This document shows positions 1-64,000 of a DNA stretch of 64,000 nucleotides, in pieces. The DNA comes from Ancylomarina salipaludis (lineage in GTDB: Bacteria; Bacteroidota; Bacteroidia; Bacteroidales; Marinifilaceae), in the NCBI RefSeq assembly GCF_004122035.1, contig NZ_SAXA01000002.1, forward strand, positions 124,001 through 188,000, written 5' to 3'. Every line of letters begins with the position of its first letter. Within the stretch, counting starts at the first letter, position 1. The notes beneath the pieces are model-generated. The model had not been told where the DNA came from. It saw only the letters and a list, made by a program, of their open reading frames with translations, and made no database searches. A program made the position numbers and the translations under genes.

Positions 1-464
<464 letters not shown>

Positions 465-1322
465 TTATTTAATTTCTAATTTGATGTTCTGTGCTATTTG
501 TTCCATTAGCCAACTTGGAGTAGAGGTTGCCCCGCTAATTCCAATCGATTTGGCTTTGGTTAACCAAGTCATTTCAACTTCATCGGGATGAGAGACGAAA
601 TAACTTTGAGAATTCTCTTGCTGACAAACGTCGAACAAGAGCTTGCCGTTTGAACTTTTTTTTCCGCTAACAAAAATGATCACATCGTGTTTTTTTGCAA
701 ATTCACGAAGATTGGGCATTCTGTTTGATACCTTTCGGCAAATGGTATCGTTTATTTTTAATTCATTCTGACATTTTACTTTTAAAATCTCAGATATTTC
801 ATTGAAGCCTGAAATGGTTTTGGTTGTCTGTGAGAATAAAATCACAGGCTTGTCCCAGTTTACTTCATTTAAGTCTTCAATACGTTCAATAACCATTGCT
901 GAGCCATGGGTTTGTCCAACCAGTCCATTGACCTCAGCATGTCCTTTTTTACCGTAAATAAGAATTTGCCCACCGTTCTTTTTTGTTTCCAGATACGTTT
1001 TTTTTATCCTTTTTTGCAGGTTTAAAACCACCGGACAAGAGGCATCGATGACCTCAATATTATTCTCCTTTGCTTTTTGATAGCTTGCCGGAGGCTCGCC
1101 ATGAGCTCTGAATAAAACCTTCGCATTCGAAAGTTTTTCAAAATCGTCATGGTTTATTGTTTTTAAGCCCTGATCTTTTAATCGATCAACCTCAATATTG
1201 TTATGCACTATGTCTCCTATGCAAAAAAGTGTTTCATTTTTTGCAAGCGTTTCTTCTGCTTTTTCAATGGCGTTAACCACTCCGAAACAGAAGCCTGAAT
1301 TAGGGTCAATTTCAATAATCAT
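465..1322 (-). CDS. ispH: 4-hydroxy-3-methylbut-2-enyl diphosphate reductase (IspH)
   Basis: This 285-residue protein is a normal-length IspH, the last enzyme of the MEP isoprenoid pathway. It reduces HMBPP to IPP and DMAPP with a [4Fe-4S] cluster. The three cluster cysteines are at expected places: Cys12 (in SGFCFGV), Cys96 (in DASCPVV) and Cys195 (in DTICRKVSNR). His40, His74 and Glu130 (in KGHAEV) match the family's substrate-binding residues. In Bacteroidota some homologues are fused to ribosomal protein S1, but this one stands alone. It lies between cmk and pfkA on the same strand; the cmk-ispH-pfkA order suggests one metabolic operon. Confidence 0.97.
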   Translation of the reverse strand: MIIEIDPNSGFCFGVVNAIEKAEETLAKNETLFCIGDIVHNNIEVDRLKDQGLKTINHDDFEKLSNAKVLFRAHGEPPASYQKAKENNIEVIDASCPVVLNLQKRIKKTYLETKKNGGQILIYGKKGHAEVNGLVGQTHGSAMVIERIEDLNEVNWDKPVILFSQTTKTISGFNEISEILKVKCQNELKINDTICRKVSNRMPNLREFAKKHDVIIFVSGKKSSNGKLLFDVCQQENSQSYFVSHPDEVEMTWLTKAKSIGISGATSTPSWLMEQIAQNIKLEIK

Positions 1323-1407
1323 ATTTTAGCGCCATTAGATTATAGAATTGAGATTCAAATTATTCGGTTATAAAATCAGAATAATTATCTCATTTCTTAG
1401 ACCTAAA

Positions 1408-2103
1408 TTATTCAACTTCTGCCATTCTGGCAACAATCCAATCCAACTGTTCTTCTTTGGTCATGTGACTGTTGTTTAAAACAATGGCGTCGTCTGCCTT
1501 TTTCAAAGGACTTTCATCCCTGTTTTCATCGATGAAATCTCGTTTCTTCACATTTTCACGAATGGCATCTAATGAAATATCATCTCCCTTTTCTTTCAGT
1601 TCTTTATACCTTCTGATGGCTCTGACTTCAACATCAGCCGTCATGAAGATTTTTAGGTCGGCATTGGGGAATACTACAGTTCCGATATCACGACCATCCA
1701 TAATCACAGCACCCGCTTCGCTTAACTTACGCTGAAGGGCAACCATTTTTTCGCGAACAAACTTGATGGTTGCGATTAAGCTAACATTGTTTGAAACTTC
1801 GAGGCTTCTGATTTCATCTTCAACCAATTCACCGTTCATAAAGGTTTCATGACGTTTTAACTCATCGTTATAGCTGAAACTGATATGAATATCGTTGATT
1901 AAGTGAGCCAGTTTGTTTTCATCAAGCTTTTCGCCATTAATCAGATTATGACGCATAGCAAAAAGCGTAACAACCCGGTACATGGCACCACTATCAATAT
2001 ACGTGTAATTTATTTTTTTTGCTAAATCTTTTGCCACAGTGCTCTTCCCGCATGAAGAATGCCCATCAACGGCTATGATTAGTTTTCGTTTTGCTGTGTT
2101 CAT
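1408..2103 (-). CDS. cmk: cytidylate kinase
   Basis: The 231-residue protein phosphorylates CMP and dCMP to their diphosphates with ATP. It has the P-loop GHSSCGKST at residues 14-22 and the CMP-binding region (DSGAMYR), followed by the VIMDGRDIG segment typical of Cmk. Length agrees with the short bacterial family. It is the first gene of the cmk-ispH-pfkA run. A Bacteroidota-type -7 element lies 38 bases upstream of the ATG, at 2141-2148 on the minus strand. Confidence 0.96.
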   Translation of the reverse strand: MNTAKRKLIIAVDGHSSCGKSTVAKDLAKKINYTYIDSGAMYRVVTLFAMRHNLINGEKLDENKLAHLINDIHISFSYNDELKRHETFMNGELVEDEIRSLEVSNNVSLIATIKFVREKMVALQRKLSEAGAVIMDGRDIGTVVFPNADLKIFMTADVEVRAIRRYKELKEKGDDISLDAIRENVKKRDFIDENRDESPLKKADDAIVLNNSHMTKEEQLDWIVARMAEVE

Positions 2104-2140
2104 TGTGTTTTGTTGTCGATATATTTTGTGATATCGTGAA

Positions 2141-2148
2141 CAAAAGTA
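2141..2148 (-). promoter_or_regulatory. candidate -7 promoter element of cmk
   Basis: The minus strand reads TACTTTTG, matching the Bacteroidota -7 consensus TAnnTTTG. No TTTG element is seen 19-21 bp farther upstream, so this is a half-supported promoter. It would give a leader of about 30 nt. Confidence 0.4.
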
Positions 2149-2322
2149 TAAAGAAAATCCTTGAAAAGGTTAGATTTTACGGGCAAAATTGACGCTCTGC
2201 ACCCCTGTTTTCCTCTGTAAACGATTGCAATAAGGGGTTTGCTTAAAGATATTTTAATAAAGCTGCTTAAATATCTTGAATTGAAGGAGATGAAGAAGAA
2301 AAAAGAGGAATAGGCTTTTTTT

Positions 2323-2356
2323 AGCTAAATGATGAATATCGACTCATCATTTAGCT
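2323..2356. repeat. 13-bp perfect inverted repeat between the ykgJ-like gene and cmk
   Basis: The arms at 2323-2335 and 2344-2356 pair perfectly around an 8-nt loop, 31 bases beyond the stop of the ykgJ-like gene on the minus strand. In the minus direction the stem is followed by an A-tract, not a T-tract, so it is not a classic intrinsic terminator. It may protect the mRNA 3' end or be a protein site. The rest of 2104-2386 shows nothing recognisable apart from the cmk promoter element. Confidence 0.4.
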
Positions 2357-2386
2357 TGAATGTTTAATGTCTTTATAAGAAGCGAT

Positions 2387-2893
2387 CTAGAATTTGTCTT
2401 TTTGCGATTTTAAACGATCAACCACTTCATATACAGCCGGACAGTAGTGTGTGTTTTTAAGGGTTAGGTTTAAAATCTGATAAAAACGTTTCCTGTCTGT
2501 GTGTGGGTACTCCCGACAGGCTCTGGGGCGCTGTTCATAAACCATACAGTAGTTATCCGGCATCAGAAAAGGACAGGGAGTTTCCTTAAAAACATAGTCG
2601 TTTTCATGATCCAAATTCAAGTATTGGTCGATAAAAGCCGAAGGTTTCATTCTCAGATGTTTTGCCATCCGTTCGATATCCTTATCAATAACAATGGGAC
2701 TGATACTTTTACAACAATTGGCACATTCCAAACAATCAACTTCTTCGAATACTTCGCTGTGAAGGGCATGTGTAATATCGTCGAGCTGTTTGGGTTTTTT
2801 CTTTTTAAGTTTTGAAAAAAAAGTCTTCGTGTCAGCCTCTGTGTTTTTAGCTTTTTCTTTCAAAGCCTCAATATCGATTTTATATGTTGTCAT
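2387..2893 (-). CDS. YkgJ family cysteine-cluster protein
   Basis: This 168-residue cytoplasmic protein has the cysteine pattern of the YkgJ/CxxCxxCC family (Pfam CxxCxxCC): CLECANCC near residue 57, then CPFL, NYCMVY and RACREYP, and a last CPAVYE. These residues are thought to bind a metal, zinc or Fe-S, but no reaction is established for the family. The first 30 residues are Lys-rich and probably helical. It lies 3 bases after the DMT transporter gene on the same strand, so both are probably co-transcribed. Confidence 0.8.
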   Translation of the reverse strand: MTTYKIDIEALKEKAKNTEADTKTFFSKLKKKKPKQLDDITHALHSEVFEEVDCLECANCCKSISPIVIDKDIERMAKHLRMKPSAFIDQYLNLDHENDYVFKETPCPFLMPDNYCMVYEQRPRACREYPHTDRKRFYQILNLTLKNTHYCPAVYEVVDRLKSQKDKF

Positions 2894-2896
2894 AAT

Positions 2897-3790
2897 TTAT
2901 ACTGCTTTTCTTCTAAATTTAAGCTGTGATAAAAATAAGCCCCCTATAACGACCATCATTCCTGCAATTTTTTGAAAATTTAAAACCTCACCTATCACAA
3001 AATATGCGAAGATGGCTGTAAATACCGGTATAGCATTAATGAAGATATTACTTTTGGTGATACCCAAATGAGTTAAGCCGTAGGTAAAGAAAATGAATGC
3101 CAAAGTTGAAGCAAATACTGCAAGTAAAAGCAATGCAATCATCACTTCTTTGGTTGGTGTTGCATGGATAAAATGTTGCCAGTCGAATATTAGGAACACG
3201 GGAAGAAAATAAATGAGACCCAATGTATTTTGATAGGTAATTAGTGTGACTGCGTTGTATTTCGAAGCTAGATTTTTTAAGACAAGTGAATAAGCAACTG
3301 CTGATCCAACAGCAACAAACAAACAGGATAAACCAATGGGAGATACAATTAAAGACAGGCTTTTATCGAAAATGATAAGCCCAACCCCTAATATAGAGAC
3401 TATGATTCCTATGACATTCATGTTGTTTAATTTTTCCTTGTGAAAATAATAAGCAGCTATGGATGCGAATAGGGGAATGGTTGAGATGACAACTGCACCA
3501 ACGGTTGAGGAGACAAATTTTAATCCAAAACTTTCGCCCATGAAATAGAGAAATGGTTCCAAAAAAGCTAAAGCCAAAAGGCTTAGTCTGTCACCTTTCT
3601 CAATTGGACTTATTTTTTTGAATCCTTTCCCAAAAGCAAATATAAGCGCAGAGGAGATAAGTAAGCGCAGGAAAACAGTTGTAATGGGATTGTACACCAA
3701 ATAAACAACTTTAACCCACACAAAAGAGAAACTCCAGAATAACATGGCCAGAATAATACTGCCATACACAAGCAACGATTTTCGATTCAT
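2897..3790 (-). CDS. EamA/DMT family transporter
   Basis: The protein has about 10 hydrophobic segments arranged as two EamA repeats, typical of the drug/metabolite transporter superfamily (small-molecule exporters of the inner membrane). The substrate cannot be told from sequence. The frame is open to an ATG at 3829, but the ATG at 3790 (protein starting MNRKSLL) is preferred. A canonical promoter lies at 3817-3847, and its start point would fall downstream of 3829. With this start the protein has 297 residues, normal for the family. The ykgJ-like gene follows after 3 bases. Confidence 0.85.
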   Translation of the reverse strand: MNRKSLLVYGSIILAMLFWSFSFVWVKVVYLVYNPITTVFLRLLISSALIFAFGKGFKKISPIEKGDRLSLLALAFLEPFLYFMGESFGLKFVSSTVGAVVISTIPLFASIAAYYFHKEKLNNMNVIGIIVSILGVGLIIFDKSLSLIVSPIGLSCLFVAVGSAVAYSLVLKNLASKYNAVTLITYQNTLGLIYFLPVFLIFDWQHFIHATPTKEVMIALLLLAVFASTLAFIFFTYGLTHLGITKSNIFINAIPVFTAIFAYFVIGEVLNFQKIAGMMVVIGGLFLSQLKFRRKAV

Positions 3791-3816
3791 TGTTTTGGAA
3801 CTAAATTTAAGGTGTG

Positions 3817-3847
3817 CAAAAGTAATCAAAAGCGGATCACAACCAAA
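3817..3847 (-). promoter_or_regulatory. Bacteroidota-type promoter of the DMT transporter gene
   Basis: On the minus strand TTTG (3847-3844) is followed by a 19-bp spacer and TACTTTTG (3824-3817). This matches the consensus TTTG-N19-21-TAnnTTTG exactly and fixes the gene start at 3790 rather than 3829. Confidence 0.75.
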
Positions 3848-4171
3848 AAGGGGAAGTCTGTTTACGATAAAACATACTTCAGTTTTTATTTTAGGATATA
3901 GTTCTTATGTGAGAGCCTAAAATAAGAGACTGTGTAAACAACAGTGGCAAATTTAGGTTCGTTGAAATGAGTAAACTATTTCGTGGTCTAAATTACTGTC
4001 TGATTCTGTGAGGTAGAAACCAGTATCGAAGGTTTTGTAATAAAATTAAGAATCATGCATTCGGGTGGTTCTGGAGCATTTCGAAGCATTTTGCCGGGAG
4101 ATTGCCTCATGTTGTTCTGTGAGAAGTTTAGGGCTGAAATACCCTTTTATTTATTCGGTTTTATTTAGTTT
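3848..4171. other. gene-free stretch between marR-like and DMT transporter genes
   Basis: No convincing gene is seen. A 10-bp perfect inverted repeat (3886-3895 and 3916-3925, 20-nt loop) lies upstream of the DMT promoter and could be an operator. No T-tract follows it on either strand. A short open frame near 4065-4250 overlaps the 3' end of the marR-like gene and looks accidental. Confidence 0.4.
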
Positions 4172-4774
4172 CTACGTAATTGTTTTGTGTTCAGGACAGT
4201 CCACACGAATTTCAGCTTCGGCTAGTTTTGTATTTAGTAAATTGCAATAATGCGTTCCTGTGTCTTCTTTATAATAAGAACAAGTAAAACACATTCGCTG
4301 AATGGTAATGATTCCTGCTTTGTTTAGGTCAAAAATCATTTTAAGGAGTCCGTTAAGTATAACAGTTTTTTGTTCTTCCGTCAATTTTGAAATGGGATTT
4401 TCTATGGAAGATGCGAAAAAGGATGCTTTTTCTGCGATTTGTTTACCTTTGGGAGTGAGTGAAAGCGTGTAACTTCTTGTGTCAACAAGGTCTTTTTCTT
4501 TGATAACTAATTCTTTGGAAAGCAAAACTCTAACGCTATCGCTTATAGTTGCTTTTGTCATATTAAATTCGTCTGCTAAATAACTGACCTTGCATTTTTT
4601 TTGTGAATGAAATAATAAAAAAATCAAGAGTTGAATTTGAATAGGACTCAATGAATTATTCTTGCTTTCATCCCAAAGTAAAACCCTGAACGCTTCTGAG
4701 ATTCGTTCTAAAGCCACTACTATTTTGCTCTCGGTATTTTTGTTTTGTTGATCTAAGTCAAAAGAAGATTTCAT
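4172..4774 (-). CDS. MarR family regulator with a four-cysteine C-terminal extension
   Basis: The 200-residue protein has a MarR winged helix-turn-helix at about residues 40-110 (recognition region around NMTKATISDSVRVL and wing around DTRSYTLSLTPKG). It is longer than usual MarR proteins because of a tail with Cys162, Cys165, Cys177 and Cys193 (C-x2-C-x11-C-x15-C), which could bind zinc or an Fe-S cluster or form disulfides. It is the last gene of a four-gene operon and starts directly after the DUF2024 stop codon. I infer that it represses its own operon through the TTAGGAATCCTA palindromes found at 6200, 5882 and 5073, and senses redox state or a metal through the cysteines. Confidence 0.85.
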   Translation of the reverse strand: MKSSFDLDQQNKNTESKIVVALERISEAFRVLLWDESKNNSLSPIQIQLLIFLLFHSQKKCKVSYLADEFNMTKATISDSVRVLLSKELVIKEKDLVDTRSYTLSLTPKGKQIAEKASFFASSIENPISKLTEEQKTVILNGLLKMIFDLNKAGIITIQRMCFTCSYYKEDTGTHYCNLLNTKLAEAEIRVDCPEHKTIT

Positions 4775-5038
4775 TTAATTACAGTTTTCAATTTCATAAA
4801 TAAAATATCCTTGCTGATTGATGCATTTTTCCCAATCAGACCTTACTGTTTCAATGTGACAAAAAGTACATTCATTGGTTGTTAAAGCTTGTTCTTTTTG
4901 TCCTTTTGAGGTGAGATAGGTTTTACCATAACCGTAAACGGTTTCTTTGCTCTTAATTTCTTCGGGAACAATGATGTCAAAATGCATAATAGTTCCGTCT
5001 TTTTTGGTTACATAAGTATCCCAAACTGCTACATTCAT
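4775..5038 (-). CDS. DUF2024 family protein
   Basis: This 87-residue protein resembles the DUF2024 family of small alpha/beta proteins (N-terminus MNVAVWDTYVTKKDG, then HFDIIVPE) whose function is unknown. It carries cysteines at 57, 60, 72 and 86, including a CTFC pair followed by His, so metal or redox binding is possible. It is fused in expression to the marR-like gene (stop and start adjacent). A terminator-like hairpin at 5051-5095 lies just before its start, so it is probably expressed by read-through. Confidence 0.8.
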   Translation of the reverse strand: MNVAVWDTYVTKKDGTIMHFDIIVPEEIKSKETVYGYGKTYLTSKGQKEQALTTNECTFCHIETVRSDWEKCINQQGYFIYEIENCN

Positions 5039-5050
5039 ATTTTGGTTTTT

Positions 5051-5095
5051 AAAATTAAAAGCCCCGTAAAGATAGGAATTCTAACTTTACAGGGC
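5051..5095 (-). terminator. terminator-like hairpin containing an operator-like palindrome
   Basis: On the minus strand an 11-bp stem (5085-5095 with 5061-5071, one G-U pair) is followed by a T-rich run complementary to 5051-5060. This gives a plausible intrinsic terminator after the 245-residue gene and before the DUF2024 gene. The loop region holds TAGGAATTCTA (5073-5083), a variant of the palindrome in the operon promoter. It would give partial termination inside the operon. Confidence 0.6.
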
Positions 5096-5104
5096 AAAAG
5101 AAGA

Positions 5105-5842
5105 TTACTTTACTTTATAGGGTAAGGATAAATCGCCACTTGCAACAGAGTAAACTTTATATACACCAAGCATTGGTTTGTCTTCACTACCGTGATCACC
5201 TTCTCCGTCAGTATTTACCTGCATAAATGCGGCAACACCGTCATAAGAAAAATTGATTTTGTTATTCATTCGATAATCCGGAACGATAACCCTTATTGTA
5301 TTGCCTGAAGTAATTACCTTAAAGCCGGGTGAGTCCATATACATTGGCATCCCAGGATTGGTTGCGGGTAAAACAACCTGTGTATCTTTAGGATTGTATT
5401 GTTTAACAGCCAATCCACCTTCAACACGTTTGTCTTCTGTTAATACAACCCAATGCGGATGCCAAATAATGCCATCATTCGTATAATTTTGGTCTGCATT
5501 TTCATCCCAAAGGGGCGTGTCGTCAAAGTCTGGATGAGAGGTTAGGGCAAGAGCAACAATTCCTGCTGTTTCGCTAAAACCGACATCTGTTGGTTTTAAT
5601 GAAGTTGGAAATACATAACCCAATACAGGAGCTCCATTGAGCTGTCCTACTGGAGTCGGTGTTGTTTTTCCGGCTATCCCTTTTACTGTCATCTCCCAAA
5701 TTGTGGCTGCAATTGCGGTTTCGTGTTTTACACTTACATTTTTGATTTGGAAGTCGTTATTGTTGTAGTTTTTGCATTTGTCGCAAGCGAAAATTTGTAC
5801 CGTTATAAATGATACTAAAGTGACTAGAATGATTTGTTTCAT
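5105..5842 (-). CDS. exported protein of unknown function with CxxC after the signal peptide
   Basis: I do not recognise the family. The 245-residue protein has an N-terminal signal peptide (hydrophobic residues 3-18) ending at IFACDKC. Cys20 and Cys23 form a CxxC right at or after the cleavage point. Phe at -2 makes a lipobox poor but not impossible. The body is rich in beta-type sequence with many Asp, Asn, His, Pro and Gly (for example GIIWHPHWVVL and GEGDHGSEDKP), suggesting a periplasmic or surface beta-sandwich, perhaps metal-binding. It lies between a thioredoxin-like gene and DUF2024 in the MarR operon, so a redox or metal role is inferred only from context. Confidence 0.75.
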   Translation of the reverse strand: MKQIILVTLVSFITVQIFACDKCKNYNNNDFQIKNVSVKHETAIAATIWEMTVKGIAGKTTPTPVGQLNGAPVLGYVFPTSLKPTDVGFSETAGIVALALTSHPDFDDTPLWDENADQNYTNDGIIWHPHWVVLTEDKRVEGGLAVKQYNPKDTQVVLPATNPGMPMYMDSPGFKVITSGNTIRVIVPDYRMNNKINFSYDGVAAFMQVNTDGEGDHGSEDKPMLGVYKVYSVASGDLSLPYKVK

Positions 5843-5857
5843 TATTATTGAATTTTA

Positions 5858-5898
5858 AATGTTAGGATTCGATCAATTAATTTAGGAATCCTAACATT
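5858..5898. promoter_or_regulatory. 13-bp inverted repeat with internal TTAGGAATCCTA operator-like site
   Basis: Arms 5858-5870 and 5886-5898 pair perfectly around 15 nt. The right arm sits within TTAGGAATCCTA (5882-5893), identical in its 12-base core to the palindrome in the operon promoter. It lies between the thioredoxin-like and 245-residue genes and may be a second regulator site or an RNA hairpin. Confidence 0.5.
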
Positions 5899-5913
5899 GT
5901 TGATTAAATTTTT

Positions 5914-6147
5914 TTAGCCTTTTACGTCTGCTATTGAAGCACCAAAATTAAGATGAAGTACATTTTTGTTTGGAGTTAACAAAGCAGGAACAGATTTAAC
6001 ACCTGCCAGTTCAGCTTCTGCAATACGCTTACGGTCTTCTCCAATGTGTACGAGTTCTACATTGTCTGCACCAATTAGATTAATGATGTCGTGCTCTGCA
6101 CTTATACATACAGGACATCCGGCATGGTAGAAAATAGATTTTGTCAT
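5914..6147 (-). CDS. thioredoxin/glutaredoxin-like small protein (CPVC)
   Basis: The 77-residue protein begins with a short strand and HAGCPVC, a thioredoxin-fold redox motif at Cys11-Cys14. A cis-proline segment (VKSVPALL) lies near residues 51-58, as expected for thioredoxin-like proteins. No signal peptide is seen, so it should act in the cytoplasm. It is the first gene of the operon with the 245-residue exported protein, DUF2024 and MarR genes. The promoter at 6190-6220 lies 42 bases upstream. Its redox partner is unknown. Confidence 0.85.
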   Translation of the reverse strand: MTKSIFYHAGCPVCISAEHDIINLIGADNVELVHIGEDRKRIAEAELAGVKSVPALLTPNKNVLHLNFGASIADVKG

Positions 6148-6189
6148 TTTTTTACAGTATTTAATTATGTAGTAGCATTATTGCTGAGA

Positions 6190-6220
6190 CAAATATAGGT
6201 AGGATTCCTAATTAAGCAAA
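6190..6220 (-). promoter_or_regulatory. promoter with operator palindrome in the spacer (redox/MarR operon)
   Basis: On the minus strand TTTG (6220-6217), a 19-bp spacer and TATATTTG (6197-6190) match the Bacteroidota consensus exactly. The spacer contains TTAGGAATCCTA (covering the palindrome at 6200-6210), the same core found at 5882-5893. A regulator bound there would block RNA polymerase. The MarR protein encoded at the end of the operon is the obvious candidate. Confidence 0.75.
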
Positions 6221-6683
6221 TTATTTTTAGATTTTATTCCTGAATTTCTACAAAGTTGCTGGTAATCAGTTAGTATAATTTTAAAACTAGAACTTTGTTT
6301 AATTGTTTTCGGAATTTTTTTTTTGAACGAATCGTTTTTTTAGGTTTGTATTTAGATATAACTATCTATGTATCTTTATTTTTTATATTGAACAACGACT
6401 CATTATAAATCGGATAATATTTTTTATTAGAAAGGATGTTGTTAAAGTAGCATTTACAGGAAAGAATATCAAGAAAGTCACTTTTAGATTATATCCTCTT
6501 TTCTGTATCCAGACATGAAATTCAATATTCCATCGCGCTGATAAATTCCTATCTTTTGCAGTTTCGTATGGAGGTATTTTTCTGTTCGCATAATTTAATT
6601 CATGTTTAGAAATGAACAAGTTATGAAGGTTGATGCGAAGTAAAGAGTGGAAGTTTCAATATTTTTTGTTTCAAATATTGAAA
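6221..6683. other. gene-free stretch upstream of the redox operon
   Basis: No supported gene. An open frame at 6383-6619 on the minus strand has unusual composition and no family signature. A small hairpin (6666-6674 with 6678-6686) lies next to the tRNA terminator. Confidence 0.4.
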
Positions 6684-6726
6684 CAAAAAAAAAGTCAATA
6701 TGTTGAAATACAACCGATTGACTTTT
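6684..6726 (-). terminator. intrinsic terminator of tRNA-His
   Basis: On the minus strand, just after the tRNA 3' end, AAAAGTCAAT (6726-6717) pairs with ATTGACTTTT (6699-6690) and is followed by a T-run to about 6685. Confidence 0.75.
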
Positions 6727-6731
6727 CATTG

Positions 6732-6806
6732 GGTGGATGATCGGTTTCGAACCGACGACCTCTGGAACCACAAACCAGCGCTCTAACCAACTGAGCTACA
6801 ACCACC
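6732..6806 (-). tRNA. tRNA-His (anticodon GTG)
   Basis: The minus strand folds as a cloverleaf: acceptor GTGGTTG with CATCCAC, D arm GCTC...GAGC, anticodon loop TTGTGGT with GTG, and T arm with loop TTCGAAA. A G at position -1 opposite C73 is the hallmark of tRNA-His. The CCA end is not encoded. One acceptor pair and the last anticodon-stem pair are T-T mismatches. A promoter (6827-6859) and a terminator (6684-6726) flank it, so it is a single-gene unit. Confidence 0.93.
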
Positions 6807-6826
6807 ATTTGTTCCCTTTTGCGATG

Positions 6827-6859
6827 CAAAGATATGAAAAACTAAAGTTAACTTCCAAA
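6827..6859 (-). promoter_or_regulatory. promoter of tRNA-His
   Basis: On the minus strand TTTG (6859-6856), a 21-bp spacer and TATCTTTG (6834-6827) match the Bacteroidota promoter consensus. The start point would fall about 15 nt before the tRNA 5' end. Confidence 0.7.
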
Positions 6860-7022
6860 CAGAAATGCAAAAAAAAATGCAAAAATATTTCCTCTACATG
6901 CGATTGTTATTGCAATGCAACTAGTTAGGCATATATTTTTTTTTCAGAATTTTATTTGTTTTCCTTTGTAGGACGAAAAACTAGACTTTATTTCGTAGAA
7001 TTATTGAAAAAACAGATGTAAT

Positions 7023-7703
7023 ATGGAATTTTATATAGACGATGAACAGGTAGAGAAACAATTTCAGGAATTGTTTAAAGAGATTCTTCAGCTAAGAAAC
7101 GGAGAAGTGCATTCTGAAATGAAAAAATATGGCTTGAATTATTCGAAGGCTCTTGGAGCTTCAGTAATCAATCTGAAAGAATTGGCTAAAAAATATGAGG
7201 CGAATCATTTGTTGGCTCAAAAATTGTGGAGTAAGGCTTTCCGTGAAAGTCGTATTGTCGCGACGCTTCTTGAACAACCGGGAGCAATGAGCGAATTGCA
7301 GCTGAAGCGATGGATTGAGGAATCTGATAGTAACGAGATATTGGAGCAGTTATGCATGAATCTTTTAGTGAACCTGCCAGATTTAGAGAGCCTTTTGCCA
7401 ATTTGGATGAAATCTGAAGACGAGAAGTTAATCCTTTGTGCAACGATGATTGTCGGCCGATTGGCTTTAATTGATAAAACCAGAGAGAATGAATTATTTG
7501 ACTCTTTTGTCAGTTTACTGCCAGCATGTCCGCGACATGCGTATCTGATTAAACAATTGCCAAGAGCTCTGGGAAAGATTGCGAGAAGAACAGATGAAAT
7601 GAAGGAATTGGTATTTGCCAAATTGCAAAGTTTGAAAGATTCTGATGATAAGTGGCTTGAAATATATGAAGAGCTTATGGCAGAATTTCCAGATGAAAAA
7701 TGA
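7023..7703 (+). CDS. AlkD-like DNA alkylation repair family protein (HEAT-like repeats)
   Basis: The 226-residue, almost wholly helical protein resembles the DNA alkylation repair (AlkD/AlkC-type) HEAT-like repeat family. The segment from about residue 38 (LNYSKALGASVINLKELAKKY) and the following LAQKLWSKAFRESRIVATLL are typical of this family's first repeats. Members remove alkylated purines or only bind DNA; catalytic ability here cannot be judged. It stands alone between tRNA-His and the Bax inhibitor-1 gene. Family assignment is fairly firm, function less so. Confidence 0.75.
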   Translation: MEFYIDDEQVEKQFQELFKEILQLRNGEVHSEMKKYGLNYSKALGASVINLKELAKKYEANHLLAQKLWSKAFRESRIVATLLEQPGAMSELQLKRWIEESDSNEILEQLCMNLLVNLPDLESLLPIWMKSEDEKLILCATMIVGRLALIDKTRENELFDSFVSLLPACPRHAYLIKQLPRALGKIARRTDEMKELVFAKLQSLKDSDDKWLEIYEELMAEFPDEK

Positions 7704-7888
7704 GATCTTAATCTCAGAATTTGATTACTGAAATGTAAAATAATTCACCTAAATTTGGGTTTCATAAAAATATAATAACGAATCTTTTTCGTGTTTTTGG
7801 GCGAGAGGGATTTTCAATTAGAAATATGACACTATCAGACAGATGGGGATCTGTTAAGGTAGTTTTAAAAGAATTAATAAATACGATT

Positions 7889-8653
7889 ATGAGTTTAACA
7901 AAGAGTTCAAATCCCGCTTTTAGTGATAAGTTTTTTGCAAAAGCAAGTTACGGTGCATACGAAGATACAATGACGGTTAGTGGCACTGTGAACAAAATAG
8001 CCTTAATGTTGTTGCTGGTTGTTTCGGCAGCGAGTTATACCTGGGGTTTGTATTTTGAATCGGTACAAACGGGTGGTTTGTCTACAGTAATTATGCCCTG
8101 GATGATTGGTGGAGGTATTGCAGGTTTTGTTTTGGCTCTAATCACAATGTTTAAGCCTGTCTGGTCACCGTTTACAGCGCCTGTTTATGCGGTTTGCGAA
8201 GGTTTGCTTTTGGGTGGACTTTCAGCATCTTTCAATGCGATATACCCGGGTATCGTTATGCAGGCTGTTGGTTTAACTTTTGCTATTCTGTTTATGATGC
8301 TTTTTGCTTATAAGTCAGGAATGATTAAAGTGAATCAGAAGTTTAGAACCGGTGTTATTGCTGCTACAGGTGGTATTTGTCTGTTTTATTTAGCAGCCTG
8401 GGTTTTAGGTATGTTTGGTGTAAATATGGGTTTTGCTTTTGGAAATAGCCTGATCAGTATTGGCATTAGTCTTTTTGTGGTTGCAATTGCATCGTTAAAT
8501 TTGGTTTTAGATTTCGATTTTATTGAAAAGGGTGCACAGAAAGGCGCTCCAAAATACATGGAATGGTATGGAGCTTTTGGTATCATGTTAACTTTAATTT
8601 GGCTTTATCTCGAGATTTTAAGATTGCTATCAAAGATCTCCAGTCGTAATTAA
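7889..8653 (+). CDS. Bax inhibitor-1/YccA family membrane protein
   Basis: The protein (254 residues from the chosen ATG) has seven hydrophobic segments and the acidic C-terminal features of the Bax inhibitor-1/YccA family (VLDFDFIEKGAQKGAPKYMEWYGAFG before the last helix). Family members are inner-membrane proteins linked to calcium leak or protease control. The frame is open from 7826, but the ATG at 7889 gives MSLTKSSNPAFSDK, the N-terminus normal for Bacteroidota homologues, so that start is preferred. It is followed by an acetyltransferase gene. Confidence 0.88.
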   Translation: MSLTKSSNPAFSDKFFAKASYGAYEDTMTVSGTVNKIALMLLLVVSAASYTWGLYFESVQTGGLSTVIMPWMIGGGIAGFVLALITMFKPVWSPFTAPVYAVCEGLLLGGLSASFNAIYPGIVMQAVGLTFAILFMMLFAYKSGMIKVNQKFRTGVIAATGGICLFYLAAWVLGMFGVNMGFAFGNSLISIGISLFVVAIASLNLVLDFDFIEKGAQKGAPKYMEWYGAFGIMLTLIWLYLEILRLLSKISSRN

Positions 8654-8698
8654 TTTTCCCGATACAGTAATTCCAATTCGTAATATTTATATCAACAC

Positions 8699-9892
8699 AT
8701 GAATATAATAGAAGTTGTTAACGATAGTCAAAAGCAATTATTTTTAGATTTAGCTCGAATTCTTTATAAGGGTGATCCGAATTTTGCTTGTCCTTTAGAT
8801 GGGGAAATTAATGGTATATTCAATCCTAAGGAGAATTCGTTTTATAAGCATGGCGAAGCTATTCGTTGGATTCTAACCAATGAGTCAGGCGAGCTGATTG
8901 GACGAATTGCAGCTTTTATTAATACAAATAAGGCCTATACATTTGATCAACCAACAGGAGGTTGTGGCTTTTTTGAATGTATTGATAATAAAGAGGCCGC
9001 TTTTTTACTTTTTGATACTGCAAAAAGCTGGTTGAAGGAAAGAGGGATGGAAGCCATGGATGGGCCGATTAATTTTGGAGAGAATGATAACCATTGGGGC
9101 TTATTGGTTGATGGTTTTATTCCACAAGGCTATGGCATGCCCTATCACAAAGCGTATTATAAGGATTTTTTCGAATCTTACGGATTTAAAGTATTCTTTG
9201 AGCAATATAGCTATCATCTGGATAGAGCTAAGGGCTTATCGAAACGATTTTTGAAAATTGCTGAATGGATAGCGAAAAAGCCCGGATTTGAATTTGAACA
9301 TTTTAAGTTTTCTAATTCAGAGAAATATATCAACGATATTATTGAGGTTTATAATGAGGCCTGGAAGTTTCATGATAATTTTACCCCTATTGATATTGAA
9401 GACATTCGGAAAATAGCTAAAGAAGGTAAGGGGATACTTGAAGAAGATTTTATTTGGTTTGCATATCACGAAGGAAAGCCAATTGCGTTTTTTGTGACCA
9501 TGCCCGATTTAAATCAGATTTTGAGAAAAATGAATGGGAAACTCGATTTCTGGAATAAGTTGAAGTTTTTTTATTATCTCAAGCGAAAAACCATTACCCG
9601 TGCACGTATTACGATTATGGGAGTGGTGCCAAAATATCAGCGATTCGGAATTGAATCGGCAATATTTTTTCACATGAATGAGGCGATTAAAAAGAAACCG
9701 CATTATACCGAATTGGAGTTGTCCTGGGTTGGTGATTTTAATCCTAAAATGATCTCGATTTATGAGTCGGTTGGCGGGGTGAGAATGAAGACTCATTACA
9801 CCTATCGTTACCTTTTTGATCCCAATATGCCCTTTAAAAGAACACCTATTATCCCTCTGGAAAACAGAGGAAGTAAGGTTTCTCAGGAATAA
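8699..9892 (+). CDS. GNAT-type acetyltransferase family protein
   Basis: The 397-residue protein has a large N-terminal part and a C-terminal GNAT-like half (about residues 200-370). The segment ITIMGVVPKYQRFGIESAIFFHMN contains the GNAT acetyl-CoA loop pattern, in slightly degenerate form. The N-terminal half (LDGEINGIFNPKENSFYKHGEA and GPINFGENDNHWGLLVDGF) matches a conserved, uncharacterised family common in Bacteroidota. The substrate is unknown. It lies 45 bases after the Bax inhibitor-1 gene. Confidence 0.75.
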   Translation: MNIIEVVNDSQKQLFLDLARILYKGDPNFACPLDGEINGIFNPKENSFYKHGEAIRWILTNESGELIGRIAAFINTNKAYTFDQPTGGCGFFECIDNKEAAFLLFDTAKSWLKERGMEAMDGPINFGENDNHWGLLVDGFIPQGYGMPYHKAYYKDFFESYGFKVFFEQYSYHLDRAKGLSKRFLKIAEWIAKKPGFEFEHFKFSNSEKYINDIIEVYNEAWKFHDNFTPIDIEDIRKIAKEGKGILEEDFIWFAYHEGKPIAFFVTMPDLNQILRKMNGKLDFWNKLKFFYYLKRKTITRARITIMGVVPKYQRFGIESAIFFHMNEAIKKKPHYTELELSWVGDFNPKMISIYESVGGVRMKTHYTYRYLFDPNMPFKRTPIIPLENRGSKVSQE

Positions 9893-9924
9893 ATGCAATA
9901 AAAGATAGATTCTTTAATCTTTTC

Positions 9925-9955
9925 TTTGCAAAATTAATTACAATATATACCTTTG
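9925..9955 (+). promoter_or_regulatory. promoter of rpmE2
   Basis: TTTG (9925-9928), a 19-bp spacer and TACCTTTG (9948-9955) match the Bacteroidota consensus exactly, giving a leader of about 40 nt. Confidence 0.8.
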
Positions 9956-9999
9956 CAGTCCATTGGAAGAAGATTATAAGAAATTTTAAAGAGAACAAA

Positions 10000-10254
10000 A
10001 TGAAACAAGGAATACATCCGGAAAACTACCGTCTTGTAGCTTTTAAAGACATGTCAAACGAGACTGTTTTTATCACTAAGTCAACAGCTAGAACTAAAGA
10101 GACTATCGAGATTGATAACGTTGAGTACCCATTGGTAAAGCTTGAGATCTCTAACACTTCTCACCCTTTCTACACTGGTAAGATGACTCTAATCGATACT
10201 GCAGGACGTGTTGATAAGTTTATGAACAAATACAAGAAACACCTTAAGAAATAA
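10000..10254 (+). CDS. rpmE2: 50S ribosomal protein L31 type B
   Basis: The 84-residue protein starts MKQGIHPENYRLV and has the type B L31 pattern (SHPFYTGK and GRVDKFMNKYKK). It has no cysteine, so it is the zinc-free paralogue type. In some bacteria this form replaces zinc-binding L31 under zinc shortage; in Bacteroidota it is often the only L31. It forms a single-gene unit with its own promoter (9925-9955) and terminator (10277-10310). Confidence 0.96.
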   Translation: MKQGIHPENYRLVAFKDMSNETVFITKSTARTKETIEIDNVEYPLVKLEISNTSHPFYTGKMTLIDTAGRVDKFMNKYKKHLKK

Positions 10255-10276
10255 TCTTATTGTGTTTTTAGAATAT

Positions 10277-10310
10277 AAAAAAAGCTCCGAATTATCGGAG
10301 CTTTTTTTAT
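10277..10310 (+). terminator. intrinsic terminator of rpmE2
   Basis: AGCTCCGA (10283-10290) pairs with TCGGAGCT (10295-10302) around a 4-nt loop and is followed by a T-run. Confidence 0.85.
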
Positions 10311-10341
10311 TTTTGATAATCCAAACGAAAATAAATACACA

Positions 10342-11532
10342 ATGAACTATATTCTTTTTGATAATGAAAGCTGGCAGAACTTTTTGCCATTAACATTTAC
10401 GCGTCCAATATCTGAAATCAGATTGGGAATTTTAAAGATCTCAGAGAAGTGGACTAAATTTCTTAATCAGGAAATCAGCTATTTGACTCAGGATTATCTT
10501 TCAAAAAAATATCCCGTAAAGCGGGCTTCTGAGAATATTCTGATCAATGCTTGTGTTTTACCCAATAAGGCATTAGTTGATGCGATCTTATCATTATCTC
10601 AAGGACAAGCAATAGTTTGTAATGGTATTTTAATTGCAATTGCAGTAGATGCTGAAGGTTTGTCGGATTTTGATGCGTCGTTACCTAAAATAACTGAAAA
10701 GCTTACCTTTGACGGCGAATTGCAGCGCATTGAAAAGACTTACGATATTTTTCAATTGAATGATAAAGCCCTTCGCGATGATTTTGAACTCTTAACAGCA
10801 GGACGGAAATCTCAACCCATTAGTAAGACTGTAAATGTTCTTGGTGCTGAGAATATATTTCTGGAAGAGGGGGCAAAAGTTGAGTTTGCGACACTAAATG
10901 CAAATGAAGGTCCAATTTATATTGGTAAGGATGCCGAAATTATGGAAGGTTCGTTGGTTCGTGGGCCTTTGGCTATGTGTGAACATTCGGCCCTGAAGCT
11001 GGGAGCGAAAGTTTACGGTGCAACAACTTTAGGTCCTTATTGCAAGTCAGGTGGGGAGTTGAGTAATGTGGTATTTTTTGGTTATGCCAATAAAGCACAT
11101 GATGGTTTTCTTGGTAATGCAGTTATTGGCGAATGGTGTAATATTGGGGCAGATACCAACAACTCGAATCTGAAAAACAACTATTCGGAAGTCAAGCTTT
11201 GGAATTATAAATCAAATCGATTTGATAAAACAGGATTGCAGTTTTGCGGTACTATAATGGGAGATCATTCCAAGTGTGGTATCAATACCATGCTAAACAC
11301 AGGAACAGTTATTGGTGTTAGTGCAAACGTCTATGGAGCTGGATTCCCTCGAAATTTTATTCCATCTTTCTCAATGGGAGGAAATCATGGTTTTCAGGAA
11401 TACAGACTGAATGCCGCACATGATGTGGCTCAGTTAGTGATGCAACGTCGAGGCTTGGAATTTGATGAGATCGAGAAAGACATTATGGATCATGTGTTTG
11501 AGATGACAGCTAAATATCGAAAATCTTTCTAG
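10342..11532 (+). CDS. GlmU-like bifunctional protein (alternative Bacteroidota GlmU)
   Basis: The 396-residue protein matches the alternative GlmU family of Bacteroidota (TIGR03991). Its start (MNYILFDNE..WQNFLPLTFTRPISEIRLG) differs from classical nucleotidyltransferases. From about residue 185 it has a left-handed beta-helix of hexapeptide repeats (IYIGKDAEIMEGSLVRGP, GEWCNIGADTNNSNLKNNY, MLNTGTVIG). The predicted role is UDP-N-acetylglucosamine synthesis from glucosamine 1-phosphate for peptidoglycan and LPS; some annotations call the family glucose-1-phosphate thymidylyltransferase. Activity has not been shown from sequence. Confidence 0.85.
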   Translation: MNYILFDNESWQNFLPLTFTRPISEIRLGILKISEKWTKFLNQEISYLTQDYLSKKYPVKRASENILINACVLPNKALVDAILSLSQGQAIVCNGILIAIAVDAEGLSDFDASLPKITEKLTFDGELQRIEKTYDIFQLNDKALRDDFELLTAGRKSQPISKTVNVLGAENIFLEEGAKVEFATLNANEGPIYIGKDAEIMEGSLVRGPLAMCEHSALKLGAKVYGATTLGPYCKSGGELSNVVFFGYANKAHDGFLGNAVIGEWCNIGADTNNSNLKNNYSEVKLWNYKSNRFDKTGLQFCGTIMGDHSKCGINTMLNTGTVIGVSANVYGAGFPRNFIPSFSMGGNHGFQEYRLNAAHDVAQLVMQRRGLEFDEIEKDIMDHVFEMTAKYRKSF

Positions 11533-11669
11533 TTGTTTGTTTCTTGGCACAGGTATTGCCTATTGACCGTGTAGTATGAAAAGAGAGTAAGAGTGCGTCA
11601 ATATGTCACGATCAGTTGACTGTTATGGCATTCTTGTATTATAATGACAGAAATAAGACTAAGATAGAT

Positions 11670-14123
11670 ATGAGTAGTAAGATAGAAATCAATATAGGAA
11701 ACATGGCTTTAACGAGTTTAATGGATGAGGATTCTGATTTTATTCCGATTATTGCGGATGAGGATGAGAGTGCCATTGATGAATTTGTTGTGCCTGACAG
11801 TTTGCCAATTTTACCACTTCGAAATACGGTGCTTTTTCCAGGCGTGGTTATTCCAATCACAGTTGGGAGAGATAAATCGTTAAAATTGGTACGGGAAGTT
11901 TATGCTAATAAAGGACTTTTAGGGGCTGTTTCGCAAATTGACTATGAGGTTGAAGAACCTGAATTTGAAGATATGCACAAGATTGGTACCGTGGCACAAA
12001 TCATCAAGATTTTAGAAATGCCCGACGGAACCACTACTGTTATTTTGCAGGGAAAGAAACGTTTTGAGCTTGAAGCAATGATAGCCAGCGAGCCTTATCA
12101 TGTTGCAAGAATTATTACGCTTAAGGATATTCGTCCCGAAAAGGATAATAAAGAATTTAAGGCACTTGTTGGATCGATAAAGGATATTGCAATTAAGGTG
12201 ATCAAATTGAGTGCACATATTCCTAATGAGGCAACTTTTGCGATCAAGAATATTGAAGGTTCATCTTTTCTAATCAATTTTATATCGAGTAATTCGGAAA
12301 TAAAATTGAAAAAGAAACAGGGGCTTCTTGATATCAGTTCGCTATATGATAGAGCAATGCGACTTTTGGAACTTTTATCTGCTGAAGTTCAAATTTTAGA
12401 GCTGAAAGATGATATTCAGTCTAAGGTGAAAACTGATATGGATCAGCAACAGCGTGAATACTTGTTGCACCAACAGATGAAAACCATTCAGGATGAGCTA
12501 GGAGGAAATCCAGGCGAAGAAGATGTGATGGAGCTTGAAGAGAAGGCTCTTGAAAAACTTTGGAGCGATGAAGTGGCTGAGGTTTTTGAAAAAGAACTGA
12601 AAAAGTTGCAACGTCTGAATCCTGCTGCTGCTGAATATTCAGTACAGTTGAATTACCTTCAGGAGATGATTGATTTGCCTTGGAACGAATACACCAAGGA
12701 TAATTTCGATTTGAAAAACGCTCAGAAAGTGTTGGATGCAGATCATTTTGGATTGGAGAAAGTAAAGGATCGTATCATTGAGCACTTGGCTGTTTTGAAA
12801 TTGAAGGGTGATTTGAAATCGCCGATTCTATGTTTGTATGGTCCTCCAGGTGTGGGTAAAACCTCACTGGGAAAGTCAATTGCCAGTGCACTTGACAGAA
12901 AATACGTAAGAATGTCATTAGGAGGTTTGCACGATGAGGCCGAAATCCGCGGACATAGAAAAACATATATTGGTGCAATGCCAGGTCGTATTATTCTGGG
13001 AATGAAAAAGGCGAAGTCATCAAATCCGGTTTTTATCCTGGATGAGATTGATAAGGTTGGTGCCGATCATAAAGGCGATCCATCATCAGCTTTGCTTGAA
13101 GTTTTGGATCCGGAGCAGAATAATGCTTTCCATGATAATTTCCTTGATGTTGATTATGATTTGTCTAAAGTGATGTTTGTTGCAACGGCAAATAATGTGG
13201 GAGCCATTCCGGCACCACTTCGCGATCGTATGGAAATGATCGATGTGAGTGGTTATATTACGGAGGAAAAAACAGAAATTGCCAAGCGTCATTTGATACC
13301 TAAGCAATTGGAGAATCATGGTCTGACAAAAGAGCATGTTGTGATTTCGGATGAGGTGATTGTTCAGATTATTGAGAATTATACTCGCGAGTCAGGTGTG
13401 CGTAGTTTAGATCAGAAGATTGCCAAATTGATGCGTGGAGTTGCTAAGAAAGTGGCTATGGAAGATAGTTACGACAAGGTGATAAAAGTAGAAGAGCTGA
13501 AAGCATATTTAGGTGCTGAACGTTTCAATCGCGATAAATATCAGGGGAATGAGTTTGCAGGTGTTGTGACTGGTTTGGCCTGGACATCAGTAGGAGGAGA
13601 GATCCTTTATGTAGAGTCAAGTTTGAGTCCGGGAAAAGGTAAGTTAACTCTTACGGGTAATCTGGGAGATGTGATGAAAGAATCAGCTCTTTTGGCTCAG
13701 GAATATTTAAGAGCGCATGCAACCAAACTTGATATTAAGCAAGAGGCCTTTGACAATTGGAATTTGCATATTCACGTTCCCGAAGGAGCCATTCCTAAGG
13801 ATGGACCTTCTGCAGGTGTAACCATGATTACCTCTATCGCTTCAGCGTTTACACAGCGTAAAGTGAAGAGAAATCTGGCTATGACTGGTGAGATTACATT
13901 AAGAGGAAAGGTATTGCCTGTTGGAGGAATTCGTGAGAAAATTTTGGCTGCTAAGCGTGCCGGAATTAAAGAGATAATTCTTTGTCACGAGAACGAGAGG
14001 GATATTGATGAGATTAAACCGATTTATTTAAAAGGTTTAAAATTCCACTATGTAGAAGATGTCATGGATGTTCTTGAAATTGCTTTGATGAAGCAAAAAG
14101 TAAAGGAACCCATAAAAATTTAA
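11670..14123 (+). CDS. lon: ATP-dependent protease Lon
   Basis: This is a full-length Lon (817 residues from the ATG at 11670; the frame is open from 11616, but that adds an unconserved N-terminus). In order it has the N-terminal substrate-binding LON domain (starting [14 protein letters not shown]), a helical linker, an AAA+ module with Walker [10 protein letters not shown] and Walker [10 protein letters not shown], and the protease domain with the catalytic Ser in PKDGPSAG and Lys in [14 protein letters not shown]. It degrades misfolded and regulatory proteins in the cytoplasm. It ends at a strong terminator (14174-14212). Confidence 0.97.
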
Positions 14124-14173
14124 GACTTGTATTTTGTCTCTGACAAAAGAATCAAGCTGTAAATAGTTTTTTA

Positions 14174-14212
14174 GGGACTGTCGATAATACACGACAGTCC
14201 CTTCGTTTTTTT
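14174..14212 (+). terminator. intrinsic terminator of lon
   Basis: GGGACTGTCG (14174-14183) pairs with CGACAGTCCC (14192-14201) around 8 nt and is followed by a T-run to 14212. Confidence 0.88.
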
Positions 14213-14323
14213 ATGACGGTATCGATTGCTCAATATTTTTATTAATTTTAATCGAATAAAGAAAGCAAAATTCGCTTCTTTGTAGTCTATTCACAATATC
14301 TTTTACTGTAATATGAACATCCT

Positions 14324-15427
14324 ATGATGAATGGAAAAGGCAAATATTTAATTGCAGCTGTCGGATTGCTATTTTTTTGTTTGATATTTTGGTATTTCAG
14401 TGCCATCTTGGCCTATATTGGAATTGCAGTTGTGCTATCATTTATTGGGCGTCCGGTTGTCGATTTTCTCAATAAAGCAACCATTAAGAAACGCACTGTT
14501 CCTACCAGTGTTTCTGCCGGTTTGACCTTGGCTTTGCTTTGGTTGGTTATGATTGTTTTCTTCCGAACTTTTATTCCAATGGTTGTGGAGGAGGCCAGAC
14601 AATTGTCGGATATTGATGTGCAATCGGCCGTTCATAGTTTGGATGAACCTATTCGTAATATAGAAGCTTTTGTCTCCAAATATTCTACTGAGGGAAGCAA
14701 TTTTAAAATAAAAGCTTTGATTACTGAAAACCTGTCTTCTATTCTTAAATTTTCGGATATATCTTCTGTTTTTGGATCTTTAGCGGGAACAGTTGGAGGT
14801 TTGTTTATTGCTTTATTTTCCATTTCGTTTATCACATTTTTCTTTTTGAAGGATAGTAGTCTTTTTGTTGACTCTTTGGTTTTGTTTGTCCCTGAAAAAA
14901 ATGAAGAAGGAGTTCGCCACGTGTTAGACACAATTAAAAATTTGCTGATGCGTTATTTTGTCGGCTTGTTTTTCGAAGTGATTCTAGTGGGAACAATGGT
15001 TACAATTGGTTTGACTATAGTGGGGATGGGATTCAGTCATGCAGTAGTTATTGGTTTGTTTGCCGGACTTATAAATGTGATCCCCTATATTGGTCCGATT
15101 ATCGGAGCGTTGTTTGGATTGATTATTGGTATTGCAACTAATCTTAACGTCGATTTTTATACTCAGGTTGTTCCGCTTTTAGGTTATACGGCTCTTGTAT
15201 TTCTAATTGTTCAGTTGATTGATAATATTCTTTTTCAGCCACTCATTTATTCCAATAGTGTCAATGCACATCCATTGGAGATTTTCATTGTGATTCTTTT
15301 GGCAGGATCCATGTCGGGTATTTTAGGAATGATGTTAGCGATTCCTGCTTATACAATCTTCCGTGTGATTGCTAAGGAGTTTTTCAATAAATATCGTTTT
15401 GTCAGAAAATTGACAGAGAAGATATAG
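14324..15427 (+). CDS. AI-2E family transporter (PerM/TqsA-like)
   Basis: The 367-residue membrane protein has the AI-2E transporter (UPF0118) layout: two or three N-terminal helices, a soluble stretch around residues 90-145, then five or six helices. The conserved region is GLINVIPYIGPIIGALFGLIIG, followed by NILFQPLIYSNSVNAHPLEIF. Relatives include a proposed AI-2 exporter and Na+/H+ antiporters, so the substrate is open. Single-gene unit between terminators. Confidence 0.88.
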   Translation: MMNGKGKYLIAAVGLLFFCLIFWYFSAILAYIGIAVVLSFIGRPVVDFLNKATIKKRTVPTSVSAGLTLALLWLVMIVFFRTFIPMVVEEARQLSDIDVQSAVHSLDEPIRNIEAFVSKYSTEGSNFKIKALITENLSSILKFSDISSVFGSLAGTVGGLFIALFSISFITFFFLKDSSLFVDSLVLFVPEKNEEGVRHVLDTIKNLLMRYFVGLFFEVILVGTMVTIGLTIVGMGFSHAVVIGLFAGLINVIPYIGPIIGALFGLIIGIATNLNVDFYTQVVPLLGYTALVFLIVQLIDNILFQPLIYSNSVNAHPLEIFIVILLAGSMSGILGMMLAIPAYTIFRVIAKEFFNKYRFVRKLTEKI

Positions 15428-15444
15428 TTTGAAAATAGATATAC

Positions 15445-15482
15445 AAAGAAAGGCTGTTTCGTTTGAAACAGCCTTTCTTTTT
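15445..15482. terminator. bidirectional terminator between transporter gene and rmuC
   Basis: A near-perfect hairpin (arms about 15445-15460 and 15465-15480, loop GTTT) with A-rich and T-rich flanks serves both the plus-strand transporter gene and the converging rmuC. Confidence 0.85.
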
Positions 15483-15494
15483 ATTGCTTTATAC

Positions 15495-16865
15495 TTATTC
15501 TACAGCTTTTTCCTCGCTGATTCTATCCAGTAAGGCTTGTGGTAATTTCTTTTTCACCTTAGCTCCAAGTGTGCGAATTTTCTCAGCACGGCCTACCAAA
15601 TTACCGGTGCCATCGTAAAGCTTTTTCATCGACTCCTGATAGAGCTTTTGAGATCCGTCCATTTGTTTGCCAAGCTTTATTAGATCTTCTACAAAACTTA
15701 CAAATTTATCGTAAAGAGCGCCACCCTGACGGGCAATCTCCATGACGTTTCTGTTTTGATTTTCCTGTTTCCAAATGGATGAAATGGTGCGTAGCGTTGC
15801 CAATAGGGTTGACGGACTAACGACAACGACTTTGTTGTCCCAGGCATAACCGAAAAGTTCCTGATCGGCCTGAACTGCAACAGAAAATGATGATTCAATG
15901 GGTACAAACATTAAGACAAAATCAGGCGTGTTTAATGTCTCTGAACTTTGATAGTGTTTCTCTGCCAGTCCTTTGATGTGGCTTTTAAACGAAGCAATAT
16001 GCTCTTTTTGGAAAGCTTCTCTCTCTTCGTCAGTTGTTGCATTTACAAAACGCTCGTAGGCAATAAGTGATACCTTTGAATCAATAATAATATGTTTTTC
16101 TTCCGGTAGACGAATGATCACATCCGGACGAATGGATTGCCCGTTGTCATTCTTCATCACAACTTCTCTGTCGTATTCCTGACCTTTAGTCAATCCTGAT
16201 CGTTCTAGAATACGTTCAAGAACGACTTCGCCCCAATTGCCTTGCTTTTTCACATCACCTTTTAGAGCCTTAGTCAGGTTGTTGGCTTCATCACTGATTT
16301 TTGTATTTAAATCGTAAAGCTTTTTAACTTCTTCGCGCAAGCTGATCTTATCCCGTAACTCTTTATCGTAAGTTTCTTCCACTTTTTTCTCAAAAGAGAT
16401 CAGTTTTTCCTTTATCGGATTCAAGATTTCATTCATGTTCTTTTGATTTGAACTGCTGAATTCTTTAGAGTTCTCTTTAAGGATTTTATTGGCAATATTT
16501 TCAAATTCTGTGGTGAAACGTTTTTGAAGTTCTTCGAGTTCTATTTTCTGAGTTTCGAGTTTTTCTTCAAGGTTTTTACGTTCGGTAGCCGATATCGAAA
16601 CTGAACGGTTTAATTTCTCGTTTTTGTCTCTCTCAGTTGCAAGTTCTGTCTGCAATTCCTGTTTTTCGGATTGAAGATTAGCGGCTCGTTCTTCAAATCT
16701 CAACTTTGATTGATTCAGCTCACTTTTTTCGTTAATAAAGGCATTTTCTTGTTTTAAAAGTTCTTCACGATGAATTGCCTTGGCAAAAGATAATTTTTTC
16801 CTTAAAATCAACCAGGCAATTATCATTCCTTTTAAGATTCCGATAGCGAGATATAAAAATTCCAT
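15495..16865 (-). CDS. rmuC: DNA recombination protein RmuC homologue
   Basis: The 456-residue protein has an N-terminal membrane anchor (residues 2-22), a long coiled coil (about 30-200) and the RmuC nuclease-like domain from about 205 (KKQGNWGEVVLERILERSGL, then RPDVIIRLPEEKHIIIDSKVSL). The Asp and DSK residues belong to the PD-(D/E)xK-like core. RmuC limits inversions and other recombination in E. coli, probably by cutting DNA structures. It lies 45 bases after lpxH on the same strand. Confidence 0.93.
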   Translation of the reverse strand: MEFLYLAIGILKGMIIAWLILRKKLSFAKAIHREELLKQENAFINEKSELNQSKLRFEERAANLQSEKQELQTELATERDKNEKLNRSVSISATERKNLEEKLETQKIELEELQKRFTTEFENIANKILKENSKEFSSSNQKNMNEILNPIKEKLISFEKKVEETYDKELRDKISLREEVKKLYDLNTKISDEANNLTKALKGDVKKQGNWGEVVLERILERSGLTKGQEYDREVVMKNDNGQSIRPDVIIRLPEEKHIIIDSKVSLIAYERFVNATTDEEREAFQKEHIASFKSHIKGLAEKHYQSSETLNTPDFVLMFVPIESSFSVAVQADQELFGYAWDNKVVVVSPSTLLATLRTISSIWKQENQNRNVMEIARQGGALYDKFVSFVEDLIKLGKQMDGSQKLYQESMKKLYDGTGNLVGRAEKIRTLGAKVKKKLPQALLDRISEEKAVE

Positions 16866-16910
16866 AGAAACGAATTTATTTGAAGTTTATTGAGATGTCG
16901 TTTTGTCAAG

Positions 16911-17681
16911 TTAAAGCTTTGCTTCCGGTTTTTCAAAGTTCTTTAGCTCCATTGATTCACCATCAAAAACCGCATAGGTGAAATGAGATATCCAATCGCC
17001 CGTATTGATGTAGCGGGCGTTCTTATCAAGTTGTATGTCCGAAGGCCAGTGGCGATGTCCGAATATGAAATAATCAAAATCTTCATTTTTCAGAATGTCA
17101 TTGGCAAATAGGACGAGCCATTCTTTGTCGGTACCTCTGAATTGATCGGCTTCAATCTTTCCATCGCTCAGTCGGCTATGTGATGACCATTTGTGCGCTA
17201 AACCAATAGCAAAATTGGGATGTAATTTGGCAAATGCCCACTGTAAGAATTTATTGGTGAAAATTTTCTTAAGTATTTTATAGCCTTTGTCGTATGGCCC
17301 CAGACCATCTCCGTGTGCCAAAAAGAATTTTTTACCGTAAATCTCAGTTTTTAGAACATCGTGATGAACGATAACTCCAATTTCTTGTGGAAGGTAATCG
17401 AACACCCAAATATCATGGTTTCCTGTAAAAAAATGGACTTCAATTCCTGAGTCACAAATTTCAGCCAGGGTGCCCAGAAATCTGGTAAATCCACGGGGGA
17501 CAGCCTTTCTATATTCAAACCAAAAATCGAAAATATCCCCCATCAGGAAGATTGCTTTCGCATCTTTTTTCACCAGATTGAGCCACTTGACAAACAACTT
17601 TTCGCGTTGAAGATTGTTGTTTAAAGCCGGTGCGCCCAAGTGGACATCTGAGGCAAAATATATTCTTTTTCGGGTTGTCAT
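16911..17681 (-). CDS. lpxH: UDP-2,3-diacylglucosamine diphosphatase (LpxH type)
   Basis: The 256-residue metallophosphoesterase has DVHLG (Asp12, His14), MGDIFDFWFEY (Asp49), TGNHD (87-90) and a C-terminal GHRHWP, the complete dinuclear metal site of the calcineurin-like fold. The FDFWFEYRKAVPRG segment is typical of LpxH-like enzymes in Bacteroidota. It splits UDP-2,3-diacylglucosamine to lipid X in lipid A synthesis at the inner membrane. Upstream is the thioredoxin-fold lipoprotein gene on the same strand. Confidence 0.9.
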   Translation of the reverse strand: MTTRKRIYFASDVHLGAPALNNNLQREKLFVKWLNLVKKDAKAIFLMGDIFDFWFEYRKAVPRGFTRFLGTLAEICDSGIEVHFFTGNHDIWVFDYLPQEIGVIVHHDVLKTEIYGKKFFLAHGDGLGPYDKGYKILKKIFTNKFLQWAFAKLHPNFAIGLAHKWSSHSRLSDGKIEADQFRGTDKEWLVLFANDILKNEDFDYFIFGHRHWPSDIQLDKNARYINTGDWISHFTYAVFDGESMELKNFEKPEAKL

Positions 17682-17701
17682 ATTTTAGTTAAGCTATCGT
17701 G

Positions 17702-17741
17702 TTGAGTTTGATTGCGATTTAAAATATGCAATCAAACTCAA
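17702..17741. repeat. 14-bp perfect inverted repeat between lpxH and thioredoxin-fold gene
   Basis: Arms 17702-17715 and 17728-17741 pair perfectly around 12 nt, directly after the stop of the upstream minus-strand gene. No T-tract follows on the minus strand, so it is either a weak terminator or an mRNA-stabilising hairpin. Confidence 0.5.
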
Positions 17742-17754
17742 TTATTAATCCATT

Positions 17755-18909
17755 CTATTTGATGTAATCAGCGATCTTTTCTTCAAGAGCTATGCCGTAA
17801 AGATTTTTACCAACAATTTCACCTTTTTGACTGATTAAGTAATTGGCCGGAATTTGTTGAACGTTGAAGTTACGAACAGCTAAACCGCTTCCGTTCTCAA
17901 TATCGCAAACATTTATCCAGTTCAAACCATCTTCTTTTATAGCAGTTTTCCATAGTTTCTCATCCTGATCAACCGAAACCTGATAGATTTCCAAACCTTT
18001 GTTTTTGTATTTCGCATAAATGTTTTTAAGCGTTTTGTTTTGTTTTCTTGAATTTACATCTTGTGAAGCCCAGAAACTTAGGATGATGAATTTTCCATCT
18101 AGTGAATTTAAACTCACTTCAGTTCCTTTAGTACTTTTAAGACTAATGTTGGGATAATTTGTCCCCTTTTCTGCGATCATCTCTTTAACCTTTAAATTGG
18201 TCAATCTGTCCTGCATTGTTTTTAGATTTGCTAAAATCGCTTTGGTGTATTCGTGTTCAGGATACAAGGCTCTCATCGATGAAGCAACAATTTTTGCATA
18301 CTTAATATCAGCGTTCTCATTCAATGTATATGTGTCCTTATCAATTTTCTGATAAAGGGCTAAGTAGCTCGAAAGAGAAGTTGCATTTTTCATGATAAAG
18401 TTTGCTGAGAAATCTCTTTGATCTTGAATAACTTCGATGTATTTAGCTAATAGGTTCTGAGAAATACTGGAGTAGTTTGGATCTGATTTTTTTTCTTTTA
18501 ATTCTTTTTTAATGACATCCAGACTATCTTTTGTTTTAATTAATTTGTCATTCAAATCTTTAACAAAGGCAGAGCCTGTCGATCCTGAAACAATATAGGC
18601 ACTGTTCATATGAGATGCAATCGAGTTGACTTCAACTTCTTCGGTTGGCGTAGTTAAGAGGGTGATAAGTTTTCCATTTGAAAGGCGTAGTAAATAAAAT
18701 TCAGGTTGTGTCGATTTGGTTTTAAAACTGAATTCACCGTCTTTATCAAGTTTGACCGAGTCAATTGTTTCTTTGCTGGCTGTATGAAGTTTATCTAAAT
18801 AAAGAGTGATGCCATCACCTTTTTGTATACGCCCTTTTATTTTAACCGTATTTTCCTGATTACAAGCAAACAGTAGGAGTAGAGGAATTGCAAATAATAG
18901 TTTTTTCAT
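17755..18909 (-). CDS. TlpA/DUF4369-type thioredoxin-fold lipoprotein lacking the CxxC
   Basis: The 384-residue protein has a lipoprotein signal (LLLLFACN, Cys16), an N-terminal DUF4369-like beta domain (about 20-120), a helical middle and a C-terminal TlpA-like thioredoxin fold (about 245-384). In TlpA proteins the active site reads WASWCGPC. Here it reads WASQDVNS, so both cysteines are replaced (Asp284, Ser287), while the cis-Pro loop (QQIPANYLI) is kept. It therefore cannot act as a normal disulfide reductase; a structural or binding role is inferred. It is upstream of lpxH on the same strand. Confidence 0.88.
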   Translation of the reverse strand: MKKLLFAIPLLLLFACNQENTVKIKGRIQKGDGITLYLDKLHTASKETIDSVKLDKDGEFSFKTKSTQPEFYLLRLSNGKLITLLTTPTEEVEVNSIASHMNSAYIVSGSTGSAFVKDLNDKLIKTKDSLDVIKKELKEKKSDPNYSSISQNLLAKYIEVIQDQRDFSANFIMKNATSLSSYLALYQKIDKDTYTLNENADIKYAKIVASSMRALYPEHEYTKAILANLKTMQDRLTNLKVKEMIAEKGTNYPNISLKSTKGTEVSLNSLDGKFIILSFWASQDVNSRKQNKTLKNIYAKYKNKGLEIYQVSVDQDEKLWKTAIKEDGLNWINVCDIENGSGLAVRNFNVQQIPANYLISQKGEIVGKNLYGIALEEKIADYIK

Positions 18910-19173
18910 TTTTATCGTTTTTATGTCTTTTTAATATAACGCATTCTTAATCTGACATTTTAACCTTTAATGCCGATCTGTTTTGGTTATTGGAAAGAGC
19001 TATATTGTTAAAAATTCTTTAGTAATAATTAAAGCCGAAAATAGTAATAATTTCCTGTATTTACACTCAAATTTATCGAACAGATTGAGTTTATAAGTAT
19101 TAATAAATAGAGTTTTGGTAACTAAAAATTGTCATAAAAGATTCGTGTGGCTAAATAATAAAGTTTAATTTTA

Positions 19174-21432
19174 GTGAGAATCGTGAATGAAAACTTATTT
19201 AAAAGACTTATGCAAGAGGCCGTAAATAATAGAAAGTTTGGAACCGCACCCGTTTTTTTTACCGCTATATCAACCATATTGGGAGCTATCTTATTCCTTA
19301 GGTTTGGTTATGCAGTAGGAAGTGTCGGTTTTTGGGGCGTGATTTTAATCATTCTGTTGGGGCATATGGTTACGATACCAACTGCTTTTGCGATTTCTGA
19401 GCTGGCAACCAATAAGCGGGTTGAGGGAGGTGGAGAATATTTTATTATTTCCCGATCGTTTGGGTTAAATATTGGTGCGACAATTGGATTGGCTCTTTTC
19501 TTCTCTCAAGCCATTTCGGTTGCTTTTTATGTAATCGCTTTTACTGAAGCTTTCGAACCTCTTTTTAATTGGGTACAATCCGCTTATAATTTGTCTTTGC
19601 CCAGGCAAGTTGTTTCGGTGCCGGCAATGTTACTTTTGTCCGTTTTGATTTTGAAAAAAGGGGCTAATTTAGGCGTTAAAGCACTTTATTTTGTGGTGGC
19701 TATTCTTTTCATCTCCTTAGTTTTATTCTTCTCTGGAGATACGGCCTATGCCTTGGCTACTGAATCCGGTCTGTTTAATTTTGAATTTCGAAATTCAGCA
19801 GACTTTTATGTGATTTTTGCCATTATTTTTCCGGCTTTTACCGGAATGACTGCGGGTGTTGGGCTTTCCGGAGATTTGAAAAATCCTGCCAAGTCGATTC
19901 CCTGGGGAACAACGGCAGCGACTTTTATTGGTATGATTATTTACGTTTTTGTAGTTTATAAGCTGGCGAGATTTGCCAGTGTAGAGGATTTGCTGGGTAA
20001 TCAATTAATCATGAGTAAAATTGCTATAGGTGGTGCAATTGCTATTCCTTTAGGTTTAGCAGCGTCTACAATTTCTTCGGCATTGGGATCAGTAATGGTG
20101 GCTCCGCGCACCTTGCAGGCACTTTCAGTCGATAGATCGTTGCCATCAAAAGGACTGAATAGGTGGTTGGCTAAAGGTCGTCAAAAAGATGGCGAACCCA
20201 TTAATGCTTCTTTAGTGACCTGTTTGATTGCAATATTCTTTGTTATTCTTGGTGATATTAATGCCGTTGCAGAGGTTATTTCTATGTTTTTTATGGTGAC
20301 TTATGGATCGCTTTGTTTGATTTCTTTTTTGAATCACTTTGGCTCTTCTCCTAGTTATCGACCTTCGTTTAAGTCAAAGTGGTATTTGTCATTGCTGGGT
20401 TTTATCGTTTCAGCTTTAGTCATGTTTAAAATAAATACCATTTATGCTATTCTGGCAATTACGTTAATGGTTCTGATGTATTTGTATATCAACTCTTATC
20501 ACAAAAATAGGAATGGTTTGGCTTCTATATTCTTAAATTCCTTGTACCAACTGAATAGAAATGTGCAGGTTTTTTTACAAAAATCAGGAAAAAAGCGCGT
20601 GCAGGAATGGCGCCCAAGTGCGATTTGTATATCAAAAGATTCTTTTGAACGGGATACAGCGTTTAGGTTATTGAATTGGATTGCTTATAAATATGGTTTT
20701 GGAACTTATTTGCATCGAATTGAAGGGTATTACTCGAAGGCTACTCACGAGCAAGCCAAAAAAGAATTGGATTTGTTGGTGAGTCGGTCAGAGAATGTGG
20801 GGAATCATGTTTTTGTAGATACCATTATTTCACCGTCTTATACTTCTGCAATAGCGCAAGCCATTCAGTTGCCGGGTGTTGCGGGAATGGAAAATAATAT
20901 GGTGATTTTTGAATACGACAAAGAAAATACAGAAAACTTAGATGATATTATCGAAAATTATGCCTTAGCCAATGCGGGTAATTTTGATTTTTGTGTTCTT
21001 GCTAGTTCTAAAAAACGATTTAAAGTTAAATCGGATATTCACATTTGGATAAAACCCAGTGATGCAGATAATGCGAACCTGATGATTTTGTTGAGTTTTA
21101 TTATTGCCGGGCATCCCGATTGGAAAAAAGCAGATATTAAAATATTCAATATCTGTAAAGCAGAACAGGCTGAAGAAACAAGAGCGAGTCTTGATGAAAT
21201 GATTGCTTCGGGGCGCTTGCCAATACGAAGTTCAAATGTTGAAGTTTTGATTGCCCAGGAGGATGTTTCGCCCAAGGTAATGATTAATGAACGCTCGGAA
21301 CATGCCGGTTTGACACTTATTGGGTTTAGGGGAGATATGGTTAAGCACGAAGGTGCTGCTGCGTTTTTAGGTTACGAAAAATTGGGGCATGTTCTTTTCG
21401 TGAATGCGAACTCAAAGAAAGAAATTGGATAG
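19174..21432 (+). CDS. SLC12-like (cation-chloride cotransporter family) permease
   Basis: The roughly 750-residue protein has an APC-superfamily core of about 12 helices (residues 20-450). It begins FGTAPVFFTAISTILGAILFLRFGYAVG, the helix-1 pattern seen in cation-chloride cotransporters, with GGEYFIISRSFG in helix 3. A soluble C-terminal half (about 460-752) resembles the SLC12 C-terminal domain. It may move Cl- with Na+ or K+, or amino acids. The start is uncertain: GTG at 19174 is the longest form and an ATG at 19210 is equally possible. It stands alone upstream of the heptose kinase gene. Confidence 0.8.
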   Translation: MRIVNENLFKRLMQEAVNNRKFGTAPVFFTAISTILGAILFLRFGYAVGSVGFWGVILIILLGHMVTIPTAFAISELATNKRVEGGGEYFIISRSFGLNIGATIGLALFFSQAISVAFYVIAFTEAFEPLFNWVQSAYNLSLPRQVVSVPAMLLLSVLILKKGANLGVKALYFVVAILFISLVLFFSGDTAYALATESGLFNFEFRNSADFYVIFAIIFPAFTGMTAGVGLSGDLKNPAKSIPWGTTAATFIGMIIYVFVVYKLARFASVEDLLGNQLIMSKIAIGGAIAIPLGLAASTISSALGSVMVAPRTLQALSVDRSLPSKGLNRWLAKGRQKDGEPINASLVTCLIAIFFVILGDINAVAEVISMFFMVTYGSLCLISFLNHFGSSPSYRPSFKSKWYLSLLGFIVSALVMFKINTIYAILAITLMVLMYLYINSYHKNRNGLASIFLNSLYQLNRNVQVFLQKSGKKRVQEWRPSAICISKDSFERDTAFRLLNWIAYKYGFGTYLHRIEGYYSKATHEQAKKELDLLVSRSENVGNHVFVDTIISPSYTSAIAQAIQLPGVAGMENNMVIFEYDKENTENLDDIIENYALANAGNFDFCVLASSKKRFKVKSDIHIWIKPSDADNANLMILLSFIIAGHPDWKKADIKIFNICKAEQAEETRASLDEMIASGRLPIRSSNVEVLIAQEDVSPKVMINERSEHAGLTLIGFRGDMVKHEGAAAFLGYEKLGHVLFVNANSKKEIG

Positions 21433-21520
21433 ATTTTCTTTCAAATGGGTTCAAACTGGATGAATCTCTTAAAAAAAACTAAAGGCACGTCTTGGCTATT
21501 TTTAAAGATTTGAATTTGTT

Positions 21521-21528
21521 TATCTTTG
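21521..21528 (+). promoter_or_regulatory. candidate -7 promoter element of the heptose kinase gene
   Basis: TATCTTTG matches TAnnTTTG. No TTTG element is visible at the usual distance. Its position overlaps a possible TTG start at 21526, which argues for the GTG start at 21556. Confidence 0.5.
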
Positions 21529-21555
21529 TTGGGAAAACAAATAAAAATACCGCTT

Positions 21556-22557
21556 GTGAATAAATCCGAATTGAATCGTATTTTCGAATCCTTCTCCGAT
21601 TACAATATTCTTATTATAGGTGATGTTATGGTAGATGCTTATGCCTGGGGCAAGGTTGATCGTATTTCACCAGAAGCTCCTGTGCCAATATTTTCATGTT
21701 CAAGCCGTGAAAACAGATTGGGAGGTGCAGCCAATGTTGCTTTGAATATCAAATCACTTGGAGCTAATCCCATATTGTGTTCTGTAATTGGTAATGATGC
21801 CAGGGGAAAAGATTTTGTTAAACTTTTGTCAGAAATTCAGCAGGAACAATCGGGTATTGTTGTGAGTTCGCATCGAAGAACAACAGTTAAAACCCGATTT
21901 ATTAGTAACAATCAGCATGTAATTCGTATCGACGAAGAGGATACACATGAGTTGGCTGATGAGACTGAAACGGATTTTATTGAGCATGTTCTGAATATAA
22001 TAGATAGTCAGAAAATACATGCCATTGTTTTTGAAGATTACGACAAGGGATTGATTACAAAGAAATTGATTGAAACGATTACCGAAAAGGCCAAGCAAAT
22101 GGCTATCCCTGTTTTGGTTGATCCTAAAAAACGCCATTATTCCGATTACAAAAATGTGACTTTATTTAAACCGAATTTTAAGGAATTCCTTGAAGGATCG
22201 AATTTGAGTTTGGAAAAAGGCGATTTTGATGGTTTATTTAGAGCCGCAAAACAATTTCAATCCGAAATGGGCGTTGATAAGTTGTTGATAACATTATCTG
22301 AATTAGGTGTTTTCATCAGTAACGAGAATACTTTTGAGCATATTCCTGCAGTTGTCCGAAAAATCGCAGATGTGTCAGGAGCAGGTGATACTGTAATTTC
22401 AGTGGCTACACTTTGTTTGACAGCAGGTATGAATGCGGCTGAAATCGCTGCGATTTCGAATTTGGCAGGCGGTCTTGTTTGTGAAATTCCTGTGGTGGTT
22501 CCAATCGATAAAGAGCAATTGTTGAGAGAGAGTCTGAAACTTTATTCAGAAAATTAG
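21556..22557 (+). CDS. PfkB family D-glycero-beta-D-manno-heptose 7-phosphate kinase (RfaE1/HldA type)
   Basis: The protein of about 333 residues is a ribokinase-fold kinase with the early IIGDVMVDAYAWGKVDRISPEAPVP segment typical of the HldE kinase domain, GGAANVALN, and the catalytic GAGDT loop near the C-terminus. It makes heptose 1,7-bisphosphate for LPS inner-core ADP-heptose. The adenylyltransferase half of E. coli HldE is absent, as in split systems. The frame is open from a TTG at 21526, but that codon overlaps a promoter-like TATCTTTG, so GTG at 21556 is chosen. Confidence 0.85.
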   Translation: MNKSELNRIFESFSDYNILIIGDVMVDAYAWGKVDRISPEAPVPIFSCSSRENRLGGAANVALNIKSLGANPILCSVIGNDARGKDFVKLLSEIQQEQSGIVVSSHRRTTVKTRFISNNQHVIRIDEEDTHELADETETDFIEHVLNIIDSQKIHAIVFEDYDKGLITKKLIETITEKAKQMAIPVLVDPKKRHYSDYKNVTLFKPNFKEFLEGSNLSLEKGDFDGLFRAAKQFQSEMGVDKLLITLSELGVFISNENTFEHIPAVVRKIADVSGAGDTVISVATLCLTAGMNAAEIAAISNLAGGLVCEIPVVVPIDKEQLLRESLKLYSEN

Positions 22558-22638
22558 GGCATTTCAAATTGTTTATAACTTGATGCTTATTTTTAATAAG
22601 TCTGAGTGTATCCGGATTTTAAATGTCTTATAAAATAT

Positions 22639-22646
22639 TATCTTTG
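22639..22646 (+). promoter_or_regulatory. candidate -7 promoter element of parA
   Basis: TATCTTTG fits TAnnTTTG; no clear -33 TTTG. It would leave a leader of about 140 nt before the parA ATG. Confidence 0.45.
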
Positions 22647-22794
22647 AAACTATTGAAATTCTGAACTGATAAGACTGGGATGTAAGAGATTATACTTAGT
22701 TGAATTTTAGTTCTGTTGTGCTGAAAGTAAGTGTTGTATCTACAATGGAGAGGTGAATCGTATTCGTTATCTCTGAATAAAATGGGAATTGTTT

Positions 22795-23598
22795 ATGGCT
22801 AAAATAATCGCTCTTGCAAATCAAAAAGGTGGTGTTGGAAAAACAACAACAGCTATCAATTTAGCATCCAGTCTTGCCGTTTTGGAACATCGTGTTCTTA
22901 TCGTTGATGCCGATCCACAGGCGAATGCAACATCGGGTTATGGTTTTGATGTTCGTGCTATTGAGAATAGCCTGTATGAGTGTATTGTTGATGGTACTAA
23001 TCCGCGAGAGGCAATTCTTAAAACAGATATGGAAGGTTTGGATATTCTTCCTTCACATATCGATTTGGTTGGAGCCGAAATTGAGATGTTGAATTTGGCT
23101 AATCGTGAAAAAATCCTTTTGAATGTATTGAATACCCTTCGTGATGATTACGATTATATTCTCATCGACTGTTCGCCTTCTTTGGGATTGATCACTGTGA
23201 ATGCATTAACGGCTGCCGATTCAATTTTAATTCCTGTTCAATGTGAATATTTCGCACTTGAAGGATTAGGGAAACTTTTAAATACAATCAAGATTATTCA
23301 GAGTCGATTGAATCCGGAGTTGGAAATCGAAGGTTTCTTGTTAACCATGTATGATAGTCGATTACGTTTATCAAATCAGGTGGTGAGTGAAGTGAAAAAG
23401 CATTTTCAGGATATGGTTTTCGAAACCATTATTCAGCGTAATACAAAATTGGGAGAGGCGCCATCTTACGGAAAGCCTGCTATTTTATACGATGCAGAAT
23501 CTAACGGAGCAATTAATTATTTGAATTTAGCTCGTGAGCTGGTAGAAAATAATGCTGAAGTTGAAGAGCAACAACAGGAGAACGAAATTGAGCAATAA
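22795..23598 (+). CDS. parA: chromosome partitioning ATPase ParA
   Basis: The 267-residue protein is a Soj/ParA ATPase with the deviant Walker A KGGVGKTT near the N-terminus, DADPQANAT (Walker A') and [11 protein letters not shown] (Walker B). It drives chromosome segregation with ParB on the nucleoid. The ATG at 22795 gives the usual start [13 protein letters not shown]; a TTG two codons earlier is less likely. parB follows after 57 bases. Confidence 0.96.
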
Positions 23599-23655
23599 GA
23601 AAATGCGATTCGATTGTGATCATATGGTCGAGTTCATATTTTATAATGATATATT

Positions 23656-24540
23656 ATGGTAAAAAAGAGTGCATTAGGTAGAGGTTTAGGTGCTTTAATT
23701 GATGATAGAGATGATATTCAAACGCGTTCGTCACGACAGGAGCATGACCTTAGCAACGAAATTGAACTATCTAAAATTGAAGTGAACCCGTTTCAGCCAC
23801 GAACTCAATTTGATGAGGAGGCATTAAACGAATTGGCAAAATCGATTAAAGAAATTGGTATAGTTCAGCCTATCACTGTTCGAAAACTTAATAGCAATTC
23901 ATTTCAGCTTATTGCCGGGGAACGTCGATTTAGAGCATCGAAAATTGCGGGTTTAACTAAAATTCCAGCTTACGTTCGTCTTGCCGAAGATGATAAGATG
24001 CTTGAAATGGCTTTGGTTGAGAATATTCAGCGTGAAGATCTTGACTCTATTGAAGTTGCCATTTCGTACCAACGTTTGATTGACGAATGCGATTTGACTC
24101 AAGAGAGTTTGAGTGATCGTGTTGGGAAAAAACGTTCAACTATTTCAAACTATTTACGTCTGCTAAAACTTCCTGCTGAAATTCAGAAAGGGATTCGTGA
24201 AAAACTGATTCTAATGGGACATGCTCGTGCACTTGTTAATGTTGAAAGCATCGAGTCTCAATTGTCGATTTTTAAAATGGCAGTGGATCAGGAACTTTCT
24301 GTAAGAAAAATTGAGGAACTGGTTCGCGAAGCGAATAATGGTAGTCCGGTAAAAGAAAAGGCTGGTCCAACTCGTTTGGCTGAAGAATACGAAAGCCTTA
24401 AGGAGCATTTATCGAAGCATTTTGATTCTAAAATTGATTTGAAACGCAACGATAAAGGAAAAGGAAAAATTATTATTCCTTTTAAATCTGATGATGATTT
24501 GGAGCGCATATTAGGCGTTCTCGACCAGATGAAATCATAA
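23656..24540 (+). CDS. parB: chromosome partitioning protein ParB
   Basis: The 294-residue protein begins with the typical KKSALGRGLGALI, then the ParB/Srx domain (IEVNPFQPR near residue 44, GERRFRAS near 92, and ENIQREDLD near 124), a helix-turn-helix region (about 140-200) and a C-terminal dimerisation domain. It binds parS and uses CTP to form clamps. No consensus parS site was noticed within the window. Confidence 0.96.
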   Translation: MVKKSALGRGLGALIDDRDDIQTRSSRQEHDLSNEIELSKIEVNPFQPRTQFDEEALNELAKSIKEIGIVQPITVRKLNSNSFQLIAGERRFRASKIAGLTKIPAYVRLAEDDKMLEMALVENIQREDLDSIEVAISYQRLIDECDLTQESLSDRVGKKRSTISNYLRLLKLPAEIQKGIREKLILMGHARALVNVESIESQLSIFKMAVDQELSVRKIEELVREANNGSPVKEKAGPTRLAEEYESLKEHLSKHFDSKIDLKRNDKGKGKIIIPFKSDDDLERILGVLDQMKS

Positions 24541-24563
24541 CTAAAACTCAAAAAAATACGATT

Positions 24564-25217
24564 TTGAATAAGTTAAAAACACTTCTTTTATTTGTAGTAG
24601 TGTGTTTTGTTGTGCTAATTTCCGGACAAAATGTACAAGCACAAAAAATAGAATCTGATTCTGTTTACACTCCTATTAAAATAAAGGAACATTCGCCACA
24701 TAAAGCGACAATATACTCGGCTATTTTTCCAGGCTTGGGCCAAATTTATAATCGAAAATACTGGAAACTACCTATCCTTTATGGTGGTATTGGGGTGACC
24801 CTTTATGCGATTGGTTGGAATTCCACACAGTACAATGATTATAAGAATGGTTATATCGATTTAACAAAGTATTTGGAATATAAAAATCAGCCCGAAGGAG
24901 GAACCATTGAAGAACCCAGTTCTAAACGGTATGAAAAATTAATTGGAGATTTTGATTTTGTGAATTCAACTGCTAGAGAGGATGATTGGTATAAAACAAG
25001 ACTTAAAAATGGTAAAGACAAGTACAAACACGATAGAGACTTGAGTTATATTATTTTGGTTGGTGTTTATGTGTTGAATATTATCGATGCAACTGTTGAT
25101 GCTCATTTTACGAATTTTAATATCAACGATGATTTGAGCATGACTGTTCAACCCAAAATGAACTATTCACCTGTTTCAGGTAATACGTTAGGTCTTTCCT
25201 GTCGGATTAATTTTTAG
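24564..25217 (+). CDS. DUF5683 domain exported/membrane protein
   Basis: The 217-residue protein has a signal peptide or anchor (residues 7-25) ending near VQAQ. The DUF5683 core follows: HKATIYSAIFPGLGQIYNRKYWKLPILYGG, with membrane segments near 65-85 and 160-180. Start codon is TTG; no in-frame ATG is better. Function is unknown. In Bacteroidota the family is often found after parAB, as here, with MltD-like transglycosylase downstream, suggesting a link to envelope growth. Confidence 0.85.
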   Translation: MNKLKTLLLFVVVCFVVLISGQNVQAQKIESDSVYTPIKIKEHSPHKATIYSAIFPGLGQIYNRKYWKLPILYGGIGVTLYAIGWNSTQYNDYKNGYIDLTKYLEYKNQPEGGTIEEPSSKRYEKLIGDFDFVNSTAREDDWYKTRLKNGKDKYKHDRDLSYIILVGVYVLNIIDATVDAHFTNFNINDDLSMTVQPKMNYSPVSGNTLGLSCRINF

Positions 25218-25245
25218 TGACATATAATTTCAAAATCTGAAATAT

Positions 25246-25782
25246 ATGAGTATAATCTTAAGTCTTTTTTTTCTTGTTATCATGAACTTATCTGTTATTG
25301 CTCAGGATAAGTTGATTGTATTGCACCCGGTTGTGGGTGATACAATAGATAAGTATGAACAAAGAAACTTTGTGTTGTTTTCAGATATTCTTGATCAAAA
25401 TTTTATTTCTGCAACAATCCATTGTGAGAATGCAAAATACGTGATGCATATCAATTCTGTTTTGGGTTTTAAGCTTGTTGATATTAAAGAAGAGGATGTT
25501 GTAGAGAATTCGAATCATGTTGATAAGCTTGTCAAATATTTCAAATCTCTTATTGGTAAGAAAGATTCGTTGGATTTTGAAACTACTTCTAGCTTACCTA
25601 TGAGTGTGCCTGAGATTTTAAATGATGCTCAAAAAAGAAATATTGCAAAAGAGGCGAGAAGGTATTTTGATTTGAATCAGGATGCAGTTCAATTAGGCTT
25701 GTCAGGTTTAGATAAGGAGAATTATATTAAAATAAATAGTAAGACTTGGGTCGCTAAGACTTTATTTGAGATTGTAAAATAG
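25246..25782 (+). CDS. exported protein of unknown function
   Basis: I do not recognise the family. The 178-residue protein has a signal peptide (residues 2-19, cleavage near VIAQ). The mature part has a beta-rich first half (IVLHPVVGDTIDKYEQRNFVLF) and a helical second half (LNDAQKRNIAKEARRYFDLNQDA). It lies 28 bases after the DUF5683 gene and before the MltD-like gene on the same strand, so an envelope role is possible. Confidence 0.7.
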   Translation: MSIILSLFFLVIMNLSVIAQDKLIVLHPVVGDTIDKYEQRNFVLFSDILDQNFISATIHCENAKYVMHINSVLGFKLVDIKEEDVVENSNHVDKLVKYFKSLIGKKDSLDFETTSSLPMSVPEILNDAQKRNIAKEARRYFDLNQDAVQLGLSGLDKENYIKINSKTWVAKTLFEIVK

Positions 25783-25911
25783 TTGAGGATTATACACTTT
25801 TTAGAATGAATGGCGCAATAAAATTTGCTAGGATGCGTATAATTAAGAGTGCGTGAGGCACCATTTTTAATTTGAATTCTATTTTGATAATAGAGAAGAA
25901 GAAAGAAAAAT

Positions 25912-27612
25912 ATGAAATTTAAATATTCCCTTTATTCATTGGCTCTGATTGCAAGCATGGCTTGTTCTACGAGTAAAACTGTTGTAGACAACTCGTCTGC
26001 AAATGAAGAAAATCCTGAAATTTTCGCTCAGGAAAGTGAAGTAGAAAATCCGGTTATTGATGAAGAGGATATGACTCCTGCCGTTGAAAAAGACTCTTTG
26101 GCTTTTCTGAAAATAAATCCTGTGGATGTTCGTTGGGATCTCAACGATAGTATTCAGCCCGAATTTAAAAGTAATTTGGATAAACTGGTTAATTCGTGGT
26201 ATGCGCAAAATACGTTTAAAACCAAAGAATATGAGGCGCCTGAAGAAGCTTACGTAAAAGAAAATCTTGCTGATTCGGTTTATATCAAGCGTATAGAATC
26301 AATACCTTCTATGTTCGATTTATCGTATAATAAAATTGTACGAAATTATATTGAACTTTATACTCAGCGAAGAAGAAAGCAGGTTGAGATTATGATGGGA
26401 ATGTCGGAGTATTATTTCCCAATCTTCGAAGAAATTCTCGATAAAGAAGGCTTACCTCTTGAGTTGAAATATCTTCCGATTATTGAATCCGCTCTTAATC
26501 CTAAAGCCTTATCCCGAGCGGGTGCGTGTGGTTTGTGGCAGTTTATGTATTCAACCGGTCGAATGTATAAGCTGGAAGTGAACTCCTTTGTTGACGAGCG
26601 TCGCGATCCTGTAAAATCGAGTTATGCTGCGGCTAAATTTTTAAAGGATTTGTATAAGATGTATGGCAATTGGCCATTGGTGATTGCTGCCTACAATTGC
26701 GGTCCGGGTAATGTGAATAAAGCTATTCGCCGAAGCGGTGGAAAAAAGAACTATTGGGATATTTATTACCGATTACCTAAAGAAACGAGGGGTTATGTGC
26801 CTGCTTTTATTGCGGCATTGTATTCGTTCAATTTTCATGAAGAACATGGCCTGTATCCTCGTCCTAATCAATTTCCTGAGGTTTGCGATACATTGATGAT
26901 ACAGGAGCAATTGCATTTTGATCAGATTGCTCAGTTTACAAAGGTTTCGAAAGATAAATTGCGTGAGTTAAATCCACAGTATCGTGCTGATATCATTCCG
27001 GCTCTAAATAAGTCCTATTCTTTGAAAGTTCCTTTCGAAGCAGCAATGGAATTTATCGATAATCAGGATTCAATAACTTCATATAAGAAGGATTATTATT
27101 TCAATCTAAAAGATAAGGTTGTTAATCCACGTGACAGATATCAGAAATTTGCTCATGTTGCTCCTACAGGAAAAACAAAGATTTATTATAAGGTAAGATC
27201 TGGTGATGCTGTTGGTTTGATTGCATCGTGGTTTCATGTCAGACCTTCAGATCTAAGATATTGGAACAATATCAGAAGAAATATGATTCGTGTTGGGCAG
27301 AATTTGGCGGTGTATGTTCCAAAGTCTAAGGCTGAATTTTACAGATCCTTTAACTCGATGTCAAAAGGGCAGAAGCAGGCTACTTTAGGAAAAAACTATG
27401 TCGCCAGAACCAATTCAGTAAACAGTGTTCGCGAAACAAGTTCGGCTAGTGGTGATTACGTTTATTATACGGTTCGTAAGAATGATAATTTTTGGACTAT
27501 TGCTAAGAAATTTCCCGGCGTATCGAATTATGATATCATGAGAATTAATAATATCAAGGATGCCCGTAGTTTAAAAGTTGGACAGAAATTAAAGATTAAA
27601 CTGAGAAGTTAA
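25912..27612 (+). CDS. lytic murein transglycosylase with two LysM domains (MltD-like)
   Basis: The 566-residue lipoprotein (SMACST, Cys18) has an SLT domain at about 165-300 with the catalytic Glu in PIIESALNPKA, followed by RAGACGLWQFM and AAYNCGPGNV. Two LysM modules follow near 420-465 (VRSGDAVGLIASWF) and 515-562 (VRKNDNFWTIAKKF). It cuts glycan strands of peptidoglycan with 1,6-anhydro product at the outer membrane inner face. It ends at a bidirectional terminator. Confidence 0.93.
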   Translation: MKFKYSLYSLALIASMACSTSKTVVDNSSANEENPEIFAQESEVENPVIDEEDMTPAVEKDSLAFLKINPVDVRWDLNDSIQPEFKSNLDKLVNSWYAQNTFKTKEYEAPEEAYVKENLADSVYIKRIESIPSMFDLSYNKIVRNYIELYTQRRRKQVEIMMGMSEYYFPIFEEILDKEGLPLELKYLPIIESALNPKALSRAGACGLWQFMYSTGRMYKLEVNSFVDERRDPVKSSYAAAKFLKDLYKMYGNWPLVIAAYNCGPGNVNKAIRRSGGKKNYWDIYYRLPKETRGYVPAFIAALYSFNFHEEHGLYPRPNQFPEVCDTLMIQEQLHFDQIAQFTKVSKDKLRELNPQYRADIIPALNKSYSLKVPFEAAMEFIDNQDSITSYKKDYYFNLKDKVVNPRDRYQKFAHVAPTGKTKIYYKVRSGDAVGLIASWFHVRPSDLRYWNNIRRNMIRVGQNLAVYVPKSKAEFYRSFNSMSKGQKQATLGKNYVARTNSVNSVRETSSASGDYVYYTVRKNDNFWTIAKKFPGVSNYDIMRINNIKDARSLKVGQKLKIKLRS

Positions 27613-27633
27613 TCTTTTAAGATATTAAAAAAG

Positions 27634-27667
27634 AAAAGCCATTAGATCTATGATCTAATGGCTTTTT
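27634..27667. terminator. bidirectional terminator between mltD-like gene and DAHP synthase
   Basis: A perfect 15-bp stem (27634-27648 with 27652-27666) and 3-nt loop, with A-run and T-run flanks; it serves both converging genes. Confidence 0.9.
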
Positions 27668-27685
27668 CTGTATAGTAGTGTTCGC

Positions 27686-28780
27686 TTATTTTTTGTCATT
27701 CATCACATCGTTCTGAATCAGGATAGCTTCTTTGTGAATCATTCTAAGCAGTTGGGTTAGGAATTTTTCTGAAAGCCCCAATGACTTCCCAAGTTCAATT
27801 CCCTGTTCTCTCACTTTCTCCCAACGTTTAAGTTGAAGGATATTCAGATTCTTTTCAGATTTGTATTCGCCTATTTCACTTACAGTGTGCATTCTTTGCG
27901 CCAGCAATTCAATTAGCTGTGTATCTATTGAGTCAATTTGGTTGCGATACTGCTCAAGTGGGTTATAATCGTCTCCATCTTTAATACTTAATCGGCAAAT
28001 CAGGCTGTTGAGTATTGTGTTTAGTTCGGATGGAATGAGTTGTTGTTCCATATCGCTCAGCGCTTCTTCAGGATTATAATGACTTTCTATCATCAAACCA
28101 TCCATATTTAAATCCAAAGCTTTTTGAGAAATCTGCTGAATGTATCTTCGGTCACCTGCAATATGACTTGGGTCACAAATCATAGGAAGGTTGTGGAATC
28201 TTGACTTTAACTCAATTGGAATTTCCCATTTAGGGATGTTTCTAAGACTTGTTTGTTCAAAAGGGTAAAATCCCCTGTGAATGGCTGCAAGTTTGCTAAT
28301 ACCCGCTTTATTGATTCTCTCGAGTGCTCCAATCCAAAGGTTGATGTCAGGATTTAGAGGGTTCTTAATCATGACCGGTACATTCATACCTTGTAAAGCA
28401 CTGGCAAGCTCTTGAATCGAAAATGGATTTGAAGTTGTTCTGGCTCCTATCCATAGGATATCAACATTGTGACGAAGGCACATCTCCACATGTTTTGGAG
28501 AAGCGACTTCAACAGTTGTTAATAAACCTGTTTCAAGTTTTACCTGATTTAGCCAATGTAACGCATCATCACCTCTGCCTTCGAAAGTGTTGGGACGAGT
28601 ACGAGGTTTCCATATACCGGCTCTAAAAATCTTAACCTGGTCAATTTCCTTTAACTGACGAGCTGTATTTAAGACCTGTTCTTCAGATTCAGCACTGCAA
28701 GGCCCACTGATAATAATAGGTCGGCTGTCTAATTTTTTAAACCACTCATTAATGGGTTTTAAATTATTTAATTCGTTCAT
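27686..28780 (-). CDS. bifunctional DAHP synthase / chorismate mutase
   Basis: The 364-residue protein joins an AroA-I-beta (KdsA-like) DAHP synthase domain (residues 10-265; SGPCSAES, FRAGIWKPRTRPNTFEG, CDPSHIAGDR) to a C-terminal AroQ chorismate mutase (about 275-355; RNQIDSIDTQLIELLAQR). It catalyses the first step of the shikimate pathway and the chorismate-to-prephenate step. In this fusion type the mutase domain usually gives feedback control by prephenate. A -7 like TACATTTG lies at 28796-28803 on the minus strand. Confidence 0.94.
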   Translation of the reverse strand: MNELNNLKPINEWFKKLDSRPIIISGPCSAESEEQVLNTARQLKEIDQVKIFRAGIWKPRTRPNTFEGRGDDALHWLNQVKLETGLLTTVEVASPKHVEMCLRHNVDILWIGARTTSNPFSIQELASALQGMNVPVMIKNPLNPDINLWIGALERINKAGISKLAAIHRGFYPFEQTSLRNIPKWEIPIELKSRFHNLPMICDPSHIAGDRRYIQQISQKALDLNMDGLMIESHYNPEEALSDMEQQLIPSELNTILNSLICRLSIKDGDDYNPLEQYRNQIDSIDTQLIELLAQRMHTVSEIGEYKSEKNLNILQLKRWEKVREQGIELGKSLGLSEKFLTQLLRMIHKEAILIQNDVMNDKK

Positions 28781-28795
28781 AGTCTTAAGTTAAGC

Positions 28796-28803
28796 CAAAT
28801 GTA
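28796..28803 (-). promoter_or_regulatory. candidate -7 promoter element of DAHP synthase gene
   Basis: The minus strand reads TACATTTG (TAnnTTTG). It lies 16 bases before the ATG, implying a very short leader. No well-spaced TTTG partner. Confidence 0.4.
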
Positions 28804-29278
28804 TAAAGTTATCTTCGGCTGAAAGATTCGCACAAAATTACGCTTTTAATTCTTTTATGGAAATTCTTAACCCAATCAATCGATTAATGTCTTGTATAAC
28901 ATGATGAACTTCTGCGACAATTTGACATAGTAGATAAGATGTTATGTTTTTGGGCTATTTAAACTGTTTTGACAGATCTATGATAGATTCCTTTGATGAG
29001 CTGTTTAGAAAAATCGATAAAGCTTTTTGTCCTAGATTGATAGCTTCCTTATTAAGCTGTTTTGTCTCGTAATTGGCTGATAATTAAGAGTACAGGATCT
29101 TTTTGGATTAAATCTGGATAATTGGTGCTGAAGCTTAAATTACTCGTTTTATTCATTGTGTAAATGATGTAATATTCATATAGATAGGCTTTTGGGTTGT
29201 TGTTTTAGATCATAATATATAGTGTTGAGTTAAGAAAATGCTTATCGTTTTGAATGTTAAAAAATCTGAAAATATTTT

Positions 29279-29286
29279 TATCTTTG
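29279..29286 (+). promoter_or_regulatory. candidate -7 promoter element of the ACIII-like/cbb3 operon
   Basis: TATCTTTG fits TAnnTTTG. The nearest TTTG (29249-29252) is 26 bp upstream, longer than the 19-21 norm. Confidence 0.45.
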
Positions 29287-29398
29287 AATGTTCTGCAAAC
29301 GGTTTCATTCTTATTTAAGCCTGGTTTTTAGGACGTTAATATTAATGTATAAAGTGTAGGAATACACATTTTGTAAATTCGATATAGATGATCAGAAT

Positions 29399-29412
29399 TT
29401 GATTTTTATCAT
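29399..29412 (+). promoter_or_regulatory. FNR/CRP-family box-like sequence
   Basis: TTGATTTTTATCAT matches the FNR consensus TTGATnnnnATCAA at 9 of 10 defined positions and lies 27 bases before the ferredoxin ATG. It overlaps a hairpin (29380-29385 region with 29408-29416). In AT-rich DNA such matches can be chance. Confidence 0.3.
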
Positions 29413-29438
29413 ATCGAGACTGAGCAAATTCTTGAGAT

Positions 29439-30374
29439 ATGACACAAAAAACTTCCGACAAGAGTAGACGAAATTTTCTGAAAAGTTTTGGAGTTACAGT
29501 TGGCGCAGCAGGGGTTGTAAGTAGTTTTTCACTATTAGGTGCCGCAAAAGCAGCTGCCAAAGAACCTGAGGAAATGGTCAATTTGCTGACTGCAGATGGA
29601 CAACTGGTTCAGGTTGACAAAAATCAACTCCGTCCAACCGTTACTGAACCTCTTAACGAACTGCAAAAAAGAGGTCGAGAGGGAATCGCAGGAAAATCAT
29701 TTGTAATGGTAATCGATTTGAGTAAATGTAGAAATGCACGTAAGTGTATGGATGCTTGTCAAAATCACCATCAGCTGAGAGCTGATCAGCACCATATTAA
29801 TGTGTTGCAAATGCAGGATTCAGAGCATACCGCTCCGTATTTTATGCCGAAACCTTGTCAGCATTGTGATAATCCACCTTGTACAAAAGTTTGTCCGGTG
29901 GATGCAACATTTAAACGCCAGGATGGTATTGTGTTGATTGATAATGAGCGTTGTATCGGTTGTCGTTTTTGTATTGCAGCTTGTCCATATTCTGCACGTA
30001 TTTTCCAGTGGACAGAACCTAAAGATTCTGAAAAATACAAAGATCTCACTTACAATATAGAAGCCAATGTCCCACAGAAAAAGGGTACCGTAAGTAAATG
30101 TTTGTTTAGTGCCGATCGTCTTCGTGAAGATAAGTTACCATCATGTGTGTCTTCTTGTCCTAATGGTGTTTATTATTTTGGTGACAGAAACGAGGATGCT
30201 GTTACAAACGGAACAACGGGTGTGACTGTTCGTTTTTCTAAATTGATTGAGGAAAATGCCGGTTACACGCTAATGAAAGAATTAGGGACAAAACCCCGAG
30301 TGTATTATTTACCACCCAAAGACAGAGCTTTCAAATTCAATGGTGATTTGTTAAATGAGGAAAATCTTCATTAA
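29439..30374 (+). CDS. TAT-exported 4Fe-4S ferredoxin subunit (ActB2/PsrB-like)
   Basis: The 311-residue protein has a twin-arginine signal (SRRNFLKSFG, residues 9-18) and four cysteine motifs of the DmsB/PsrB class. Motifs II (Cys140, 143, 148, 152) and III (172, 175, 178, 182) are complete. Motif I has Ala100 (Cys97, 103, 107 kept) and motif IV has Ser224 (Cys221, 236, 240 kept), so two clusters lack one ligand each and may be [3Fe-4S] or lost. It would pass electrons outside the inner membrane next to the NrfD protein encoded 68 bases downstream. No molybdopterin subunit is encoded nearby on this strand. Confidence 0.88.
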   Translation: MTQKTSDKSRRNFLKSFGVTVGAAGVVSSFSLLGAAKAAAKEPEEMVNLLTADGQLVQVDKNQLRPTVTEPLNELQKRGREGIAGKSFVMVIDLSKCRNARKCMDACQNHHQLRADQHHINVLQMQDSEHTAPYFMPKPCQHCDNPPCTKVCPVDATFKRQDGIVLIDNERCIGCRFCIAACPYSARIFQWTEPKDSEKYKDLTYNIEANVPQKKGTVSKCLFSADRLREDKLPSCVSSCPNGVYYFGDRNEDAVTNGTTGVTVRFSKLIEENAGYTLMKELGTKPRVYYLPPKDRAFKFNGDLLNEENLH

Positions 30375-30442
30375 TCTAACTTAGAAATACACCATCACGA
30401 TTATATTTAAAGATGTAATATTCATAGAAAATCATTTTACTT

Positions 30443-31783
30443 ATGAATGACAATACAAAACCGAAAGAAACAACACTTTCGTTTGAGAAAATAAAACAAG
30501 ATGTTCTTCGTCCCATGCAAACTCACAGAGGACTGGAGTTATGGATCGTTTTTTTAATTGCTGTTATTGCCGTTTGTGGTTGGGCGTATTACGTGCAGCT
30601 TCGCGATGGTTTAGGCGTAACCGGCATGCGGGATTACGTCTCATGGGGTTTATATATTGCGAATTTCGTATTTTTTGTTGCCGTGAGTTTGGTTGGGATG
30701 TTAATCTCGTCAATATTAGGTTTGCTCAAGGTTGATTGGATTGCACCCATTTCCAGGATAGCAGAGATTATTGCTGTTGCGTTTGTGGCAGTAGCGGGAT
30801 TGGTTATTGTATTAGATATGGGACGTCCCGATCGTTTACTTAATGTTTTTATCCACGGTCGATTTCAATCGCCTATCTTATGGGATGTTACTGTCGTTAC
30901 CACATATCTGGTTATTAGTTTACTACTGCTGATTCTGCCCATGATTCCTGATTTGGCTATCTGTAAAAAAGAAATGACGAATGCATCACCTCTTTTAAAG
31001 AAAGTATACAGCATTCTATCTTTTGGTTATACCAATACGCCACAACAGCACAAACACCTTCACAGGATGGTTCGAACCCTGATGGTTTTAATTGTACCAG
31101 TTGGTTTGGCTATTCACACGGTGACTTCCTGGTTATTTGCTGCAACTTTACGTAATGGTTGGGATACAACAATTTTCGGTCCCTATTTCGTTGCCGGGGC
31201 CTTTGTAGCAGGTGCCGCTGGTCTTGTAATTGCTATGTATTTCTTTAGAGTGAATTATAAATTACAAGATTACCTTACCGATTTGCATTTTGATAAAATG
31301 GGGAAATTGATGGTAGCCGTTTGTTTAGTCTACATCTATTTTAATGTCAATGAGTTTTTGGTTCCCGGTTATAAGATGAAATCAGGTGATAACACCCATT
31401 TGAAGGAATTATTTTTAGGATCATGGGCTATTATGTTTTGGGCTTCGCAATTATTGGGGAATATTATCCCGGTTATTTTAATGGTAAATAAGCGTTTTCG
31501 TAAGCCTTTGCCACTTATGATTATTTCGTTGTTTGTACTTGCAAGTGCATGGTTTAAGCGTTATGTGATAGTGATTCCTACTATGTTACACCCACATCTT
31601 CCTATCCAGAATGTGCCTGATAATTTTAAGCATTATTTCCCAACTCCAATTGAAATAGCAATTATTGTTCTGAGTTTTGCCTTGGCCTTGTTGATTATGA
31701 CCGTATTGGCTAAAATCTTCCCGGTTGTGCCGATTTGTGAAATTGCCGAGAAAGAGGGAATTGATTATAAAATTGAAGATTAA
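30443..31783 (+). CDS. NrfD/ActC-like integral membrane quinol-binding subunit
   Basis: The 446-residue protein has about 10 membrane helices. It aligns by eye with ActC of the second complex in this window: SPILWDV against SPLLWDV, ILSFGYT against LLSFGWT, and TTIFGPYFVAGA against TTIFPPYFVAGA are nearly the same. NrfD/PsrC proteins exchange electrons with menaquinol and may carry protons. It sits between a TAT ferredoxin and an anchored cytochrome c, as ActC does in alternative complex III, so quinol:cytochrome c reductase activity is inferred. Confidence 0.9.
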   Translation: MNDNTKPKETTLSFEKIKQDVLRPMQTHRGLELWIVFLIAVIAVCGWAYYVQLRDGLGVTGMRDYVSWGLYIANFVFFVAVSLVGMLISSILGLLKVDWIAPISRIAEIIAVAFVAVAGLVIVLDMGRPDRLLNVFIHGRFQSPILWDVTVVTTYLVISLLLLILPMIPDLAICKKEMTNASPLLKKVYSILSFGYTNTPQQHKHLHRMVRTLMVLIVPVGLAIHTVTSWLFAATLRNGWDTTIFGPYFVAGAFVAGAAGLVIAMYFFRVNYKLQDYLTDLHFDKMGKLMVAVCLVYIYFNVNEFLVPGYKMKSGDNTHLKELFLGSWAIMFWASQLLGNIIPVILMVNKRFRKPLPLMIISLFVLASAWFKRYVIVIPTMLHPHLPIQNVPDNFKHYFPTPIEIAIIVLSFALALLIMTVLAKIFPVVPICEIAEKEGIDYKIED

Positions 31784-31797
31784 TAAATCACGAAATA

Positions 31798-32712
31798 ATG
31801 AAGAATACATTCAATATATTAGCGACAATTATTCTTGTACTATCTTTATCAGCAACTGTTTGTGCTGAAGGTTGGGATGTACCTGCTTCAGTAAAAAAGA
31901 AACAGAATCCATACGAACTGACAAAGAGAAATATCAGTAGCGGGAAAAAAATATTTCAAACCACTTGTAAATCCTGTCATGGTGATCCGGGAAAAGGGAA
32001 TATGTTGCCATTGCAACCCCCTCCAACCGATTTGGGTTCCCAAAATTTTCTCGTTCAGACCGATGGTGAAATCTTTCACAAGATTAGAACCGGAAAGGGA
32101 GCTATGCCAACTTTCGAAAAAACTTTGAGTGATGAGAGTAAATGGATGGTTATTGCCTATTTGCGTTCATTAGATAAAATGAAAAGGGAAGCTGTTGTGA
32201 CAAAGGCTGTTGTGAATCCTGAGGTTACTGATGTTAAAATTGATATTGATGTTGACTCAGAACACAAAAAACTGATTGCAGAACTAACAGGCTTGAAAAA
32301 AGATGGGAAACGTGTTGGTTTGGAAGGAATCGAATTGAGTTTTCTGGTGAAAAGAGCATTTGGTCAACTGGATATTTCAGGTGAAGAGGCTTATACGAAT
32401 GAAAAGGGACAATTGATTGTTCAATTTCCTACTGATTTACCGGGAGACAGAGAAGGACAAGCAAATTTGCTTGTTAAAATCACGGATGAAGATAATTATG
32501 GCCCAATTGAGGAGAAACGTGTCGTTTCTATTGCTGTACCAACCAATCCTAAAAATATCCTTAGCGAAAGAGCCATGTGGGGAACCCGTGCCAATGCTCC
32601 TATTTGGATTATTGCTACTTATGTTTTGGGTGTTATCGGAATTTGGGGCGTTATTTTTCTGATTTTGTTTCAGCTTTTTCAGTTGTCTAAAATGCGCGTA
32701 AAATCAAAATAA
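31798..32712 (+). CDS. membrane-anchored monoheme cytochrome c with extra beta domain
   Basis: The 304-residue protein has a signal peptide (to about residue 23), a cytochrome c domain with CKSCH at 57-61 and a Met ligand candidate in GAMPTF (about 100-105), a predicted beta-sandwich (about 140-265, unrecognised), and a C-terminal membrane helix (about 272-296). It would hang on the outside of the inner membrane and carry electrons from the ferredoxin/NrfD pair to the cbb3 oxidase encoded next. It starts 14 bases after the NrfD gene. Confidence 0.88.
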   Translation: MKNTFNILATIILVLSLSATVCAEGWDVPASVKKKQNPYELTKRNISSGKKIFQTTCKSCHGDPGKGNMLPLQPPPTDLGSQNFLVQTDGEIFHKIRTGKGAMPTFEKTLSDESKWMVIAYLRSLDKMKREAVVTKAVVNPEVTDVKIDIDVDSEHKKLIAELTGLKKDGKRVGLEGIELSFLVKRAFGQLDISGEEAYTNEKGQLIVQFPTDLPGDREGQANLLVKITDEDNYGPIEEKRVVSIAVPTNPKNILSERAMWGTRANAPIWIIATYVLGVIGIWGVIFLILFQLFQLSKMRVKSK

Positions 32713-32715
32713 GAT

Positions 32716-32847
32716 TTACTGTTCTTTGTCGGTTTTATTTTTCCTGGGACCAAAACCCAGTTTGTAGAGTAAATAGCCGATTCCAAATAGAAAATGAGCA
32801 AGAGTAATGCCCGCAATAATATAAATTAGAGTTGAATCTGAGAACAT
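32716..32847 (-). CDS. possible 43-residue single-helix membrane microprotein
   Basis: In the gap between the cytochrome c gene and ccoI, the minus strand has an ATG (32847-32845) and a 43-residue frame to TAA (32718-32716). The product starts MFSDSTLIYIIAGITLAHFL, continues with a hydrophobic segment to about residue 29, then has a basic, polar tail (GFGPRKNKTDKEQ). This is the normal shape of a small membrane protein and is unlikely in random sequence. It is odd that it opposes the operon on both sides. No promoter was found for it. It may be a respiratory accessory peptide or an accident. Confidence 0.5.
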   Translation of the reverse strand: MFSDSTLIYIIAGITLAHFLFGIGYLLYKLGFGPRKNKTDKEQ

Positions 32848-32878
32848 TGTTTGATATTAAGACTAACAAGTCTGCAAT

Positions 32879-35368
32879 ATGACGAAAATACCTGAAGATA
32901 CAAAAAATCAAGCCTGCATTCACTGTGGTGATGATTGTGGTAAACATCCTGTTATTTGGGATGGAAAGCCCTTTTGTTGTTCGGGTTGTTCCACTGTATT
33001 TCAACTTTTGAACGAGAACGAGCTGTGTTCGTATTACAATATTGAATCGACTCCGGGTATTAAAATTGAAGAAGGAAAGTTTAAAGAGAAGTTTGCTTTT
33101 CTGGATGAAGATGAGATTGCCAGTCAATTGTATGAATTCTCCGAAGATTCAATACGTAAGGTGAGTTTATACACGCCGGGCATTCATTGTAGTTCTTGTA
33201 TTTGGTTGCTCGAACATCTTCATGTGCTGAATAAAGCTGTACTGAAATCAACGGTTAATTTCGTTAAAAAAGAAGTTGCTGTGACTTTTGATTCAAGCGA
33301 GTTAAGTCTGCGCCAGTTAGCCGAACTTTTGGCATCTATCCATTACGTCCCTGAAATTACATTGGATAACTTACAGGAAAAAAAGAATCAGGATGCCAAT
33401 AAAAAGCTACTCTATAAAATAGGTGTGGCGGGATTTGGTTTTGGGAACATTATGCTTTTAAGTCTTCCTGAATACGTGCCTGGATCAGAATATTTAGAGA
33501 CGCATTTCAAATCCTTTTTTGGAATGATGAATTTTCTACTCGTTTTACCCGTCTTATTTTATAGTGGAAGTGATTATATTCTTTCTGCATACAAAGGATT
33601 AAAGCATAAGTTTATCAATATTGATGTGCCCATTTCTTTGGGGATTATTACTCTTTTTATCCAATCGTGTTTTGAAATATTTACACGCACTGGCTCCGGT
33701 TATATGGACTCACTGACGGGGTTAATTTTTTTCTTGCTGATTGGGAAGTGGTATCAAAGTAAAAGTTATCAGGCTTTGTCATTCGAACGTGATTACCGAT
33801 CCTATTTTCCTGTAGCTGTTAGCAAAATTGTTGATGGCAATGAAGAAAGCACTCAAATTAATAAGTTGAAAAAAGGGGATTTGATTCTGATTCGAAATCA
33901 GGAGTTGATACCTGCTGATGCCATCTTAACCAAAGGAGAGGCTTTAATTGATTATAGCTTTGTTACGGGTGAATCACGCTCTGTTTCAAAAAGAGTGGGC
34001 GACCACTTGTTTGCGGGAGGTAAACAGGTAGGTGGTGCCATTGAAATGTGTATAGAAAAAGAGGTTGTTCAATCGCGATTAACGCAGTTGTGGAATCAGT
34101 CTGAAGAGAAAGAAATTTATTTTTCAAAATTGAATTCTTTAATTGATCAGATCAGTAAATACTTTACTCTGACCATAATTGCTATTGGTGCTTTAGCTGG
34201 TTTGTATTGGCTCTTGCATGATCCATCAAAAGCGGTATTTGCATTTACATCCGTTTTAATCGTGGCTTGTCCTTGTGCACTGGCACTTTCGTCTCCCTTT
34301 GCATTGGGGAATACCATGCGAATGCTGGGGCGTTTAGGGATTTATCTGAAAGGGGCTGATATTGTAGAAGCGCTGAGTGGTGTTGATACAATTGTTTTTG
34401 ATAAAACGGGAACGATTACTCAGGCTGATGCCGTGAATGTTAAATTTGAAGGAGATGCTTTAACAATTGAGGATTATAATGCCGTTAAGTCGCTGGTTCG
34501 TCATTCTTCACATGTATTGAGTACAATACTTTATGAGCATTTAAAAGCTTATGCATCAGAAAAGGTCATCGATTTTAAGGAATCGGTTTCTCTGGGGATA
34601 TCAGGGGATGTTGAAGGTCGCCAGGTTAAAATTGGTTCAGCCAGTTTTGTTTCTGATGCTAAAGTTGAAAAGGCATCTGCTTCAACAGAGGTTTTTGTTT
34701 CTTTTGACGGAAAGGTAAAAGGGCGCTTCGTTTTAAGCAATCAGTACCGAGCAGGTTTAAAGGAGATGATAACATCTTTGTCATCGGATTACGAGCTTCA
34801 TGTTCTTTCAGGTGATAACGATGCGGAGAAAGCAAACTTGCAGCAAATTTTCCCTGAAAACTCAAATCTCTTATTCAATCAATCGCCCCGGAATAAATTG
34901 GAATATATACAAGCACTTAAAAGTGAGGGGAAGAGAATCTTAATGATTGGTGATGGACTAAATGATGCCGGAGCATTAAAAGTGAGTGATGTTGGCATAT
35001 CCATTGCCGATGATATTTATCATTTTTCACCCGCTTGTGATGCCATACTTAAGGCTTCAAAATTTCAGGAGTTGAAACGATTTTTGAAAATATCGAAACA
35101 GAGTTTAAGGGTTGTTAAACTGAGTTTTCTACTATCTTTTTCCTATAATATATTTGGTTTATTCTTTGCAGTTCAGGGGCTTTTGTCTCCGATAGTAGCT
35201 GCATTGCTGATGCCAATTAGCTCCATATCGGTTGTGGCTTTTGCAAGTTTTACAACCAGTTATTTAGCAAAAAGTAAGAATGAAAAATTGATCGCAGATA
35301 AAAAGAATGGCTTTAATGAAGTTGAGATGCTAAGAAAAGAACGTGATAGTCTTGTTGAGACGATTTAA
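32879..35368 (+). CDS. ccoI: copper-translocating P1B-type ATPase, CcoI/FixI-like
   Basis: The 829-residue ATPase has a Cys-rich N-terminal domain (CIHCGDDC, FCCSGC, residues 14-42), a heavy-metal-binding domain with GIHCSSC (near 103), the ion-site CPC motif (IVACPCALALSSP), the phosphorylation DKTGTIT and the hinge MIGDGLNDAGAL. The N-terminal Cys-rich domain and position before ccoS and ccoN identify it as the CcoI pump that supplies copper for cbb3 assembly, rather than a CopA detoxification pump. Confidence 0.93.
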   Translation: MTKIPEDTKNQACIHCGDDCGKHPVIWDGKPFCCSGCSTVFQLLNENELCSYYNIESTPGIKIEEGKFKEKFAFLDEDEIASQLYEFSEDSIRKVSLYTPGIHCSSCIWLLEHLHVLNKAVLKSTVNFVKKEVAVTFDSSELSLRQLAELLASIHYVPEITLDNLQEKKNQDANKKLLYKIGVAGFGFGNIMLLSLPEYVPGSEYLETHFKSFFGMMNFLLVLPVLFYSGSDYILSAYKGLKHKFINIDVPISLGIITLFIQSCFEIFTRTGSGYMDSLTGLIFFLLIGKWYQSKSYQALSFERDYRSYFPVAVSKIVDGNEESTQINKLKKGDLILIRNQELIPADAILTKGEALIDYSFVTGESRSVSKRVGDHLFAGGKQVGGAIEMCIEKEVVQSRLTQLWNQSEEKEIYFSKLNSLIDQISKYFTLTIIAIGALAGLYWLLHDPSKAVFAFTSVLIVACPCALALSSPFALGNTMRMLGRLGIYLKGADIVEALSGVDTIVFDKTGTITQADAVNVKFEGDALTIEDYNAVKSLVRHSSHVLSTILYEHLKAYASEKVIDFKESVSLGISGDVEGRQVKIGSASFVSDAKVEKASASTEVFVSFDGKVKGRFVLSNQYRAGLKEMITSLSSDYELHVLSGDNDAEKANLQQIFPENSNLLFNQSPRNKLEYIQALKSEGKRILMIGDGLNDAGALKVSDVGISIADDIYHFSPACDAILKASKFQELKRFLKISKQSLRVVKLSFLLSFSYNIFGLFFAVQGLLSPIVAALLMPISSISVVAFASFTTSYLAKSKNEKLIADKKNGFNEVEMLRKERDSLVETI

Positions 35369-35395
35369 TTATATAGAGATAAAAAAAATAAAAAC

Positions 35396-35611
35396 TTGAG
35401 TGTAATATTTGTTTTAATAGCGGTGAGTATGGTTGTTGCAGGAGGCTTCTTGATAGGCTTTTTGTGGGCTGTAAGAAAGGGACAATATGACGATCACTAT
35501 TCGCCCTCAGTCAGAATTCTATTCGACGACGAAGAACTCAAAGATCAGAAAGAAATAGAAACTAAAAATACAGAAGGGCCTGAAACTGAATCAAAAGTTT
35601 CAGAAAACTAA
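35396..35611 (+). CDS. ccoS: cbb3-type oxidase assembly protein CcoS
   Basis: The 71-residue protein has one membrane helix (about 3-25) and the CcoS pattern GFLWAVRKGQYDD, followed by an acidic tail. CcoS is needed for cofactor insertion into cbb3 oxidase. Start codon is TTG; no better ATG exists. It lies between ccoI and ccoNO. Confidence 0.9.
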   Translation: MSVIFVLIAVSMVVAGGFLIGFLWAVRKGQYDDHYSPSVRILFDDEELKDQKEIETKNTEGPETESKVSEN

Positions 35612-35650
35612 AAAAGAATTCATTCGTAAATTTATTAAGCTATAACATAC

Positions 35651-37795
35651 ATGGAAACACAACATTTTTCGTACGATAACAAAATCGTCAAATATTTTGC
35701 TTACGCCACAATACTGTGGGGTGTGGTCGGGATGTTGGTCGGTCTTTTGGCTGCTTTACAATTGGCGTTCCCCATTTTCAATTTTAAGTTGGCTTACACA
35801 ACTTTTGGGCGAATCAGACCAATTCATACCAACGCAGTGATTTTTGCCTTTGTGGGTAATGGAATTTTTGCTGCAGTTTATTATTCGCTTCAGCGTCTGT
35901 TAAAGGCTCGTATGTTTAGCGATAAATTGAGTTGGGTCCATTTTTGGGGGTGGCAGGCTATTATCGTATCTGCAGCTATAACCTTTGTGCTGGGGATCAC
36001 AACCAGTAAAGAGTATGCCGAATTGGAATGGCCTATTGATATTGCGATTACAATTATTTGGGTTGTGTTTGGCTGGAATATGTTCGGAACCATACTCCGA
36101 CGCCGAGCCGATCATCTGTATGTCTCCATTTGGTTTTATATCGCAACCTTTGTCACTGTTGCTGTACTTCATATTGGTAACTCTATTGAGATCCCATATA
36201 GCTGGTTACATTCTTATCCGGTTTATGCTGGTGTACAGGATGCACTGGTTCAGTGGTGGTATGGTCATAATGCCGTTGCGTTTTTCCTGACAACGCCCTA
36301 TTTGGGATTGATGTATTACTTTTTGCCTAAGGCGGCTAATCGTCCGGTTTATTCGTATCGATTATCCATTATTCACTTTTGGGCATTGGTCTTCCTATAT
36401 ATTTGGGCAGGGCCTCACCACTTGCTTTATACGGCTCTTCCTGACTGGGCACAGTCGTTGGGTGTTGTTTTTTCTATCATGCTGATTGCGCCATCATGGG
36501 GTGGTATGTTCAACGGATTATTGACATTGAGAGGAGCCTGGGATAAGGTTCGCGATAATGCCACTTTAAAATTCATGGTTGTTGCGGTAACCGCTTATGG
36601 TATGTCAACATTTGAAGGACCAATGATGTCGTTGAAATGGGTGAACTCATTAACCCATTATACCGATTGGAATATTGCTCACGTTCACATTGGTGCTTTG
36701 GGATGGAATGGTTTCTTAACCTTTGGTATGTTGTATTACCTTTTCCCTAAAATGTGGAAAACCAAGTTATATTCTGAGAAATTAGCAAATGCCCACTTTT
36801 GGATTGGGACTTTAGGGATTATATTCTACGCTTTGCCTTTGTACTGGGGAGCTATCGTTCAAACTCTAATGTGGAAAGAATTTACTCCTGATGGTCTATT
36901 AGCTTATCCTAACTTTTTGGAGACGATCACACAGATATTACCCATGTATCATGTTCGAATTCTGGGAGGACTTCTTTACTTCGTAGGTTTATTCCTGATG
37001 GTTTATAACCTGTTGAAAACAGCCGCATCGGGTAAATGTGCTGATAACGAAGAGGCTTCTGCTCCTGCTCTTGTGACTTCTTCAAAACGTGCACGAGGTG
37101 AAGGATTGCATCGTTGGTTAGAGCGTCGACCAGTTCAGTTTATGGTTTTGGCTACAATAGCCATTCTTATTGGGGGTGCTTTCGAGATTATCCCAACCTA
37201 TTTGGTGAAATCGAATATTCCAACCATTGAAAGTGTGAAACCTTACACTCCTCTTGAATTGGAAGGGCGTGATATTTATATTCGTGAAGGTTGTAATACC
37301 TGTCATACGCAAATGATCCGTCCATTCAGATCGGAAACCGAGCGATATGGAGAATATTCAAAAGCTGGTGAACTGGTATACAATCATCCACACCTTTGGG
37401 GTTCGAAACGTACAGGTCCGGATTTGGCTCGTGAAGGTGTTCCGGGTGGTAAAATGTATAAAACAAATGTATGGCATTATAATCATTTGCTCGATCCTCA
37501 GAAGATGAATGCTCAATCGATTATGCCGGCTTATCCTTGGTTGATTAAGGATGATTTGGATACGTCGAATACTTCGGCTAAAATTCGTGCGATGATTAAA
37601 TTGGGTGTTCCATATGATAAGGCGCCATATCCTGCTAATTATGATCTTGTCGCTCATGACGACATGAAAAAACAGGCCGAAGAAATTTCAGCTGACTTAA
37701 AGAAAAATGGCGTTGAAGTAGCTAGTGAGAAAGAGATTATTGCTGTGATTGCATATCTGCAGAGACTGGGACGCGATATTTCAGTGAAAGAATAA
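35651..37795 (+). CDS. ccoNO: cbb3-type cytochrome c oxidase fused subunits I/II (CcoN-CcoO)
   Basis: This 714-residue fusion has a CcoN part (about residues 1-460, about 12 helices) with heme and CuB ligands in HNAVAFF, WAGPHHLLY and AHVHIGALGWNG. A linker and a helix (near 495-515) lead to the CcoO part with CNTCH at 548-552 and Met in SIMPAYPW. The fused form is common in Bacteroidota. It reduces O2 with high affinity at the inner membrane, using electrons from cytochromes c. Confidence 0.96.
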   Translation: METQHFSYDNKIVKYFAYATILWGVVGMLVGLLAALQLAFPIFNFKLAYTTFGRIRPIHTNAVIFAFVGNGIFAAVYYSLQRLLKARMFSDKLSWVHFWGWQAIIVSAAITFVLGITTSKEYAELEWPIDIAITIIWVVFGWNMFGTILRRRADHLYVSIWFYIATFVTVAVLHIGNSIEIPYSWLHSYPVYAGVQDALVQWWYGHNAVAFFLTTPYLGLMYYFLPKAANRPVYSYRLSIIHFWALVFLYIWAGPHHLLYTALPDWAQSLGVVFSIMLIAPSWGGMFNGLLTLRGAWDKVRDNATLKFMVVAVTAYGMSTFEGPMMSLKWVNSLTHYTDWNIAHVHIGALGWNGFLTFGMLYYLFPKMWKTKLYSEKLANAHFWIGTLGIIFYALPLYWGAIVQTLMWKEFTPDGLLAYPNFLETITQILPMYHVRILGGLLYFVGLFLMVYNLLKTAASGKCADNEEASAPALVTSSKRARGEGLHRWLERRPVQFMVLATIAILIGGAFEIIPTYLVKSNIPTIESVKPYTPLELEGRDIYIREGCNTCHTQMIRPFRSETERYGEYSKAGELVYNHPHLWGSKRTGPDLAREGVPGGKMYKTNVWHYNHLLDPQKMNAQSIMPAYPWLIKDDLDTSNTSAKIRAMIKLGVPYDKAPYPANYDLVAHDDMKKQAEEISADLKKNGVEVASEKEIIAVIAYLQRLGRDISVKE

Positions 37796-37867
37796 ATTCA
37801 AGCCAATAAGGATAAAGGGGAAAGTAGATCTAGTTTACTTTAACCTTTTCCTTTAAACTTTATAATT

Positions 37868-38074
37868 ATGAAACTAGTCAGTCATTATTTACAAAGCATT
37901 TCAGATGTTGGTCTTTATCCCAGCATCTCACTAATCATTTTCTTTAGCTTTTTCATAGGAATGATTTGGTGGACTTTCAAAAAGAGTAACAAGAACTTTT
38001 TTAATGATATGAAAAGTTATGCTCTTGACGATGACGGAATTAAGTCTTCGGATCAGTCAGGAACCGAGATCTGA
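37868..38074 (+). CDS. ccoQ: cbb3 oxidase small subunit (CcoQ-like)
   Basis: The 68-residue protein has one membrane helix (about 18-38) and the segment IGMIWWTFKKSNKNFFNDM, normal for CcoQ-like proteins. It lies between ccoNO and ccoP. CcoQ stabilises the complex. Confidence 0.8.
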   Translation: MKLVSHYLQSISDVGLYPSISLIIFFSFFIGMIWWTFKKSNKNFFNDMKSYALDDDGIKSSDQSGTEI

Positions 38075-38135
38075 TCAGTTGTTGCTTTGCAATTAATATC
38101 AAAAACGATTTAAGACATTATAAAAATCTTCTGTA

Positions 38136-38711
38136 ATGGAAAAAAAAGATAAATTTCTTGAAGAAAATGAGCACCTAATGAGTGACCATGATTACGATGG
38201 TATTCGTGAATTAAATAACCCGATGCCAACCTGGTGGCGTTATTTATTTTATGCAACCATTGTATTTTCGGCTGTTTATATGTTCCGCTACCACGTCTTT
38301 GGAGACGATCTTCAAATTGAGGAGTATAACAAAGAGATGGCTTTAGCTGAAGCGAACAAACCGAAACCAACATTTGATGAAAATTCGTTGGTTTTGATGA
38401 CGGATGCCACGAATATTGCTGCCGGTAAAGCTATTTTCGATAAAAACTGTGTTGCTTGTCATGCCACTCTGGGAGAGGGAAATGCCATTGGACCCAATTT
38501 AACGGATGACTATTGGTTGAATGGGGGTAGCCTGAATGATGTTTATAAAATTATTAAAGAAGGTAAACCTTTAAAGGGCATGTTAGCCTGGCAAAATCAA
38601 TTATCTCCGGAGCAAATGTTACAGGTTTCGAGTTATGTAATGAGTTTGCATGGCACCAATCCTCCAAATGCAAAAGCAGCTGAAGGCGAATTGTATAAGC
38701 CAGAAAAATAA
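38136..38711 (+). CDS. ccoP: cbb3 oxidase subunit III, monoheme CcoP
   Basis: The 191-residue protein starts with the CcoP N-terminus (DHDYDGIRELNNPMPTWW) and one helix (about 33-52). It has a single cytochrome c domain with CVACH at 105-109 and a Met ligand in KGMLAW. Proteobacterial CcoP carries two hemes; the one-heme form is usual in Bacteroidota. Confidence 0.93.
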   Translation: MEKKDKFLEENEHLMSDHDYDGIRELNNPMPTWWRYLFYATIVFSAVYMFRYHVFGDDLQIEEYNKEMALAEANKPKPTFDENSLVLMTDATNIAAGKAIFDKNCVACHATLGEGNAIGPNLTDDYWLNGGSLNDVYKIIKEGKPLKGMLAWQNQLSPEQMLQVSSYVMSLHGTNPPNAKAAEGELYKPEK

Positions 38712-38726
38712 AACAGCTAAATACCC

Positions 38727-40115
38727 ATGAATTCGGATAATACGTATCGAGACCAACTCGCAACATTAAATAAAAAAGGGAAAAGACGATGGGTGTATGC
38801 CAAACAGCCCAAAGGGAGACTGTATACCTATCGAAATTTGGTTAGCTATTTTTTACTGACTATCCTTTTCGTAACTCCGTTTATTAAACTGAATGGGGAT
38901 CCTTTGATTCTGCTAAATGTAATTGAACGAAAGTTTATTCTTTTTGGGGTGCATTTTTGGCCTCAGGATTTCCATATCTTTCTTTTTTCAATGATTACTC
39001 TTTTTGTTTTCATTGTTCTCTTTACGGTTAGTTACGGTCGAATTTGGTGTGGTTGGGCATGCCCTCAAACGGTATTTTTGGAATTCATTTTTCGTCGAAT
39101 AGAGTATTTGATTGAGGGAACGCCTCAACAACAACGTAAGTTGAATGCGCAGTCGATGAATGCAGAGAAATTCGTAAAGAAAACAAGTAAGCATACTGTG
39201 TTTTATCTGATCTGTTTGGCCATTTCGAGTACTTTTTTATCTTATATCAGAGGCGTAGATTTTGTGATGGATTTATGGCAAAATCCATCGGGTAATTCCG
39301 TTCTGTTTGTTGCTTTATTGTTTTTTTCTGTCGTGATGTATCTTGTTTTCTCCCGATTGAGAGAACAAGTTTGTGCTATGATTTGCCCTTACGGCCGTTT
39401 GCAAGGGGTTTTGCTTGATTCAAATACCATTGTAGTTGCGTATGATTATAAGCGTGGCGAGGAGAGAGCTCCGCTGGAAGCCGGTGAGGATAGAGACGCA
39501 GAGAATAAGGGGGATTGCATCGACTGCTACGATTGTGTTGATGTTTGTCCAACGGGAATTGATGTCCGTGACGGGACACAGCTTGAATGTATCAATTGTA
39601 CAGCTTGTATCGATGCATGTAATTCAGTGATGGTCTGGCAAGGAAAACCCAAAGGGCTGATCCGTTTCGATTCTGAGAAAAATATTGCGGAAGGAATTAA
39701 AAAGAAATGGCCGGCTCGTAAGATTGCTTATACGAGTGTACTTGCAGTTTTGCTTTGTGTTGTGATCGGTTTGTTTGCTTCGAGGAACGATCTGGAAACG
39801 ATTATCCTTCGTACTCCGGGTTTAATGTATCAGGAACCTTCAGAAGGGATTATTAGCAATATGTACAGTTTTAAAATTGTGAATAAAACAACTGAAGATT
39901 TACCCGTTTCTTTTAAAATTCTTGATAAAAAGGGTGAAATACAGATTATTGGAGAGACCTTTAATGCAGCAGCAAGTTCAATACATGAGGGAACGTTTTT
40001 TGCCAAATTGCCTAAAAAAACAGTTTTAACAGATAAGACACAAATACAAATTGGAGTATTCGCAAAGGAGCGATTGATTGAAATAGTCGATTTAACTTTT
40101 GTAGGACCCAATTAG
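38727..40115 (+). CDS. ccoG: cytochrome c oxidase accessory protein CcoG
   Basis: The 462-residue protein has five or so membrane helices, a ferredoxin-like pair of cysteine clusters (CIDCYDCVDVCP and CINCTACIDAC, about residues 262-295) and an early GRIWCGWACPQTVF. The C-terminal Ig-like domain (about 355-460) completes the CcoG architecture. It reduces copper for cbb3 assembly. It lies 15 bases after ccoP. Confidence 0.95.
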   Translation: MNSDNTYRDQLATLNKKGKRRWVYAKQPKGRLYTYRNLVSYFLLTILFVTPFIKLNGDPLILLNVIERKFILFGVHFWPQDFHIFLFSMITLFVFIVLFTVSYGRIWCGWACPQTVFLEFIFRRIEYLIEGTPQQQRKLNAQSMNAEKFVKKTSKHTVFYLICLAISSTFLSYIRGVDFVMDLWQNPSGNSVLFVALLFFSVVMYLVFSRLREQVCAMICPYGRLQGVLLDSNTIVVAYDYKRGEERAPLEAGEDRDAENKGDCIDCYDCVDVCPTGIDVRDGTQLECINCTACIDACNSVMVWQGKPKGLIRFDSEKNIAEGIKKKWPARKIAYTSVLAVLLCVVIGLFASRNDLETIILRTPGLMYQEPSEGIISNMYSFKIVNKTTEDLPVSFKILDKKGEIQIIGETFNAAASSIHEGTFFAKLPKKTVLTDKTQIQIGVFAKERLIEIVDLTFVGPN

Positions 40116-40132
40116 ATTATAGAATTCAGGAT

Positions 40133-40579
40133 ATGAAAAAATTAAATTGGGGAAGTAAGCTAGCTATGTTTATTTCGATATATGTGATTGGTATTTTGTC
40201 TTTTGTTGGTTTCAGTACCACTCAGGATATCAATTTGGTTTCAAAGGATTATTATCCTTTGGAAATGAAATATCAGGCTCAGATTGATAAGATAAAGAAT
40301 GCTCAGTCTTTGAAAGAAAAAGTTGTCATTTCTCAGAATGCGGGCGTTATAAGAGTTCAATTTCCCGAGCAAATGAGAACAGATGTCAATGGTAGCGTTA
40401 TTTTTTATCGTCCTTCAAATTCAGATAATGACTTGCGCTCAGATATTATTTTAGATGCTTCCGGTCTTCAGGAGTTTAATGCAGACAGATTGATTAAAGG
40501 ACGATATGCCGTGAAGATTGATTGGACTCATCAGAATAAAGCGTATTATCAGGAAGAAGCAATTTATCTTTCGAAGTAA
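40133..40579 (+). CDS. ccoH: FixH/CcoH family protein
   Basis: The 148-residue protein has an N-terminal helix (about 10-28) and the motif VSKDYYPLEMKYQAQIDKIKNA, typical of the FixH family, then a beta-rich periplasmic domain. CcoH helps cbb3 maturation. It lies 17 bases after ccoG. Confidence 0.9.
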   Translation: MKKLNWGSKLAMFISIYVIGILSFVGFSTTQDINLVSKDYYPLEMKYQAQIDKIKNAQSLKEKVVISQNAGVIRVQFPEQMRTDVNGSVIFYRPSNSDNDLRSDIILDASGLQEFNADRLIKGRYAVKIDWTHQNKAYYQEEAIYLSK

Positions 40580-40614
40580 TATCAGAGGCTCAAAAACTTA
40601 TAAAATACAATAAG

Positions 40615-41340
40615 ATGATTTATTTATCAGCATTGACTCTTGGTCTTTTGGGTAGTTTTCATTGTGTGGGCATGTGTGGTCCTATTGCTTTGGCAATACC
40701 ATTGAAAACGGATTCATGGCTCATTCGAATATTAGGTGGGCTTATTTATAATATTGGTCGGGCAGTCACCTATGCCATAATGGGAGCTGTTTTTGGTCTT
40801 TTGGGACAGGGGCTTGTGATGAGTGGTTTTCAGCAATGGGTATCCATTATTATGGGAGCTATTATGATTGTATCAGTTTTGGTACCTAATCTGTACAAAA
40901 ACAGGTTCGATACCGAGAAATCGGTGTTCGGATTTGTAGGCAAAGTAAAAGTAGGTTTAAGAAAACTATTTACTCAAAGCAGTCATTTTTCTTTATTTCT
41001 GATTGGTCTGTTGAATGGCCTGTTGCCATGTGGCTTGGTTTATTTTGCAATAGCAGGTGCCATTGCGACAGGTTCGTTTTATAGTGGGAGTTTATTCATG
41101 TTTGTTTTTGGCCTAGGTACCATTCCTATGCTATTAGCTGTTTCACTAATTGGTAATTTAATCACGCTTGAGTTGCGAAAAAAACTGACACGCGTTATTC
41201 CATATGCCATTGTATTTATTGGTGTTTTATTTATACTTCGAGGCTTAAGTCTGGGGATTCCTTATTTGAGTCCACCGGAAAAAGCTATGACAATTCCTGT
41301 TGAACAAGCAGAAGAGACTGTGCCATCCTGTTGTCATTAG
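40615..41340 (+). CDS. SafE/UreH-type membrane protein (cbb3-linked)
   Basis: The 241-residue protein has about six helices, starting LTLGLLGSFHCVGMCGPIALAIP, and NGLLPCGLVYFAIAGAIATG in the middle; both hold a conserved Cys, as in the DsbD-like SafE/UreH-type family. The tail ends ETVPSCCH. Members next to cbb3 genes probably help copper or heme delivery. It is the last gene of the operon before a terminator. Confidence 0.85.
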   Translation: MIYLSALTLGLLGSFHCVGMCGPIALAIPLKTDSWLIRILGGLIYNIGRAVTYAIMGAVFGLLGQGLVMSGFQQWVSIIMGAIMIVSVLVPNLYKNRFDTEKSVFGFVGKVKVGLRKLFTQSSHFSLFLIGLLNGLLPCGLVYFAIAGAIATGSFYSGSLFMFVFGLGTIPMLLAVSLIGNLITLELRKKLTRVIPYAIVFIGVLFILRGLSLGIPYLSPPEKAMTIPVEQAEETVPSCCH

Positions 41341-41360
41341 TCTAAAGTTGAGATAAATAT

Positions 41361-41404
41361 AAAATGAGTCAAAATGGGGTATCTGTTTTGACTCATTTTT
41401 TTTA
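41361..41404 (+). terminator. intrinsic terminator of the cbb3 operon
   Basis: A perfect 14-bp stem (41361-41374 with 41386-41399) followed by a T-run to 41404. Confidence 0.9.
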
Positions 41405-41469
41405 TTTGATTTTGTTAAAGATTACTCTTAATTTAAAGAAATCAATTAACCCAAATAAACCTAAATATT

Positions 41470-41733
41470 ATGAACTTTCTAGATGCCGTCCTTAGTCTGT
41501 TTCGTTCGGATACTGAAGATTTTTATTATGTGAAAATCGAACGAAATGAGAAGTGTTATTGTAATAGTGGAAAAAAATACAAAAGCTGTCATTACCCGAA
41601 GCACTATCAATCGAGCAAACGGGCAGTCCGTAAAATAAGCGAAAGTACGGGTGAAGAAACTTTTCAGGTTCTGTCTGTTAAGAAAATACGCAAAAATCAC
41701 GAATTGTTTAAACCAAGTGTGATTCAGAGCTGA
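41470..41733 (+). CDS. SEC-C metal-binding motif protein
   Basis: The 87-residue protein has a SEC-C zinc motif (KCYCNSGKKYKSCHYPKH, residues 29-46) like that at the SecA C-terminus. The remaining C-terminal part is basic. Function is unknown. It is a single gene between the two respiratory units. Confidence 0.75.
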   Translation: MNFLDAVLSLFRSDTEDFYYVKIERNEKCYCNSGKKYKSCHYPKHYQSSKRAVRKISESTGEETFQVLSVKKIRKNHELFKPSVIQS

Positions 41734-41790
41734 TTGTAATTTTCTGACAAGCCAATACCAAAGGATAGATTAGAGTTGTGAAACTGTTTT

Positions 41791-42222
41791 CTATCTTTTC
41801 TTTTTGATAGCTTTTATTGTTTCGAGATCCAGGTTGCCATATTCGTTACCCCATGAATTTAGGATGTAATTAAAAACCAATCTTAAATCCTCATCACTGA
41901 GTCCCGACTCGGGCATATACGACTGGTACGTCACACCATTGACTTTAATTTTCTGACTACTCCCAAACTTAACCATTCGCACTGCATCTTCAATATTGTT
42001 TTTCAAAAAATCAGACTTGGCTAAAGGGGGATATGTAGGATCCAGGCCTTCTCCGTTTCTTTTGTGACAGTTCATACATTTGGCCCTGAATATTTGTCCT
42101 CCCTGTTCCATTTCCAGCTTTGGAACGACTTTCTTGTTTGGGATTGATTTTTTCTCAGTATTGGTGCACGAAAAAACTGAAAATACCGAAAGGATAATAA
42201 AAATGAGTTTGAATTTTGTCAT
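41791..42222 (-). CDS. monoheme cytochrome c lipoprotein
   Basis: The 143-residue protein has a lipoprotein signal (SVFSC, Cys19) and one cytochrome c domain with CMNCH (49-53) and a Met ligand candidate in SYMPESGLSD. It stands alone, divergent from the SCO-caa3 operon. It is a likely electron carrier, anchored in a membrane, between a quinol:cytochrome c reductase and an oxidase or NosZ. Confidence 0.88.
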   Translation of the reverse strand: MTKFKLIFIILSVFSVFSCTNTEKKSIPNKKVVPKLEMEQGGQIFRAKCMNCHKRNGEGLDPTYPPLAKSDFLKNNIEDAVRMVKFGSSQKIKVNGVTYQSYMPESGLSDEDLRLVFNYILNSWGNEYGNLDLETIKAIKKKR

Positions 42223-42536
42223 CGTAGCTAGAGTTTGATTTTAAAAATAAGTTCATTTCCTCTGATATCAAAGAGTTTTAAATATCTGTCATGAAGGTTT
42301 TGGCATTCTCAGGGTTCTGATTGTATCCATAAAATTATTTTCAGGACATAATTCCGCAAATTATTACAAATAATAATCAATTAAATTAGAATTTCAAACA
42401 GGCATGAAATATCAGTTTTGATGTTATTTTATGTCTTGTTTCAGAAGTAGTTGTGATTTCTTTTTCAGCTGCAAGTATTATTTATTATATTTAAAGGTAA
42501 TCAAGTTGTAATTCAAGTATCTCATCATATTAATCC
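42223..42536. other. divergent intergenic region, cytochrome c / SCO-caa3
   Basis: About 310 bases with very AT-rich sequence. No full TAnnTTTG promoter was found for either side. A small inverted repeat, TTATTA with TAATAA around 42362-42380, is the only structure noticed. Confidence 0.35.
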
Positions 42537-42545
42537 AAGGAGGAG
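42537..42545 (+). promoter_or_regulatory. unusually strong Shine-Dalgarno before the SCO gene
   Basis: AAGGAGGAG ends 5 bases before the ATG at 42551. Most genes in this window have no such site, as is normal in Bacteroidota. Confidence 0.6.
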
Positions 42546-42550
42546 TTCAA

Positions 42551-43333
42551 ATGAAATTATCACTTTTGTTATTTTTTACCTGTTTTCTGTATTTGCAGAT
42601 TTTGTTTAGTCAGGATGTTAAGAAGCAAGTAGAAGTTGGAATTATAGAACATCTTGATGAATTTGTTCCATCTGATATTCAATTGATGAATGAAGATGGA
42701 AAGATGGTTAATTTGAAGGACCAGATTGACAAACCGACAGCTCTGATCTTTGTTTATTTCAGATGTCCGGGTATTTGTACTCCATTAATGGATGGCGTTG
42801 CCGATGTGATCCAGAAATTGGATATGAAACTGGCAGAGGATTATCAGGTGATTACAATAGGATTCGATCCGCGTGAGAAAATCGATCTGGCTATTAAAAA
42901 GAAAAAGAATTACCAAAGTCTGATAACGAATCAGAATACAGATGATGGCTGGCGATTTTTCACCTCAGATAGTGCGAATATCGCAAGAGTAACCGAAGCG
43001 CTTGGCTTTAAATATATTAAAGCAGGGACTGATTTTACGCATGCAGCTACTGTTATTGTTTTAAGTCCCAATGGTAAGATTACCCGTTACTTAAATGGCA
43101 CCTATTTTTTGCCTTTTGAATTCAAATTAGCCTTAATTGAGGCTTCTAAAGGGCATTCCGGTCCGACAATGAATAAAATTCTTCAGTTTTGTTATTCCTA
43201 CGATCCTGTTGGAAAGGCTTATGTTTTAAACGTAACCCGTCTGAGTGGAACATTAATACTGAGTCTCGGACTAATTGTTTTCCTTGTATTAATCATCCGT
43301 AAACCACGAAAAAGAAACTACCCTAAGAATTAG
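42551..43333 (+). CDS. SCO1/SenC family copper chaperone
   Basis: The 260-residue protein has a signal or anchor (residues 3-20), the copper-binding CPGIC (Cys72, Cys76) and a downstream His in DFTHAATV (near 160), the full SCO1 metal site. A C-terminal helix (about 227-250) is less usual. It delivers copper to CuA of cytochrome oxidase. It is followed after 3 bases by the caa3 subunit I gene. Being so close, it could also help CuA assembly in NosZ. Confidence 0.93.
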   Translation: MKLSLLLFFTCFLYLQILFSQDVKKQVEVGIIEHLDEFVPSDIQLMNEDGKMVNLKDQIDKPTALIFVYFRCPGICTPLMDGVADVIQKLDMKLAEDYQVITIGFDPREKIDLAIKKKKNYQSLITNQNTDDGWRFFTSDSANIARVTEALGFKYIKAGTDFTHAATVIVLSPNGKITRYLNGTYFLPFEFKLALIEASKGHSGPTMNKILQFCYSYDPVGKAYVLNVTRLSGTLILSLGLIVFLVLIIRKPRKRNYPKN

Positions 43334-43336
43334 ACT

Positions 43337-44947
43337 ATGACAGAAACAATGAAACAGGCTCCTACCCCGAGTTTCCTGGAATATCAAGGTCGATTTAAGG
43401 GCATATTTGCCTGGATTTTTTCTACCGATCATAAGCGAATTGGGCTTTTATATTTGTATAGTATGCTCGTCTTTTTTTCTATAGCGGCTACGCTTGGTTT
43501 GATGATGAAATTAGAGCTTATTGCCCCCGGTAGAACCATTATGGGAGCGCAAACCTATAATAGTTTTTTTACCCTTCATGGTATCACAATGATCTTTTTA
43601 ATTGTGGTGCCGGGTTTACCAGCTGTTTTTGGTAATTTCTTTCTTCCTATCATGATCGGTGCAAAAGATGTCGCATTCCCAAAATTGAATCTTTTTTCAT
43701 GGTGGATTTATATTGCAGGAGCCTTTATTGCGCTTTCATCTCAATTTCTGGGAGATGGAGCACCTGATACAGGCTGGACGTTTTACGCCCCATATAGTTT
43801 CAGAACGGGAACTAATATGTTGCCTGCCGTTACGGGGGCATTCGTTTTGGGGTTTTCGTCTATAGTTACCGGGCTTAACTTTATTGTGACTATACACCGT
43901 TTGAGGGCCCCTGGAATGAAATGGATGAAAATGCCATTGTTCCCATGGGCACTATACGGAACGGCCTGGATTCAGGTTCTGGCTACCCCAATCGTTGGAA
44001 TTACCTTGTTGATGGTTGTTTTGGAAAGAACGCTTCAAATTGGATTTTTCGATCCGTCTTTGGGGGGGGATCCTATTCTGTATCAACACCTGTTTTGGAT
44101 CTATTCTCATCCGGCCGTATACATTATGATTCTGCCTGCAATGGGGGTAATATCTGAGATTATTCCAACATTTGCACGCAAAACGATATTTGGTTATACG
44201 GCAATTGTTGTATCTACTCTCGCCATTGCTTTCGTGGGATATTTTGTATGGGGACATCATATGTTTACTTCAGGAATGAGTGGAGTTGCACTTTATACCT
44301 TTTCAATTTTAACCTTCCTTGTGGCTATTCCCAGTGCCATTAAAATTTTCAACTGGGTGGCTACCCTTCATAAAGCATCTATCGATTTGCAAACACCCTT
44401 TTTATGGGCGTTTTGTTTCTTGTTTGTTTTTATGATTGGAGGTTTATCAGGTATGGTTTTGGGGGCGCTTTCTGCTAATGTTCATTTGCACGATACCGCT
44501 TTTGTGGTAGCGCATTTCCACTATATTGTTTTTGGAGGGACGGGCTTTGCTTTCTTTGGAGCTTTGCATTACTGGTTCCCTAAGATGTTTGGGCGAATGT
44601 ACGATAAATCCTGGGCTAATATTGGTTTAGCTATTTTCTTTACAGGCTTCAATACCTTGTATCTTCCCATGTTTTATCTTGGTATAACAGGCATGCCACG
44701 TCGTTATTACGATTATGTGGAACGATTTCACGGGCCCAATATAGTCTCTTCAATGGGAGCTATGTTGATGATAACGGGTTTAATAATTGTGATTACCAAT
44801 TTAGTCCGGTCAGCCCGACATGGAGCTAAAGCCGAAAAGGATCCCTGGAAAGGGAAAACATTAGAGTGGACGGTAGACAGTCCGCCAAGTCTAGAAAATT
44901 TTGAAGAAATTCCTATTGTAACTCAAGATCCTTATGATTATGAATGA
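43337..44947 (+). CDS. ctaD: caa3-type cytochrome c oxidase subunit I (A2 type)
   Basis: The 536-residue protein has 12 helices and the heme-copper ligands in FFTLHGITM, YSHPAVYI, GHHMF and AHFHYIVFGG. The CuB helix reads YSHPAVY rather than GHPEVY: the D-channel Glu is absent and the YS motif is present, which marks the A2 subfamily, as in Rhodothermus marinus caa3. It overlaps subunit III by 14 bases. Confidence 0.96.
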   Translation: MTETMKQAPTPSFLEYQGRFKGIFAWIFSTDHKRIGLLYLYSMLVFFSIAATLGLMMKLELIAPGRTIMGAQTYNSFFTLHGITMIFLIVVPGLPAVFGNFFLPIMIGAKDVAFPKLNLFSWWIYIAGAFIALSSQFLGDGAPDTGWTFYAPYSFRTGTNMLPAVTGAFVLGFSSIVTGLNFIVTIHRLRAPGMKWMKMPLFPWALYGTAWIQVLATPIVGITLLMVVLERTLQIGFFDPSLGGDPILYQHLFWIYSHPAVYIMILPAMGVISEIIPTFARKTIFGYTAIVVSTLAIAFVGYFVWGHHMFTSGMSGVALYTFSILTFLVAIPSAIKIFNWVATLHKASIDLQTPFLWAFCFLFVFMIGGLSGMVLGALSANVHLHDTAFVVAHFHYIVFGGTGFAFFGALHYWFPKMFGRMYDKSWANIGLAIFFTGFNTLYLPMFYLGITGMPRRYYDYVERFHGPNIVSSMGAMLMITGLIIVITNLVRSARHGAKAEKDPWKGKTLEWTVDSPPSLENFEEIPIVTQDPYDYE

Positions 44948-45554
44948 TCACACTCAGATTGATGAACATCGTGATGACGAAGGTGCCAAAACAGGGATGT
45001 GGATTTTTATTTTCACGGAGCTCTTACTTTTTGGCGGCCTATTCATTGTCTATTCGGTATATCGATATTTAAATCCAATGGCCTTTCATATGGCTGCTGA
45101 AGAATTGGATATTTTCATTGGGACAGCCAATACGGTTATTCTATTAGTGAGCAGTATGACGATTGCTATGGCCATCACGTCTATTCAATTGAAAAGGAAA
45201 CGACTCACTTTAATCTTGATGGGGATAACAGTTTTGCTGGCTCTACTTTTTTTGGTGAACAAATATTTTGAATGGACAGGTAAGATTTCTCATGGTATTT
45301 TCCCGGGAAGTGAGATTCTGCATCAAAGTAGCCAGGGGGAAATTTTATTTTTTGGTTTGTATTATGCCATGACGGGTTTACACGCTCTGCACATTATTGT
45401 TGGCGTCACTTTTATTGGCTATGTGATGTGGTTAGTGAAAACGGATGATGTGAAATACGATGACTATGTGATTTTGGAAAACAGTGCTTTGTATTGGCAT
45501 CTTGTCGATTTAATTTGGATTTTCTTGTTTCCATTATTTTACCTTATCACTTAA
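44934..45554 (+). CDS. ctaE: cytochrome c oxidase subunit III
   Basis: The 206-residue protein has five helices and the subunit III features TGMWIFIFTELLLFGG, MTGLHALHIIVG and YWHLVDLIWIFLFPLFYL. The start is ATG at 44934 or, equally possible, 44940; both overlap the end of ctaD, indicating translational coupling. Confidence 0.94.
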   Translation: MIMNDHTQIDEHRDDEGAKTGMWIFIFTELLLFGGLFIVYSVYRYLNPMAFHMAAEELDIFIGTANTVILLVSSMTIAMAITSIQLKRKRLTLILMGITVLLALLFLVNKYFEWTGKISHGIFPGSEILHQSSQGEILFFGLYYAMTGLHALHIIVGVTFIGYVMWLVKTDDVKYDDYVILENSALYWHLVDLIWIFLFPLFYLIT

Positions 45555-45565
45555 AAACAGACACT

Positions 45566-45853
45566 ATGGAGAATGGACAACATGCTCATATCGTAAAATA
45601 CAAAACTTTTGTCGTTGTTTTGATTGTGTTACTGGTGTTCACATTCAGTTCAGTGGGAATTACACAAATCGATTTAGGGGTTTATTCAGTAACCGCGGCT
45701 TTAATTTTTGCAGTTTTAAAATCGATCTTGGTATTGATGTATTTTATGCATTTAAAGTTTGATAAGAAAGTCTATGCACTGATGACGGCTGGAATTATTT
45801 TATTGTTGATGATTGTCATCTTAGTAACGTTTTTAGATTATTTATACCGATAG
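45566..45853 (+). CDS. ctaF: cytochrome c oxidase subunit IV (CtaF/CyoD-like)
   Basis: The protein from the ATG at 45566 has 95 residues, three helices and the subunit IV pattern (KYKTFVVVLIVLLVFTF, then ALIFAVLKSILVLMYFMHL). An upstream open frame continues into ctaE and is not part of it. It lies 11 bases after ctaE. Confidence 0.9.
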   Translation: MENGQHAHIVKYKTFVVVLIVLLVFTFSSVGITQIDLGVYSVTAALIFAVLKSILVLMYFMHLKFDKKVYALMTAGIILLLMIVILVTFLDYLYR

Positions 45854-45856
45854 CTT

Positions 45857-46798
45857 ATGTTTTCAAAAGGAGTGGCTGATGCATCCAATTTTGTAAAAGG
45901 AGTAGATACTTCATTTATGATCATATTTGGAATAATCTCTTTTTTCCTGATAGGGATTACAGCGACAATGATCTATTTTGTTTTTCGATATAGAAAATCG
46001 AAGCATCCTAAAGCAGAACAAATTCATGGAAATGTTGTACTCGAAATTGTATGGACATTGATTCCAACGGCTTTGGTCATGGTCATGTTTTATTTTGGCT
46101 GGATGGGCTATAAACCCATGAAAGAAGTTCCGGATGATGCATTCGTAATTAAGAGTATTGCCCGTATGTGGCATTGGCAGTTTCAGTATGAGAATGGAAA
46201 AGTAACCGATACCTTGTATGTTCCTAAAGACCGAGATGTAAAATTGGATTTGGTTGCCTTGGATGTGATTCACAGTTTGTATATTCCGGCTTTTCGGTTG
46301 AAACAAGATATAGTACCAGGTAAAGATCAGTTTATGTGGTTTAAAGCAGGACGAGAAGGCGATTTTGATTTGTTTTGTACTGAGTATTGCGGTCTTTCAC
46401 ATTCTTCAATGGCTACATCTGTTGTTGTGATGGATTCTGATAAGTTTGATAAATGGTATGTAGATACAACAGTTGTGGCCTCTATAATAACTGATAAACC
46501 CGGAGCCCTTGGCTTGAGAATTGTACAAATGAATGGCTGTTTGGCCTGTCACTCTTTAGACGGGTCTAAAATAGTTGGCCCGACTTGGAAAGGATTATTC
46601 GGCTCAGAAGAAACCGTATTGACCAATGGGGTTGAAAGGAAAGTTGTGGTTGATAGTGCTTATGTGATGAACTCAATATATAATCCGAACGATGATGTTG
46701 TAAAGGGTTTTAAAAAAGGGTTGATGCTATCATATAAAAATGAATTAAAAGAAGAGGATATCAAAGAAATTATTGAATTTATGAAGACCCTGAAATAA
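45857..46798 (+). CDS. ctaC: caa3 oxidase subunit II with fused cytochrome c
   Basis: The 313-residue protein has two helices (about 20-42, 62-83), a CuA domain with His139, Cys174, Cys178, His182 and Met185 (FCTEYCGLSHSSM), and a C-terminal cytochrome c with CLACH at 228-232 and a Met in KGLMLSY. The fused heme makes this a caa3 oxidase. It is the last gene of the operon, three bases after ctaF, and the subunit order I-III-IV-II is unusual (II often comes first). Confidence 0.95.
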   Translation: MFSKGVADASNFVKGVDTSFMIIFGIISFFLIGITATMIYFVFRYRKSKHPKAEQIHGNVVLEIVWTLIPTALVMVMFYFGWMGYKPMKEVPDDAFVIKSIARMWHWQFQYENGKVTDTLYVPKDRDVKLDLVALDVIHSLYIPAFRLKQDIVPGKDQFMWFKAGREGDFDLFCTEYCGLSHSSMATSVVVMDSDKFDKWYVDTTVVASIITDKPGALGLRIVQMNGCLACHSLDGSKIVGPTWKGLFGSEETVLTNGVERKVVVDSAYVMNSIYNPNDDVVKGFKKGLMLSYKNELKEEDIKEIIEFMKTLK

Positions 46799-46854
46799 GT
46801 TTCCTATAGTAATTTTTGGGGTCAATCACTAAGCCTCTTAAAAAATGAAAGCTC

Positions 46855-46899
46855 AAAAAAACTCATAAGACGTTTATTCGTTTTATGAGTTTTTTTTTG
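46855..46899. terminator. bidirectional terminator between ctaC and nosY
   Basis: A stem of about 13 bp (46855-46867 with 46883-46896) with A-run before and T-run after lies between the converging caa3 and act-nos operons. Confidence 0.8.
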
Positions 46900-46913
46900 A
46901 TTTTTGTTTTTGC

Positions 46914-47708
46914 TTAGAAATCTTTTTTCTTGATGTATCTGAGTAAAATGTAGATGGGGAATAATAACCAAACTGATAAGGCTGCAATAGAAAGCAAAAT
47001 ACCTTGCCAAACTCCAAAGAAATTATAAAAAACAGCTCCAGTGTATCCCATTAATGCTGATGTGTCTAAAAATAACATGATTAGAACTCTTCCTAAGTCA
47101 ATAGGGTTCATAAGGGTAAGTGTGATGGCTAAATTCTCTGTTGGGTAGGATTCAAACCAGATTAGAATAAGTAATAAAATACCATCGTAAATAATCGACA
47201 TGAACAGCCAGATGAAAAGAGAAAGCCCAAAGCCCTTAATTCGATTTTCGAAACGGAGTGCCACCATAAAGCTAAGTAAAGAGAAGATAAAGTTGAGGAT
47301 GAGCCCAACGCCTATTAAAACTAAGAAATTGGATAATTCGGGGCTTGTAATAATCCCACGGATAATAAAGGGTAAGCCTACCCCAAGGATGAAACTTAAG
47401 GATAATGAAACGGCTAAGCCAAAATATTGCCCCAGGAATATTGACTTCCTTTTAATGGGCTGGGAGAGAAGTAGCTCTGTGAATTCACGGGAATTGTACA
47501 TGTAAATAGCACCAAAAACTGTAGCCACTAAGGGGATTAATAAGAGAATCACATTCATCATACTAATAATTGATTTTGTGATATCTCCATTCATATAAAT
47601 AATGGAAGAGCTTACCATTAGATAAAAAGCAAGGTAAGCAATACTCCAATTGGATCGAATGAGGTCGAAGAGGCTATATTTAAATATTTTAAGCATGGCT
47701 ATTTTCAA
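46914..47708 (-). CDS. nosY: NosY-type ABC permease
   Basis: The 264-residue protein has six helices and the pattern of the ABC-2 permease family (YMNSREFTELLLSQPIKRKSIFLG near residue 70). It lies after nosF with a 20-base overlap, at the end of the act-nos operon. With NosF and NosD it supports assembly of the copper sites of N2O reductase. Confidence 0.92.
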   Translation of the reverse strand: MKIAMLKIFKYSLFDLIRSNWSIAYLAFYLMVSSSIIYMNGDITKSIISMMNVILLLIPLVATVFGAIYMYNSREFTELLLSQPIKRKSIFLGQYFGLAVSLSLSFILGVGLPFIIRGIITSPELSNFLVLIGVGLILNFIFSLLSFMVALRFENRIKGFGLSLFIWLFMSIIYDGILLLILIWFESYPTENLAITLTLMNPIDLGRVLIMLFLDTSALMGYTGAVFYNFFGVWQGILLSIAALSVWLLFPIYILLRYIKKKDF

Positions 47709-48396
47709 TTAGATTTGTAATCGCGGACTCTAGCTTTGTAGATCCATTTTGATTAATCAAGTCTTGGACTGATCCTTGAAAGTAGATATCTCCCTCAAGC
47801 AAGAAGATTATTTCATCAGAAATTTCCTGAACCAAACTCATAATGTGTGTGGTGAAAATGATCAATTTCCCTTTAGCTTTTTCTCTTTCTAAAAGTTCTT
47901 TAAATCGACTAATGGCTACCGGGTCGAGTCCTACTGTTGGTTCATCCAGAATTATAACGGGTGAATCGAACATAAATGCTAAAACCATATTAACCTTTTG
48001 TCTTGTTCCTCCTGAGAGATTACGTAGAGGCTTTTTAAGCTCGTTCTCCAAGCCAAAATATTGAATTAGTTCATTATCCCTGGCTTCTTGTTGGCGAATG
48101 TCTTTAACCAGTGCAATAAGCTCTAAAACTTTCAAATTCTCTGGGAAGCGTGCTATTTGAGGCAGATAGGATATTTGTTTTCGATATTCCCACTCACCAA
48201 CTATCGATTGATCATTGAATTTCACATCTCCTTCCTGAGCTATTACTAATCCCAGAATAGATTTGATAAGTGTAGTTTTTCCCGATCCATTAGGACCTAA
48301 AATGGCAATTATCTTATTCGAATCGAGTTTAATATTGACATCCTTTAAAACTTGATTTTTATGATAGGCTTTACTTAAATTCTCAATTCTTATCAT
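47689..48396 (-). CDS. nosF: NosF-type ABC ATPase
   Basis: The 235-residue ATPase has Walker A GPNGSGKTT (34-42), the signature LSGGTRQK, Walker B VIILDEPTVGLDP and the switch His in FTTHI. Context between nosD and nosY, with overlaps on both sides (14 and 20 bases), identifies it as NosF, which powers NosD-linked maturation of N2O reductase. Confidence 0.93.
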   Translation of the reverse strand: MIRIENLSKAYHKNQVLKDVNIKLDSNKIIAILGPNGSGKTTLIKSILGLVIAQEGDVKFNDQSIVGEWEYRKQISYLPQIARFPENLKVLELIALVKDIRQQEARDNELIQYFGLENELKKPLRNLSGGTRQKVNMVLAFMFDSPVIILDEPTVGLDPVAISRFKELLEREKAKGKLIIFTTHIMSLVQEISDEIIFLLEGDIYFQGSVQDLINQNGSTKLESAITNLIENSHA

Positions 48397-49627
48397 AGTC
48401 TATAATTTTCATTGATGGGCGATGGTCCTTTAAATTATCAGGTGTTAGGACGGGATTTACTTTTTCAGCAAAATCAATAATGTCAATTAATAAACTTCTC
48501 ATTAGAATACTTGTAGATGGAATTCTGCTAATAATTCGGGAAAATAGTTTAACAGGGCGATAAGGTATATCAGCCGTTCCATCTTTATTTAAATCGTAAC
48601 CTGTATGTGAGCTCCAGTAATTCCCATCGAAATTGTTACTCTCTGACTTGCCACTAACTCCGAGTTCAAAGCTATTATTGAGAAAATTGTTTTGATTAAT
48701 TTTATTGTACATACTACTGCCATATATTTTCATTGCCCAACCATTACTGTTGAATTCATTCTTATGAATATCGACTCGATTGGCTCCTTCCATATAAATG
48801 GCAATTGTATTTTGTTTGAAAATATTATTCGTGATTTCACTATCAGTAATATCTTTCAGAAGTAACCCATATGAAGCACTGCCCCAGTTGAACTCAAAAT
48901 GATTGTTTTGCATTTTAATATACTTTGAGAACATCACAGCAACACCAGCACCATTTGAACGAAATGTGTTTCCACGGTATTCGTCGTGATCTGAGAACAT
49001 GAAATGCAATCCATAGCGAATGTTATCGGCAACGATATTATTTTTCACAATGCTATTATCAACAAATTCGAGATAAATCCCGTCACGATGATTTCTGGCT
49101 TGATTTTTCTCTACCAGAATATTTTTACAATACCAGAGGTGAACTGCATTACCTGAGGACATCTCGTTTTTAGCATTTCCCTTAATATAGTTGTTGCGAA
49201 TAATACAATCTTTTGAATGCTTTAAGAATATCCCGAAGAAGGTGTTTTCCAAACGATTGTTTTCAAAGACACAATGCTTCTGTCTATTAACTTTTATGGC
49301 TGCATAATCATTAATATAACTGACTTTAATATTCTGTAGGTGTAAACCGATGATGCTAACGCTATCAGATTCTACCGTAATAATTTCCTGTTGCTTATTG
49401 TTTTCTATTGTAGGGTAATTAATTCCAATAAGGCTTATTGGATGTTGGATTAAAAGATTGGGTTCAATGTATATGCCTTTTTCTACAAAAATGGTATCTC
49501 CGGACTGGCTCATTTTTAAAGCCATTTCGATAGAATGAAAAACCTGGTTTTTACCCACACGAAGTTCTGAGCCTATCGTACTATAGGCAATAAAAAGACT
49601 GAATAGAATCAATAATAATCTTTGCAA
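48383..49627 (-). CDS. nosD: NosD periplasmic copper-maturation protein
   Basis: The 414-residue protein has a signal peptide (residues 2-18), then a right-handed parallel beta-helix with many NosD-type repeats (such as NNYIKGN, NNIVADN, NNHFEFN). C-terminal YWSSHTGYDLNKDGTADIPY is typical of NosD. NosD is a periplasmic partner of NosFY in building the CuZ site. Confidence 0.95.
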   Translation of the reverse strand: MQRLLLILFSLFIAYSTIGSELRVGKNQVFHSIEMALKMSQSGDTIFVEKGIYIEPNLLIQHPISLIGINYPTIENNKQQEIITVESDSVSIIGLHLQNIKVSYINDYAAIKVNRQKHCVFENNRLENTFFGIFLKHSKDCIIRNNYIKGNAKNEMSSGNAVHLWYCKNILVEKNQARNHRDGIYLEFVDNSIVKNNIVADNIRYGLHFMFSDHDEYRGNTFRSNGAGVAVMFSKYIKMQNNHFEFNWGSASYGLLLKDITDSEITNNIFKQNTIAIYMEGANRVDIHKNEFNSNGWAMKIYGSSMYNKINQNNFLNNSFELGVSGKSESNNFDGNYWSSHTGYDLNKDGTADIPYRPVKLFSRIISRIPSTSILMRSLLIDIIDFAEKVNPVLTPDNLKDHRPSMKIIDYDKN

Positions 49628-49633
49628 TGCAGT

Positions 49634-50089
49634 TTATTTTAATGAGCTATATTCTTTGAGTAAGTTATCCCAGTTCATCACTTTTCCTCCAAACTTTTCT
49701 TTAGCAGCCATTGCAGCTTCTTCACTTTCAAAGGCTGTTAAAAACATCCCCATAGGGCTTGGAAGTTTTAGTGAGTGCAGGTAATATGAATCCTTAACGG
49801 ATCTTAATGCTTCAGGTTGATTAAACGAGGTGACCAAAGAGAGTGCAATTTCGTTTTCGTCAATATTATCTGTTTGGAGATAATCTATCAAACACTCAAT
49901 TGAATCGAACGTATAAACTTTTCCTTTTTTTGATACTAACTCGGAGCCATATTGTTTTTCTACAATCATCATTCTACAATGCTGGCATTGGTCTTGCCCA
50001 TATGCTATAGCTTTTTCTTTAGGCTGACACGAAGTTAGAGCTAGAATGAATATTAAGATGAGGCTGTAATGACCTATTTTTTTTTCCAT
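49634..50089 (-). CDS. nosL: NosL copper chaperone lipoprotein
   Basis: The 151-residue lipoprotein (ALTSC, Cys21) has the NosL motif CQHCRMMIVEKQYG (near 36) and a downstream Met-rich MGMFLTAF region. NosL delivers Cu+ to apo-NosZ. It overlaps the upstream membrane-protein gene by 16 bases and is 6 bases before nosD. Confidence 0.94.
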   Translation of the reverse strand: MEKKIGHYSLILIFILALTSCQPKEKAIAYGQDQCQHCRMMIVEKQYGSELVSKKGKVYTFDSIECLIDYLQTDNIDENEIALSLVTSFNQPEALRSVKDSYYLHSLKLPSPMGMFLTAFESEEAAMAAKEKFGGKVMNWDNLLKEYSSLK

Positions 50090-50667
50090 AATAATGTAAA
50101 GGATAAAAAGTTGAAAACCATGGCAAATCCTAAGAATAAGGAGCCTGTATGTGGTAATGAAATAGCATTAAAATTTAATAGCATTTTTGATCCCAATAAA
50201 GGAGGTTGATAAACCATTCCAGGGATTTTGATAGGGGCATTAGGACTCAGGTTGTGTCCATAATCGTATTCCCATAAATAAAAATCGTAAATGCCCAGTA
50301 TACCCAACACTAAGAGTATAATTCCCCAAGTGATAAATAGCTTTCTCTTCTTTGAAAATGCAACGACAATGCCCAATAAAGACATGATGATGACGACAAA
50401 AGGGAAATATTTGAGCTCAGGAATTGAATCTGGTTTAATGTACTGCATCCCAATATAATGATTGAGAATATTTATATTTTGCAATGTACTTGGTGTGTCT
50501 CCTGTAATTTTGTTAATCCAGATATACATGTTTACCCCATTGGGATATTGGGCAGCTTCGAGTCTTATTTTCCAAAGAGGAAAAAGAAACAAGCCCATAA
50601 GCATTAAGGATGCTAAAAGCATAAACAATCTGGATCTATTTTCTTTTACGAGCAAATTAGATATCAT
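50074..50667 (-). CDS. membrane protein of clade II nos clusters, function unknown
   Basis: The 197-residue protein has four predicted helices (about 13-32, 86-104, 109-128, 174-193) and a large loop between the first two (about 33-85, with WINKITGDTPSTLQNINILNHYIGM). A second, Pro-rich loop sits before the last helix. It lies directly downstream of nosZ, where clade II clusters usually have a membrane protein called NosB; identity with NosB cannot be proven here. It overlaps nosL. Confidence 0.8.
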   Translation of the reverse strand: MISNLLVKENRSRLFMLLASLMLMGLFLFPLWKIRLEAAQYPNGVNMYIWINKITGDTPSTLQNINILNHYIGMQYIKPDSIPELKYFPFVVIIMSLLGIVVAFSKKRKLFITWGIILLVLGILGIYDFYLWEYDYGHNLSPNAPIKIPGMVYQPPLLGSKMLLNFNAISLPHTGSLFLGFAMVFNFLSFTLLWKKK

Positions 50668-50690
50668 CTTGTAGATTTAATTAAGATTTA

Positions 50691-50725
50691 TTTCCGGAAA
50701 GAATAATAGCTTATCCTTTCCGGAA
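50691..50725 (-). other. intercistronic hairpin after nosZ
   Basis: A perfect 10-bp stem (50692-50701 with 50716-50725) lies 8 bases after the nosZ stop on the minus strand. The run after it is only moderately T-rich. It could stabilise nosZ mRNA or cause partial termination, giving more NosZ than maturation proteins. Confidence 0.5.
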
Positions 50726-50732
50726 TTGTATT

Positions 50733-52703
50733 TTACTCATCAAATTCTCCAACACTCCACTTTAACTCCACTTTAGAATTTTTAGGAGAAACGCGAATGT
50801 AACCTTGCATTTCCTGATGAAGAGCTGAACAGAAATCGGTGCAATAGAATGGATAGACTCCGGGATTTTGAGGTTCCCAAACCAATGTTTCCGTCTGACC
50901 TGGCATCACTAATATCTCTGAAGTTCTAGCTCCCATTACTGCAAAACCATGGGGTACATCCCAATCTTGTTCCAGATTAGTCAGGTGGAAATAAACTTTA
51001 TCTCCGACTTTAACTCCCTCTATATTATCAGGAGCAAAGTGTGAACGAATAGAACTCATATAGACGCGAACCACATTACCTTTACGTACGACTTTCGCTT
51101 CATCTTCAGAAGTAATTTTATGAGGATGCTTATTCTCGTCAAGTTTGTAATATTTCACGGAATTTTTCATGATAATATCTGCTGGAATAGCCTGAGCATA
51201 GTGAGGCTCACCAATTGTAGGGAAATCCAGTAAGAGCTTCATTTTATCGCCAGTAATATCGAATAACTGTGCTGACTGTGTTAATTCAGGACCAGTAGGG
51301 AGAAAACGATCTTTCGTAATCTTATTTAATGAAACCAAGTATTTTCCGAAAGGTGCTTTTGAATCCCCACCAGGAATCATTAAGTGTCCAACTGAGTAAT
51401 AACTTGGAACGCGATCGAGTACTTCCCAAGTACCAATTTTCCATTTTATAACCTCTGAAGAGATAAAGAAAGTGGTATAGGCATTTCCTTTGCCATCGAA
51501 TTCGGTATGAAGTGGTCCTAAACCTGTACTTTTAACAGAACCTGCTACTACACTTTCAAAATTAATTACAGGAATCCCATCGACTTCATCATCAAAATCA
51601 TCATTCTCTATGGCTTTTAACATTTTTGAGAATGAATGAACGGTAAGATCCGATGACAGTTTACCATTACCTACAATATATTCACCGCTAGGATCAACAT
51701 CAACACCATGTGGTGATTTTGGAGTCGGTAAATAATAGATTAAACCAGGACATTCTTGCGGAATAAGAACTTTAACTTCCTTAAGCATTTCAGATTTTGC
51801 CATATGGCTATGCTCATCGTAAGTGTTGTGTGCATAGTTAGCAGGCATTGTTTTAGCTTTTCCTGCTGCAATATATTCTTCGGCCTTTTTCCAGTTAACA
51901 GCAGCAATATAATCTTTGTCACGTTGTGATGCTCCAATTTCGAGTAATGTATTACTCTCTTCGGTATTGTACGTGGTGAAGAAGGTCCATCCATGAGATT
52001 TTCCTTTACCAGAATGTGCTAAATCATAATCGTAACCAGGAACCAAGATCTGGAAAGCAACACTCATCTCTCCATCATCAGCAATTTTAATATAAGATAA
52101 AGAACCTTTGAAATTTTCTTTATATGATTTTATACTCACATCCTTCTGTGGAATAGGTACACTAAATCGAGTTCCAGCGACTAAATATTCCGAGTTTTCC
52201 GTAATAAAAGGAGAACTGTGATTCCCACCACTATTAGGGATTTCAAGAATTTCTGCAGTTTCAAAAGTCGTTAAATCTATACGTGCAACTCGTGGTGTAT
52301 TATTACCATTAATGAATAACCAACGACCATCAGGCACGCCATTAGTTTGAGATAATTCAGGATGATGAGAATCATCCCAAGGAATAAAACCCAAAGAGGT
52401 ATTCAACATCGGTTTGGTTTCTTCATTAAAACCATAGGCTTTTTCAGCGTCTACTGAAAAAACAGGAATCACCTTGAATAATCGCCCTGAAGGCAAACCA
52501 TACACACTTACCTGGCCACTAAATCCACCTGACATAAAGGCGTAAAACTCATCGTATTCTCCAGGCGATACATATACTTGGGAGGCCACATCCTGATCTC
52601 CAAATGCTCCTTTCGATTGTTGTTTTGAGTTATCACCACAGGCAGAAACGATAAAACCCATGATAAATAGATACGCTAACCACTTAAATTTTGACTTTTC
52701 CAT
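50733..52703 (-). CDS. nosZ: nitrous-oxide reductase, clade II, Sec-type lipoprotein signal
   Basis: The 656-residue enzyme reduces N2O to N2 outside the inner membrane. A seven-bladed beta-propeller (residues about 50-500) carries CuZ ligand regions (DEHSHMAKSE, PKSPHGVDVDP, and GLGPLHTEFDG). The C-terminal cupredoxin domain carries CuA ligands Cys621, Cys625, His629 and Met632 (CTDFCSALHQEM). The signal is of lipoprotein type (FIVSAC, Cys22), not twin-arginine, so this is the clade II (atypical) form. The gene is 31 bases after the fused actE gene. Confidence 0.97.
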   Translation of the reverse strand: MEKSKFKWLAYLFIMGFIVSACGDNSKQQSKGAFGDQDVASQVYVSPGEYDEFYAFMSGGFSGQVSVYGLPSGRLFKVIPVFSVDAEKAYGFNEETKPMLNTSLGFIPWDDSHHPELSQTNGVPDGRWLFINGNNTPRVARIDLTTFETAEILEIPNSGGNHSSPFITENSEYLVAGTRFSVPIPQKDVSIKSYKENFKGSLSYIKIADDGEMSVAFQILVPGYDYDLAHSGKGKSHGWTFFTTYNTEESNTLLEIGASQRDKDYIAAVNWKKAEEYIAAGKAKTMPANYAHNTYDEHSHMAKSEMLKEVKVLIPQECPGLIYYLPTPKSPHGVDVDPSGEYIVGNGKLSSDLTVHSFSKMLKAIENDDFDDEVDGIPVINFESVVAGSVKSTGLGPLHTEFDGKGNAYTTFFISSEVIKWKIGTWEVLDRVPSYYSVGHLMIPGGDSKAPFGKYLVSLNKITKDRFLPTGPELTQSAQLFDITGDKMKLLLDFPTIGEPHYAQAIPADIIMKNSVKYYKLDENKHPHKITSEDEAKVVRKGNVVRVYMSSIRSHFAPDNIEGVKVGDKVYFHLTNLEQDWDVPHGFAVMGARTSEILVMPGQTETLVWEPQNPGVYPFYCTDFCSALHQEMQGYIRVSPKNSKVELKWSVGEFDE

Positions 52704-52734
52704 TTCAATTAATTTATAGGTTATTAAATTGGGA

Positions 52735-53712
52735 TTATTTTAATGTTCTGAAATATTCAAGAACTTTTCTGGCTTCTTCTTCACTTAAATTTTGGTCGGC
52801 CATTGGGGATATATATCGCCCCAATAATTCCTTGGCAATTGGATCTTTAGCAACCATTTCCTTAGGATTAAGAATCATATTCATAACCCATTCCGGCGTT
52901 CGTCTTTCAAGAATACCTATAGGAGCGGGACCAATGTATCGTTTTGTAGGCTTGTGACAACTCGAACACATTTGCTTATAAATCTTTTGTCCTTCTTCAG
53001 CCATCTTGTTATTAATAGTTTCTAAGCTTAAGCTTTTAACAGGGCCAACTCCTTTTTGATTTGGATATAGCTTTGACAATCGAGCTTCAAAGTCAGCTAT
53101 GCTTTCTTTAGGACTGTCGTCAATAACTGATATGGTACGTTCTCCTAGTTTTTTTCCTTGAAGTTTAACTTTGATATATTCAATAATCTTCCAACGGTCT
53201 TCAGGAGTTATTTGTGATCCATGAGCACCCATAATACCATAGCCAAGTGTAATTACATGGAAGAATTCTCCTCTTGGCGCATTCATCATTTTATCTGATA
53301 TCAGGCTGGCAGGTTGGTAAGTAAAACGGTCACTTGTAAATAAATAGCCCATACCATTCCCTTTTAGTCCATGACAGTTGTAGCAGAAGACTTTATAAAG
53401 CTCTTTACCTTCTTTGACGTCTTTCAATTTCATCTTTTGGGGATTGAAAAATATTTGGCCTGCGAGTGCTCTGTCTTCTAATGTTTTTTCAAAATCAAAG
53501 GGTATAATCCCTCTTGGAATTGTTCCATTAACAGGTAGACGTGCTGATGTACTATCCGCGAAATTTGGGTTTTCTGAGTAGCTTTCATAGGCACGAGATT
53601 TTACCATATCCGGGAAATAGGAATGACCAGGATGATTTCTATCCCTATCACAAGCTGAGAGAAAGATTATAGTTAAAAATAATAGACTTATAAATGAAGT
53701 AAGTTTAAGCAT
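52735..53712 (-). CDS. actE: ActE-type cytochrome c fused to a second cytochrome c domain
   Basis: The 325-residue lipoprotein (LSAC, Cys21) starts as a typical ActE (HPGHSYFPDMVKSRAYE) with heme motif CYNCH at 110-114. It continues into a second cytochrome c domain (about 235-325) with CSSCH at 249-253. ActE in studied ACIII has one heme. The gene follows actF rather than preceding it and leads directly into nosZ. I infer the extra domain carries electrons from ACIII to NosZ. Confidence 0.9.
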   Translation of the reverse strand: MLKLTSFISLLFLTIIFLSACDRDRNHPGHSYFPDMVKSRAYESYSENPNFADSTSARLPVNGTIPRGIIPFDFEKTLEDRALAGQIFFNPQKMKLKDVKEGKELYKVFCYNCHGLKGNGMGYLFTSDRFTYQPASLISDKMMNAPRGEFFHVITLGYGIMGAHGSQITPEDRWKIIEYIKVKLQGKKLGERTISVIDDSPKESIADFEARLSKLYPNQKGVGPVKSLSLETINNKMAEEGQKIYKQMCSSCHKPTKRYIGPAPIGILERRTPEWVMNMILNPKEMVAKDPIAKELLGRYISPMADQNLSEEEARKVLEYFRTLK

Positions 53713-53735
53713 AATATGGACTTTTTATAAGACGT

Positions 53736-54899
53736 TTATGTTTCGTAATGGAAGCTTTCTTCAAGGAAAGGATCATTTTTGCATAATAATGGTTTTTTCG
53801 AAAGAGCATTTAATACTACAAATAGGAAGCCTCCAAGGTATAAGCAGGCCGAACCTATTTCAATTAGACCTATTTTAGCTGTCTCACCCATTATACCCGG
53901 GCTTAACATGAGGTAAATGTTTAGCCATTGACCGATTAGAACAACAGCAGCAACCATAGCTAACCATTTGATATTTCGTTTTGAATTCCTGGTCATCAAA
54001 GCCAGGAATGGAAAGAGAAAGTTTAAAATGAGTATGGTAAAAAAGAGAATCGGAAATCCGTGTAATCTTTGTGCAAAATAGATTGTCTCTTCAGGAATAT
54101 GGCTGTACCAAATCAGCATGTACTGGAAAAACCAGAGGTACATCCAAAAGATGCTAAAGCCAAAAAGATATTTACCCAAATCATGAAGGTGTTCTTTATT
54201 AACAAAATTGAGATAGCCTTGAGCCTTGAGTAAGGCTATAATCAGAATAAAAGCAGCTACGCCTGATACAAAAAGCCCAATAAAGACAAACCATCCAAAC
54301 AGAGTACTAAACCAGTGCGGATCCACAGACATAATCCAATCCCAACTCATTGTTGAACTCGTTACGGCAAAGAATGCCATAAATAAGGCAGCTAAAATCC
54401 GACCTTGTTTGTGGAATTTATAGTCATTTGATAAATCTTGCGAAGCTGAGTTTTTACGCAGTAAATAGCTGAGTCCTATCCATCCTGTGAAATAAACAGC
54501 CATGCGGATAAAGAAAAATGGCAGATTCAGGTAGGCTGATTTTCCTTCTATGATTGGATCATGTAGATCATGATGTGACCAGTGATACAAATCGTGCATG
54601 CCAAAAATTAGCAAGAACATAAGTGCCGCTGAATAGGGCAGGAAAGTGCTTAGAGCTTCAGGTATTCGCTTTAGACTTACATGCCACCCAGAATGTGCAA
54701 TTTTATGGAGAGCGATAAATAAGACTCCAAAAAGAGAAAGAAACAGGAAGTATAGGTTGTTAAGTAAAACATTCATCCAAACTTGTTTGCTTTCTGGATT
54801 CTCAAAAAGAAAACTAAGCGCAATCAGGAGAATACCAATAACAGATATGGATAAAAATACTTGTTTTGTTTTTTTTGATAAGATATAATTCGTGTCCAT
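53736..54899 (-). CDS. actF: alternative complex III membrane subunit ActF
   Basis: The 387-residue protein has about 10 helices and the ACIII ActF-type features (LHKIAHSGWHVSLKRIPEA near residue 65, SWDWIMSVDPHWFSTLFGWFVF near 185, HIPEETIYFAQR near 270). It is the second quinol-family membrane subunit of ACIII, a relative of ActC. It follows actD after 21 bases. Confidence 0.92.
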   Translation of the reverse strand: MDTNYILSKKTKQVFLSISVIGILLIALSFLFENPESKQVWMNVLLNNLYFLFLSLFGVLFIALHKIAHSGWHVSLKRIPEALSTFLPYSAALMFLLIFGMHDLYHWSHHDLHDPIIEGKSAYLNLPFFFIRMAVYFTGWIGLSYLLRKNSASQDLSNDYKFHKQGRILAALFMAFFAVTSSTMSWDWIMSVDPHWFSTLFGWFVFIGLFVSGVAAFILIIALLKAQGYLNFVNKEHLHDLGKYLFGFSIFWMYLWFFQYMLIWYSHIPEETIYFAQRLHGFPILFFTILILNFLFPFLALMTRNSKRNIKWLAMVAAVVLIGQWLNIYLMLSPGIMGETAKIGLIEIGSACLYLGGFLFVVLNALSKKPLLCKNDPFLEESFHYET

Positions 54900-54920
54900 C
54901 AGCTTATGATTTTGAATTAA

Positions 54921-55439
54921 CTATTTATGCTCTTTGAGTTGAATTTCATGAGCCTCTTCTTGCTCTAAGATGGCCTTTACATTATTAAAATACTCATCAT
55001 TTTCATTTGCCTCAATGATGATGACGAAACGATCATCAGTTATTCTTTCATCGTGAATTTTATTCTTGGCACCCAAACCTAATTTTGATCTGAAAAGAAA
55101 AGCAAATACCATCGCAAAGGCAGCAAATAGCACAGTAACTTCAAAGGTGATGGGTATAAAAGCAGGAATAGAAAAATGTGGTTTACCTCCAATAAATAGG
55201 GGGTAGTCAACCACAAAAGCCCAGGTTTGAAAACCGAAAGCAAAAAGTGTTCCTATAGCTCCTGCAATAAAACCAACGGTTGGTAGTTTGGATTCTTTTA
55301 AACCCAAAACTTTATCTATACCATGTACTGGAAAAGGTGTTAAAACATCAAGTATCAATATTTTCTTTTCCATCAATATTTTGATTGCCCTCAAAAGATC
55401 TTCTTCATCTGTGAAATAGGCTGAAATATAGCTTCTCAT
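54921..55439 (-). CDS. actD: alternative complex III subunit ActD (DUF3341)
   Basis: The 172-residue protein has a cytoplasmic N-terminal domain, then two helices (about 57-78, 97-118) and the DUF3341 sequence features (YFTDEEDLLRAI, TPFPVHGID, PKL-like ESKLPTVGF). Its ATG overlaps the stop of actC (4 bases). Confidence 0.93.
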   Translation of the reverse strand: MRSYISAYFTDEEDLLRAIKILMEKKILILDVLTPFPVHGIDKVLGLKESKLPTVGFIAGAIGTLFAFGFQTWAFVVDYPLFIGGKPHFSIPAFIPITFEVTVLFAAFAMVFAFLFRSKLGLGAKNKIHDERITDDRFVIIIEANENDEYFNNVKAILEQEEAHEIQLKEHK

Positions 55440-56806
55440 AGCGTTTCGTTTTTAGTTTCTTTTTCACCTGAGCTTTTCACAACAGTTTTAATCTCTGCAA
55501 TGGCAATCACAGGAAATACCCGAATGAATAATAGAAAACATGAGAAAAATAAACCGAGTGTACCTATGAAGATTCCAACTTCAACAATTGTTGGCGAATA
55601 CATCGACCAACTTGACGGTAGGTAGTCGCGATGTAATGATGTAACGATGATAACGAAACGCTCGAACCACATACCAATGTTGATAAAGATTGACAGTATA
55701 AAGGTAAAAACGAGATTTCGTCTCAGTTTTCTGAACCAGAGGAGTTGTGGTGAAATCACATTACAAGTCATCATGATGGCGTAAGCCCACCAATATGGTC
55801 CTGTAGCTCGATTAAGAAAGGCGTATTGCTCATATTCCACACCAGAGTACCATGAGATAAAGAGTTCGGTCATATATGCAATTCCCACGATTGATCCTGT
55901 GGCAATGATAATTTTATTCATTGACTCAATATGTGCAAGTGTGATGTAGTTTTCCAAATTGAGAACCTTACGTGTTACAACCAAAAGAGTCAGTACCATG
56001 GCAAAACCGGAAAAGATGGCACCAGCTACAAAGTAAGGGGGAAATATGGTGGTGTGCCAGCCCGGAATAATCGAGGTGGCAAAGTCAGCACTTACAATAC
56101 TATGAACTGAAAGAACGAGAGGTGCGGCGATACCGGCCAGTATGAGACTTAGTTTTTCGTGTCGTTGCCAGTGTTTTACCGATCCTGTCCATCCAAAGCT
56201 GAGTAAACCATAAACGTATTTTTTTATTTTTGAACTCACCCTGTCGCGCATGGTTCCGATATCAGGAATCAGTCCCATATACCAGAATAAGAGTGAGACC
56301 AATAAATAGGTTGATATAGCAAAAACATCCCATAAAAGGGGAGAGTTAAAGTTGACCCACAAGCCGCGTGTGTTGGGATAAGGGAATACAAAAAATGCCA
56401 ATAGAGGACGTCCCATATGAATTAATGGAAAGAGACCTGCACACAAGATGGCAAATATGGTCATGGCTTCAGCTGAACGGTTAATACTTGTTCTCCATTT
56501 TTGACGGAAGAGTAAAAGAATAGCAGATATAAAAGTTCCGGCATGTCCGATCCCGACCCACCAAACAAAATTGGTGATTCCCCAACCCCAACCAATGGTT
56601 CGATTGAGTCCCCAGGATCCTATACCTTCCCATACAGTATAACCCATCATGGCAAGCCCAAAAAACATGGCTGATAAACTTATGGTTAGACCCATATACC
56701 AAGCTTTTCCAGGTTTGCCCTCAATAGGAGCAGCAATATCCTGGGTGATTTGGCTATAAGTTTTGTTTCCCTTTATTAGAGGTTCTCGAATTGGAGATAC
56801 GTACAT
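55436..56806 (-). CDS. actC: alternative complex III quinol-binding subunit ActC (NrfD family)
   Basis: The 456-residue protein has 10 helices and the NrfD/ActC pattern (TNFVWWVGIGHAGTFISAILLL, NFNSPLLWDV, FPPYFVAGAIFSG). It oxidises menaquinol at the inner membrane and passes electrons to ActB. It follows actB after 19 bases. Confidence 0.95.
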   Translation of the reverse strand: MYVSPIREPLIKGNKTYSQITQDIAAPIEGKPGKAWYMGLTISLSAMFFGLAMMGYTVWEGIGSWGLNRTIGWGWGITNFVWWVGIGHAGTFISAILLLFRQKWRTSINRSAEAMTIFAILCAGLFPLIHMGRPLLAFFVFPYPNTRGLWVNFNSPLLWDVFAISTYLLVSLLFWYMGLIPDIGTMRDRVSSKIKKYVYGLLSFGWTGSVKHWQRHEKLSLILAGIAAPLVLSVHSIVSADFATSIIPGWHTTIFPPYFVAGAIFSGFAMVLTLLVVTRKVLNLENYITLAHIESMNKIIIATGSIVGIAYMTELFISWYSGVEYEQYAFLNRATGPYWWAYAIMMTCNVISPQLLWFRKLRRNLVFTFILSIFINIGMWFERFVIIVTSLHRDYLPSSWSMYSPTIVEVGIFIGTLGLFFSCFLLFIRVFPVIAIAEIKTVVKSSGEKETKNETL

Positions 56807-56825
56807 AACTCAGTATTATAGTGGT

Positions 56826-59774
56826 TTAACTCTTTTTATTTCTGATTTTCGTTAGATAACTAACTGAAGGAAGCGTATGAATTTCTTCCAATAGATGGTA
56901 GTTCCTATCGCTGGAAGCAAGTTTAAATAAGTCACTCCCCTTGTCGTTTAAGTCACCGAAAAGAATGGCTCCGGAAGGGCAGGTTTGTTGGCAAGCCGTT
57001 TTGATATCACCATCTTTAACTTTTCGTCCTTCAAGCTTCGCATTAAGTTTGCCTTCCTGAATTCTCTGAACACACATCGAGCACTTTTCAATCACACCTT
57101 TGGCCCTGATTGTAACATCAGGATTAAGGACCATTCGACTTAAATCTAAAGTCATGCCAGTTGGATCATGAAGGTTATTTGGAATTGAATCAGCTTGGGT
57201 ATAATCAAACCAATTAAAACGTCTGACTTTATAGGGACAATTGTTTCCGCAGTAACGTGTTCCAATACATCTGTTGTAAATCATTTGATTCAATCCTTCA
57301 CTGCTATGATTTGTAGCAGCTACAGGGCAAACATTTTCACATGGTGCGTTATCACAATGCTGACACATAACAGGTTGAAAGACAACTCCAGGCTCGTTTT
57401 CATCACCCGAGAAATAACGGTCAATCCGGATCCATGACATTTCGTGAGCGCGAATAACTTCTTTCTTTCCTACAATTGGGACATTGTTTTCAGCCTGACA
57501 AGCAATTGTGCAAGCACCACATCCAACACAAGCATTTAAGTCAATAGCTAATCCCCAATGATGATTCGGGAATTCGGGTTCTTTATAAATCCCTGCATTC
57601 TTATACTCGTGTTTATGATCGTTTCCTGCTTTTGGGTTTTTCTGATATTCATCCAGATTGGCTTCACGAACGATTGCTCGACCTTCCATAGAATGGTGAG
57701 TTTGAGTCATCGCAAAATCGAAATGTCCTTCAATTTTTTCAAGTGTGACAGACGAATGTTGATTCGTATTTAGATGACTAGCTTTAAAGCCAACATCTTT
57801 ACCAACCTTACCACAAATAGTTCTTCCATACCCCATCGCGATAGAGACTGTGTTATAAGCTTGACCAGGCAGAATATAGACTGGTAATTCAAGATCACCA
57901 TTGAGTTTAATCATATTTCCGGTTTCAAGACCAAGTTCTTTGGCTTGCTTAGGTGAAATATTGAGGTAATTATCCCAGCAAATTTTACTTATAGGATCTG
58001 GCATTTCTTGCAACCATGGATTATTAGCCATACTGCCATCCCCAATGGTTACCTTTTCGTATATCTGGAGTTCAATCCTATTCGTTTTCTTTTTTTGAGT
58101 AATGGCCTCAAGGATTTTAATGATATCAAGCTCAGCAAACTTTAGTTTGTTACCTGATACAGTCTTCGTTTGAAAGATGCCTTCTTGTAAGGTATGCTCC
58201 CAATAGGATTTAAAATTTGTGTAAAGGGTTTGACTTGGGAAAAGTGTTTCTTCCCAATGTTTCATGATAAATTTATGATAATCGACATCTTGACCTGACC
58301 ATTTTAAAAGAGATGCCTGAAACTGGCGGGTATCGAATAGTGGATGGATAGCAGGTTGCATTAAACTGTACGAATCCTTTTTGATCTCTGCATCATTCCA
58401 ACTTTCCAGATAATGATTATCAGGAGCTATGTATTTCATCAACGATGAAGTTTCGTTTGGCGTCTCATGAATTGATAAACTGAATGAAAGAGATTCAATC
58501 GCTTTCTTAATTTTTTCTCCTTTAGGATGAGAATACACAGGATTTGTATGATAGCATATTAGACCTTTTACTTGTCCAGATGCTAAATTGTCTATAAGTT
58601 GATCCATATCTTCATCAATGGCTTGATGATTTAAAAGAGGATTTTCCAGATTAATACTAGAATTGAAATTCTCTAATTCATAATTGATGGCATTAATCAG
58701 AATCTGTGCATTCAACTCCTGGCTTCCTGAAACAACTACGGAGTGTGATTTTTGTTCAAGTAAATCTTTTGCCAGCTCTTTAATTATTTTTGTTGCCTCT
58801 GGAACATCATGTTTTTGTTGCCCTTTTAATATCACAATCTCATTATAAAGCTGAGCAATCAGAAGGTTTAATTCCGAAGGTTTTATCGCGTGCCTTTCAT
58901 CAGCATTGCTACCCGTTAAACTCATTCTCGATTCGAATTGAATATGTCGAGACATTTTATTTAGAGAACCCGAAAGTTTGCGGGTATCCGTATATGTTTT
59001 GATATACTCACTAGGATTGAGCCATGTTCCTAAGAAATCAGCATCGAAACTAACAATCAAATTTGCTTTATTGAATCGATAATCAGGTAATCCATCTTTG
59101 CCAAAACACAATTTTTGAGCTTGTAGGATTGCACTTGCCGATTGCGTATCGTATTGAATCCATTTAATGTTTGGATAAGCATCAGTAAAATACTTAATAG
59201 CTTTGCGGGTAGAAGGGCTGAAAATAGTCGGTGTTAATAAAGCGATTTTATTTTCCTTTTGAGAATCCAATGCTTTTAAGATTGAGTCATCAAACTTGTC
59301 CCATGAAACCTTCTCTTTTTCTATTTGAGGAGATTGATAACGGCTATTGTCGTATAAGCTCAATACAGAGGCTTGAACTCGAGCAGAGCAAGCTCCATTA
59401 CTGATTGGAGACAAGTTATTCCCTTCAATCTTAATAGGTCTTCCTTCTCTTGTTTTAATGAGAATACTGGCATAATCACTGGCATTCATATAAGTAGAAG
59501 CATAATAGTTGGCTATGCCTGGTGTTATTTCTTCTGGTTTATTCAGATATGGAATCGCTTTTTGAACGGTATTTTCACAGCTTGATAAAACGGTTGTAAT
59601 AGCTAAACTGTAACCACAAAGCTTTAAGAAATCTCGACGATTACTCTTTGCTTCTGCCGTACCATCTTCAAAAATATCGAGAACTTGCTCCAAATTACCT
59701 TTGGGGGTATGCTTTGTTATTTTAGCTTCAGAACTTTCGTTTTTTTCGTGCTGGCTTTTCCAGTATTTTTTCAT
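56826..59774 (-). CDS. actB: alternative complex III subunit ActB (molybdopterin-like domain fused to Fe-S domain)
   Basis: The 982-residue protein has a twin-arginine signal (NRRDFLKLCGYS, about 41-52), a large molybdopterin-oxidoreductase-like domain (about 75-720) without a recognisable Mo-ligand site, and a C-terminal four-cluster ferredoxin domain (about 755-960). Motif I is complete (CVGCGACTIAC). Motif III reads CIGTRYCGNNC, with Thr for the second Cys, as expected for the [3Fe-4S] cluster reported in ACIII. It links ActC to the ActA hemes. Confidence 0.95.
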   Translation of the reverse strand: MKKYWKSQHEKNESSEAKITKHTPKGNLEQVLDIFEDGTAEAKSNRRDFLKLCGYSLAITTVLSSCENTVQKAIPYLNKPEEITPGIANYYASTYMNASDYASILIKTREGRPIKIEGNNLSPISNGACSARVQASVLSLYDNSRYQSPQIEKEKVSWDKFDDSILKALDSQKENKIALLTPTIFSPSTRKAIKYFTDAYPNIKWIQYDTQSASAILQAQKLCFGKDGLPDYRFNKANLIVSFDADFLGTWLNPSEYIKTYTDTRKLSGSLNKMSRHIQFESRMSLTGSNADERHAIKPSELNLLIAQLYNEIVILKGQQKHDVPEATKIIKELAKDLLEQKSHSVVVSGSQELNAQILINAINYELENFNSSINLENPLLNHQAIDEDMDQLIDNLASGQVKGLICYHTNPVYSHPKGEKIKKAIESLSFSLSIHETPNETSSLMKYIAPDNHYLESWNDAEIKKDSYSLMQPAIHPLFDTRQFQASLLKWSGQDVDYHKFIMKHWEETLFPSQTLYTNFKSYWEHTLQEGIFQTKTVSGNKLKFAELDIIKILEAITQKKKTNRIELQIYEKVTIGDGSMANNPWLQEMPDPISKICWDNYLNISPKQAKELGLETGNMIKLNGDLELPVYILPGQAYNTVSIAMGYGRTICGKVGKDVGFKASHLNTNQHSSVTLEKIEGHFDFAMTQTHHSMEGRAIVREANLDEYQKNPKAGNDHKHEYKNAGIYKEPEFPNHHWGLAIDLNACVGCGACTIACQAENNVPIVGKKEVIRAHEMSWIRIDRYFSGDENEPGVVFQPVMCQHCDNAPCENVCPVAATNHSSEGLNQMIYNRCIGTRYCGNNCPYKVRRFNWFDYTQADSIPNNLHDPTGMTLDLSRMVLNPDVTIRAKGVIEKCSMCVQRIQEGKLNAKLEGRKVKDGDIKTACQQTCPSGAILFGDLNDKGSDLFKLASSDRNYHLLEEIHTLPSVSYLTKIRNKKS

Positions 59775-59823
59775 ATTGGGTATTTTTTCAGTTAGCTCCT
59801 CAGATTAGTAAGTAGTGCTTTGC

Positions 59824-60957
59824 TTAGTAATGACAACGGGCACATTCTCGTCCACCAATATCTTTAACTCGGACACTATCAATTTGTTCTTTTACAATTT
59901 TAAGATGGAGTTTTTTGAACGTGTTGGAGTAATAGTTGTTGGTGTTGAAATCAACAGCTGTTTTATCATGACAATCCAAACACCAACCCATTGATAAATC
60001 TTCAACCTGTTTAACGATGTGCATTTTTTCAACTTCCCCATGGCATTCCTGACACTCGCGCTTGCCAACATTCACATGTTGTGCATGGCTAAAGAAGACA
60101 TGGTCAGGAAGTTTATGAACACGAATCCATTCAATAGGTTTATTGTTCTCGATAGCAGCATGAATTTTATTGATTTCAAACTTGCCTGAGTTTCGACCTT
60201 CTCTAACTATGGAATGACAGTTGAGACAAACATTTGCAGAGGGGATAACCGCTGATTTACTATTGTCGACACCTGTATGGCAATATCTACAATCTATTTT
60301 ATTATCAGTAGCATGTACTTTGTGTGAAAATTTTATGGGTTGATCGGGAGCGTAATTTTCATTTCGCCCAAGAGCCATGGCATCCTCACTAAGCATTTTT
60401 ATTTGATAGCCTAATGCCAAAAAGAAAATTAGAATAGTGATGAACTTATATTTTATCTTTTTAGTGAAGAAAAGATCTATTAGTGCAAGTGTGATAAGTA
60501 AACCAAGAAATAGAAATAGGATGAGATTGTTGACAACTGGCTTTTGTTCTTGAGTACCATATTCCTTTAGTTTGACTAGGTAGTTTTTAATATGCTTAAG
60601 TTCTTCGTCATTGTATGCGTATCCAGCATGAACTTTAGACATGACTTTTGCAATAGGAGCATTTAGAATGGAGTTAAAGTCAGATATTTCTTTACTCGAA
60701 AAACTATGGGCAATATCCCATGCTGAAGGGTTCCAGTTAAGCGTATCCGAAAAACTGATATTATGGCAGCTAACACAAGCTTTTAGTTTAGTTTTTGTAA
60801 GAACTAAACCTTTAAATAGACGTTCTCCCCGCTTAGATGATTCGAGGAAATTGTGATCAGATTTATCGTGATTTTGTGTGTTTTGGTTCTCGGAGAAAGA
60901 TGGGGAAGTTGTCAGTAGAAAAAAGACAATAGAAAAGAATAGGCAAAGTTTACTCAT
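59824..60957 (-). CDS. actA: alternative complex III multiheme cytochrome ActA with extra N-terminal heme
   Basis: The 377-residue protein has a signal peptide (to about residue 22), a heme motif CVSCH at 61-65 in a small N-terminal domain, two membrane helices (about 144-188), then five further motifs (CRYCH, CLNCH, CQECH, CLDCH, CARCH) in the pentaheme ActA core. Six hemes rather than five. It is the first gene of the act-nos operon. Confidence 0.94.
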   Translation of the reverse strand: MSKLCLFFSIVFFLLTTSPSFSENQNTQNHDKSDHNFLESSKRGERLFKGLVLTKTKLKACVSCHNISFSDTLNWNPSAWDIAHSFSSKEISDFNSILNAPIAKVMSKVHAGYAYNDEELKHIKNYLVKLKEYGTQEQKPVVNNLILFLFLGLLITLALIDLFFTKKIKYKFITILIFFLALGYQIKMLSEDAMALGRNENYAPDQPIKFSHKVHATDNKIDCRYCHTGVDNSKSAVIPSANVCLNCHSIVREGRNSGKFEINKIHAAIENNKPIEWIRVHKLPDHVFFSHAQHVNVGKRECQECHGEVEKMHIVKQVEDLSMGWCLDCHDKTAVDFNTNNYYSNTFKKLHLKIVKEQIDSVRVKDIGGRECARCHY

Positions 60958-61285
60958 GGTAGAATGATTTACAAATGCTTTATATAAGTATGATGTCTAT
61001 ATTCTCAATAAGAAACCAGATTTTATTTAGAAAATCCGGAATAATTTAATCCTTAGATAATTGTACTCGTCATACAAGTTAAAAATTTTACTTAATTAAT
61101 CACAGTGCATCTTTCAATATTTTTTAATATAGAATATCAATATTGATGAGGAAGACAGTTGTTTGCTTTAAATATGGCTTAGAATAAGGAAAAGTCAGAG
61201 GTTTTTGCTTAATGAAATAGGGGGATAATCTTTCATAATTAGTTTGGATTATCTTTTTATGAGCTTATAATTTTGATAGGAGAGT
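60958..61285. other. upstream region of the act-nos operon
   Basis: About 330 bases with no gene. A 12-bp perfect palindrome, ATCAATATTGAT (61136-61147), lies about 180 bases before actA. It is not an FNR box, which has TTGAT first. No TAnnTTTG promoter was found on the minus strand. Confidence 0.4.
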
Positions 61286-61320
61286 AAAATAAAAAGCCCT
61301 CATTCGCTGGAATGAGGGCT
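61286..61320 (-). terminator. intrinsic terminator of pssA
   Basis: On the minus strand AGCCCTCATTC (61320-61310) pairs with GAATGAGGGCT (61304-61294) and is followed by a T-rich run. Confidence 0.85.
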
Positions 61321-61348
61321 TCGAAATATTTTTTTAGTATGGTTTTGT

Positions 61349-62086
61349 TTACTTCCTTAAATTATCAATCAATGAGAAAAAGATATAAACAAAGAGAATG
61401 AGTGGTATAACCAACCATTTTAATAGAATGGCAAGAATGACTAAGCTGATGAGAAACAGATAGCGGATTTGATTTTCCTGCCATTTCAGACTTTTGACTT
61501 TTAGAGCGAACATGGGAATTTCAGCAACCAACAGGTAAGATGTGATCAGAACGGCTGAAATAATAACCCATGGGTTGGAAAGCCAACTTTCAATCATAGG
61601 ATAATCACCATAGTGCAGAATAATGGGTAATGAGGCCCAGAACATGGCATTTGCCGGAGTTGGAACACCAATAAACGAACTGGTTTGGCGTGTATCAACA
61701 TTAAACTTTGCTAACCGAAGTCCTGAAAAGATTGAAATAAGATAAGCTGATAAGAGAATTGCAATTTGCGAATAACTTAAGCTTTCAGGAGTAAAAGCTG
61801 CTCCACTATCTCCCAGAACGGCTAAACGCAGGTAAGAAAAGGCGATGCTTGCAGGAGCAAAACCAAAACTTAACATATCAGCCAGTGAATCCAATTCTTT
61901 TCCCATTGGAGAATAAGCTCCCAGCAATCTGGCAAACAGACCATCCATAAAATCAAAAACAGCTGCTATAATAATGAAAAGGGCAGCCGGAAAGAGATAA
62001 CCTTCTATGGCTAATAAGCTGGCAACACATCCTGATAAAATATTTAGACAGGTAATGGTATTGGGAATATGTTTTGTAATTGACAT
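61349..62086 (-). CDS. pssA: CDP-diacylglycerol-serine O-phosphatidyltransferase
   Basis: The 245-residue membrane protein has about eight helices and the CDP-alcohol phosphotransferase motif (DFMDGLFARLLGAYSPMGKELDSLAD, positions about 46-71 including all four Asp). PssA joins serine to CDP-diacylglycerol to make phosphatidylserine, precursor of phosphatidylethanolamine. Single-gene unit; a -7 like TAATTTTG lies at 62135-62142 on the minus strand. Confidence 0.93.
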   Translation of the reverse strand: MSITKHIPNTITCLNILSGCVASLLAIEGYLFPAALFIIIAAVFDFMDGLFARLLGAYSPMGKELDSLADMLSFGFAPASIAFSYLRLAVLGDSGAAFTPESLSYSQIAILLSAYLISIFSGLRLAKFNVDTRQTSSFIGVPTPANAMFWASLPIILHYGDYPMIESWLSNPWVIISAVLITSYLLVAEIPMFALKVKSLKWQENQIRYLFLISLVILAILLKWLVIPLILFVYIFFSLIDNLRK

Positions 62087-62235
62087 TTTAAGTGGGTTTT
62101 GATCAATAGCTATTGCTCAGTACAATGAGCATTGCAAAATTAATCTAAAAATCGGAATGCAATGAAAAGTTTAGGGGAGAATGTCGTCGAATTAAAAAAG
62201 CATTGTATTTTTACCTCTCGTTCAAAGACAATAGC

Positions 62236-63300
62236 ATGTTGAAACACCTACTTTTAATAGTCTCTCTTTTTTCAGGTTTGACCTTGTTGGCTCAAACCAC
62301 GGCACCTAAATACAGCAATGAATTTCTGTCTGTAGGAATTGGGGGCCGTGCTTTTGCGATGGGGAATGTTGCAGTTGCTTCGCAGGAAGGTGTGGAAGCG
62401 GCTTATTGGAATCCTGCGAATTTGGTAGAATTGAATCGGAAATATGATGTTTCGGTTATGCATGCTGAATATTTTGCAGGGATGGCAGCATACGATTATG
62501 CCGGTTTGGGAATTAAGCTGGATGAAAAAAGTGCTTTGGCCTTTAGTGTCATTCGTTTTGGTGTTGATGATATTCCCAATACGCTCGAACTGATTGACAA
62601 AGATGGAAATGTTCGTTACGATTTGGTGACAACTTTTTCTGCCGCTGATTATGCCTTTCTTTTTTCATATGCCAAGAAAACTAAGGTTGAAGGTCTGTCG
62701 CTCGGCGGAAATGTGAAGGTGATTTATCGGCACACGGGTGATTTTGCCTCAGCTTATGGTTTTGGAATTGATGCAGCTTTAAAGTATAAAAAAGGGAAAT
62801 GGCAAATGGGGGTTTTACTTCGTGATGCCAGTTCGACTTTTAATGCGTGGGTGTTTAATACGGATAATCTCGAAGAAGTTTATAATACCACAGGAAATGA
62901 AATACCCGAGAATTCAACTGAGATAACCTTGCCTCGATTGATATTGGGAGTGAGTCGTGATTTTACATTAACAGATAAGCTTTCTGTTTTGGCAGAGTTG
63001 GATGCCGATTTAACCTTTGATGGGAAACGGCATGTTTTAGTTGAAGGGGATCCTGTGAGTATTGATCCGCATTTGGGTCTGGAGTTTCAGTATGAATCTC
63101 TTATTTACTTACGCTTGGGAGTTGGAAACATCCAACGCGAAACGGATTTTAAACAAAAAGAGTCAATCGTGTTTCAGCCTAATTTGGGCGTGGGGATTCA
63201 TTATAAAGGCTTTCGTTTGGATTATGCGCTGACTGATATTGGTGATCAGTCTATCGCCAAATATTCAAATGTCTTTTCACTGTCTTATGCCTTTAATTAA
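62236..63300 (+). CDS. PorV/PorQ-like outer-membrane beta-barrel protein
   Basis: The protein from the ATG at 62236 (354 residues) has a signal peptide ending near LLAQ, then a beta-barrel sequence with the PorV/PorQ family start (SVGIGGRAFAMGNVAVASQEGVEAAYWNPANL). PorV and PorQ take part in type IX secretion, but many family members have other or unknown roles; no other secretion gene is near. The frame extends to TTG at 62203, but the ATG is preferred. Confidence 0.82.
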   Translation: MLKHLLLIVSLFSGLTLLAQTTAPKYSNEFLSVGIGGRAFAMGNVAVASQEGVEAAYWNPANLVELNRKYDVSVMHAEYFAGMAAYDYAGLGIKLDEKSALAFSVIRFGVDDIPNTLELIDKDGNVRYDLVTTFSAADYAFLFSYAKKTKVEGLSLGGNVKVIYRHTGDFASAYGFGIDAALKYKKGKWQMGVLLRDASSTFNAWVFNTDNLEEVYNTTGNEIPENSTEITLPRLILGVSRDFTLTDKLSVLAELDADLTFDGKRHVLVEGDPVSIDPHLGLEFQYESLIYLRLGVGNIQRETDFKQKESIVFQPNLGVGIHYKGFRLDYALTDIGDQSIAKYSNVFSLSYAFN

Positions 63301-63385
63301 TCCCGATGATTGGTTGAGATGATATAGCCAACAGAGGTTGAGAATCATTTGATTCATTTTTCCTTTCTTCTTGAGTTTTTTTAAC

Positions 63386-63415
63386 TTGTTATGCACTGAA
63401 TTTTCACTACTTTCG
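63386..63415 (+). promoter_or_regulatory. candidate promoter of the Ppx/GppA gene
   Basis: TTG (63386-63388), a 19-bp spacer and TACTTTCG (63408-63415), one base off TAnnTTTG, lie 43 bases before the ATG. Confidence 0.5.
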
Positions 63416-63457
63416 ATACCTGTAAGAGCAATTTTTTAATCGAAAACTCATTCTCAT

Positions 63458-64000
63458 ATGCGTATCTCAATTATCGATTTGGGTACCAATACATTTAATT
63501 TGCTTGTGGCTGAAATTACAGTTGATAAGCAGATTAATATACTCCACAGATCTAAATATCCGGCTAAAATTGGCGAAGGAGGCATCAATCAGAATTATAT
63601 TACTAATGAGGCTAAACAACGGGCACAGATTGCCCTCGCTGAGATGAAACAGATTATAAACGACTATCAAACGGTTAAAACCTTTGGGTTTGCAACTTCA
63701 GCGATTCGAACAGCCAAAAACGGCAAAGAATTTGTTAAACAAATTCGTCGCGATTTTGATATCGATGTAAGGATTATTTCGGGGAACAGAGAGGCAGAGT
63801 TAATTTACTACGGAACTCGTGAGGCAGTTGGTTTGGATGAGGAGATTGTAGCGATTCTGGATATTGGAGGAGGCAGTAATGAGATTATTATTGCCAATTC
63901 TGAGAAAATATTCTGGAAGAAGTCTTATCCCATAGGGATGACGCGTTTGCTGGAACAATTTCAACCTTCTGATCCTATAAGAATGGACGAATTGGGTGAG
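63458..64000 (+). CDS. Ppx/GppA family phosphatase, N-terminal part (cut by window edge)
   Basis: The visible 181 residues show the actin-like ATPase fold of exopolyphosphatase/pppGpp phosphatase: IIDLGTNTFNLLVAE at the start, ATSAIRTAKNG, ISGNREAELIYYG and DIGGGSNE. It breaks down polyphosphate or pppGpp; which one cannot be decided. In Bacteroidota it is often next to polyphosphate kinase, which would lie beyond the right edge. Confidence 0.93.
   Translation, partial: MRISIIDLGTNTFNLLVAEITVDKQINILHRSKYPAKIGEGGINQNYITNEAKQRAQIALAEMKQIINDYQTVKTFGFATSAIRTAKNGKEFVKQIRRDFDIDVRIISGNREAELIYYGTREAVGLDEEIVAILDIGGGSNEIIIANSEKIFWKKSYPIGMTRLLEQFQPSDPIRMDELGE

Follow-up and report, generated by a model that had tools for sequence, protein, structure and literature searches.

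The alternative complex III (ACIII) of Flavobacterium johnsoniae (6BTM) and Rhodothermus marinus (6F0K) consists of the six subunits ActA–F, of which ActE is a lipoprotein. According to the parts of PMC8552683 that concern ActE, deletion of actE left aa3 activity intact and slowed growth, the R. marinus protein reacts with soluble cytochrome c and HiPIP, and the authors propose, as one possibility, a yet-unidentified ActE acceptor together with a split of the path at ActA/ActE. The same text describes an extra haem c domain on CcoP of Neisseria gonorrhoeae, which diverts electrons to nitrite reductase. Concerning N2O reduction, the genome paper of Melioribacter roseus lists a cytochrome c gene, nosZ, nosL, nosD, nosF and nosY as Mros1103–1108, and considers that ACIII likely serves aerobic rather than anaerobic respiration (PMC3534657). 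In Methylacidiphilum caldifontis IT6, nosCZBLDFYC genes, described as related to those of Hydrogenobacter, lie within the ACIII cluster, and the authors also cite the NosG-C1-C2-H system of Wolinella succinogenes with its Rieske/cytochrome bc complex (PMC11102522).

In the window analysed here (the whole stretch of 64,000 nucleotides from Ancylomarina salipaludis), a 12-gene run of the order actABCDF-actE-nosZ-nosB-nosLDFY occupies positions 46914–60957 of the minus strand. The gene for NosZ, the enzyme destroying the greenhouse gas N2O, and those for a quinol-oxidising complex thereby share one run. Indeed, all twelve ORFs listed in the preliminary description are present on one strand at their coordinates, and the reported gaps of at most about 65 bases with several overlaps agree with the distances measured in transcription order (49, 19, −4, 21, 23, 31, 65, −16, 6, −14 and −20 bases). 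The ACIII set is complete, with ActA–F encoded together and with ActA, ActB, ActE and ActF matching chains of the solved structures: actA (59824–60957; 6btm_A, E 2e-49) encodes six CxxCH haem c motifs (one at residue 61, then five from residue 223 on), and is followed by actB for the large Fe-S, molybdoenzyme-like subunit (56826–59774; 6btm_B, E 8e-208), actC for an NrfD-like membrane subunit (55436–56806; PF03916), actD (54921–55439; PF11821, 187 bits), actF for the second NrfD-like membrane subunit (53736–54899; 6btm_F, E 1e-89) and actE (52735–53712). As in ActA here, six haems are described for ActA of F. johnsoniae (PMC8552683).

The clade II N2O reductase set is likewise complete, although the assignment of nosF, nosY and nosB depends in part on gene position and on homologous genes at related nosZ loci. 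It comprises nosZ of Sec type with a lipobox (50733–52703; TIGR04246, 945 bits for a cut-off of 625), a gene for a 197-aa membrane protein (50074–50667) that gave no family match and that we take to be nosB (78 of the 80 related nosZ loci contain a homologue), nosL for a copper chaperone (49634–50089; PF05573), nosD (48383–49627; TIGR04247, 409 bits), nosF for an ABC ATPase (47689–48396; ABC ATPase match and position) and nosY for an ABC membrane subunit (46914–47708; PF12679, ABC2 membrane, slightly below cut-off, and position). In an alignment with solved NosZ read by eye, at ligand positions presumed to be those of CuA and CuZ, the CuA pattern Cys-x3-Cys-x3-His-x2-Met and the seven CuZ histidines are present.

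Based on spacing and terminator-like stems, the twelve genes are probably co-transcribed as a single operon. A stem of 13 pairs that ends the upstream gene (61293–61322, minus strand, terminator scan) is the probable 5′ border, and another of 18 pairs (46855–46896) separates nosY from the caa3 operon that converges on it; this stem is scored on the plus strand only, and its A7/T7 arms suggest that it may act on both strands. Terminator-like stems also occur inside the run, the longest of 11 pairs within nosZ (52463–52438); in total, 13 were counted for 8.7 (sd 3.2) in shuffles, and promoter-like sites were not commoner than in shuffles (41 for 53.1, sd 7.6). None of the FNR/CRP-like patterns tried upstream of actA matched, an Rfam scan of the window gave a tRNA as sole match, and a PF18793 profile search of the Ancylomarina genome found no match, nor did the same search in controls. 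GC content remains level along the window (0.34–0.39 in 4-kb steps), so that base composition gives no hint of a recent transfer.

The key feature of the run, absent from the first reading of the sequence, is that actE encodes a fusion protein of 325 aa with a lipobox (residues 18–21) and two CxxCH motifs (residues 110 and 249). Residues ~25–187 (approximately 53148–53712) correspond to ActE, matching the ActE of both F. johnsoniae (6btm_E, E 8e-30) and R. marinus, while residues ~215–325 (approximately 52735–53070) form a monohaem cytochrome c of the kind usually encoded near nosZ, matching a cytochrome c of R. marinus (3cp5, E 2e-23) and being 40–69% identical to small cytochromes near nosZ. 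In a Foldseek search with a predicted model of the fusion (translated from 52735–53709 with the first Met absent, hence 324 residues), four known ActE chains ranked first and the R. marinus cytochrome c fifth (E 1.1e-3); the fold match of the second domain relies on Foldseek and sequence, since the other list of PDB matches covers almost only residues 64–192. The model has a mean pLDDT of 75 and a pTM of 0.49, values too low for it to show how the domains are positioned towards each other. Note that the two halves were aligned separately, as a joint alignment had placed free cytochromes on the ActE haem.

ActE of ACIII is monohaem, and 38 of 39 ActE ORFs from other loci contain one CxxCH, the remaining one being a second fusion described below. 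The two motifs found here therefore define a variant of ACIII, since the extra haem lies in the added domain and the ActE part keeps one motif. The fused domain possesses neither signal nor lipobox of its own, unlike the free cytochromes associated with nosZ, and no separate copy was found at E 0.01 in the Ancylomarina genome. Compared to the 6BTM and 6F0K complexes, which have the same six subunits, the Ancylomarina locus differs by this C-terminal cytochrome c, by the gene order D-F-E and by being followed by nos rather than oxidase genes. From nosZ on, gene content and order agree with clade II nos clusters of Bacteroidota and kin such as that of M. roseus (the part describing it does not mention nosB), whereas the cytochrome that precedes nosZ there is part of actE here.

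These results suggest that a single machine contains its own electron wire, and we consider it probable that this ACIII feeds NosZ through the tethered cytochrome; electron transfer to NosZ, proton pumping and co-transcription are inferred. The run would encode a menaquinol-oxidising ACIII whose ActE carries a cytochrome c of the nosZ-associated kind on a linker, in addition to NosZ and its maturation genes. Menaquinol would be oxidised at ActC, electrons would then pass from the ActB [3Fe-4S] cluster through the haem wire of ActA to the ActE haem and on to the tethered second haem, and the latter would dock on NosZ, itself anchored to lipid, at the CuA domain, so that N2O would be reduced to N2. 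Proton pumping has been proposed for ACIII (PMC5928083); energy would therefore be conserved at this step of N2O respiration. A broader view, which we hold tentatively and rate somewhat below an even chance, is that ActE is a general ACIII outlet to NosZ in Bacteroidota, here hard-wired as a proton-pumping quinol:N2O supercomplex of ACIII, tethered cytochrome and lipid-anchored NosZ, and an anaerobic counterpart of the ACIII-aa3 supercomplex.

Bacteroidota with clade II NosZ constitute an important biological sink for N2O, yet the electron supply to this NosZ has so far been mostly inferred. Found in nos-linked clusters of three genomes, the fusion offers a concrete partner for ActE, which has been published as dispensable for aa3 and as perhaps serving another acceptor. 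It also opens the split-path model to tests, either on purified domains or in a Flavobacterium amenable to genetics. Among known systems, CcoP of N. gonorrhoeae, as described, is similar in that a respiratory complex has gained an additional cytochrome c domain through which electrons leave for an enzyme of denitrification, although this domain sits on an oxidase and the Ancylomarina domain on a quinol-oxidising complex. W. succinogenes, as far as its system is outlined in the citing paper, also links a membrane quinol module and cytochromes c to a clade II NosZ, whereas no NosG or NosH gene occurs among the twelve genes of Ancylomarina. M. caldifontis IT6 shares the grouping of ACIII and nos in one cluster, with oxidase genes adjoining, but belongs to another phylum and has two separate nosC genes, and the described part of its cluster contains no mention of a fusion. 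Thus, ACIII-nos clustering is already in print, while we did not find the ActE-cytochrome c fusion in print. The quinol-oxidising complexes of W. succinogenes differ from ACIII.

The same fusion was found in the nos-linked act clusters of two other MAGs of the order, G523 and G1087, which belong to one shared genus and are incomplete (82% and 75%, respectively). Among 393 genomes of the order, these two also join both halves in one frame (residues 9–324 in G523, and 10–280 in G1087, where the frame is cut by the contig end); among the matches listed for 395 genomes of the class, no open frame other than that of Ancylomarina did so. G523 contains no separate copy of the fused cytochrome at E 0.01, and its fusion is the remaining ActE ORF mentioned above. 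In G1087, a single contig carries nosZ-nosB-[3 ORFs]-nosLDFY-actABCDF-actE::cyt, with the nos block first, whereas in G523 the act-nos link crosses a contig gap. An assembly accident at the act-nos junction was rejected, the same fusion and linkage being present on the one G1087 contig. One could argue that the fusion arose neutrally through loss of a stop codon, without functional gain, since ABCDFE clusters end with actE and a short deletion could fuse this gene to an adjacent cytochrome gene. Nevertheless, the fusion, both haem motifs and the nos linkage are kept across two families and two block orders, with the two full-length fused proteins being 51% identical, so that we regard a neutral origin as very unlikely.

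The three fused ACIIIs form one clade (98/97), the Ancylomarina-G523 sister relation being weak in ActC alone (94/32; this tree is without G1087 and without L214, which has a stop in the segment). In contrast, joint inheritance of the whole operon in these genomes was rejected, as a single clade of their NosZs received a p-AU of 0.008 and none of 200 bootstrap trees united them. The NosZ group tested was defined by act linkage and not by the tree; a quick NosZ tree existed beforehand, and left out L033, L032, L038 and L042 (own or duplicates) as well as matches below 300 bits.

A search of genomes for act genes adjacent to nosZ, proposed in the preliminary description, showed that act-nos linkage is unusual for the phylum. 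Among 129 nosZ-bearing Bacteroidota genomes (from a sample of 395), all of which contain ActD, ActD lay within 20 kb of nosZ only in Ancylomarina (4.2 kb; next 21.2 kb). The two genes were on one contig in 35 genomes and on different contigs in the other 94, where contig breaks could hide some linked cases. Note that the genome samples overlap; they comprised 395 genomes for the phylum, 395 for the class, and 295 and 393 for the order. A usual linkage of ACIII genes with oxidase genes, as first described, agrees with the fetched clusters of the usual ABCDEF order, 23 of 34 of which are followed by oxidase genes, in contrast to 0 of 7 of the ABCDFE order (fetched clusters, of which only 4 were covered over roughly 8 kb or more). 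This count covers 42 loci, excluding L159 and L163 (no actF match) and including L184, which has no ActE match above 60 bits.

The neighborhood of the act-nos run also contains other respiratory routes. The caa3 genes, as first described, form a separate operon that converges on the run (42551–46798, plus strand), a cbb3 operon also lies nearby, and an FeS-NrfD-cytochrome c operon adjoins cbb3 (29439–32712). Only one ActD was found in the genome, making this the sole ACIII detected, and cytochrome b gave no match there, while the same search was positive in 8 of 14 controls; consequently, the same ACIII may also feed caa3 and cbb3. We therefore give about an even chance to a shared hub, compatible with the tethered-cytochrome reading, in which the sole ACIII feeds caa3 (through the N-terminal haem domain of ActA or directly) and NosZ through the fused ActE, the operon tying expression to nos without dedication. 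The sixth haem motif kept in ActA and the neighboring oxidase operons are in line with such a hub, whereas the FeS-NrfD-cytochrome c operon, a candidate second quinol-cytochrome c route, and the absence of oxidase linkage in the ABCDFE clusters argue against it.

A complex strictly dedicated to N2O, as first proposed for this locus, appears rather doubtful. It is favored by the alternative NrfD complexes of the Ancylomarina genome and by the two MAGs, each of which holds a second, unfused act copy (only its actE-actF being seen in G1087) beside the fused, nos-linked ACIII. That second copy makes dedication likelier, and indeed plausible, in G523 and G1087. However, gene order cannot reveal dedication and, with a sole ACIII found in Ancylomarina, we do not claim exclusivity for N2O there. 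What stands of the original proposal is that a quinol-to-N2O chain is encoded in one run, as supported, more strongly than first described, by the fusion, the two MAGs and the lack of oxidase genes after the fetched ABCDFE clusters.

Finally, the free relatives of the fused cytochrome were considered. A relative occurs in the fetched flank of 74 of the 80 related nosZ loci (this count and that for nosB include loci cut by contig ends), and 72 matches above 90 bits are separate ORFs of 110–219 aa. Alignment of 20 free cytochromes placed the domain after a lipoprotein-like N-terminus, L117 having an extra C-terminal extension. Members of the family also occur without nosZ: G029, a genome with no NosZ above cut-off, has one that precedes a putative haem-containing lipoprotein gene. 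This occurrence away from nosZ, as well as the NosZ partners not forming one clade (p-AU 0.008), counts against the tethered-cytochrome reading. The R. marinus homologue, which is the closest solved relative, is an electron carrier to caa3, and the caa3 operon is adjacent here, so the fused cytochrome might serve caa3 or any periplasmic acceptor, with the nos linkage being incidental. We consider this unlikely, since a relative is found in most nosZ loci, nos genes lie beside the fused act cluster in 3 of 3 genomes with two block orders (in G523 across the contig gap), and caa3 subunit II has its own CxxCH (by eye). In the cytochrome tree (113 of 116 rows after removal of 3 identical ones, limited to loci of the nosZ sets and to matches of at least 70 bits, and without G1087), the fused domains of Ancylomarina and G523 group as one clade (99/87) within the nos cytochromes.

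The ActE subunit of the alternative complex III (ACIII) of the window (52735-53712, minus strand; 325 residues, two haem motifs) is fused to a cytochrome c, a feature overlooked in the preliminary description. When the protein was cut at residue 205 and each half searched separately against loci L001-L185, the N-terminal half matched ActE genes of act clusters, and the C-terminal half matched a small cytochrome c near nosZ in 74 of the 80 nosZ loci from the nosZ scan, with 40-69% identity (mostly 55-69%, and 40-48% in a Saprospirales-type group). Among the six loci with no match, three break off no more than ~0.2 kb before nosZ, and one belongs to G523, a MAG that has the fusion. The 72 cytochrome matches scoring above 90 bits each lie in an ORF of their own, 110-219 residues long, and the 20 free cytochromes that were aligned have lipoprotein-like N-termini, which the fused domain lacks. 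Against solved structures, the N-terminal half retrieved ActE of F. johnsoniae (6btm_E, 8e-30) and the C-terminal half the cytochrome c of R. marinus (3cp5, 2e-23). When a structure predicted for the entire protein (mean pLDDT 75, pTM 0.49) was compared by Foldseek, the four known ActE chains ranked 1-4 and the R. marinus cytochrome c fifth. No second copy of the cytochrome was found in the window genome or G523 (E 0.01), and no separate copy in the MAG G1087 at 1e-35 (393 order genomes), the same search in which five nosZ-bearing genomes with no fusion (G440, G442, G548, G558, G661) did show one. By eye, another ActE fusion was noticed in other families of the phylum, where ActD and ActE seemingly form one ORF (L176, L178); many phylum ActD matches lie in open frames of ~380-475 aa, seemingly ActD-ActE fused.

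The fusion is rare. In the class sample of 395 genomes, 320 matched the window ActE at 1e-20 and, among the matches listed (best first), only that of the window genome spans both halves in one uninterrupted frame; those of G719 (9-249) and G779 (9-238) extend past the ActE part with 35-36% identity, but through stop codons. The order sample (393 genomes) held two further fusions, in G523 (residues 9-324) and G1087 (10-280, stopping at the contig end), which belong to one genus of family f70, other than the family of the window genome. A search of PMC, which leaves most subscription papers and all preprints outside its reach, found no ActE-cytochrome fusion in print. On contig C104 of G1087, one strand carries nosZ, nosB, three ORFs, nosL, nosD, nosF, nosY, actA, actB, actC, actD, actF and actE::cytochrome (the 5′ end of nosZ and the 3′ end of the fusion are missing at the contig ends), and G523 shows the same order on two contigs that divide actB between them, with the genes from nosZ onwards on C288 and the remainder up to the fusion on C274. 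Relative to the window, the nos and act blocks are thus swapped. An additional act copy that lacks the fusion occurs in both genomes, as a complete cluster in G523 and as actE plus actF on a contig of 5.8 kb in G1087. One of the three ORFs between nosB and nosL (L125:12688-16094 in G523; L229:1828-5226 in G1087), the largest in G1087, looks TonB-receptor-like by eye, and these ORFs possibly serve copper uptake for NosZ maturation.

In the window, the preliminary description of twelve act and nos genes on one strand was borne out: actA, actB, actC, actD, actF, actE, nosZ, nosB, nosL, nosD, nosF and nosY follow each other on the minus strand (46914-60957) at distances of 49, 19, -4, 21, 23, 31, 65, -16, 6, -14 and -20 bases. 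A terminator-like stem of 13 pairs (61322-61293) ends the gene upstream of the run, and an 18-pair stem with A7/T7 arms (46855-46896), scored for the caa3 strand only, lies between nosY and the converging caa3 oxidase operon. Further such stems occur within the run, the longest (11 pairs) inside nosZ; in total, 13 terminator-like sites were counted vs 8.7 (sd 3.2) in shuffles. A perfect palindrome, ATCAATATTGAT, showing no agreement with the FNR consensus, was noticed in the gap before actA (61136-61147) and inside an ATPase gene near the cbb3 oxidase operon (33614-33625), with 0.00 expected in shuffles for a pattern chosen only after being noticed. NosZ belongs to clade II (Sec type), and its alignment with a solved structure, read by eye, shows the CuA and CuZ ligands in the expected positions. 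ActA has six haem motifs, and F. johnsoniae ActA is described as having six haems too (PMC8552683).

Across the phylum sample (395 genomes), 127 genomes had NosZ over the cut-off and, with two fragmentary cases, 129 were examined; ActD was found in all of them (80/80 and 49/49), on the same contig as NosZ in 35. The act-nosZ adjacency proposed earlier proved closest in the window genome (ActD-nosZ 4.2 kb; next 21.2 kb), although 15 nosZ starts lie <9 kb from the low contig end and adjacency could be hidden in some; in the order sample, G1087 also has both on one contig. Of the 80 nosZ loci from the nosZ scan, 40 of them with 9 kb in view on either side, only that of G523 contains act genes. 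Within the order, 18 other genomes gave a NosZ-type match (17 over the cut-off), with ActD in 15 and none in G410, G443 and G590; in three tested members of the window genome's own family, neither NosZ nor ActD was found. Very divergent NosZ-type genes were seen at L044-L056 (G439, G443, G460, G590, G641, G650, G655), paired side by side in G439, G590, G641 and G650. They are of two kinds against TIGR04246 (~420-510 and 655-697 bits), six of the latter kind sitting on a branch ~10 changes per site long in the quick NosZ tree; TIGR04246 is the best NCBIfam match of L046 and L053, the latter below its cut-off.

ACIII-nos clustering itself is already in print: according to PMC11102522, Methylacidiphilum caldifontis IT6 has, like the window, ACIII and nos genes clustered, and during anoxic N2O growth four nos genes (nosC1BZC2) were up 1.9-6.7-fold while the others were constitutive. 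As described in PMC8552683 and PMC5928083, electrons pass from menaquinol at ActC through the [3Fe-4S] cluster of ActB and the haems of ActA to the haem of ActE. Deletion of actE in F. johnsoniae left aa3 activity unimpaired and slowed growth, one possibility for its authors being that ActE serves another, unidentified acceptor and that the paths split at ActA/ActE (PMC8552683). The fusion puts a cytochrome of the kind that neighbours nosZ on ActE, the subunit of this proposed split, with nosZ as the next gene in the window. Judged from sequence, the fused ActE is most likely a tethered carrier, whose cytochrome c would carry electrons from ActE to NosZ. For R. marinus ActE, reactions with both HiPIP and soluble cytochrome c are described; the poor reaction of F. 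johnsoniae ACIII with (mitochondrial) soluble cytochrome c counts against this reading (PMC8552683). The ACIII may possibly also be shared with the caa3 oxidase through an ActA outlet, and such sharing is likely if electrons reach that oxidase by no other route than this ACIII, the single one found in the window genome, where no cytochrome b was found.

Upstream of a P-type ATPase gene and the cbb3 operon lies a three-gene FeS-NrfD-cytochrome c operon (29439-32712, plus strand), which encodes an Fe-S protein whose N-terminus is Tat-like, an NrfD-like membrane protein and a cytochrome c, and which may provide another route from quinol to cytochrome c. It has a paralogue at G000:C2:32816-34036 (53% identity), and all three nosZ-bearing order genomes with no ActD carry such an operon (NrfD identity 57-59%); related NrfD genes also occur in the ActD-bearing G523 (52%) and G460 (49%). 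Note that the cytochrome family is also present in two genomes with no NosZ over the cut-off (G029, G162), and its presence alone is thus no proof of NosZ as acceptor. In G029 (L234:6921-9183), the same cytochrome c precedes a lipoprotein-like ORF of 480 aa with one haem motif, perhaps, as a guess, a copper nitrite reductase with a haem domain; in G162 (L233:7038-10016), a 992-aa ORF ends in the same domain (55% identity).

The ActB/C/D/F tree places the three nos-linked complexes in one clade (98/97), ActC alone pairing the window genome with G523 weakly (94/32), and the fused cytochrome domains of these two genomes form one clade within the nos cytochromes (99/87, from few columns and with the bootstrap not settled). 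The NosZ proteins of the three genomes with the fusion do not form one clade, since the best tree grouping them was rejected (p-AU 0.008, 29 rows), and the larger quick tree shows no such clade either. This pattern suggests a single origin for the fused ACIII, which would have been kept with, or have re-met, a nos cluster while nosZ itself changed. Among 42 act clusters, seven have the A-B-C-D-F-E order of the window (one of them, at a contig edge, misses actA); the order A-B-C-D-E-F was seen in 34 (one with no actA). As actE stands last in the D-F-E order, a cytochrome gene between actE and nosZ could join it through a small deletion. Oxidase genes follow 0 of the 7 D-F-E clusters (four with a downstream view of ~8 kb or more) vs 23 of the 34 D-E-F clusters, some oxidase-less loci of which are cut short too.
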